Below the pieces are notes generated by a model that did no database searches, was not told the DNA's origin, and saw only the letters and a program-made list of their open reading frames with translations. This document shows positions 1 to 28,626 of a DNA stretch of 28,626 nucleotides, one piece after another; position 1 is the first letter of the stretch, and the number at the start of each line of letters is the position of its first letter. The stretch lies in IMG/VR virus record IMGVR_UViG_3300025879_000074, positions 1 through 28,626 of that record. The stretch is one strand, 5' to 3'. Origin of the DNA: a virus. A program made the position numbers and the translations under genes.

Positions 1-580
1 TTGTAATGAACTAGATATTAAGTTAGAAGGTAGAATTGCATCTACATTTCCGGTTGTTACTATTCCTACTTCTATTATATCAGCTTGAGTAAAATGCTCA
101 TTTGCTTCAAAATTAGTAGTTTGATCATGATCTATTTGAGCAGAACTTGATACTAATGTTGGTTTGCCGGTTATGTCGTCAAATGCTACAGAATCAGCTT
201 CTACTCCGGTTAAACCAGATCCATCTCCTACAAAAGAACCGGTAAATGAACCGGTAAAAGGAGAGGTTAAATTATTAAATTGTAATGAACTAGATATTAA
301 GTTAGAAGGTAGAATTGCATCTACATTTCCGGTTGTTACTATTCCTACTTCTATTATATCAGCTTGAGTAAAATGCTCATCTGCTTCAAAATTAGTAGTT
401 TGGTCATGATCTACTTGGATAGAACTTGATACTGTATTAGAAGGTAGAATTGCATCTACATTTCCGGTAGTAACTGTTCCTACAGTTGTAATATCTTCTT
501 GCAGAAAATGCTCATCTGCTTCAAAATTAGTAGTTTGGTCATGATCTATTTGGATAGAACTTGATACTAAAGTTGGTTTA
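1..580. repeat. Direct DNA repeats inside the fibre gene (~140-bp units)
   Basis: Positions 1-101 are identical to 280-380, and similarity continues with a few substitutions to about 140/419. A third, more diverged copy lies at about 439-580. The identity runs off the left edge, so the repeat is longer than seen here. The spacing keeps the reading frame and corresponds to the repeated protein unit. A related stretch also occurs in the neighbouring fibre gene at about 1705-1770. Confidence 0.9.
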
Positions 581-720
581 TCTGCTATATTATCAAATAA
601 TACTCCTTCAATTTCAGTTCCATCTCCTATAAAAGAACCGCTAAAGAAAGAGCCGGTAAAAGAAGAACCTTTTGTGGAACCTATTACTTTTAAATTTCCA
701 ATCGTTAAAGATCTTGCCAT
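1..720 (-). CDS. Repeat-rich tail fibre protein, 3' end cut by window edge
   Basis: The frame is open from ATG at 720 to the window edge: 240 codons, no stop. The protein is low-complexity and rich in Ser, Thr and Gly. It carries GSFTGSF/GDGSGLTGV linkers (about residues 21-40 and 155-173) and three copies of a roughly 45-residue unit containing DHDQTTNFEA and GNVDAILPSN (about 53-96, 98-141 and 192-235). Such repeats are typical of trimeric beta-rich fibres in marine T4-like phages, so a host-recognition or fibre-shaft role at the virion surface is inferred. It is the most promoter-distal gene of the fibre block and starts 17 bases after the stop of the 428-residue fibre gene, with which it shares the KPTL[IV]SSS and SPFTGSFTGSF cassettes. 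The family assignment rests on repeat style, not on a catalytic motif. Confidence 0.8.
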   Translation of the reverse strand, partial: MARSLTIGNLKVIGSTKGSSFTGSFFSGSFIGDGTEIEGVLFDNIADKPTLVSSSIQIDHDQTTNFEADEHFLQEDITTVGTVTTGNVDAILPSNTVSSSIQVDHDQTTNFEADEHFTQADIIEVGIVTTGNVDAILPSNLISSSLQFNNLTSPFTGSFTGSFVGDGSGLTGVEADSVAFDDITGKPTLVSSSAQIDHDQTTNFEANEHFTQADIIEVGIVTTGNVDAILPSNLISSSLQ

Positions 721-737
721 ATTTTAATTTTTATTTT

Positions 738-2024
738 TTATACTATTCTTACGACTATTAAATCATAGTACCTATACATCCCATAAAGAGGTACACCTGC
801 TGCTGCAGCTTCTGCGTCATCTTCGTAACTATTCTCAAAAACTGTACTGGTTATTGGTCCGTCAACTACCAGACTACCTGATATATTTAGACTTCCAGAT
901 AATTCTAGTGATCCTGTTATGTTTAGAGAACCGGTAGCTTCTAATGCTTGTGTGGTATTGGAACCGGCATTAACTGTTATACCGCCTGTCACATCTACAT
1001 CACCGTCCATTCTTAACTCTCCTGTCATATCTATATAACCAAAGGAATCAATAGATATACGCTCTGTTGGAGTACTGGGATCTGTAGTTGTAAAGATACT
1101 AAATTTTCCACCAATACCGCCTGAGGAGTATTCAGTAGCTCTAATGCTTGCTAATTCTATATTAGTATCATTTCCACCATAAAATCCTATTTTACTGGAA
1201 AGAGTATTAGGTGATATAACTGTTGATTCTACTTTTATTTCAGGTGTATCTCCTTTCAAATGTAGTATAGAATCAGGATCAGTTTCTCCGATACCTACTT
1301 TTTCAGATACTATTACACTACCTGTCACATCTAAACTACCAGTTATTTCGGCAGAATTAGGTTTTAAGAACATAATTGGATTTGCCCCTGCAGTACCGAA
1401 TTTCAAACCTTCCCCTGAGTAGTTATATATAAATCCAAAGCCGTCACCATCATCGTCCCATCCAAACTCTACTTTAGAAGCACCATCTTGACTAATATTA
1501 AAGGCTGGATCTCCGCTTGTTATACTAGAGTTTTTATCAATTATAATCCTATCTGCATTATTGAATCTAGTTAGTACAGTTCCACTACCATTTATAGTAC
1601 TTGATATAGATGAAGAGATTATAGTAGTACTATCTTCCCATATAGGTAGGTAGTTAGTCGAACCTGTTCCGTGAACTACTCCAGTTAAATTAGTACCATC
1701 TCCTGTAAAAGAACCAGTAAATGAACCGGTGAAAGGAGATGTTAAATCGTTAAATTGTAAAGAACTGGATATTAAAGTTGGCTTATCGGTTATATCTTCA
1801 AATGCAACAGAATCGGCTTGATCTGCTTTTAAAGCATGTGATGAGGATACTTCAAAAGTAATCTCATGTGATGCAGAGACTGCAAAATGTGCATATGATG
1901 AAGTAGTAGCATAAGAAGAGCTTACAACTCCTGTAACATTGGAACCGTCCCCGTAAAATCCTTCAGAAGCAGTAACGCTTCCTGTGATTATGAGAGTATT
2001 ATTAAAAATTTGTTGATTAGCCAT
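738..2024 (-). CDS. Tail fibre protein with collagen-like spacer and GSF/GDG repeats
   Basis: A 428-residue Ser/Thr/Gly-rich protein. It has an N-terminal ITGSVTASEGFYGDGSNVTGV segment, a Ser-rich stretch (residues about 34-65), the KPTLISSSLQF and SPFTGSFTGSF cassette shared with the next fibre gene, a VGIGETDPDSILHLKG element of the GIGTxxPxxKLxVxG type, and several TGSL/SGSL shaft repeats near residues 355-390. The C-terminus (DAEAAAAGVPLYGMYR) resembles the terminal motif of many marine-phage fibre proteins. Inferred role: distal or side tail fibre in receptor contact. No S74 chaperone or enzyme domain is visible. The start lies 12 bases beyond the stop of the 790-residue gene, and the minus-strand octamer TATAAATA falls across that stop at 2034-2041, which may be chance. 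Confidence 0.85.
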   Translation of the reverse strand: MANQQIFNNTLIITGSVTASEGFYGDGSNVTGVVSSSYATTSSYAHFAVSASHEITFEVSSSHALKADQADSVAFEDITDKPTLISSSLQFNDLTSPFTGSFTGSFTGDGTNLTGVVHGTGSTNYLPIWEDSTTIISSSISSTINGSGTVLTRFNNADRIIIDKNSSITSGDPAFNISQDGASKVEFGWDDDGDGFGFIYNYSGEGLKFGTAGANPIMFLKPNSAEITGSLDVTGSVIVSEKVGIGETDPDSILHLKGDTPEIKVESTVISPNTLSSKIGFYGGNDTNIELASIRATEYSSGGIGGKFSIFTTTDPSTPTERISIDSFGYIDMTGELRMDGDVDVTGGITVNAGSNTTQALEATGSLNITGSLELSGSLNISGSLVVDGPITSTVFENSYEDDAEAAAAGVPLYGMYRYYDLIVVRIV

Positions 2025-2036
2025 GTTCTATTTTAT

Positions 2037-4409
2037 TTATACTTGTCTTTTGAAAGCAGTTATTAACATATTAACATCATATGTACCTATTGATGCATCT
2101 AACTTCAATACAGCTTCCGTAGTTGAAGAAGCATCTATAGAAAAGGATGTAGTATTAATTGCAAAATCTGGGAAGGTATATGTGTCATTAATTGTAGAGT
2201 TACCTGCTTGATCCCATCCCCCAAATAATGTTCCTACTTTTTTCTCTGATTCATTTGTGTTTGAAAGTGAATAATCAACTTTTATACCTGTATATCCTGT
2301 AGAACTATCTATAGGAAATGTATATAAATCGTGATTTCCTACTAGACTAGAAGAATGAAAGTGTATTAATTCTACCCCCGGTAAACCTGGATATCCTTCA
2401 GATGCTATTGTTACTGATCCTACTGCATCTATTGCTCCTGATACTATTAAGGAACCAGTTATTTCTGCATCACCATCTCTTGTTCCATCCCATTCTGTCT
2501 CTATTCCTGTTAATCCACTTCCGTCTCCTACAAATGACCCGGAGAAAATTGAACCGGATATTTCTAAGGTATCGGTAAAATCTACTATCGCTGATGAACC
2601 AGAAACCGTAAAAGAACCGGTTATTTCTGCATCACCATCTCGAGTACCATCCCATTCAACTCCTGTTAAATTAGCTCCATTACCGTGAAAGGAACCTGAA
2701 AATGCAGAAGCGGAAACCTCATTATATACCGTTACTTGACCGGTTGAAAAATCACCATATATTAAAGGTGTGTCAGAGATTGCGTTATTAATGTATAGTT
2801 TATTGTCTATATTAGAAGTAAAATTAGTAGGACCTGCAAGATATCCTAAAAATACGTTATTTGAACCTTTAACATTATACCCTGCATAAGCTCCTATTGC
2901 AGTATTTCCATTATCATCCTGATTCAAGGAATATAGTGTAGTAGTTCCTACAGATGTATTATAATTACCGGTAGTGGTTGATCTAAGTGAGCGATAACCT
3001 ATTGAAGTATTGTGTATACCGGAAGTGATTGCGTTTTGACTTATTGAACCTATAGCAGTATTATGCTTACCGTTACCTGTTCCTCCTAATGTACCGGTAC
3101 CTAGGGCTGCGTTATGACATCCACTATTGTTTCTACCTGCTAGGTATCCTACTAAGGTTGAACAATTTCCTGATAATTGACCTGAGTAGTTTCCTATAGT
3201 TACTAGGTTACGTCCTGTTGCTTGATTGGCGGCATTAATTCCTATAGCTATTCCGTTAAGAGCATTTGTTGAATCAGCATTAGATAACGAACCTTCTCCA
3301 ATTCCTAAAGAAGTAGAATTTAAATTATGTATTTTAATATTCTCATCTACGATTGTAACCCCTTTCAAATCTATAGTTGGATCTGATCCTGATACTATAA
3401 ATGAACCTGTTATTTCCGCATCACCATCTCTTGTTCCATCCCATTCAGATTCTACACTAAGTCCTGTTAACCCAGACCCGTCTCCTACGAACGACCCAGA
3501 GAAGATTGAACCTGATATAGAGTTTACGTTTGTGAAGTCAACTTTTACAGATGAACCGGAAACTGTAAAAGAACCGGTAATTTCTGCATCACCATCTCTT
3601 GTTCCATCCCATTCCTGGGTTACTGTTAAACCTGTTAATTCGGATCCATCACCTTTAAATGAACCGGTAAATGAATTTGCTGTTACTCCTCCTTCTATAT
3701 TTATTTCACCTGTAGAAAAATCTCCTAATATTAAAGGAGTATCTGATGCTTGATTATTTATGTAAAGTTTATTAGACTCTGCTGTTGAACTAGCAGGTCC
3801 TGCACCATTACCCAAATGTACATTACCTGACCCACCTGTTAGGTTTATTCCTGAATTTGCACCTATTGATACGTTTGAATCCCCGTTACTTAGTGTTAGA
3901 AGTGAATTAGAACCTAAAGCAACTGTATCACTTGAATTTAAAGCATTCTTCAAAGAACCGTAACCTAAAGATGTATTATTATCTCCTGTTAAGTTCTTAC
4001 TAGTCTGGTAACCTATTCCTGTATTTTGTGTAGCCCCGGATATACTATCTCCTGCTTCTGATCCTATTAGTACGTTATTATCACCATCATCTTGACTAAT
4101 TCTACCTGTAATACCTACAACGGATCCATCAAAAGTGAAGTTACCTTCTCCTTGTACTAGACCTGATGTACCGGTAGCAGTAACTATTCTATTGTTAATA
4201 TTATCCTGTATGGTAAGTCCTCCTGTTCCTCCGTTTAACGGTACAGTGTAATAGTCTGTAGCAATATCAGTATCGAAGTGAAGCCTTAGAGTATCGCCAC
4301 CGTCGTGTATAGAACTAGAGTGAATAACTGATCTAAAATTGTTATCCATCTCTGTATGTGTCAAAGATGTTCCTTTCTCTAGTCTATATGTTAATCCAGG
4401 TATTGCCAT
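2037..4409 (-). CDS. Large fibre/adhesin protein with YadA-like head repeats
   Basis: A 790-residue protein. Residues 8-45 form an N-terminal module (EKGTSLTHTEMDNNF, then HSSSIHDGGDTLRLHF) also found at the start of the collar protein next door, so it probably attaches the fibre to the virion. Two blocks of N-T-[AS]-[IL]-G repeats (about 110-205 and 385-525) resemble the left-handed beta-roll repeats of trimeric autotransporter heads. Each block is followed by a NKLYINN..SDTPLI..GDFSTG cassette (about 213-234 and 536-557). Four EWDGTRDGDAEITGS units punctuate the shaft. The C-terminus (about 690-790) is non-repetitive and may be the receptor-binding tip. The TATTTATA motif lies 13 bases before its ATG. 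Role as a surface fibre is inferred from architecture and neighbours. Confidence 0.88.
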   Translation of the reverse strand: MAIPGLTYRLEKGTSLTHTEMDNNFRSVIHSSSIHDGGDTLRLHFDTDIATDYYTVPLNGGTGGLTIQDNINNRIVTATGTSGLVQGEGNFTFDGSVVGITGRISQDDGDNNVLIGSEAGDSISGATQNTGIGYQTSKNLTGDNNTSLGYGSLKNALNSSDTVALGSNSLLTLSNGDSNVSIGANSGINLTGGSGNVHLGNGAGPASSTAESNKLYINNQASDTPLILGDFSTGEINIEGGVTANSFTGSFKGDGSELTGLTVTQEWDGTRDGDAEITGSFTVSGSSVKVDFTNVNSISGSIFSGSFVGDGSGLTGLSVESEWDGTRDGDAEITGSFIVSGSDPTIDLKGVTIVDENIKIHNLNSTSLGIGEGSLSNADSTNALNGIAIGINAANQATGRNLVTIGNYSGQLSGNCSTLVGYLAGRNNSGCHNAALGTGTLGGTGNGKHNTAIGSISQNAITSGIHNTSIGYRSLRSTTTGNYNTSVGTTTLYSLNQDDNGNTAIGAYAGYNVKGSNNVFLGYLAGPTNFTSNIDNKLYINNAISDTPLIYGDFSTGQVTVYNEVSASAFSGSFHGNGANLTGVEWDGTRDGDAEITGSFTVSGSSAIVDFTDTLEISGSIFSGSFVGDGSGLTGIETEWDGTRDGDAEITGSLIVSGAIDAVGSVTIASEGYPGLPGVELIHFHSSSLVGNHDLYTFPIDSSTGYTGIKVDYSLSNTNESEKKVGTLFGGWDQAGNSTINDTYTFPDFAINTTSFSIDASSTTEAVLKLDASIGTYDVNMLITAFKRQV
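2458..3618. repeat. Four EWDGTRDGDAEITGS cassettes in the 790-residue fibre gene
   Basis: About 35-40 bases recur four times, near 2458-2496, 2620-2658, 3408-3447 and 3577-3616, with only a few substitutions between copies. They encode EWDGTRDGDAEITGS and are usually preceded by a SGSFVGDGSGLTG segment. The pairs at 2458/2620 and 3408/3577 look like two copies of one larger module. These are in-frame coding repeats, not intergenic elements. Confidence 0.85.
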
Positions 4410-4422
4410 TGTATGTCTTTGT

Positions 4423-4430
4423 TATAAATA
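4423..4430 (-). promoter_or_regulatory. Candidate late promoter octamer TATTTATA
   Basis: TATTTATA on the minus strand, in the 34-base gap before the 790-residue fibre gene, 13 bases from its ATG. The same octamer recurs in the gaps before three other late genes. It is the reverse complement of the T4 late -10 box. The promoter role is inferred. Confidence 0.5.
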
Positions 4431-4443
4431 TCTGATTTTATTC

Positions 4444-6147
4444 TTATGCTCCTACATATATTATAAATGCTAGAGCGTAGTATGGTGGTAGGTTTTTATT
4501 ATCTCCATCTACACCTGTACTGTTTGTAGTAAAAGTGTGGTTGTGGTTTGCTGATTCAGTTGATGTTTTACCTAATGTAGCTGCTCCTGTACTACCATGT
4601 ATCCTGTATCCAGCATTTCCTCCTGTACTGTGTGCTAGTGTAGGGTAGTTGTTATTTGATAGTGTCTGGTTATTTGATTCTCCGAAAGTTTTGTGACTGT
4701 GGGATGCGTTAGAGCTGGCGGTAGTTCCTCCATGTGTATGTGAAACTACAACTGCATCTTTTGAACCTCCAGTTATTTTAGCTGTACCCTCTATAGTTGT
4801 TTTAGCTGCTCCTCCATTATCTGCATTTGCACCTACTATAAACTTGTTTCTCAAATCTGGTGCTGTTATTCCATTATATGTTTCACCATCACATAGTTCC
4901 CAACCTGCAGGCTTATTTGCAATTGTACCAGACCACATTATAATTCCTCCTATAGGTACTGGTGCTGCTGCTATTTTTTGAAATAAACCAGTTGAAGTAG
5001 CAACTACTGCACTTGTTGAATCTGATGCACCGTCGTCTAGTGTACCAACTTTAAGTGTTTCTGAAGTTTCTATATGTCCTTCTACTGTTAATCCTACATC
5101 AGAAGGAAAATTAGTATTAATACCTACCTTACCGCTTGCTTGTGCACTAAATATTACTTCGGAGTTTGTATGTTCTCCTGCAAATGAATTAATAATATTA
5201 AATCCTTCATTTTTATTTTGACTATCGGTGTTAATAGCTACTACTATGTTACCTCCATTAGTCTGTGTTGGAGATGATATGAATAATCCTCTAGGTTCTG
5301 AATTGTTAGGTATCAGGTCTCTTTTTCCATCTCCGTTTTCTGAGCTGTATATACTGAATGGTAATGGGGATAGAAAAGATTGTAGTTTGTCGTCCCCTGA
5401 TGGTGAGATTCCTATTCCTTCTTCCCCTACTAAACTTAACTGTCTGTTTGGTATTTTAGTTCCAATACCTACTCTAGATATACCTTCACTAGTTCTTGTG
5501 AATGTAGCTGCTACAATATTATCTGCGTTGTCATATCTACTGTTTGGGGGGTCTGAAGGATTGATTTTTGCTGTTCCTATTCCAATATGCACTTTTCCAA
5601 ATCCTTCATCTTTCGGGAAGTTGTTTGTAAAATATAGGTCGTTAGTAGTACTATCCACTCTTCCTATCTGCCCTATATAGGTACTACTTTCGTAGAAATT
5701 TATACTAGCGTGTCTGGTATGTGCTTCATTAAAAGGATTATTACTACCTTTAAGGTTTATAGAAGCTCCACCGGATCCTTCTCCATGTATATCTAATTTT
5801 TCCTCAGGGGTACCTGTTCCGATACCCAAGAATTTTTGTGCTCTATCAAATTTAAAAGAACCAAGAGCATCGAATTGGCCATCGGTATTAAATTGTATAT
5901 CTCCTGTATTTCCTGCTGCAGTTGCTGTTAAGCTATCTGTATTAAGAGCGGGTAGGTTTATTTCCTGATACCTGTTAGGACCGTAGTCTTCTGTAGCAGT
6001 ATCCAAGTTCTCACTCCCTGTATAGTGTAGTCTTAGTCTTGTATTATCATTATGAAGTGAACTTGAATAGAAGAACTGTGATTGGTTCCTGTCCATTTCA
6101 TCGTAAGATAAAGCCTTTCCTTTGTTTGTTCTAAGAATTATACTCAT
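4444..6147 (-). CDS. Short tail fibre/collar-domain protein, gp12-like
   Basis: A 567-residue protein. Residues 5-41 repeat the N-terminal attachment-like module of the 790-residue fibre protein (KGKALSYDEMDRN, SSSLHNDNTRLRLHY). The middle carries GIGTxxPxxKL elements (about 108-120 and 227-238). Residues 397-440 (VPIGGIIMWSG, PAGWELCDG, PDLRNKFIVGA) are a clear phage tail collar domain (Pfam Tail Collar type). Three His-x-His pairs follow (H470/H472, H483/H485, H535/H537), like the metal-binding His motifs in the T4 gp12 receptor tip. The C-terminal LPPYYALAFIIYVGA is typical for the family. Inferred role: trimeric short tail fibre or adhesin binding the cell surface. It follows the two paralogous virion genes, with a TATTTATA motif 46 bases before the start. 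Confidence 0.88.
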   Translation of the reverse strand: MSIILRTNKGKALSYDEMDRNQSQFFYSSSLHNDNTRLRLHYTGSENLDTATEDYGPNRYQEINLPALNTDSLTATAAGNTGDIQFNTDGQFDALGSFKFDRAQKFLGIGTGTPEEKLDIHGEGSGGASINLKGSNNPFNEAHTRHASINFYESSTYIGQIGRVDSTTNDLYFTNNFPKDEGFGKVHIGIGTAKINPSDPPNSRYDNADNIVAATFTRTSEGISRVGIGTKIPNRQLSLVGEEGIGISPSGDDKLQSFLSPLPFSIYSSENGDGKRDLIPNNSEPRGLFISSPTQTNGGNIVVAINTDSQNKNEGFNIINSFAGEHTNSEVIFSAQASGKVGINTNFPSDVGLTVEGHIETSETLKVGTLDDGASDSTSAVVATSTGLFQKIAAAPVPIGGIIMWSGTIANKPAGWELCDGETYNGITAPDLRNKFIVGANADNGGAAKTTIEGTAKITGGSKDAVVVSHTHGGTTASSNASHSHKTFGESNNQTLSNNNYPTLAHSTGGNAGYRIHGSTGAATLGKTSTESANHNHTFTTNSTGVDGDNKNLPPYYALAFIIYVGA

Positions 6148-6193
6148 TTTTTTAATCTTTTATGGTCGTAGATACTACCCTACTAAATACTTA

Positions 6194-6201
6194 TATAAAT
6201 A
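6194..6201 (-). promoter_or_regulatory. Candidate late promoter octamer TATTTATA
   Basis: TATTTATA on the minus strand at the very end of the upstream gene (its stop begins at 6204), 46 bases before the collar-protein ATG. It is one of four exact copies in late gaps. The longer distance would leave a leader of about 40 bases. Confidence 0.45.
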
Positions 6202-7326
6202 TTAACCTAATCTGTTTACTCCAAAATTCATATCCAGCTTAGTGACTATAACTGTATCGGTTTCTGCTGATTTAGGAAGTGGTTGTCCTAGCTTACCTAC
6301 AGCTACTAATTCATTAGCATCATTATATAGACCTACTGTTGTAATATATGGTTGAAAAGTTGATCCAGAAACATTATTTGCTATCTGTCCATCTGCTGTT
6401 TTTAAAGCTGTCTTATTTAAAGTGTGGTTAAATTCTCCGGTCTTAATCCTACAGTGGTAATTATGCGTGTATATTGGTAGATTTGATTTCCATCTTAATA
6501 TAGCGTCAAAGTATACATTATAATACACTGCTATTTTTTCATCTGTTATAATAATTTGTCCGTGTGGATAAATTACATTACCTACATAGACTCTAGGAGA
6601 TGAGTATTTAAAATATAATCTTCCTTCTCCATCGTCTACTATTTCATTACAACTTTTAGGTACTGTAGTTGTATCTAAATATTCACCTCCTCCTTCTGAG
6701 GTTTCATTCACGTATGTTGATTCATCTTGTATGTAGTCTGGATCGTTAAGTGTGCAGTTATCAGCAGATGTTTCAAATAGAAAATCTGTGTTTTCTATAT
6801 ATAGATTATTTTCTATATCAAATGAATCCTCACCTGTTTCTGTTGCATAACTATCTAGTACATAGTTATCATAACTACCATCTTGTGGATCGCTTCCATA
6901 CTTTAAATCAGGTAGAATAGAAATAGATTTAGGTTCTATATGAGTTCCGTAAACTTCTTTTGGCAAAGAAAAAATAGCTACTCTAGAATTTAACTGTCTA
7001 GAACCGCTAACTTCGTAAGATGATTGTAGGTAATTCTCATAAGAAGAAGATGTAGTTAATTCTGAGTTGTTGAATTGACTGTAGTATAGGTGGTGGTTGC
7101 TTTCAAAAACTAACCTCTTATTAAAAGTAGTGCTTCCAGAATTGGCTATATTTCCTCCGTATGTATTATCGGAGGAATCAGGTATATATGCTCCTGAACC
7201 TGATAGTCCAAATATATTCTGTATACCAAGATCTGTATATTGACTACCGCTAGCTATCCATGATTTACGGGCGGAATAAGTCGATATATATGCATCCTGT
7301 TGATTTAGTTTTTTGTAAGCACTCAT
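6202..7326 (-). CDS. Conserved phage virion protein, paralogue of the next gene upstream
   Basis: A 374-residue protein. Its last 90 residues match those of the 336-residue upstream gene: a [RK]-x-x-EFN segment, then YITTVGLYND, then VGKLGQPLPK and a final V-I-V-T-K-L-D strand. This C-terminal module is, to my recollection, common in structural proteins of T4-like marine phages. The N-terminal two thirds differ between the two proteins. No enzymatic motif is visible. Four bases separate it from the upstream gene, which suggests cotranscription and joint assembly in the tail or baseplate-fibre connection. The exact role is unknown. Confidence 0.75.
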   Translation of the reverse strand: MSAYKKLNQQDAYISTYSARKSWIASGSQYTDLGIQNIFGLSGSGAYIPDSSDNTYGGNIANSGSTTFNKRLVFESNHHLYYSQFNNSELTTSSSYENYLQSSYEVSGSRQLNSRVAIFSLPKEVYGTHIEPKSISILPDLKYGSDPQDGSYDNYVLDSYATETGEDSFDIENNLYIENTDFLFETSADNCTLNDPDYIQDESTYVNETSEGGGEYLDTTTVPKSCNEIVDDGEGRLYFKYSSPRVYVGNVIYPHGQIIITDEKIAVYYNVYFDAILRWKSNLPIYTHNYHCRIKTGEFNHTLNKTALKTADGQIANNVSGSTFQPYITTVGLYNDANELVAVGKLGQPLPKSAETDTVIVTKLDMNFGVNRLG

Positions 7327-7329
7327 TCA

Positions 7330-8340
7330 TTAATAATCTAGTTTGATTCTTACTAAAGCCTCTTTTGTAAAGTCTTTAAGAAGTGGTCTAGATAGTTTAG
7401 CTACCCCTAATAGATCGTTATTGTCGTTATATAATCCTACTGTTGTAATATATGCTTGAGGAGTATTGATCATTACATCGTGACGTAGTTCTCCTGAGCT
7501 TGTTATGTTTGAAGGATTGGTTGAGTAGTTAAATTCACTATTTCGAACTCTTACAAATACGTAGTTAGAAGAAATAGTCTCTTCTGATTGTAGTGAACCA
7601 CTTGCTCCATTTTTAATTGCATTGTAAAACTTACCTAAATTGTTAGCAGAACCGTCTGTTGCATCATCATTACCGATATTTACACCTTCCGATGTGTCTA
7701 AATTCAGAGCAGTTCCGTTAAGGACTACTATACCAACATCTGGTAAGAATTTACCGTAGCTTCCGTGATTAGTAGTAAATCCATTACCTCCATCCCAAGA
7801 TGATCCATCTGAGCCGCTTATAATGTCATATACTCGACCTGCATCTACATAAGATACAGTAGTTAAATCGGCACTATTATCTGTTAGATGTAAAGTTCTA
7901 TTACCATTTGTTAATTTTAAGTTAAAAGAACCTGGTAGTAGTTTCTCCTTGTATCTGGCTCTATCCACACTCATTACATATATGTATTCAGATTCATATG
8001 TCCCAAAAACGAACCCTGTTTCTTCGTCTCCGAAAATTAAGTTTCTATACTGTCCGTAAATAGTTGATGATGGTGATTTAGATGATACATTCGTATTATA
8101 TGGTACAGATCCTCTACCTAATTTATCACCATAAGCGATAGCAAATTGTACGTTTGCTTGGGTTGTTGTCCCTGTTTCGTTTTCGTATATTTCGTAAAAA
8201 TAATTTCCTGTATTTGCTGCTACTTGATCTGATGATGTATGGAAGGATGTTAAGTATTTAGTATCTGTTGACCATAATGGCGCAACTACTGATTCAGCAC
8301 TTATTGAAATATCTTCTGGATCTAATCTTTTAAATGACAT
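7330..8340 (-). CDS. Conserved phage virion protein (YITTVGLYND family)
   Basis: A 336-residue protein, paralogous at its C-terminus to the following 374-residue protein: VRNSEFNYSTNPS (about 265-277), QAYITTVGLYND (about 297-308), then AKLSRPLLK and a closing V-R-I-K-L-D-Y. The shared final domain suggests that both fold around the same partner, while the diverged N-termini do different jobs. It lies between the 219-residue conserved protein and its paralogue, with gaps of 3-6 bases, inside the baseplate/fibre operon. No signal peptide or membrane segment is present. Structural assignment is from position and recollected family resemblance; a precise function cannot be given. Confidence 0.75.
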   Translation of the reverse strand: MSFKRLDPEDISISAESVVAPLWSTDTKYLTSFHTSSDQVAANTGNYFYEIYENETGTTTQANVQFAIAYGDKLGRGSVPYNTNVSSKSPSSTIYGQYRNLIFGDEETGFVFGTYESEYIYVMSVDRARYKEKLLPGSFNLKLTNGNRTLHLTDNSADLTTVSYVDAGRVYDIISGSDGSSWDGGNGFTTNHGSYGKFLPDVGIVVLNGTALNLDTSEGVNIGNDDATDGSANNLGKFYNAIKNGASGSLQSEETISSNYVFVRVRNSEFNYSTNPSNITSSGELRHDVMINTPQAYITTVGLYNDNNDLLGVAKLSRPLLKDFTKEALVRIKLDY

Positions 8341-8346
8341 ATCTTA

Positions 8347-9006
8347 TTAATTATTTACTTTTACGATTGTGATTGGTACAGTTACTCTAGCTCCTGAATC
8401 TCTTCCTATCACTGTGATAGTTGTCTGTAATGTTGATTGTCCTGCAAATAACGTGTTAATAGTAGTTGCAGTTAAGTTGATTGATGTACCTATAACTGTT
8501 TTAGAAACATTAGTACCTAAAGTAGTGGTAGAGTTTAACCTCTCTGCTTCTGGTGTGTTTATCCCTACTCCGTTGTATGTCTGTAATACTCTAGTATCTG
8601 CTATTGTTGCTACATAACCTCCTGCTTCAAAGGTTTGAGTTGAACCTAAGTAGTTTAATGTTTGAGGAGTTATAGCTAGAGATGCTCCTTGTTTTAATCT
8701 AATTGAACTATATCCGATATCTAGAATAGGTAGTTTAGCGGTTCCTCTAGGTAGTGTAGTTAATTTATATTTCATGATTTGAGTCTCATCAGGAAAAGCT
8801 TCTAATAATGGCAAGTTTTCTATCGCTTGTCCATAGTAAGCCGAACCTAAAGGATGTGTTGGATTATACAGGGTATAATCTACCTCATCATCAGAAAGAG
8901 CGAATTGAGTTATTTTAAAGGAGCCATCTCCTCTTGCAAGTAGTTCCCTACCTTTTTTAGTCAATATTGCATCAACCGTAACTATTGAATTATCTAAATA
9001 TCCCAT
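8347..9006 (-). CDS. Conserved virion protein (GYLDN..TVDAILTKKGRELLA family), Ig-like C-terminus
   Basis: A 219-residue protein. The N-terminal half (MGYLDNSIVTVDAILTKKG, then FALSDDEVDYTLYNP, then a tract ending TLPRGTAKLPIL) matches a family I recognise from many marine T4-like phages as a conserved virion protein of unknown function. Residues about 125-219 are Thr/Ser/Val-rich with alternating hydrophobics (SINLTATTINTL, TLQTTITVIGRDSG, VPITIVKV) and look like an Ig-like beta-sandwich. Such domains are often surface-exposed decoration or adhesion modules. A TATTTATA motif lies 20 bases upstream of the ATG, so the gene may open a late transcription unit. The sequence family is fairly sure; the role is inferred. 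Confidence 0.78.
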   Translation of the reverse strand: MGYLDNSIVTVDAILTKKGRELLARGDGSFKITQFALSDDEVDYTLYNPTHPLGSAYYGQAIENLPLLEAFPDETQIMKYKLTTLPRGTAKLPILDIGYSSIRLKQGASLAITPQTLNYLGSTQTFEAGGYVATIADTRVLQTYNGVGINTPEAERLNSTTTLGTNVSKTVIGTSINLTATTINTLFAGQSTLQTTITVIGRDSGARVTVPITIVKVNN

Positions 9007-9026
9007 TTTAGTATTTTTCTATATAT

Positions 9027-9034
9027 TATAAATA
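9027..9034 (-). promoter_or_regulatory. Candidate late promoter octamer TATTTATA
   Basis: TATTTATA on the minus strand in the 54-base AT-rich gap between the 402-residue and 219-residue virion genes, 20 bases before the ATG of the latter. It matches the motif found before three other late genes. Confidence 0.5.
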
Positions 9035-9060
9035 TCTTAAATTATTATTTTATTATTTTA

Positions 9061-10269
9061 TTATGTCTGATCTACTATATACCCTATGTACGGACATTGA
9101 GATGAAGAAGTAATTAACCCGAAGTCATCCGTGTCAACTATTGTATTATTACCTTCCACATAAATCCTTGAGTTATTAACTAACTGTATTCTATTCTGTC
9201 CTGTTCCAAATCTAAATATATCGAATCTGTTGACTTTCGTAAATACGGTGTCTATAGCAAAAGTTGATATTGGTAATATTACCCAATTTTTGTAGATGTC
9301 TCTAACTACTATTGCTTGTTTACCGCTTTTTGAAATTGAAACAACTCTTACATATTCCGGTATTGAGGTGCCATCTAGATATTCTCTAAAAGTTACTAAA
9401 ACATCCCCTATGCTTAAGAAATCTGAGGAATTATTAGTAGAGAATGTAATTTGAGTCTGTCCTGGGCCGAATGGTTGTGTTAATGTTAGTTCTAAGTCGC
9501 TTAATGTAGATGTAGGTAGTTCGGTTTCTGCAGTATGAAATAACTCCTGTTTAACCCTATTTTCTAAAGCGCATATATAATCTGTATCACTGTCTGATGA
9601 GAATACCTCTCCTGTAAATGTACGTCCTGCTATAGTTGGCGCTATTCCTGCACTTTCTAATGCCGATGTTTTACTCCCGTTATATCTTGCGTTAATCCAT
9701 CCTGTATCGGAGTACATTGAATCTTGTATTGATGCTTTATCTGCTGTTAAGTTTAATAGCGCATCTATATTAACCGGTGTGTTTGTTCTTTCTGATTTAT
9801 CGGAAGTCATTAGGGTTTTTGATTTCCTGTTTAACTCTGCATTACTTATAAGAGGATTATATTCACTAAACCCAAATTGCACATCTTGAAGGAAAGGTGT
9901 AAATGTAATATCTTTGATCGTAGATTCAAATATATCTGCATCATCGATATTTGGAATATAAACTGGGTCTATTACGAAGTAGAAAAATGGATTTCTGGCT
10001 GGATAGTATGTTTTAGATAGTATGTTCATATTAAATACTATTTCCTCAAAAGTAAATCTTACTGTCTCTATCTGTTCCAGTATCCCTTCTATGTACGTAT
10101 TATCACTCTGTCCGTTAATTGAAAATGCATCTACAGATACAATCAGACTTTTAATTACTCCTTGCCTTGGTGTTGTATTCTCCACTTCATTTACATTTAA
10201 ATGTATAACATGAGGTTTATTTAACTCCCCGCTAGTAAAATGTAAATCTATAAATGTACTCTCAGTCAT
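9061..10269 (-). CDS. Predicted virion structural protein, function unknown
   Basis: A 402-residue protein with no enzymatic or membrane motif that I recognise. The N-terminal part (about 1-130) is rich in beta-type alternation (HVIHLNVNEVEN, VIKSLIVSVDAFSING, TVRFTFEEIVFNMNI). Residues about 255-360 look like a further beta domain (LTLTQPFGPGQTQITFST, SIGDVLVTFREYLDG, YVRVVSISKSGKQAIVVRDI). It sits between the 1312-residue baseplate/tail protein and the conserved 219-residue virion protein, 46 bases after the former, so it most likely belongs to the baseplate periphery or fibre attachment. The structural assignment comes only from position in the morphogenesis block. Confidence 0.65.
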   Translation of the reverse strand: MTESTFIDLHFTSGELNKPHVIHLNVNEVENTTPRQGVIKSLIVSVDAFSINGQSDNTYIEGILEQIETVRFTFEEIVFNMNILSKTYYPARNPFFYFVIDPVYIPNIDDADIFESTIKDITFTPFLQDVQFGFSEYNPLISNAELNRKSKTLMTSDKSERTNTPVNIDALLNLTADKASIQDSMYSDTGWINARYNGSKTSALESAGIAPTIAGRTFTGEVFSSDSDTDYICALENRVKQELFHTAETELPTSTLSDLELTLTQPFGPGQTQITFSTNNSSDFLSIGDVLVTFREYLDGTSIPEYVRVVSISKSGKQAIVVRDIYKNWVILPISTFAIDTVFTKVNRFDIFRFGTGQNRIQLVNNSRIYVEGNNTIVDTDDFGLITSSSQCPYIGYIVDQT

Positions 10270-10315
10270 TGTTTTTAATATTCTTTTAATTTAATTCTCC
10301 TTCTACTCTAATTAC

Positions 10316-13300
10316 CTACAAAGGACATTCACCATACCTACTATCACTACAATGGATATACGTAGTACTAAAGGGGGCTGGGTCTGATGATGAATAGCTC
10401 CAAAAACCGGTATCTTTTGTCCAATACCTAGATATATTTCCGTCAGTGTACCAACCTGTTGGTGCATATTCTGGGTTATCTACCTCTTGTGGGTCTTCAA
10501 TGAAGATAGCAGGAGGTAGTACAGGTAGAGTAATAGTTCCAGCTTGAATGTCTGTTAATTTATGTGTAAAAAATTCACTTGCTGTTTCAGCTTCTGTAAA
10601 CACTGTTAATGTTGTACTTTCACAGCATGCGTTATCTACTATACTATTGTAGTAAAGTTGAAATTCGTTGTAAGTTGGTTGAAATGTAGCTGTTCCTACA
10701 CTTATACTATATGGATTAATTAAAGTACAATTTTCACTATTTATTGCTTCAAATCTTAAGGAAATTTTCGAGTATGTTAGGTATGGGTTATCATTTGAAC
10801 TTAGAAAACTTTGAATCTTTTTAAATGTATCATAACCTGCAGATGTAGACGAACTATTCGGGTCTACAGCGTTTGCTTCAGGATAATCCTCTAAAAGGTC
10901 ATCCAGATTTTCTGTTCTTATTGGTTTAGTAGGATCGACTTCGACCCAATTACCAATATAGGATGTACCTGAACAACCGCTTATGGTGCCGAAATTAAAT
11001 AATGATAGTGCATCACTACACCAACTTAATCTGAATCTAAATGTTGTAAAATCTTCATATACTCCTCCAAATCCATACGGGAAGATATACTCTCCATTAC
11101 TGTTAGTATTAAAAATATTATTTAAAGGTCCAATAGTACAACTATTAAAAGGAATAGATGTTTCTATATTACAATTTGGGTTATTATTATCTTGAATCTT
11201 TATGTTTATATTAGGTTCTTCTCCATATATATTTAAAGGAAATGTAAAATCTTCAACCTGTTCCGGTTGGTAAGAAACTTCGTTTATTATGTACGATACT
11301 GCAGTATTTGGGGAGTTGCTGCGGTTCCACCAGGTAGTCAAGTTATAGGATTGGTTAGGTGTTATTTGTGGTGGTATTGTGTTTTGTAATAAAGCTAAGT
11401 TACATGATACAATTATAGCTTCTCTTGTATTCTCACATTCTCCTTCAAATAGGGTATCATTTTCTTGATGGTATGCAGTGACTTGAAATACTTGGTATTG
11501 GCTGTACCCTTGTTGTAAAAAGTTATACGTTGTAGTATCTCCTGTTAGAGCAACTGTAATTCCCTCTGTTTCAACCTCGTAATCATACAGCCTAGTAGCA
11601 CCTTCAAACATATTACCTAAGTTATAGTTAGTAAAGTTACTATTTGTACTATCTGGGTCTATTATAAGTCTAGTTAGATCAGTAGTTTCTAATGTACATG
11701 CATTTGATGGTGCATCTTTGAAAAACTGTACTTTATATTTTACATTAGAATACTCTAAATTTTTAAATGGATTATTTTTATTTAATTCACCATTTGTAAT
11801 TTTTATATTTGATTGATGTAACTCTCCATTGAACTTAGGCTGATCATTTCTCTTATCATTAGTACCTTTTCTTCCTATTGGGGTCTGTATGTAGTAGGAT
11901 GTACTAGTAGAAGATTCTTTATTAAATAATGTACCTTCTGCTCCATTTCCTATGTTTTTATAAGCTCCTCCGTTAGACCCTGTTATAAAAGCAGTATCTA
12001 TTGAACCACTATATTCAGGTTGTGTCCAAGTCATTATAGGAGATGTATGCTTACTTCTCTCTAAAAGATGCGGTTTAATTATTACTCCTGTATCTGTTAC
12101 AGATCTAGCAGGAACAAAGTCTCGAACCATTCTAAATACTACATTATCAAAGAATTTAATCAACCTAACAAAATCCTTCAAGTTATATTTATCTACGTTA
12201 TCGAAGATTTCTTTAGCATATTCCTGTAAATCGCTGTACTTATTTGTTTTTATATCTCTTGGATCCCCTATATAGTTGTCAATATTAAAAGTACTATTTG
12301 GAAATAATATATTGGATTGTGATACTATGTAATTATTAATATTATCTGAAGGTGAGAATCCTACTTCTATTCTATGTAAGTCGTTAGTGTAGATATTTTC
12401 TTTATTTGATATACTTGTATAAAAGGATAGTGTGTTTCCTTCTACTATACTACCTGTATTATCTAATCGTACCTTATCTAAAGAACCGGTCCAGGCTTGC
12501 TCTCCTCCGTAAAATGGTAAGTCTTCTGTGGATTGTCCTCCGTATACTTTAATTTTAAGTATATCAGAAGGTATTCCAAAACAGTTTATTAATGCTCTTA
12601 ATCCTCTTTCCGTACCTTTACTTTTTAATAGTAGAGGAAGGTTGTGGTAGATTCTTTTATAAATCTCTTTTTGATAATCGTTTTGAGATAATTGATCTTG
12701 GTTAGATTTTATTATTCCAGCTCTACCATCTCTATCAGATAAGTACTCTCCTTGTGTATCATAAGAATTAACAGTAAAGTATTTGAATAGATCTTCTGCT
12801 GATTTATTACTTGTGTATAGTTTAACTCCAAAGTTTTTTAGTAATTCTTCTACTAAGTCTTTAGATACCCCTCTATCTAACCTATTGTCTGCATCATATT
12901 TTTTAGAAACAGAATCTGTATATAACCATAGATTGTCAAAATGCTGTGCTATCATATGAATGAATAATTCATATGGTTGGTTTGCAGGATCTTCTTTAAG
13001 GTATGAAGGTATTGTATTAGTTAATATATCAACGTTTTGTGCATCATAACGAATTGCACTTTGTAATTCTGTATTATACCATTCTGTTGCTTCTGTAGTT
13101 GAGGATGGTTGATTTATGAAAGGTTTAGTTGAATTACTCTTAGGCCATGCAGAAGATGAATTAGTATAGAATAAGTGTCTTTCGTAGTGATCTAAATTAT
13201 TAATTACACCTTTAATAAGATTTTCATAATATTCTTTACTCCCTGTTATACCTTGTCCTGTATAATTTGAAGAAGAAAGTAGATCTAAATTATTTTGGTA

Positions 13301-14254
13301 ACTCTCAATTAAATCTAGTTTATATTTAAAGTTACGTATTCTTTCTTCGGCTGAAGAGTAATTAATAAAGTTATTGAAGTCTGAGTAGTCTATTCCTAGT
13401 TCTGCTCCTTTTTCATTAAACATTGAATTAATCTCCCTATAGGTATTTGTTGTAGGGAAACTAAATAATTCATTGTAGTTGTAATATTGTGATGGTTCTG
13501 TAGTCTGTGTATCTAATTCTACATCAAAATTAGCTCCTCGTAAAGTTGGAACTACCGGTGGGTCTTGAGTGATTGTTGTATTAATCTCAAAAGCTATCGA
13601 ATCGCTTACTTTCTCTACTACATTTACCCTTGTTTTTAAATTAACAGAAGATGGTAGAGGATTATATAATTTAAGTATGACTGCAGTAGTATCTCTAAAT
13701 TCTTCTACATCTACATTGATTATAGAATAGAAAATATTATTACCGAAATATAGGTAGAAGTCAGGAGAATAGGTATCGTTATTAAATTGAGATATTACTT
13801 GATTGGTTGTCTCTAATACATCACTTCCCCCTAAATTGATAGATACTAACCTAACTTCTGTTCTATCAGGAGAGATGCTCTCTATATAGAAGTCTTGTGG
13901 ATTTAAGTTGTCTGAGTATGTGTAATCTAGAAAGTTGTAAAGAGCTTTTACTTCGGTACCATTATAACCATAAGCAATATAGTCTTGTTGAACATCTATA
14001 CCTATTTCGGAATTTCCTACAGTATTCTGCTGTGTATCTCCTGATATTATAGAGTAGTTTGTATAGGAAGGTATAGTCTGTAACCTAACATCACTTAATG
14101 TATAGTAAGATAATTCAACAAAATTATCGTTAGGTTTAAATGTCTTTGTTATATTTGTTGAAGTTAATAATGACGTATCCTCATTAGTAAGAGACCTAAA
14201 ACCAGATAATCCGTTAGGTTCAATTTCAAATATGTTATATTCTATTTTACTCAT
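10316..14254 (-). CDS. Large baseplate/tail protein in the gp7 position
   Basis: A 1312-residue protein, the largest in the window. N-terminal residues about 1-240 include GYNGTEVKALYNFLDYTYSD and SPDRTEVRLVSINLGG. Around residue 550 the stretch LLLKSKGTERGLRALINCFGIPSDILKIKVYGG holds a motif I recognise in long tail/baseplate proteins of marine T4-like phages. The last ~460 residues change character: twelve cysteines, against about one in the first 850, plus many beta strands, ending CSDSRYGECPL. By gene order (gp25, gp6, two small genes, then this) it occupies the place of T4 gp7 (1032 residues), but I see no direct sequence proof of homology. It overlaps the 112-residue gene by 8 bases, implying translational coupling. 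Baseplate or fibre role likely. Confidence 0.72.
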   Translation of the reverse strand: MSKIEYNIFEIEPNGLSGFRSLTNEDTSLLTSTNITKTFKPNDNFVELSYYTLSDVRLQTIPSYTNYSIISGDTQQNTVGNSEIGIDVQQDYIAYGYNGTEVKALYNFLDYTYSDNLNPQDFYIESISPDRTEVRLVSINLGGSDVLETTNQVISQFNNDTYSPDFYLYFGNNIFYSIINVDVEEFRDTTAVILKLYNPLPSSVNLKTRVNVVEKVSDSIAFEINTTITQDPPVVPTLRGANFDVELDTQTTEPSQYYNYNELFSFPTTNTYREINSMFNEKGAELGIDYSDFNNFINYSSAEERIRNFKYKLDLIESYQNNLDLLSSSNYTGQGITGSKEYYENLIKGVINNLDHYERHLFYTNSSSAWPKSNSTKPFINQPSSTTEATEWYNTELQSAIRYDAQNVDILTNTIPSYLKEDPANQPYELFIHMIAQHFDNLWLYTDSVSKKYDADNRLDRGVSKDLVEELLKNFGVKLYTSNKSAEDLFKYFTVNSYDTQGEYLSDRDGRAGIIKSNQDQLSQNDYQKEIYKRIYHNLPLLLKSKGTERGLRALINCFGIPSDILKIKVYGGQSTEDLPFYGGEQAWTGSLDKVRLDNTGSIVEGNTLSFYTSISNKENIYTNDLHRIEVGFSPSDNINNYIVSQSNILFPNSTFNIDNYIGDPRDIKTNKYSDLQEYAKEIFDNVDKYNLKDFVRLIKFFDNVVFRMVRDFVPARSVTDTGVIIKPHLLERSKHTSPIMTWTQPEYSGSIDTAFITGSNGGAYKNIGNGAEGTLFNKESSTSTSYYIQTPIGRKGTNDKRNDQPKFNGELHQSNIKITNGELNKNNPFKNLEYSNVKYKVQFFKDAPSNACTLETTDLTRLIIDPDSTNSNFTNYNLGNMFEGATRLYDYEVETEGITVALTGDTTTYNFLQQGYSQYQVFQVTAYHQENDTLFEGECENTREAIIVSCNLALLQNTIPPQITPNQSYNLTTWWNRSNSPNTAVSYIINEVSYQPEQVEDFTFPLNIYGEEPNINIKIQDNNNPNCNIETSIPFNSCTIGPLNNIFNTNSNGEYIFPYGFGGVYEDFTTFRFRLSWCSDALSLFNFGTISGCSGTSYIGNWVEVDPTKPIRTENLDDLLEDYPEANAVDPNSSSTSAGYDTFKKIQSFLSSNDNPYLTYSKISLRFEAINSENCTLINPYSISVGTATFQPTYNEFQLYYNSIVDNACCESTTLTVFTEAETASEFFTHKLTDIQAGTITLPVLPPAIFIEDPQEVDNPEYAPTGWYTDGNISRYWTKDTGFWSYSSSDPAPFSTTYIHCSDSRYGECPL

Positions 14255-14585
14255 TATTTTCTAGTTCAAATATCTGTTGATTAGCAGTAAGTAGTTGTTG
14301 TCTCAATTGTGCTATCTCATCTAATAATGGTTGTAAATCATCTAAAGATTTTTCAAAATCAACTACTTCTAAACTTTTTTCTATTAGGTATTGATGAGAG
14401 TTTGTTTCTCCTTCTGCTGGGATTGTATAGAAGAGTTTATTATACAGACGAAATAATTCCTCTACAGTATCGGTATCAACAACTAATTCAGGTTTAACAA
14501 AAGTCTTAAACTCTCTATCTACTAAATTATTAAATTGATCGGACCTATAAGATTCTTTCTGTATTCTAACTTTTTCTCTAGCCAT
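14247..14585 (-). CDS. Small coiled-coil tail/baseplate protein
   Basis: A 112-residue protein overlapping both neighbours by 8 bases, which indicates translational coupling. The basic N-terminus (MAREKVRIQKESYRSDQFNNLVDREF) is followed by an acidic middle and a C-terminal heptad-rich helix (about 78-110: LDDLQPLLDEIAQLRQQLL, QQIFELENN) likely to form a coiled coil. Its place between the DNRLRE-like virion protein and the 1312-residue tail protein suggests an accessory or chaperone-like role for one of them. No named family is recognised. Confidence 0.7.
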   Translation of the reverse strand: MAREKVRIQKESYRSDQFNNLVDREFKTFVKPELVVDTDTVEELFRLYNKLFYTIPAEGETNSHQYLIEKSLEVVDFEKSLDDLQPLLDEIAQLRQQLLTANQQIFELENNE

Positions 14586-15702
14586 TCCTAACTACCTTAA
14601 ATATATTTTGATTATCCATAACTACTGTACTTCCATCTAACTCAGTTTTTACTAATATACGATAAAATCTCTCTGGTTGCAACCCATCCATATAAACATC
14701 GAAAAAAGAACCGTTTTCATCACAACTAATTTTAGTGAAATCGGTATTAAAATCTACTACCATCTCCTCTGTATTCTCATCTCTTAATCCCCAATATGAT
14801 GCAGAAGGTAGTGCATAATTAGTTAAATATACTGATGAGGTTGTAAATGTTCTTTGAGGGTATTTAGGTTTAGCAGTCACTCTAAATCTCTGCTTTCCTA
14901 TATCTGCGTACTTCCCTTTATTGTTTTTTATATCAATTGTTGCTATATCTGTTGCTAAAATATCTAAATCACCTTGTTCATATACACTGTCATCCCATCC
15001 GAATTCTAAGAATGGAGGGTAGATTGTATTAGTATCTTGTCCGAAGTATCTTAACTTAATAGAAGATGATGTATAAAACTCATACTCATCTTGTAACTTA
15101 ACAATAAAGCCTTTATTGGTTAACTGATCGTTATAAATTTGTTTAATTCCTGCAGTTATGTTTATATCTACATCATGGGTAGAATTGATAGGATGATTTT
15201 GAGAGAATTCCATTGATTCCCCATTAGAGGCTGTATACCAAGTTCCTCCTCCTGCTTTACCTGTAATGAATGATGCTGTAGTAAATGGAGCAAATCCTAT
15301 TGTTTGCCAAATTCCTGAGGAATTACTGTTAGCGTATGCCCAACTAACTCCTGATGTATTTACAGGTATATCACCTGCTTTACCGGTTCCGTTATCCCAA
15401 TCAGTTGAACCTTGAATATATATTGGGTAGGCATTTAGGGTATAGTCTACTGGTAGTTCATCTGCTTCAGCTAAGTATAGTTTAAGACTTGAGCTAAACT
15501 CTGTACTCCCTATTTTAGTATCAATTACATCATCTATTTCACTATCTGAGAATTTTATTAATAGCCGAGCCGTTTGACCAGTTGGATCTGTTATACCTGG
15601 GTATCCTCCGATTTCTAATATTTCATCTTTACCCGCATTACCGGTAAGTTGATCTGTGTAAATAAATGAGTCCTTTTCAGGAAATATTCTATAAATTGCC
15701 AT
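14578..15702 (-). CDS. DNRLRE-like virion protein
   Basis: A 374-residue protein. Residues about 5-235 follow the pattern of DNRLRE-type beta-sandwich domains: a start with KDSFIYTD and G-x-x-E-I-L-E-I-G, a RLLIKFSDSEI strand, SLKLYLAEADELP, a STDWDNGTGK element, and SSIKLRYFG near the end. The C-terminal part (about 245-374) has a distinct fold with KQRFRVTAKPKYPQRTF and a MDGLQPERFYRILVKTEL segment. Homologues are, to my recollection, standard members of the baseplate region in marine T4-like phages. It begins one base after the gp6-like stop, so it is cotranscribed with the wedge genes. The structural role is inferred; the precise location in the virion is unknown. Confidence 0.72.
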   Translation of the reverse strand: MAIYRIFPEKDSFIYTDQLTGNAGKDEILEIGGYPGITDPTGQTARLLIKFSDSEIDDVIDTKIGSTEFSSSLKLYLAEADELPVDYTLNAYPIYIQGSTDWDNGTGKAGDIPVNTSGVSWAYANSNSSGIWQTIGFAPFTTASFITGKAGGGTWYTASNGESMEFSQNHPINSTHDVDINITAGIKQIYNDQLTNKGFIVKLQDEYEFYTSSSIKLRYFGQDTNTIYPPFLEFGWDDSVYEQGDLDILATDIATIDIKNNKGKYADIGKQRFRVTAKPKYPQRTFTTSSVYLTNYALPSASYWGLRDENTEEMVVDFNTDFTKISCDENGSFFDVYMDGLQPERFYRILVKTELDGSTVVMDNQNIFKVVRNG

Positions 15703-15703
15703 A

Positions 15704-17545
15704 TTACAGTATTGTTGTTCTTCCTTTAATATCCTGGTTAAGGTCTTTTACTTCAAAAATCATAGTATCGTATGATGGATATACTATATTATTTCTAGTT
15801 GCACCTTTTATATCGTATGCATATTCTGAGTAGTTACCTCCTTGCTTGTTCACAACTTCTATGTTACTAACTGTTTGAACTCCTACAACTCTATCAAGTA
15901 AACTATATATTGTCGATATATTGATAGGTTGATTTATATTCCATTTTGTAATATCAAAGAAGTCCTGTAATGCATTATTACATGCTAAAAGTACATCTCT
16001 ACTATTAAAATTAGGTTTTACTAATATGTCATAATTTATACCTATGTTAACTACAAAAGCATCTTTTATATTTAATGCATCTGTTATAGGCATATAGTAA
16101 GACATATACCTCTTTAAATTATTCTTAAGTGTTTCTGTAGCAGTAATTAAGTTCTTATTACTGTCATATGCTAATACATAAAGAGATAATGCTAATGGGT
16201 TACTATCAATTATCGAATCAGTAACCGATCTTGTACTATTTAATTCATCTTGTGTAACGAATACTTTTGCTACTGTTCCGAATTTTGAATCTAAAGATAA
16301 TGCTCTAACTGTGTAATCTTGTAATGTCACAGTTCTTTTCTGTTCTGAGAAAGATCTTAATGCATTCTGTCTAATTTCTTCTACAGTATCTCCGTCTTTA
16401 CCTCCTTGAGCAGGTAGTCTATTATTAAAAGCTAATGTATCTTTGTATAATGTACTTTGGTCTGTATTACCAATAGGGTTAGCTGTTGCTGAGAATGTTG
16501 TTAGTGTGTTAGCAGGTACATTTGCTTCTACTCCTCCACCAACTAGGTATTGTATAGTTAAAGTAGTATTTGATGGTGCTAATCCGTAAGTCTGTGTGTA
16601 CATAAAATTAGAAGGATCGTAAGCTTTATCTATACTACTTATTCCTTGTAATGTACCCATACCCACATTTGTAGGGTCTGGTGTGAATACATTATCGTCA
16701 CTCCCTACTGTTCCTGCTCCAAATTGTATTTGTAAAAAACCTTCAGAATTGAATCTAGTCACAAATCTCTTAGGTACTTTTTGAAGTAAAATAGAGTTAG
16801 GTACCTTATCGGCATCAGATCCTACATTACTTTCTGCTACAAACACACTATCTTGACCTAAAAAAGGTACTTCATGCCATCTAGTAGTATCATCTTCACT
16901 ATTATCTGTAATACTCAATATACCTATTATATTTGTATCTTCTATTGTGATTGTTGTAAATTTTTCTGCTGTAGTAAAGGTTTGTGTTGTTGTTTTTACT
17001 TTACCTGAAAATGCTTTGGTCTTTTTAGTAAGTAGGAATTCAGATGGTATTCCGTTAGACATTTGTGAAATTACTACATCTGTTGGATCATATGAACTAG
17101 AAAAACTAAAATCTATTTTGTTTTCAATAAAGAACTCAATATTACCTGATGAATTACTGGTTACTGTTGCGTTTTCATCTACAACTAGTGCTTGGTCCCA
17201 ATTAGGTTCATTAGTTATTGGATTAGCTCCTATGTTTTGAGTCACTTCTAACTCTACCTCTGCTACGTTAGTTGATTTAGGTCGATAACCCATCATATAT
17301 GCCATCGCATATAAGTTTCCAGGATCTTTAGCGTATTGTAAGAAAGTCTCTTGTAATTGTGTATCTTGATAAAAAGATAGGATATCTCCTACATATGCTG
17401 CCATCTCAATAAACATCATACCTGGTGAAGTAGGGGAGAAGTCATTATAAGAATCAGGAAAATAGTTCTTAGCAAATTCTACTAATTCTTGTTTGTAATC
17501 AGAAAATTCTCTAGCTACGTATTTTATGTCTCTTATTTCTGCCAT
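15704..17545 (-). CDS. Baseplate wedge protein, gp6-like (Baseplate J family)
   Basis: A 613-residue protein close in size to T4 gp6 (660). The N-terminus carries the family hallmark: YFPDSYNDFSPTSPGMMFIEM, then a helix leading to ILSFYQDTQLQETFL and an AYMMGYRPKS element (about 28-95). Around 330-345 there is YLVGGGVEANVPANTLT, and about 375-410 GGKDGDTVEEIRQNALRSF followed by KRTVTLQDYTVRAL, which are Baseplate_J features. The C-terminal part (about 480-600) contains helix-strand repeats with a DVLLACNNALQDFF helix. In T4, gp6 dimers form the inner wedge ring around the hub. It overlaps the gp25-like gene by one base (ATG/TAA type), so the two are translated together, matching their direct contact in the wedge. 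Confidence 0.92.
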   Translation of the reverse strand: MAEIRDIKYVAREFSDYKQELVEFAKNYFPDSYNDFSPTSPGMMFIEMAAYVGDILSFYQDTQLQETFLQYAKDPGNLYAMAYMMGYRPKSTNVAEVELEVTQNIGANPITNEPNWDQALVVDENATVTSNSSGNIEFFIENKIDFSFSSSYDPTDVVISQMSNGIPSEFLLTKKTKAFSGKVKTTTQTFTTAEKFTTITIEDTNIIGILSITDNSEDDTTRWHEVPFLGQDSVFVAESNVGSDADKVPNSILLQKVPKRFVTRFNSEGFLQIQFGAGTVGSDDNVFTPDPTNVGMGTLQGISSIDKAYDPSNFMYTQTYGLAPSNTTLTIQYLVGGGVEANVPANTLTTFSATANPIGNTDQSTLYKDTLAFNNRLPAQGGKDGDTVEEIRQNALRSFSEQKRTVTLQDYTVRALSLDSKFGTVAKVFVTQDELNSTRSVTDSIIDSNPLALSLYVLAYDSNKNLITATETLKNNLKRYMSYYMPITDALNIKDAFVVNIGINYDILVKPNFNSRDVLLACNNALQDFFDITKWNINQPINISTIYSLLDRVVGVQTVSNIEVVNKQGGNYSEYAYDIKGATRNNIVYPSYDTMIFEVKDLNQDIKGRTTIL

Positions 17546-17955
17546 TATTGTTCAAAGTTAATTACTACCTCATCCTCTATATTAGTATCTTGGATAGCGT
17601 ATCTTAATGATAACGTAACTGTATTTGTATCTGGGTTTCCTAGTACTTGGAAATCTGTTGTGATAACTCTTGGGAAATACTCTACCAAACCCCTTTTGAC
17701 CGTCGCTTTGATTTGATCGATTAAGTCTTGATCAATGTGATCAAACATCAATTGTTTAAGTGTAGTTCCAAAGGTAGGGTTGAGATACCTTTCTTGCTGT
17801 CCTGTTAGAAAATAATTAATTAGATTAGTTCTTATAGCATCTTTTGTTTGATAGGTAGAATTAAAGACTGCTTTACCGGATAACGGTAAAGAAACTCCTA
17901 TAGCCTTTCTAGGCTGTAAATCTAGTGGGTCAATTCTTCTACTATTGAATGCCAT
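17545..17955 (-). CDS. Baseplate wedge protein, gp25-like (GPW/gp25 family)
   Basis: A 136-residue protein matching T4 gp25 (132 residues) in length and layout. Residues about 38-75 (DAIRTNLINYFLTGQQERYLNPTFGTTLKQLMFD) contain the family core with the R-x-x-x-P-x-F-G-T signature. They are followed by a helix (IDQIKATVKRGLVEYFPR) and closing beta strands (DFQVLGNPDTNTVTLSLRY). Gp25-like proteins nucleate the sheath and join the wedge inner ring; the GPW/gp25 fold is shared with P2 gpW and type VI secretion TssE. The start follows the 148-residue gene by one base. Confidence 0.93.
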   Translation of the reverse strand: MAFNSRRIDPLDLQPRKAIGVSLPLSGKAVFNSTYQTKDAIRTNLINYFLTGQQERYLNPTFGTTLKQLMFDHIDQDLIDQIKATVKRGLVEYFPRVITTDFQVLGNPDTNTVTLSLRYAIQDTNIEDEVVINFEQ

Positions 17956-17956
17956 A

Positions 17957-18403
17957 TTATACTATTCCGTGTTTTTGTTTATCTTTCTCTATAGACTTTT
18001 TATATACCTCTCCTGCTTTCTTTACAAAATCAAATTGAGATATATCTAAACCTGGTTGTGGTCCTTTATTTTCTACCATCCCCATTTGATTGGCCATTGA
18101 CGATGCAAAGTTAGGTTTTTGTACTCCTTGTGCATTAGTAATATTCTTATACTCCTCACTTGTCATATTAGCTCTTGTTTGTTCTAACATTGACATAATT
18201 GTGTCTTTAGAATTATAAGTCTTACTTATTTCTTTAGTAGGTCTTGCTACATTAGTTGTAGGTGTACTTAAGTTACTTTCGTATACTGTTTGTTCTGGTT
18301 TACTGGCAATTCTTACTGCTTCGGTCATTACTTCTTGTAACTCCTCCTTAACAGCAGTTCTTACCTCTTCTCGTATGATTTTTCTTAATTGATCGAGTTT
18401 CAT
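17957..18403 (-). CDS. Small phage protein with charged amphipathic N-terminal helix
   Basis: A 148-residue protein. It starts with a strongly amphipathic, charged helix (KLDQLRKIIREEVRTAVKEELQEVM) of a kind common in small T4-like phage proteins, followed by an unstructured Thr/Asn/Pro-rich middle (about 38-65) and a Lys-rich C-terminal helix. No enzymatic motif is visible. It lies between the 271-residue protein and gp25 in the baseplate block. The N-terminal helix may tether it to a partner. Possible assembly factor; function unknown. Confidence 0.7.
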   Translation of the reverse strand: MKLDQLRKIIREEVRTAVKEELQEVMTEAVRIASKPEQTVYESNLSTPTTNVARPTKEISKTYNSKDTIMSMLEQTRANMTSEEYKNITNAQGVQKPNFASSMANQMGMVENKGPQPGLDISQFDFVKKAGEVYKKSIEKDKQKHGIV

Positions 18404-18406
18404 AAT

Positions 18407-18414
18407 AATAAATA
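18407..18414 (-). promoter_or_regulatory. Near-match to the late octamer (TATTTATT)
   Basis: TATTTATT on the minus strand in the 17-base gap before the 148-residue gene, 7 of 8 matches to the recurring TATTTATA. It is only 3 bases from the ATG, closer than the others, so a transcript from it would be leaderless. Weak candidate. Confidence 0.25.
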
Positions 18415-18420
18415 GTTTGT

Positions 18421-19236
18421 TTATGGAAGTTGGTTATCTATTCTAAATTTTAATTCATCTAATAGTACTTGTGTATCTGAACTAAATGATGGTTGTCCTC
18501 TAAGTACTATCACTCCAATATTATCTTTTGCTACTGCTACCCTCCTTTTAGCACTGGTTTCTGAGTTGGTATCTTCTATTATTGCTAAAGTATATGCTTT
18601 ACCATTTGCACCAAGGTACTGAAAATTGTTATTAGGTACTCCTTCTGAACCTGTATTTTCTAGAGGACGTACTTGATTTAATAAATTTGCTAAATCTTCT
18701 TGATTCTCTAAACTATTAACACAACCTTCAACACTTAGATTAACAGTCTCAAGTATGTTCTTGACATTATTTAAGCTAGGAGCTACACTACTGGTTAGTG
18801 CCTCTATTCCTTCTATATCATTTTCTAATGATTCTAAAAGTCTTATTATTTTAAATAACCTATCAGCTTGACTAGTGATTGAACCAGTAGTTTTTGCAAA
18901 TATTAGACCTCCTGCAGGTCCGGGTGGTATACCTATTGCAACAGGAATTGGATTAGTTTTTAATAATGATAAAATCAGTTTAGCAACAGTAATTAAGGGT
19001 TTTAAACTATTTGCTAACGTTGAAAATTTATTTGTAATTTTCTGTGAGTTATTAACTACTGTGAGTAGGTTGTTACGTGTCTGTATTATACTACTCAACT
19101 CTCCTGTAGGTGGACATTGATTAGAAAATTTGGAGATTAATTTAAATGCTTCTGTTTGCACTCTAGCTTCCAATTCACCTTGAAGTGTTCCTAATTTTGA
19201 AGAGACTATATTAGAAAGTTGTGAAGTAACGGCCAT
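18421..19236 (-). CDS. Helical baseplate-region protein, function unknown
   Basis: A 271-residue protein. Residues about 1-180 are mostly helical and hydrophobic with regular heptads (LSNIVSSKLGTLQGELEARV, ITSQADRLFKIIRLLESLEND), interrupted by a Gly/Pro-rich, membrane-like stretch at about 95-112 (NPIPVAIGIPPGPAGGLIFA). The C-terminal ~70 residues are a compact beta domain (KAYTLAIIEDTNSET, RRVAVAKDNIGVIVLRGQPSF). The hydrophobic Gly/Pro segment could pack inside the tail hub or contact membrane during injection; both are guesses. The gene overlaps the gp5-like gene by one base. The order gp5-like, this, 148-residue protein, gp25 suggests a hub or tail-tube junction role. Confidence 0.65.
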   Translation of the reverse strand: MAVTSQLSNIVSSKLGTLQGELEARVQTEAFKLISKFSNQCPPTGELSSIIQTRNNLLTVVNNSQKITNKFSTLANSLKPLITVAKLILSLLKTNPIPVAIGIPPGPAGGLIFAKTTGSITSQADRLFKIIRLLESLENDIEGIEALTSSVAPSLNNVKNILETVNLSVEGCVNSLENQEDLANLLNQVRPLENTGSEGVPNNNFQYLGANGKAYTLAIIEDTNSETSAKRRVAVAKDNIGVIVLRGQPSFSSDTQVLLDELKFRIDNQLP

Positions 19237-20414
19237 TATTCTGTAAATACTTTTTTAGACTTCAATTGAGATGGTCCGTTAGGGTTAATTAAATCATTTA
19301 ATGCTTTTATAACTGGTTTTGCTTGCATTCCTCTCTTGTTTAGAAGAGGTATAGGTTTTCCATCTATAGTTTTAGCTTTAGCCATATCTGTAGACATTCC
19401 TTCTAGTACCCCTAAAACGCTCTCTAAAAATAGTTCTAATTGATTTCCTAAAACTACTCCCTCTTTTCTACCTCCTACTGCCGTTCTAGCTGCTTTGCCT
19501 AAAAATATTTGAGAACCATCCAAACATAGGTAGTTTTTAGAATCAATATTAACTGTACCTTCTGTATTTAGTCCTATAGATTCTATACTAGAAAGTTGTA
19601 TATCGTGTTCTTTTGCATTGAAGAATAACCTACCGCCATTTATTATGACTTGATTACCTTTAAATATTTTCGCTTCTAGTGGAGTATCATCATATGCATC
19701 TCTTTTTGAGCTAGCTTGTTCTAAAGGTATTTTGTGATCTGATACAAGGTATATAGATGAACTATCTTCGTTAATATCTTCACCTAATATAGTAAAGCCC
19801 TCCTCGGTCTCTTTTTGACCATTACTTAAAATTATAACAGGTTTACCTAAATTAGAATTATCAACCCATGGATTTGTAATTGATTTCCCACCTGTAAATC
19901 TAAGTGATTGACCCTGTCTACCTTCAAATTGAATATCCCCTGGGCTAGAACCTATTGGATTTACAGTACCTAGTTCAAGGAAAGTATTATTTTGTGAAAA
20001 ATCTATATCGGAATTATTAACAGTGTCTGGGTAGAAATTATTATTAGGGTTATTCCAAATATTTAGAATCTGTGTATAATACTTTCTTGTTTTGTTTTTA
20101 AAGTCATCATCAGATGGTATTGGGAGTGCTTCTACTTTTACAATCTCTCCAACTAAAGGGACTTCTTTTATCTGTGCACCTACCTGGTAAGCAAATGGTA
20201 AATCAGTTTTTCCTTGCTCACTAGCATTAGATTTTAGAGGTTTATAGAATACTCCGTTTATAGATATACCTCCTCCTTTAGCAGAGTATTGTTCATGAGA
20301 TTCATCTAAAATAACATCTACAACTCTGCCGTAATAAGTTGAACTGGATCCTTTACCTGAATTCTGAGATGATGAGGAACTTAACGTATTCGATAAAGAA
20401 AGGTTATAACTCAT
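19236..20414 (-). CDS. Baseplate hub/spike protein with gp5-like OB-fold N-terminus
   Basis: A 392-residue protein. After a Ser-rich start, residues about 27-105 (YYGRVVDVILDESHEQY, ISINGVFYKPL, VPLVGEIVKVEALPIP) match the OB-fold module seen at the start of gp5-like hub proteins in marine T4-like phages: a GRVV-x-V/I-x-L-D strand and a PLVGEIV strand. The remainder (about 150-390) includes GRQGQSLRFTGG and ILSNGQKETEEGFT, then NGGRLFFNAKEHDIQLSS and TEGTVNIDSKNYLCLDG, which look like beta-prism or beta-helix strands of the spike. No T4-type lysozyme domain is seen, so it would not cut peptidoglycan by that route. It overlaps the neighbouring 120- and 271-residue genes. Confidence 0.68.
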   Translation of the reverse strand: MSYNLSLSNTLSSSSSQNSGKGSSSTYYGRVVDVILDESHEQYSAKGGGISINGVFYKPLKSNASEQGKTDLPFAYQVGAQIKEVPLVGEIVKVEALPIPSDDDFKNKTRKYYTQILNIWNNPNNNFYPDTVNNSDIDFSQNNTFLELGTVNPIGSSPGDIQFEGRQGQSLRFTGGKSITNPWVDNSNLGKPVIILSNGQKETEEGFTILGEDINEDSSSIYLVSDHKIPLEQASSKRDAYDDTPLEAKIFKGNQVIINGGRLFFNAKEHDIQLSSIESIGLNTEGTVNIDSKNYLCLDGSQIFLGKAARTAVGGRKEGVVLGNQLELFLESVLGVLEGMSTDMAKAKTIDGKPIPLLNKRGMQAKPVIKALNDLINPNGPSQLKSKKVFTE

Positions 20415-20766
20415 CTTCTTTTCTTTTTTCTTCTACTTCTTCTTTAGTTTCTTCTGATTCTTCTAATAGGCTCTGTAGATCGGAGAAGTCAAACATATCA
20501 TTTTCACTTCCCTTACTTTGAATTGCTTCTAATCTTTGAATTACGGTTGCTAATTTAATTAAGTGTTCGTCGTTCTTCACTCCTATATCCATATACTCTT
20601 TAATCATAGGAACTAGAAGAGTGGCATCTCCTATATTTTCTATGAGAGGTTTTAATTCTCCTATAAGACCTTTTACTTGAGTTTTAGTTTCTCTAGAGTT
20701 ATTGTAGATTTCTTCGAAGAGATCCGACATTTTCTTTCCGTTAAATATTTCTTTTTCCGAATCCAT
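20404..20766 (-). CDS. Acidic helical phage protein, function unknown
   Basis: A 120-residue, strongly acidic protein. Two helical stretches (about 12-45 and 55-90, the latter with IGVKNDEHLIKLATVIQRLEAI) are followed by an extremely charged tail (EESEETKEEVEEKRKEDEL). It overlaps the gp5-like gene by 11 bases and follows the gp55-like sigma-factor gene, so it stands between the regulatory and structural genes. An acidic C-terminus can suit a transcription co-activator (T4 gp33 is small and acidic) or an assembly chaperone, but no direct similarity is visible. A TATTTATA octamer lies 11 bases before its ATG. Confidence 0.7.
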   Translation of the reverse strand: MDSEKEIFNGKKMSDLFEEIYNNSRETKTQVKGLIGELKPLIENIGDATLLVPMIKEYMDIGVKNDEHLIKLATVIQRLEAIQSKGSENDMFDFSDLQSLLEESEETKEEVEEKRKEDEL

Positions 20767-20777
20767 TATTATTTTAT

Positions 20778-20785
20778 TATAAATA
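20778..20785 (-). promoter_or_regulatory. Candidate late promoter octamer TATTTATA
   Basis: TATTTATA on the minus strand in the 21-base gap after the gp55-like gene, 11 bases before the ATG of the 120-residue gene. It would start the late morphogenesis transcript and is one of four exact copies in gaps of the late block. Confidence 0.5.
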
Positions 20786-20787
20786 GA

Positions 20788-21492
20788 TTATAACTCCTTA
20801 ATTGTAATTAACCCTTCATCATAGTACTTATAATATAATTCGTAGAAGTTTTTTTTAAGTGTGTAGATTACTTTAGTAAGGTGAGGTGTTTCGCAATCAG
20901 TCATTTCTCGAATGTAAATATACAGTGCTTTTTTCTTAAATATATCTAAATCATTTCTAGTCTTAAATATAGTTAAAACAGCATCAGCAATTCTCTGTTC
21001 ACTTTCTTTAATAAAGATGTCATCTAAATTATTGTATGCTTTCTCAACCCATATATCGATGAATTGACTTAAGGTAATTGTCCCTGGGAGTTTAACGTTT
21101 AGTTTTCCTTCGTATGATTCTTCCATATCATCAAAGGAACCTATTTGTTTTAATTTCTTATAATTCTTATTATTATAATTGATTAACCACCTCTTCACAA
21201 TAGTACCAAAATAAGAGTATGCTTTCGCCCCATTAGTAGGATCAAATTTCATAATCTTCTCCTCTAACAACATAGATACTACCTCGTGTTTTAAATCCTC
21301 TATCCTCTCTACATCTGTATAGTAGAATTTAAAAGTATGTATTATATTTTCTGCTAACTTATAAAAAGGAATGTAGATGTGGTTGGTGAATATCTTAGCT
21401 CTATATTCACTATCTGTTGAAGTATTATATTTAACTATATATTCATCTGTTTCTGATGTGAAGTAATTTGCTTTACTCTTCTTTCTTGCCAT
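20788..21492 (-). CDS. Late-transcription sigma factor, T4 gp55-like
   Basis: A 234-residue protein. Residues about 64-109 (IEDLKHEVVSMLLEEKIMKF, then DPTNGAKAYSYFGTIVKRWLINYNNK) match the reduced sigma region 2 of T4-type late sigma factors: a helix contacting the RNA polymerase clamp, then an F-D-P-x-x-G-x-x-A-x-x-Y-F motif and a basic helix for -10 recognition. T4 gp55 is 185 residues; this version is longer, with an additional C-terminal region. The family is known to replace the host sigma and read a TATAAATA-type box with no -35. It overlaps the membrane-protein gene by 20 bases and precedes the morphogenesis block it probably activates. Assignment to the sigma family is firm. Confidence 0.85.
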   Translation of the reverse strand: MARKKSKANYFTSETDEYIVKYNTSTDSEYRAKIFTNHIYIPFYKLAENIIHTFKFYYTDVERIEDLKHEVVSMLLEEKIMKFDPTNGAKAYSYFGTIVKRWLINYNNKNYKKLKQIGSFDDMEESYEGKLNVKLPGTITLSQFIDIWVEKAYNNLDDIFIKESEQRIADAVLTIFKTRNDLDIFKKKALYIYIREMTDCETPHLTKVIYTLKKNFYELYYKYYDEGLITIKEL

Positions 21493-21766
21493 AATTTGTA
21501 GGGAGCATATACCTGTTTAGCTCTTTTTGTACGTTCATCATTTGATCAAAAAAGTAACCTACCTCATCATCAGATCTAAAAACCTCTCTTTTATCTAAAT
21601 CTGTAAGATGTTTATTTGATTCTTTAATGATGTCTGAGATGCTTTGAAGATATCTTGTTTGATCTTTTGTGATATCCTCATACTTTTCTAATTTAATTAG
21701 GAGATTGCGTATTGCAATACCCAATACTACTACTAATATAGCTAAAATTATAATACTTACCAACAT
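21473..21766 (-). CDS. Small inner-membrane protein with coiled-coil tail
   Basis: A 97-residue protein. Residues 2-25 (LVSIIILAILVVVLGIAIRNLLI) form one hydrophobic membrane segment, with N-out or N-in orientation undetermined. The remainder is a charged, heptad-rich cytoplasmic-type helix (KLEKYEDITKDQTRYLQSIS, KESNKHLTDLDK) and a short basic end. This is the pattern of many phage accessory membrane proteins near late regulators. Its gene overlaps the gp55-like gene by 20 bases and follows the HD-protein gene by 3 bases, so the three are probably one operon. Role unknown. Confidence 0.78.
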   Translation of the reverse strand: MLVSIIILAILVVVLGIAIRNLLIKLEKYEDITKDQTRYLQSISDIIKESNKHLTDLDKREVFRSDDEVGYFFDQMMNVQKELNRYMLPTNYGKKEE

Positions 21767-21769
21767 ATT

Positions 21770-22504
21770 TTATAGTTTTTTTAACATATCACTTAAACCT
21801 TGTGATGAATTCACTTTCTTTCCTGTAGATGATTGTGTTTTCTGAATTGTAGGTTTAGATGTTCCTCCATTTTTCTTCCATAAATCATATTCAACCTTAG
21901 ATGCTAAGAAGTCTCCTGTATGTAATACTGAAACTATATTGGTTTTCTGTCTAGAACTTTCTTGATGACTGAAAAAGTATGCTTCATTAGCTTTATCGAA
22001 GACTCCGTCATGTATCCTTATGGCTATGTACTCCTGTTGATCACATTGTATTCCGAATTTTTGAAGAATATAAAGAGATCTATCTTGAATTAACATAAAA
22101 TCCAACTCAGGATTATTTAAATACACCTCAGATAATTTATCCCTTCTCCATTTATCAGTTTGAGGAATATAGTTAGGTAATTCTCCATTTCCTAATTTAC
22201 CTAAATCATGGAAGAGAGCAGAAAAAACTAATTGTTCTTCTGTATAATCTGTTGTTCCTCCCATTTCCTTATACATATTATGTTGTTTTATAGAATATTC
22301 TACCACTCTATTAACATGATCTACATATCCTCCAGGGAATGCATTATGAAACCATGCCTTCCCACTAGCAGGAGCCATGACATAGGTATCGGATAATGTA
22401 TTTACCATCGATAAAACCTTATCTTTCCTCTCTCCGGTTAGGTAGTGGTTAATAATTTTAAGGTGTTTATCCCAATTTTTCTCTATCTGCTCTGCTGTTA
22501 ACAT
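21770..22504 (-). CDS. HD-domain phosphohydrolase
   Basis: A 244-residue protein with an intact HD metal-binding set: H63 (GGYVDHVNRV), H99-D100 (SALFHDLGKLG) and D198 (LHTGDFLAS); a further H165-D166 (RIHDG) may also bind metal. Such enzymes hydrolyse phosphate esters of nucleotides or cyclic and alarmone nucleotides. The substrate cannot be read from sequence; a nucleotide or second-messenger pool of the infected cell is likely. HD proteins of this size (DHVNRV, F-H-D-L-G-K-L) are frequent in T4-like marine phages. It starts 2 bases after the small 57-residue gene, and the gp55-like gene lies downstream in the same operon. The Lys/Ser-rich tail from about 215 is probably disordered. Confidence 0.88.
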   Translation of the reverse strand: MLTAEQIEKNWDKHLKIINHYLTGERKDKVLSMVNTLSDTYVMAPASGKAWFHNAFPGGYVDHVNRVVEYSIKQHNMYKEMGGTTDYTEEQLVFSALFHDLGKLGNGELPNYIPQTDKWRRDKLSEVYLNNPELDFMLIQDRSLYILQKFGIQCDQQEYIAIRIHDGVFDKANEAYFFSHQESSRQKTNIVSVLHTGDFLASKVEYDLWKKNGGTSKPTIQKTQSSTGKKVNSSQGLSDMLKKL

Positions 22505-22506
22505 AA

Positions 22507-22680
22507 TTAATCTTGTGTTTCGGTGTTAAGTAATGTTTGCATATAAGATAAGTTAGAGTTAATTTCATCTAACACCTCGTATGCTTCTCTTCTTTCCATT
22601 CGTCCTATGTGAAAATTAAGAGATTTAGTTAGTAATTCTAACTTTTCTACTTTATCTTGTATAATATTTTTATTTCTCAT
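22507..22680 (-). CDS. Small helical protein, 57 residues, HD-operon leader gene
   Basis: ATG at 22680, stop at 22507-22509. The protein is one long charged helix with heptads (KVEKLELLTKSLNFHIGRME, RREAYEVLDEINSNLSYMQ). It ends two bases before the HD-protein start, so it is almost certainly cotranscribed and may be translationally coupled. Coding length, lack of overlap with other genes and tight spacing support it as real. Function unknown; a small partner of the HD protein is a guess. Upstream lies a 112-base extremely AT-rich gap with no clear promoter. Confidence 0.65.
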   Translation of the reverse strand: MRNKNIIQDKVEKLELLTKSLNFHIGRMERREAYEVLDEINSNLSYMQTLLNTETQD

Positions 22681-22792
22681 ATAATGTATATATTTAATTG
22701 ATTATAATTTTATTTATTATTAATATTTTTATTATTATTAATATTATATTTAATATAGAATAGAAGCTACGAAAAATTTTTTTAAGAAACAA

Positions 22793-23314
22793 CTACTCTA
22801 TTATTATTTTTTCTGATAGTAATTTAGATTTAGTTAAATTTCCTCCGTCCCAATATATTTCTGCATCTATTGTAATAGTATCTCCTACAAAATACTGAGG
22901 AATAGGTCCTATTATCCTCTTTGCCCACTTTCTTCCTGGAATACTAGGAGTAAATTCACTCATATTTCTAGAAGTACTTAAAAGTATTGTTGTTTCCTGT
23001 ACTAAAGGTAGCTGATAACCTCCTTGATAAACCCCAAACGAAGAAGAACTAAATGCACTTCGTACTATCCCCATATCATTATAATAATAATAAGGATCCA
23101 CATCCTCAGCTTCTACAAAAATAGGAAATCTTGCTGTACCCTCTATTATAAAAGCTAATTCTACATGGTAATATCCATTTGAATCTTGTGGGAAAGGAAT
23201 ATATACTTTACCATCACAATTACCTGATAAACAAAGTGGAGGATTGAATTCATTTTCTGTACAAGAACCTAATAATAGCCCACTTAATACTAATATATTA
23301 ACTAATTTTCTCAT
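22793..23314 (-). CDS. Phage-encoded lipoprotein, probably surface-exposed
   Basis: A 173-residue protein. Residues 1-18 are a lipoprotein signal: MRK basic start, hydrophobic core (LVNILVLSGLLL), lipobox LGSC with the acylated Cys at 18. The next residues TENE are acidic, resembling Bacteroidetes lipoprotein export signals that send lipoproteins to the cell surface. The mature part has a Tyr run (PYYYYND) near 75, many beta-type strands and few Lys, and no enzymatic motif. Phage lipoproteins often block superinfection by masking receptors or DNA entry; that role is inferred. The gene has its own TTG-N20-TATATTTA promoter (23334-23364) and the AAAGGTT leader. It is last in the small-gene region. 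Confidence 0.82.
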   Translation of the reverse strand: MRKLVNILVLSGLLLGSCTENEFNPPLCLSGNCDGKVYIPFPQDSNGYYHVELAFIIEGTARFPIFVEAEDVDPYYYYNDMGIVRSAFSSSSFGVYQGGYQLPLVQETTILLSTSRNMSEFTPSIPGRKWAKRIIGPIPQYFVGDTITIDAEIYWDGGNLTKSKLLSEKIIIE

Positions 23315-23333
23315 AACCTTTTTTTATTGTACC

Positions 23334-23364
23334 TAAATATACGAAAAAATATAGTAGAAAGCAA
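23334..23364 (-). promoter_or_regulatory. TTG-N20-TATATTTA promoter for the lipoprotein gene
   Basis: Minus strand: TTG at 23362-23364, a 20-base spacer, TATATTTA at 23334-23341. Leader of about 19 bases from the end of the box to ATG, with AAAAGGTTATG at the start. Variant: the two bases before the box are CG instead of CT. Confidence 0.8.
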
Positions 23365-23377
23365 GAAAAAGTAGAAG

Positions 23378-23406
23378 AAAAAAAGGGTTAGTATAGAGAA
23401 TTAACC
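23378..23406 (-). terminator. Candidate terminator of the GIY-YIG operon
   Basis: Minus-strand RNA: stem GGTTA (23402-23406) with TAACC (23386-23390), 11-base loop, then C and seven U (23378-23384). The stem is short, so efficiency is uncertain. A GC-rich hairpin set lies just before it, and the lipoprotein promoter just after. Confidence 0.45.
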
Positions 23407-23408
23407 GC

Positions 23409-23437
23409 CGCGCGAAACGCGCGATGTTCGACCGCGC
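23409..23437. other. GC-rich island with two mutually exclusive hairpins
   Basis: Three short CGCGC arms sit in about 30 bases of strongly GC-rich DNA surrounded by AT-rich sequence. The middle arm (23418-23423) can pair perfectly with 23409-23414 (6 bp, loop AAA) or with 23433-23437 (5 bp, 9-base loop), but not both. The outer arm touches the stop codon of the 44-residue gene. It may belong to a compound terminator or an attenuator-like switch. Confidence 0.5.
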
Positions 23438-23571
23438 TATCTTTTATACTTTCTTAGGTATTTTTTAGCGTATCTAATAATACCAAACATAAGATATGAT
23501 GAAGTATTAGGGTAGATAAATCTCATTCGAGAGGCACGCTCATCTACGGTATTAAACGTTTTAAATTGCAT
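23437..23571 (-). CDS. Small basic protein downstream of the GIY-YIG gene
   Basis: ATG at 23571, TAG at 23437-23439; 44 residues, basic (ending RYAKKYLRKYKR). It starts 9 bases after the T5orf172-type gene stops and, like it, is richer in G and C than neighbouring genes, so the two probably arrived and are expressed together. No family is recognised. It could be a DNA-binding accessory, or it might be spurious; the adjacent operon layout favours a real gene. Confidence 0.5.
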   Translation of the reverse strand: MQFKTFNTVDERASRMRFIYPNTSSYLMFGIIRYAKKYLRKYKR

Positions 23572-23580
23572 GGTAGAGGG

Positions 23581-24198
23581 TTAATATATGATAGGATTAC
23601 CGGCTTGAAACATAGCTCCAATCTCCCGGATCTTATCCATTGCTTTAAATATATCGATCTTGAACATCTCCCTATCGTTCTCATGTTGGACATGATGGCG
23701 GTGTTGTTGGAAGAATTTATGAACCTGTTGTTCGACTTTCATCCCGGCCGAAGGAAGGACAGGAAGTGCGAATTTAACCTCCCATACATCCACCGTACCG
23801 GTACCATTTATCTGTTTGAGGCGGTGTTCGGGTGTGTTGCGAGTCATACCGATCTTAATAAGATCAGGATACCCTTTATTAACCAAAGCGTAAACATACT
23901 CAGTATCATCTTTAGTAATATTGCGTATACTGGTAGATTCTATCGCTCTTAAGTATTTCCATTTATAGGTATACGAATTTATCTTAGTAGTCTTCTCAAT
24001 AAGGTAACGAGCATTAAAATGCTCGGGTATATACTGAGGAGATATATGACGGGCTTTGGTTCTTAATTGTAAGTAATTCGCCTGCCATTCTTTAGCCCTA
24101 CTATGATAGGTTGTATCATCACCTGTATCAAAGATTGTGATCCTACCCTGTTGTTCTAATTCGAGGGCTTTTTCGAAAGTAATTTTATCTGTTAACAT
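23581..24198 (-). CDS. T5orf172/MUG113-type GIY-YIG superfamily protein
   Basis: A 205-residue protein. The C-terminal domain (about 100-185) has the T5orf172 layout: YVYALVN strand (101-107), LIKIGMT strand (113-119, the YIG-equivalent), R126 and L127 on the following helix, E156 with QQVHKFF (a catalytic-type Glu), and an N-D-R-E-M-F-K strand near the end. Such domains are GIY-YIG nuclease relatives found in phages, often in mobile or DNA-processing genes. The N-terminal 95 residues are Gln/Tyr/Arg-rich and could bind DNA. Base composition is visibly more GC-rich than the neighbours, a sign of transfer, yet the gene sits behind a perfect phage-type promoter. Endonuclease activity is likely but not proven. 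Confidence 0.82.
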   Translation of the reverse strand: MLTDKITFEKALELEQQGRITIFDTGDDTTYHSRAKEWQANYLQLRTKARHISPQYIPEHFNARYLIEKTTKINSYTYKWKYLRAIESTSIRNITKDDTEYVYALVNKGYPDLIKIGMTRNTPEHRLKQINGTGTVDVWEVKFALPVLPSAGMKVEQQVHKFFQQHRHHVQHENDREMFKIDIFKAMDKIREIGAMFQAGNPIIY

Positions 24199-24216
24199 AA
24201 CCGTTTTTTATATATG

Positions 24217-24247
24217 TAAATATATGAAATTAAAGTAAGTCCTCCAA
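24217..24247 (-). promoter_or_regulatory. TTG-N20-TATATTTA promoter for the GIY-YIG operon
   Basis: Minus strand: TTG at 24245-24247, 20-base spacer, TATATTTA at 24217-24224. The TTG lies inside the 3' end of the upstream gene. The leader ends AACGGTTATG, one base away from the AAAGGTTATG used elsewhere. Confidence 0.78.
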
Positions 24248-24661
24248 CTGTTTATTCAATAGAAGGTCTATATATCTTTTTATTTTTGCACATCTTTCAT
24301 AATACTCTTTATACTGGTAGTATAGTAGGAGATCATGGAGTACTTCTATGGTTCTACCTCTATCTAAGTGTGTATCTGTACCTAATATCTTTCCCATATC
24401 ATCTATATCTATTTTAAGTAGATATGAGTACATTTTATTGTAATACTTACTCTTTATCTTATCCTTTACCTCGGAATAACTCTCCTGGTATTTAAAAGAA
24501 TATAATTTATCCAATATGGTGTAATTCTCCATACCTGTAACTAAAGTACCTAATAAAGTGAAAGGATTATCTAATTCCTCCTCCATACCGTATTCCTGGT
24601 ATACCTCTTGGTCTCCTTGTTCAAAGATTGAGAATATTGAGTCGGGGTTTAATTTATTCAC
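24230..24661 (-). CDS. Helical phage protein of unknown function (start uncertain)
   Basis: The reading frame can begin at GTG 24661 (143 residues) or TTG 24721 (163 residues). I prefer GTG because a TATTTATA octamer lies 18 bases upstream and the longer form would add an odd hydrophobic stretch. An internal ATG lies at 24589. The protein is Tyr-, Leu-, Lys- and Glu-rich and nearly all helical. Its last helices (LHDLLLYYQYKEYYERCAKIKRYIDLLL) resemble UVR-type helix pairs, though I would not assign that family. Upstream is a 420-bp non-coding region; downstream its 3' end holds the -33 element of the next promoter. Function unknown. Confidence 0.62.
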   Translation of the reverse strand: MNKLNPDSIFSIFEQGDQEVYQEYGMEEELDNPFTLLGTLVTGMENYTILDKLYSFKYQESYSEVKDKIKSKYYNKMYSYLLKIDIDDMGKILGTDTHLDRGRTIEVLHDLLLYYQYKEYYERCAKIKRYIDLLLNKQLEDLL

Positions 24662-24679
24662 TTTATAGTTGGTTTTGAC

Positions 24680-24687
24680 TATAAATA
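24680..24687 (-). promoter_or_regulatory. TATTTATA octamer before the 143-residue gene
   Basis: Minus-strand TATTTATA 18 bases before the GTG at 24661, within the 11-46 base range of the other copies. It overlaps the longer TTG-start frame, so it is only non-coding if the GTG start is right. Candidate late promoter. Confidence 0.35.
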
Positions 24688-24721
24688 GTTCTATATTAGT
24701 TATAAGAACGATAACAATCAA

Positions 24722-25081
24722 TCTTATATATAGACTCTATAGTATAGTCCACCAAAATACTCACCGTTGATTGACATATTGAACAACACACCCTATATGA
24801 TGAAAAAGTTGCCAAAATTTTTTTTTATGTCTAAGTAAAAACATATGGGGAAAGTATAGAGAGAAAAGCAGTATGAGGGGTAGGTAAGTAATACTTACTT
24901 AAAATATATACATATATACCACCTATATAGTGAAAAATCATCAGAAATATGCAACCTAGTATGGCTCCTCACGAGGCCTCTCACGACGTTGTAGGGAACA
25001 ATACTGTCAGTGTTATATCAGTCTTATATAACCTTTACCTAACCCTTACTCAATCCCCCTCTACTGTCTCTTTTATTTTTC
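24722..25081. other. Non-coding region with clustered inverted and direct repeats
   Basis: No convincing gene lies here on either strand. Structures seen: a near-palindrome at 24733-24749; a direct pair on the minus strand, TTTTTCATCATATAGGG and TTTTTCACTATATAGGT (near 24785-24802 and 24919-24938); inverted repeat GTAAGT-AAT-ACTTAC at 24884-24898; a more GC-rich patch near 24966-25005 with the direct pair TCGTGAGAGG/TCGTGAGGAG (minus strand) around the palindrome GAGGCCTC. It may hold a promoter, operator, origin or small RNA. None of the nine TTG-N20-TATATTTA promoters lies in it. Confidence 0.6.
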
Positions 25082-25396
25082 CTAACACGTACCGCAGTCC
25101 TTTAATTCATCACCACATATAGGACAAACCTTACTATCTACTTGATCCTTTAAAGGAGTATATGGTTTTAGATCTTCATATATCAACTCCTGTTCGGCTA
25201 AGTTACCCATCATATAAGTATATACTGTACAGGTAGTATCTGTAATGTTATCTATATTACCTTCAGTACTTACCATTAACTTCTTACCATCTGAAGCTCT
25301 ATGTACTCTAGAGATATACTTTCCTTTTTCTTCTGCTCTATAGTTTGCTCCTTTGAATACAAACTCTTTACCATTTAAAAATTCTTGCTTTGTCAT
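25082..25396 (-). CDS. Small phage protein with C-terminal zinc-knuckle-like motif; paralogue of upstream gene
   Basis: A 104-residue protein. Residues 2-80 align end to end with the 86-residue product just upstream (TKQEFLNGKEF against TKQQFLDGKEF; then YISRVHR/LSILRVYR, SASDGKK/PEGKE, and YEDLKPY/FEDMELY), so the two arose by tandem duplication. This copy adds about 20 residues with C91-x2-C94 and C101-x2-C104 (CPICGDELKDCGTC), a likely zinc-binding knuckle that could contact nucleic acid or protein. The gene follows its paralogue by 4 bases and shares its promoter. The shared domain is not one I can name. Confidence 0.78.
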   Translation of the reverse strand: MTKQEFLNGKEFVFKGANYRAEEKGKYISRVHRASDGKKLMVSTEGNIDNITDTTCTVYTYMMGNLAEQELIYEDLKPYTPLKDQVDSKVCPICGDELKDCGTC

Positions 25397-25400
25397 ACTA

Positions 25401-25661
25401 TTATTTCTTTATAGGGTTATACAATTCCATATCCTCAAATCTAAGTCTATGTTTGATCTGTCTACTGAATACAAATGTATATGTTGATACTATCTTATTA
25501 CCTACCTTATCTACATTAGCTTCACTATCTATAAACATCTCCTTTCCTTCAGGAGTTCTATATACTCTTAGGATTGATAAACCACCATCATTTAATTTGT
25601 AATTACCACCTGCTAATGTAAATTCTTTACCGTCTAAAAATTGTTGTTTTGTAATTGCCAT
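25401..25661 (-). CDS. Small phage protein, paralogue of the 104-residue protein
   Basis: An 86-residue protein opening MAITKQQFLDGKEF and continuing with the same strand-rich domain as the following gene, but ending at NPIKK without the cysteine tail. The order of conserved pieces (TKQ-x-FL-x-GKEF, NY[RK], S[RL]V[HY]R, GKK/GKE, E-[GA]-N-[IV]-D) is preserved along the whole length. It is led by the TTG-N20-TATATTTA promoter at 25693-25723 and the common leader, so it begins a two-gene operon. Unknown function; small size and promoter class suggest an early or middle host-takeover protein. Confidence 0.78.
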   Translation of the reverse strand: MAITKQQFLDGKEFTLAGGNYKLNDGGLSILRVYRTPEGKEMFIDSEANVDKVGNKIVSTYTFVFSRQIKHRLRFEDMELYNPIKK

Positions 25662-25692
25662 AACCTTTATTTGTTTTAATTATTAATATACC

Positions 25693-25723
25693 TAAATATA
25701 AGAAATATTTATTGGGTATCCAA
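25693..25723 (-). promoter_or_regulatory. TTG-N20-TATATTTA promoter for the paralogue pair
   Basis: Minus strand: TTG at 25721-25723, 20-base spacer, TATATTTA at 25693-25700, followed by GGTATATTAATAATTAAAAC and AAATAAAGGTTATG. The upstream part overlaps the end of the 28-residue gene. Confidence 0.85.
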
Positions 25724-25795
25724 ATCTTTATTTAATTGCTCATAGTAATGAAATATTGAAACATATTCCAACTCTTTTTCTTCTTCTTTTTTCAT
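25709..25795 (-). CDS. Very small acidic protein, 28 residues
   Basis: ATG at 25795, stop at 25709-25711. The start has the standard AAATAAAGGTTATG leader, placed immediately after the stop of the 52-residue gene, which argues that translation truly starts here. The peptide is mostly charged (MKKEEEKELEYV) with an aromatic patch. No TTG-N20 promoter precedes it, so it would be read from the one at 26000-26030. Too short to classify. Confidence 0.55.
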   Translation of the reverse strand: MKKEEEKELEYVSIFHYYEQLNKDLDTQ

Positions 25796-25810
25796 AACCT
25801 TTATTTGTTT

Positions 25811-25969
25811 TTATGAATTAAATTTAACATTCAATTGCTTATACATCTGTTCATCCATTCCTGTTTGTTCTAATATATCCTGAATAGTCTCTCCATCTAA
25901 TTCCATCTCATTGATTAACCCTATAATGTTGTTAACAACATATTCTTTTAAACTTCCTGATTCTACCAT
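25811..25969 (-). CDS. Small acidic helical protein, 52 residues
   Basis: ATG at 25969, stop at 25811-25813. The sequence (SLKEYVVNNIIGLINEMEL, then TIQDILEQTGMDEQMYKQL) predicts two or three amphipathic helices. It has its own promoter (26000-26030) and the shared leader ending AAAGGTTATG, which firmly fixes the start. The 28-residue gene follows by 15 bases, forming a two-gene operon. Function unknown. Confidence 0.7.
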   Translation of the reverse strand: MVESGSLKEYVVNNIIGLINEMELDGETIQDILEQTGMDEQMYKQLNVKFNS

Positions 25970-25999
25970 AACCTTTATTTGTTTAATTATTAATATACC

Positions 26000-26030
26000 T
26001 AAATATAAGAAATATAATTGTAAGTACCAA
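26000..26030 (-). promoter_or_regulatory. TTG-N20-TATATTTA promoter for the 52/28-residue operon
   Basis: Minus strand: TTG at 26028-26030, 20-base spacer, TATATTTA at 26000-26007. The TTG lies in the loop of a GTACC/GGTAC inverted repeat (26024-26028 with 26039-26043) that also contains the stop of the upstream gene. Confidence 0.85.
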
Positions 26031-26031
26031 C

Positions 26032-26469
26032 CTAAGCCGGTACTTTATTTTCATTGAATACAAATGCTTTATCCGCCCATGTCTTACTATTAACTGCTCT
26101 ATACTGATTGTTATCCATTAGATTAGTATTGTACCATAACTGATTGATTACTCCTACTTCTAATCCTCTCATTATAGCTTCATCCATCAATATTACTTTA
26201 TTTCCTTTTCTAGCAAATACTGTAAAGAAATAATCTAATCCTGCAGGTTTATATTCTACTGTATGTAAAGCTCCTTTCTTATATTGACTTAATACAGAAG
26301 AAGGTTTGTTATATAATCTTTCATCATCAAAATCTCTAGCATCATTACATGTAAAAAATCCTGCCTTACATTTAGTAATGAATCTAAACTTACCTGGTGC
26401 ATTATCGTAATCTTTATTATTGATAATGTCTACTGTTCTAATGTCTGTTGTGTTTGTAATTGCTGTCAT
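26032..26469 (-). CDS. Phage protein of unknown function, 145 residues
   Basis: The protein has a mixed alpha/beta composition (KFRFITKCKAGFFTCND, VEYKPAGLDYFFTVFARKGNKVILMDE) and two cysteines at about 34 and 41. No family, signal peptide or membrane span is recognised. It stands alone behind promoter 26497-26527 and the common leader. Its upstream 70 bp are nearly identical to those of the 65-residue gene at 28309-28506, although the coding regions differ. A terminator of the upstream gene separates it from that transcript. An early or middle host-interaction role is a guess from its promoter class. Confidence 0.75.
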   Translation of the reverse strand: MTAITNTTDIRTVDIINNKDYDNAPGKFRFITKCKAGFFTCNDARDFDDERLYNKPSSVLSQYKKGALHTVEYKPAGLDYFFTVFARKGNKVILMDEAIMRGLEVGVINQLWYNTNLMDNNQYRAVNSKTWADKAFVFNENKVPA

Positions 26470-26536
26470 AACCTTTATTGTTTTAATTATTATATCTAAA
26501 TATAAGAAATATAATTGTTACTCACAACTTTATTTT
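26467..26536. repeat. Promoter-leader repeat, copy 1 (copy 2 at 28504-28576)
   Basis: These 70 bases match 28504-28576 with one 3-base length change and one substitution. The repeat spans start codon, leader, TATATTTA box, spacer and TTG, and about 10 bases beyond. The identity is much greater than between the other seven promoters, so it marks a recent duplication or conversion of a complete regulatory cassette. Confidence 0.85.
26497..26527 (-). promoter_or_regulatory. TTG-N20-TATATTTA promoter for the 145-residue gene
   Basis: Minus strand: TTG at 26525-26527, 20-base spacer, TATATTTA at 26497-26504 followed by GATATAATAATT, then the shared leader. It lies right after the terminator at 26553-26585, isolating this gene as its own unit. 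Confidence 0.85.
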
Positions 26537-26552
26537 TGATTAAAATAAGAAA

Positions 26553-26585
26553 AGGCCTAAGAGGATTATAAAGTCTCTTAAGCCT
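26553..26585 (-). terminator. Rho-independent terminator after the coiled-coil gene
   Basis: Minus-strand RNA: AGGCTTAAGAG (26575-26585) pairs with CTCTTAGGCCT (26553-26563), 11 bp with one mismatch, 11-base loop, then UUUUCUUAUUUU. It lies 33 bases after the stop of the 273-residue gene. Confidence 0.75.
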
Positions 26586-26617
26586 ATTTCTACTTATTAA
26601 TAATTAAAACTAAGTGG

Positions 26618-27439
26618 TTATGAAGCACTTATTCTTTCTGAGTTATATTGTAAGAATCTTTCTATATTCTTCATTCTTACTTTCTCATATATGTTTGTTA
26701 CGTTATTTGTAACATATTCTTCCTTTTTATTATCCCAAGTATTTCCTACTCTAGTAACTTCAATATCTGCAGACTTACCAGATTTAGTTTTACCTAATAT
26801 TCTTAATCCTATCACATATCTAATCTGGTGATCAAAAGCTACATCTAATGATGGTAGATTATGGTATGATTTATCTTCTGGTAATTCAAATTCTATACCT
26901 TCATCCTCTAATACTGTGAGTAAGTTTTCCTTTTCTATAACTTTTATTTGGTTACTTACTTCTGTAATTTCCTTATCTAAATCATATATCTGTTTTCTCT
27001 TCTCACTTATTCTATCCTCAAAATCAGATAAAACTTTATTGTAAGCTCCTAAAATATCATCATAAAAATCTAATACAATTTGACCTACTTTTCCTATCAA
27101 TATCATTCTTTTTAATTCAAATTCAGAATTATCAGTTGTAGAATAAAATGATGTCTCAATAGCATTACATTTAACATCCCTCCAATACTCTTGTTTGAAA
27201 TATAATGTTAATATATCTTTACTGTAATTATATCCTTCTTGAGGTCTTGCAAATTCTATCCTACCATCTGATACCTTAATTGTATCTTCCTTCTCTAATA
27301 CTTCCTCAAAATATTCATGAGCAACTCTAGATAATTGATCTATTCTAGATTCTTTAAATGAATTGTAAGCCTTACTTACTTTACTTTTACTTTCTCTTAA
27401 TTCAACTAACTTTTGTTCTAAAATTGTAATACGTGTCAT
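26618..27439 (-). CDS. Coiled-coil phage protein, 273 residues
   Basis: The frame extends further upstream to 27538, but I place the start at ATG 27439 because it follows a complete promoter (27466-27496) and the common AATAAAGGTTATG leader; the extension would read through both. Residues about 3-35 and 135-185 are long heptad helices (LEQKLVELRESKSKVSKAY, RISEKRKQIYDLDKEITEV). Between them and after them are globular parts, the latter with SLDVAFDHQIRYVIGLRILG and KSADIEVTRVGNTWD. No catalytic motif is recognised. The length and domain layout suit a protein-binding or DNA-associated accessory factor. It ends in a clear terminator, so it is transcribed alone. Confidence 0.78.
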   Translation of the reverse strand: MTRITILEQKLVELRESKSKVSKAYNSFKESRIDQLSRVAHEYFEEVLEKEDTIKVSDGRIEFARPQEGYNYSKDILTLYFKQEYWRDVKCNAIETSFYSTTDNSEFELKRMILIGKVGQIVLDFYDDILGAYNKVLSDFEDRISEKRKQIYDLDKEITEVSNQIKVIEKENLLTVLEDEGIEFELPEDKSYHNLPSLDVAFDHQIRYVIGLRILGKTKSGKSADIEVTRVGNTWDNKKEEYVTNNVTNIYEKVRMKNIERFLQYNSERISAS

Positions 27440-27465
27440 AACCTTTATTGTTTTATTATTATACC

Positions 27466-27496
27466 TAAATATAAGAACTTTTTCTTTTTCTAGCAA
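27466..27496 (-). promoter_or_regulatory. TTG-N20-TATATTTA promoter for the coiled-coil gene
   Basis: Minus strand: TTG at 27494-27496, 20-base spacer, TATATTTA at 27466-27473. It begins 8 bases after the stop of the 58-residue gene and fixes the downstream start at 27439. Confidence 0.85.
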
Positions 27497-27503
27497 CTTA
27501 TTA

Positions 27504-27680
27504 CTATTGTTTTTCTCTATAGTAAGTAACTTTATCAAATCCTTTATACCTTCCTTCTGTATTAGTAATTAAAGTATAATGAGTAGGAGTATTAGATACT
27601 TTAGATCTTTCATAATCATTTAGTCCTTTAGGAATTTCTCTAAACCTATTTTTATCAATAGGAGGTTTTAATTTCATCAT
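27504..27680 (-). CDS. Small basic protein, 58 residues, near-leaderless transcript
   Basis: Tandem ATG codons at 27680 and 27677, stop TAG at 27504-27506. Basic and aromatic composition (KPPIDKNRFREIPKGLNDYE, GRYKGFDKVTYYREKQ), probably one compact domain. The promoter TATATTTA box ends only four bases before the first ATG, so the transcript should begin at or beside the start codon, unlike all the others in the region, which carry a 19-30 base leader. Function unknown. The perfect promoter spacing supports it as a real gene. Confidence 0.68.
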   Translation of the reverse strand: MMKLKPPIDKNRFREIPKGLNDYERSKVSNTPTHYTLITNTEGRYKGFDKVTYYREKQ

Positions 27681-27684
27681 AAGC

Positions 27685-27715
27685 TAAATATAAGAATTAA
27701 TATTAAAGTAAACAA
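27685..27715 (-). promoter_or_regulatory. TTG-N20-TATATTTA promoter, leaderless type
   Basis: Minus strand: TTG at 27713-27715, 20-base spacer, TATATTTA at 27685-27692, then GCTT and ATG. With a start point some 4-7 bases after the box, RNA would begin about at the ATG pair at 27680/27677. Confidence 0.8.
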
Positions 27716-27729
27716 CTAAATAAGCAAAT

Positions 27730-28035
27730 CTATAATGATTCTAAATAAGAAATAAAATCACCAGCATAACTCTTACCACCAATATTAAATCTACCCAAAG
27801 CATGAATAGTATATTCTTTATCATAAGTCTTCCAATCATATATAGTAAATATATCATCTCCGTAAGCTACTACCCATTCCACCTGGGTTTTATTATCCCC
27901 AGATGGTTTGTCAATAGTTGGTTCTCCTAATCTATCTACTAATTGATCGTAAGTTAGATTTAGATATCCCTTCAAGCTAGTTCCGTTAGTGCTTGGTTCA
28001 TCTCCCTTTTCAAATGCTCTTAATACTTTCGCCAT
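27730..28035 (-). CDS. Conserved phage protein (TSLKGYLN..YDQLVDRLGEP family)
   Basis: A 101-residue protein. Residues about 19-43 (TSLKGYLNLTYDQLVDRLGEP), the QVEWVVAYGDDIFTIYDWK segment (about 51-69) and the RFNIGGKSYAGDFISYL end match a small-protein family I recognise from many large phages and viruses. Its usual pattern is a G-Y-[IV] start, YxxLVxxxGxP, an EW strand, a TIYDWK strand and an IGG-K-s turn. The family's function is unknown. It starts 1 base after the 73-residue gene and shares its promoter. Family resemblance is from memory, not a search. Confidence 0.8.
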   Translation of the reverse strand: MAKVLRAFEKGDEPSTNGTSLKGYLNLTYDQLVDRLGEPTIDKPSGDNKTQVEWVVAYGDDIFTIYDWKTYDKEYTIHALGRFNIGGKSYAGDFISYLESL

Positions 28036-28036
28036 C

Positions 28037-28258
28037 TTATTGTTCTTTAGTTAAGTTAGTAACTTCCTCCTTTACATTCTCTAATGCAATCTTATAACCA
28101 TAATTCATAGCCATCTGCATTAATAACAAATCCATCGATCCTTGATTAGCTTTAGCAAAGCTTTCTAAATACTCTCTTGAATCAGGAGTAGCAACTATTC
28201 CTCGATCTAACATTTTAAACTCACTTGCAAAATACTCATTTAATTTTTTAACATTCAT
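28037..28258 (-). CDS. Small helical protein, 73 residues
   Basis: Helix-rich, charged sequence (VKKLNEYFASEFKMLDRG, SREYLESFAKANQGSMDLLL, MAMNYGYKIALENVKEEV). It opens a two-gene operon with the 101-residue conserved protein (1-base gap), under the promoter at 28289-28319 and the common leader that fixes the ATG. No family is recognised. It could be a partner of the downstream protein, judging only by tight coupling. Confidence 0.72.
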   Translation of the reverse strand: MNVKKLNEYFASEFKMLDRGIVATPDSREYLESFAKANQGSMDLLLMQMAMNYGYKIALENVKEEVTNLTKEQ

Positions 28259-28288
28259 AACCTTTATTGTTTTAATTATTAATATACC

Positions 28289-28319
28289 TAAATATAAGAA
28301 ATATTATCTTATGCTCCAA
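28289..28319 (-). promoter_or_regulatory. TTG-N20-TATATTTA promoter for the 73/101-residue operon
   Basis: Minus strand: TTG at 28317-28319, 20-base spacer, TATATTTA at 28289-28296, GG, AT-rich leader and AATAAAGGTTATG. The TTG lies inside the last codons of the 65-residue gene. Confidence 0.85.
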
Positions 28320-28506
28320 CTATTAACTTAAAATTATTTGCTAATAATTTATCTGTAAATTGAAACTCCATACCCGGATTCATACTAGCTCCATCTACAG
28401 ATTCAAATATCATCTCATCTCTATCTGTAAGTTTAAATGCTTCTCCTTGCATGATTGGTAAAGAACCACCATCTAACTGAATACCTTTAATACACTCTAT
28501 TAACAT
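28309..28506 (-). CDS. Small protein of unknown function, 65 residues
   Basis: A compact, strand-rich acidic protein (MLIECIKGIQLDGGSLPIMQ, ESVDGASMNPGMEFQFTDK, NNFKLIVGA). The promoter at 28537-28567 and the standard leader define the start. Its last codons contain the -33 TTG of the next promoter, showing how tightly this region is packed. The upstream 70 bp are nearly the same as those before the 145-residue gene. No function can be given. Confidence 0.72.
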   Translation of the reverse strand: MLIECIKGIQLDGGSLPIMQGEAFKLTDRDEMIFESVDGASMNPGMEFQFTDKLLANNFKLIVGA

Positions 28507-28576
28507 AACCTTTATTGTTTTAATTATTATTATACCTAAATATAAGAAATATAATTGTTACTCACAACTTTATTTT
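28504..28576. repeat. Promoter-leader repeat, copy 2 (copy 1 at 26467-26536)
   Basis: Near-identical 73-base copy of the cassette at 26467-26536, including the start codon, leader, both promoter boxes and spacer. It overlaps the stop codon of the partial gene at the window edge. Confidence 0.85.
28537..28567 (-). promoter_or_regulatory. TTG-N20-TATATTTA promoter for the 65-residue gene
   Basis: Minus strand: TTG at 28565-28567, 20-base spacer, TATATTTA at 28537-28544, GG, then leader ending AATAAAGGTTATG. Confidence 0.85.
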
Positions 28577-28626
28577 AAAGTATTTTCATAAATAATATCC
28601 TCTAATTCTCCTGAAGATTCTATACT
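28570..28626 (-). CDS. 3' end of a gene entering from the right edge
   Basis: From the window edge the frame reads SIESSGELEDIIYENTLK and then TAA at 28570-28572. Only 18 codons are visible, so no function can be given. It is assigned as a gene end because it stops just before the next promoter, as the other genes in this region do. Confidence 0.45.
   Translation of the reverse strand, partial: SIESSGELEDIIYENTLK

Follow-up and report, generated by a model that had tools for sequence, protein, structure and literature searches.

Putative T4-style early promoters with a constant 20-nucleotide spacer in an Immutovirus-like phage of marine Bacteroidota

The 28,626-nucleotide stretch of DNA analyzed here (the window) comes from a large virus of marine Bacteroidota and represents part of the genome of a T4-type phage that is Immutovirus-like. 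It contains nine TTG-N20-TATATTTA sites, every one of them on the minus strand, with exactly 20 nt between the two elements in each case (Table 1); the plus strand has no such site. All sequence tests support the view that these sites are phage promoters. We propose that they are probably early promoters in the style of T4: they would be adapted to the host's primary-sigma RNA polymerase, here that of a Bacteroidota bacterium, much as those of T4 are to E. coli sigma70. The polymerase that reads them, the time at which they fire and their start points are what we infer from the sequence, and the label 'early' is given to their genes from gene content and location only.

An earlier note on this DNA had reported the nine minus-strand copies, and a pattern search of the whole window recovered every one of them. 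Dinucleotide shuffles (n = 1000) of positions 22501-28626 produced a mean of 0.029 such sites and a maximum of 1. Of the 11 minus-strand TATATTTA boxes in this interval, nine have a TTG at distance 20; the remaining two (27846-27853 and 23646-23653) lie within ORFs and lack the conserved flanks. When the window was scanned with a weight matrix trained on relatives alone, the top ranks were exactly the nine sites (17.5-47.1 bits), followed by a match at 5.5 bits, and the shuffled maximum was 1.0. All nine -7 boxes are non-coding, while the TTG of three sites (at 28317, 25721 and 24245) overlaps the final codons of the preceding ORF. The box stands 18-31 nt upstream of an ATG at eight sites and 4 nt upstream of one at promoter 3, whose mRNA is possibly leaderless, since its predicted start coincides with the A of the ATG. 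A leader, GGTATATTAATAATTAAAACAAATAAAGGTT-ATG, recurs; AAAGGTTATG is found at eight minus-strand starts and is absent from the plus strand. Searching the window for Rfam families and tRNAs gave no matches, and a generic sigma70 scan returned no more sites than shuffled sequences.

Certain details of the earlier description need adjusting. The TTTCT said to precede most boxes is exact in five of the nine, the conserved part being a TTC present in all nine, and the AGG said to follow them occurs in six. The spacers had been described as otherwise different; those of promoters 1 and 5 (boxes at 28537 and 26497) are in fact identical (TGAGTAACAATTATATTTCT), and that of promoter 6 (26000) is very similar, so that the sites amount to about seven independent ones. 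Furthermore, the final box base, which is A instead of G, the further conserved parts of the element and a phage-encoded sigma-like protein had been overlooked.

Table 1. Predicted promoters and associated features in the window. Start points (+1) are predicted from sequence.
Feature	Position	Strand	TTG	Box	Predicted +1	PWM (bits)	Remarks
Promoter 1	28537..28567	-	28565-28567	28537-28544 (TATATTTA)	28532	47.1	Predicted to drive ORF 28309-28506 (65 aa)
Promoter 2	28289..28319	-	28317-28319	28289-28296	28284	41.5	Predicted to drive ORFs 28037-28258 and 27730-28035
Promoter 3	27685..27715	-	27713-27715	27685-27692	27680	17.5	Weakest of the nine; predicted to drive ORF 27504-27680
Promoter 4	27466..27496	-	27494-27496	27466-27473	27461	44.7	Predicted to drive ORF 26618-27439 (273 aa)
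Promoter 5	26497..26527	-	26525-26527	26497-26504	26492	40.9	Predicted to drive ORF 26032-26469
Promoter 6	26000..26030	-	26028-26030	26000-26007	25995	43.8	Predicted to drive ORFs 25811-25969 and 25709-25795; TTG overlapped by a hairpin (MFE -11.6, z -4.1)
Promoter 7	25693..25723	-	25721-25723	25693-25700	25688	33.5	Predicted to drive ORFs 25401-25661 and 25082-25396
Promoter 8	24217..24247	-	24245-24247	24217-24224	24212	28.1	Predicted to drive ORF 23581-24198 (T5orf172 domain, Pfam E 4e-13)
Promoter 9	23334..23364	-	23362-23364	23334-23341	23329	31.3	Predicted to drive ORF 22793-23314 (lipoprotein-like); immuto counterpart at 76214
Recurrent leader, example	25659..25692	-					GGTATATTAATAATTAAAACAAATAAAGGTT-ATG
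Phage sigma-like factor	20788..21492	-					234 aa; residues 8-112, approximately, show a sigma region-2 fold
Candidate late-type motif	20778..20785	-					TATTTATA; 19 nt before ORF 20404-20766
Candidate late-type motif	9027..9034	-					TATTTATA; before ORF 8347-9006
Candidate late-type motif	4423..4430	-					TATTTATA; before ORF 2037-4409

The isolate Flavobacterium phage vB_FspM_immuto_2-6A (Immutovirus, 160 kb; hereafter immuto) shares its gene order with the window, and its baseplate wedge and sigma-like proteins are 62% identical to those encoded here. It carries 23 exact TTG-N20-TATATTTA copies, and each of these is on the coding strand. The immuto record holds no promoter annotations, and a paper about phages of its host strain makes no mention of promoters (PMC7077304). 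Across the group, the full element reads A-tract / AGTTGC / TTC-N-TAT[AC]TTTA-GGTAT. In 80 related loci, 80 sites have N20, against 0-4 at any other spacing. In a set of 123 boxes picked without regard to TTG, a TTG is found at exactly 20 nt in 108, at 21 in two and at 19 in none, which supports the earlier proposal that the fixed spacing is selected. The final box base is equally constant: A in all nine window sites, 34 A, one T and no G in immuto sites, and 107 A versus one G in the set chosen without TTG. No host-type TAHHTTTG box was found in the coding-strand gaps of immuto, and the TATATTTA class is thus its best candidate for recognition by an unmodified host enzyme.

Bacteroidota primary-sigma (sigma-ABfr or sigma-A) promoters consist of a -33 TTTG and a -7 TAnnTTTG (PMC7366714, PMC9723704, PMC6847099). 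The phage sites resemble them in having a TTG near -33, a box at -12 to -5 that starts with TA and contains TTT, A/T-rich surroundings, and a spacing that falls inside the host range of 18-21 nt. In strong promoters of Flavobacteriaceae, TTTG lies at N18-N21 from TATATTTG, with a mode of 19, and a Psychroserpens rRNA operon displays an A-tract, a TTG, N20/N21 and TATATTTG. The phage sites differ from this class in three respects: their spacing is constant at 20, whereas that of the host varies; they add conserved AGTTGC, TTC and GGTAT; and their box ends in A where the host has G, a base (-5) that hardly varies among the mapped promoters of F. johnsoniae (PMC6847099). Because of this A, we describe the nine sites as working like the primary-sigma class and not as standard members of it. 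In eight Bacteroidota genomes, TTG-N20-TATATTTAGG shows no excess over a reversed control, and host genomes were rejected as the source of the element; a scan of genome contigs returned isolated single matches spread over many phyla. We count the final A, the commonest host spacing of 19 and the absence of an excess in the eight genomes as evidence against our preferred explanation.

The constant spacer extends to other phages. The relative Mel-JY01 retains N20 and a TTCG flank, with a box ending in the host G: TTG-N20-TAnnTTTG occurs there at 24 plus-strand sites versus 4. Two more Bacteroidota-type phages, G090 and G082, also use TTG-N20-TAnnTTTG, and 18 of 22 and 13 of 16 TAT[AC]TTTG boxes in these two phages have N20. 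Fixed N20 is thus a broader phage trait. In G082, A- and G-ending boxes occur together in one gene cluster and have the same flanks, as expected if a single enzyme reads both. A distant relative, G070, has TTGACA-N17-TATATTTAGG; the TTG-N20 spacing is equivalent to the 17-bp sigma70 spacer. No excess of N20 was seen in LR756508 (100 kb examined). The earlier note had interpreted the element as a phage-optimized Bacteroidota primary-sigma promoter, a reading that we retain as the best explanation of the sequence evidence, and had added that a phage factor might require the exact spacing. This addition finds no support: phages with the host TAnnTTTG keep a strict N20, and boxes of both the A and the G type occur in one of them, so that nothing beyond the host enzyme may be required.

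In the proposed mechanism, sigma region 4 would contact the -33 TTG, which the group consensus extends to AGTTGC, and sigma region 2 the -7 box TAT[AC]TTTA, while upstream A-tracts would behave as an UP element and the conserved TTC ahead of the box and GGTAT behind it may supply more contacts. The 20 nt from TTG to TA would correspond to the layout found in the most powerful promoters read by sigma factors (in sigma70 terms, TTGnnn-17 bp-TATATT), which the phage would keep constant where host promoters drift by a base or two. From each promoter, one or two small genes may then be fired right after infection.

T4 early promoters, described as 'uber' promoters, have conserved positions beyond the host consensus and UP-like A-tracts (PMC2988021). 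The window resembles this system in being from a T4-type phage with many promoters ahead of small genes, and both the extra positions and the A-tracts are present; a single base breaks the agreement with the host consensus, and the -33/-7 elements are those for a Bacteroidota host polymerase. The -10 motif of T4 late promoters is TATAAATA. A late class of this kind, defined by a -10-like element alone, does not accommodate the nine sites, which all carry a -33 TTG at N20 and hence form a separate class. It does accommodate TATTTATA, a -10-only motif ahead of structural genes in a phage that, as T4 does with gp55, has a sigma-like factor. In immuto, 23 of 30 TATTTATA copies lie within 60 nt of a start, before structural genes and with no TTG at a fixed distance.

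The sigma-like factor probably serves this other, late class. About residues 8-112 of ORF 20788-21492 show the Sigma-70 region 2 fold and can be aligned with this region in many sigma factors; the best structural match is to sigma-E (Z 9.4, rmsd 2.4 over 91 residues), although helical folds can reach such Z values by chance. Pfam Sigma70_r2 matches 17 of 40 family members weakly, and its score of 13.7 bits lies below the curated cut-off of 24. The window protein has no PHROG match, no significant match when Foldseek alone is run against the PDB, and no relevant match in a PDB sequence search. That this factor instead reads the nine sites, requiring TATATTTA and the exact spacing, is in our judgment unlikely. 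Such a role would fit the conservation of the protein in the window and its relatives, the fact that the box differs from the host consensus where the latter is best conserved, and the concentration of the element in the phage group carrying the factor. However, TATTTATA better suits a gp55-like factor, a homologous factor occurs in phages with very different boxes (Mel-JY01 with TAnnTTTG, G070 with TTGACA/TATATT), and a host-readable class is needed at entry, for which immuto offers no other candidate that we found. We would give a small chance, slightly above that of the preceding reading, to Immutovirus-type phages having a distinct promoter specificity, with A over the host G at -5 and exactly 20 nt, brought about by a polymerase that a phage factor, either injected or made early, has modified, or by one that reads 7-deazaguanine DNA.

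We may also consider that these are middle-type promoters, at which a phage activator bound to AGTTGC substitutes for sigma region 4 in the manner of T4 MotA/AsiA. T4 middle promoters likewise combine an upstream element with a -10 box, AGTTGC exceeds the host TTG in both length and conservation, and a docked activator would need a constant distance. Yet the phage TTG sits at the sigma -33 contact position and not at -30 like the MotA box, and N20 is kept in phages without the AGTTGC form, which makes this reading quite improbable. The A at -5 might alternatively have been selected because a modified G in 7-deazaguanine DNA is misread there. Immuto encodes DpdA together with a QueC/D/E and FolE set, 12 of 14 long records, most of them from the group, contain relatives of its DpdA, and Mel-JY01, with no match to DpdA/QueC/D/E/FolE genes, uses G. 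This comparison nevertheless sets, in essence, a single clade against a single phage; G082 has both A and G boxes, the same promoters retain G in TTG and GG, and a Pfam TGT search is blind as a test for DpdA, missing even that of immuto. We regard the suggestion as very doubtful; it concerns the last box base alone and is compatible with the early-promoter explanation. Finally, the identical 20-nt spacer at two sites implies that duplication has occurred, as might be expected of dispersed repeats serving replication, recombination or packaging; but the single orientation, the tie to ORF starts, the two-part promoter-like structure and the sharing of the spacing by other phages with unrelated sequence leave this idea hardly credible.

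In the searchable literature, there is hardly any description of promoters from Bacteroidota phages. A sharply defined consensus in which the spacer is constant makes it possible to annotate transcription units across hundreds of phages that have not been cultured, the promoter type may allow host prediction, and the consensus could guide the design of strong promoters for Flavobacterium and its relatives. As variable spacing blurs the -33 elements of hosts, phages with fixed spacing may reveal the preference of the polymerase itself. The recurrence of N20 in other Bacteroidota phages points to a takeover of the host polymerase and not to a new machine.

The nine minus-strand copies of TTG-N20-TATATTTA (exactly 20 nt between TTG and box) described in the earlier note were all recovered by a direct scan of the whole 28,626-base window, with none on the plus strand. 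Shuffled copies of the promoter region contained a mean of 0.029 and a maximum of 1. Among the eleven minus-strand TATATTTA boxes of positions 22501-28626, nine have TTG exactly 20 nt away; the other two lie within ORFs and lack the flanks. The nine sites also occupy the top nine ranks of a weight matrix built from relatives only, with a clear gap before the tenth, and an ORF lies directly downstream of every box. Since two of the spacers are identical and a third is similar, about seven sites count as independent. At 27680-27692, the box ends 4 nt upstream of an ATG, which predicts a leaderless mRNA.

The window spans an entire IMG/VR record, which is probably a piece of a larger genome. Its gene order agrees with that of Flavobacterium phage vB_FspM_immuto_2-6A (immuto; T4-type, 160 kb, genus Immutovirus) around 66-98 kb, and the baseplate wedge proteins are 62% identical. 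Baseplate and tail genes occupy the left 20 kb; the right 6 kb, where the nine promoters are located, encodes small proteins, almost all of unknown function. A leader, AAAGGTTATG, is repeated at eight start codons (see table) and has G at -3, a position at which Flavobacterium is reported to prefer A instead (PMC6847099).

Coordinates of start-codon leaders and of promoters overlapped by a hairpin
Feature	Sequence	Position	Strand	Remark
AAAGGTTATG	window	28513	minus	
AAAGGTTATG	window	28265	minus	
AAAGGTTATG	window	27446	minus	
AAAGGTTATG	window	26476	minus	
AAAGGTTATG	window	25976	minus	
AAAGGTTATG	window	25802	minus	only copy without a promoter
AAAGGTTATG	window	25668	minus	
AAAGGTTATG	window	23321	minus	
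Hairpin over promoter	window	26000-26044		
Hairpin over promoter	immuto (stretches L009-L012)			
Hairpin over promoter	stretches L028, L038, L138, L380 and others			

The element is conserved in relatives. Immuto contains the exact element 23 times, always on its coding strand, against one site with a 19-nt and two with a 21-nt distance. On the gene strand of 80 related loci, almost all of which were collected through protein similarity, there are 80 sites with N20 and no more than four with any other single spacing of 14-26. As a control for circularity, boxes were also selected without reference to TTG: 85 of 98 had TTG at 20 under a first box definition and 108 of 123 under a second (two at 21, none at 19), the latter count leaving out several contigs gathered by motif; sites inside one phage group are kin, hence not independent. 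A second box form, TATCTTTA, keeps the spacing in 30 of 37 cases. Aligned sites share an A-tract, TT, AAA and AGTTGC, with TTC-N immediately 5' of the box and GGTAT 3' of it. A minority of the promoters are overlapped by a terminator-like hairpin, whose loop is sometimes UUCG, the -33 TTG lying inside the stem and the T-run passing into the TTTC 5' of the box; hairpins with z < -3 were observed at 45 of 369 sites versus 8 of 369 controls.

Host promoters differ at the last base of the box, which is A in Immutovirus and G in Flavobacteriaceae, the latter in agreement with published F. johnsoniae and F. psychrophilum promoters. Boxes ending in A (A-type) outnumber those ending in G (G-type) by 116 to 1 at N20 in the related loci; in immuto the last base is A in 34 boxes, T in one and G in none, and none of the gaps on its coding strand holds a TAHHTTTG box. 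Across 60 Flavobacteriaceae genomes, TATATTTGCACC is far more frequent than its reversed control. A search with TTTG-N13-27-TATATTTGCA gave, among the 150 matches listed, 23, 61, 21 and 15 with TTTG-to-TATATTTGCA spacings of 18, 19, 20 and 21, respectively, and these counts indicate a favoured host spacing of 19, with variation. Upstream regions of two host genomes are enriched in forward-sense TAHHTTTG, but not in TAHHTTTA. The phage element showed no excess in eight Bacteroidota genomes.

The same distance recurs in other phages. Mel-JY01 has 24 TTG-N20-TAnnTTTG sites on the plus strand and four on the minus strand, with a TTCG flank as in Immutovirus; its sigma-like protein is 37% identical to that of the window. 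The record (PP395634; stretches L520, L523-L525) names it a Microcystis phage, its promoters are of Bacteroidota type, and its true host may be a culture bacterium other than the cyanobacterium. Two long records, G090 and G082, were retrieved by the N20 pattern alone and partly read, and boxes were counted within the stretches fetched without requiring N20: TTG lies at 20 for 18 of 22 TAT[AC]TTTG boxes in G090. One part of G082 has it there for 13 of 16 boxes of the G-type and for 11 of 13 of the A-type, and the two types adjoin each other with like flanks. The phage G082 measures 412 kb and carries dozens of TTG-N20 promoters; at positions 354000-373999 (L648), A-ending boxes are grouped in one stretch amid G-ending ones. 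A distant relative, G070, has Shine-Dalgarno-like leaders and a sigma70-type promoter, TTGACA-N17-TATATT followed by TAGG, whose TTG-to-TA distance equals that of the Immutovirus element. The TTG-to-TA distance is thus shared by phages that differ in their boxes and, probably, in their hosts; the simplest reason would be the geometry of the primary-sigma holoenzyme.

The window also encodes a sigma-like protein (ORF 20788-21492), with relatives on at least 596 stretches of viral contigs. Weak matches to Pfam sigma region 2 were found in 17 of 40 family members, and to a late sigma factor PHROG in four. Its AlphaFold model (pLDDT 75.5) gave no significant Foldseek match in the PDB, whereas with VIA-align, region 2 of many sigma factors could be superposed on its residues 8-112 (best Z 9.4). 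A search of BFVD ranked a viral sigma-like protein high. The immuto protein (immuto26A_153; L010:28174-28872) is "hypothetical" in Immutovirus records. We infer that this factor reads a separate motif, TATTTATA, which precedes structural ORFs of the window four times and lies at most 60 nt from a gene start, mostly of structural genes, in 23 of 30 immuto copies; no TTG stands at a set distance from these copies. This class resembles the late class of T4.

The strongest objection to a reading by host polymerase is that the box ends in A and the host's in G. Alternatively, a polymerase modified by the phage would read the nine sites, or A for G would be an effect of 7-deazaguanine DNA, for which immuto carries DpdA and preQ0 genes. 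The mixed sites of G082 suggest that one enzyme may be able to read both box types. The literature searched yielded no transcript data for these phages, and a paper on phages of immuto's host strain (PMC7077304) does not mention promoters. The best explanation of our analysis is that the nine sites would be early promoters tuned to the primary-sigma polymerase of the host, "early" being a guess from gene content, on the model of T4, whose early promoters are tuned in this way (PMC2988021).
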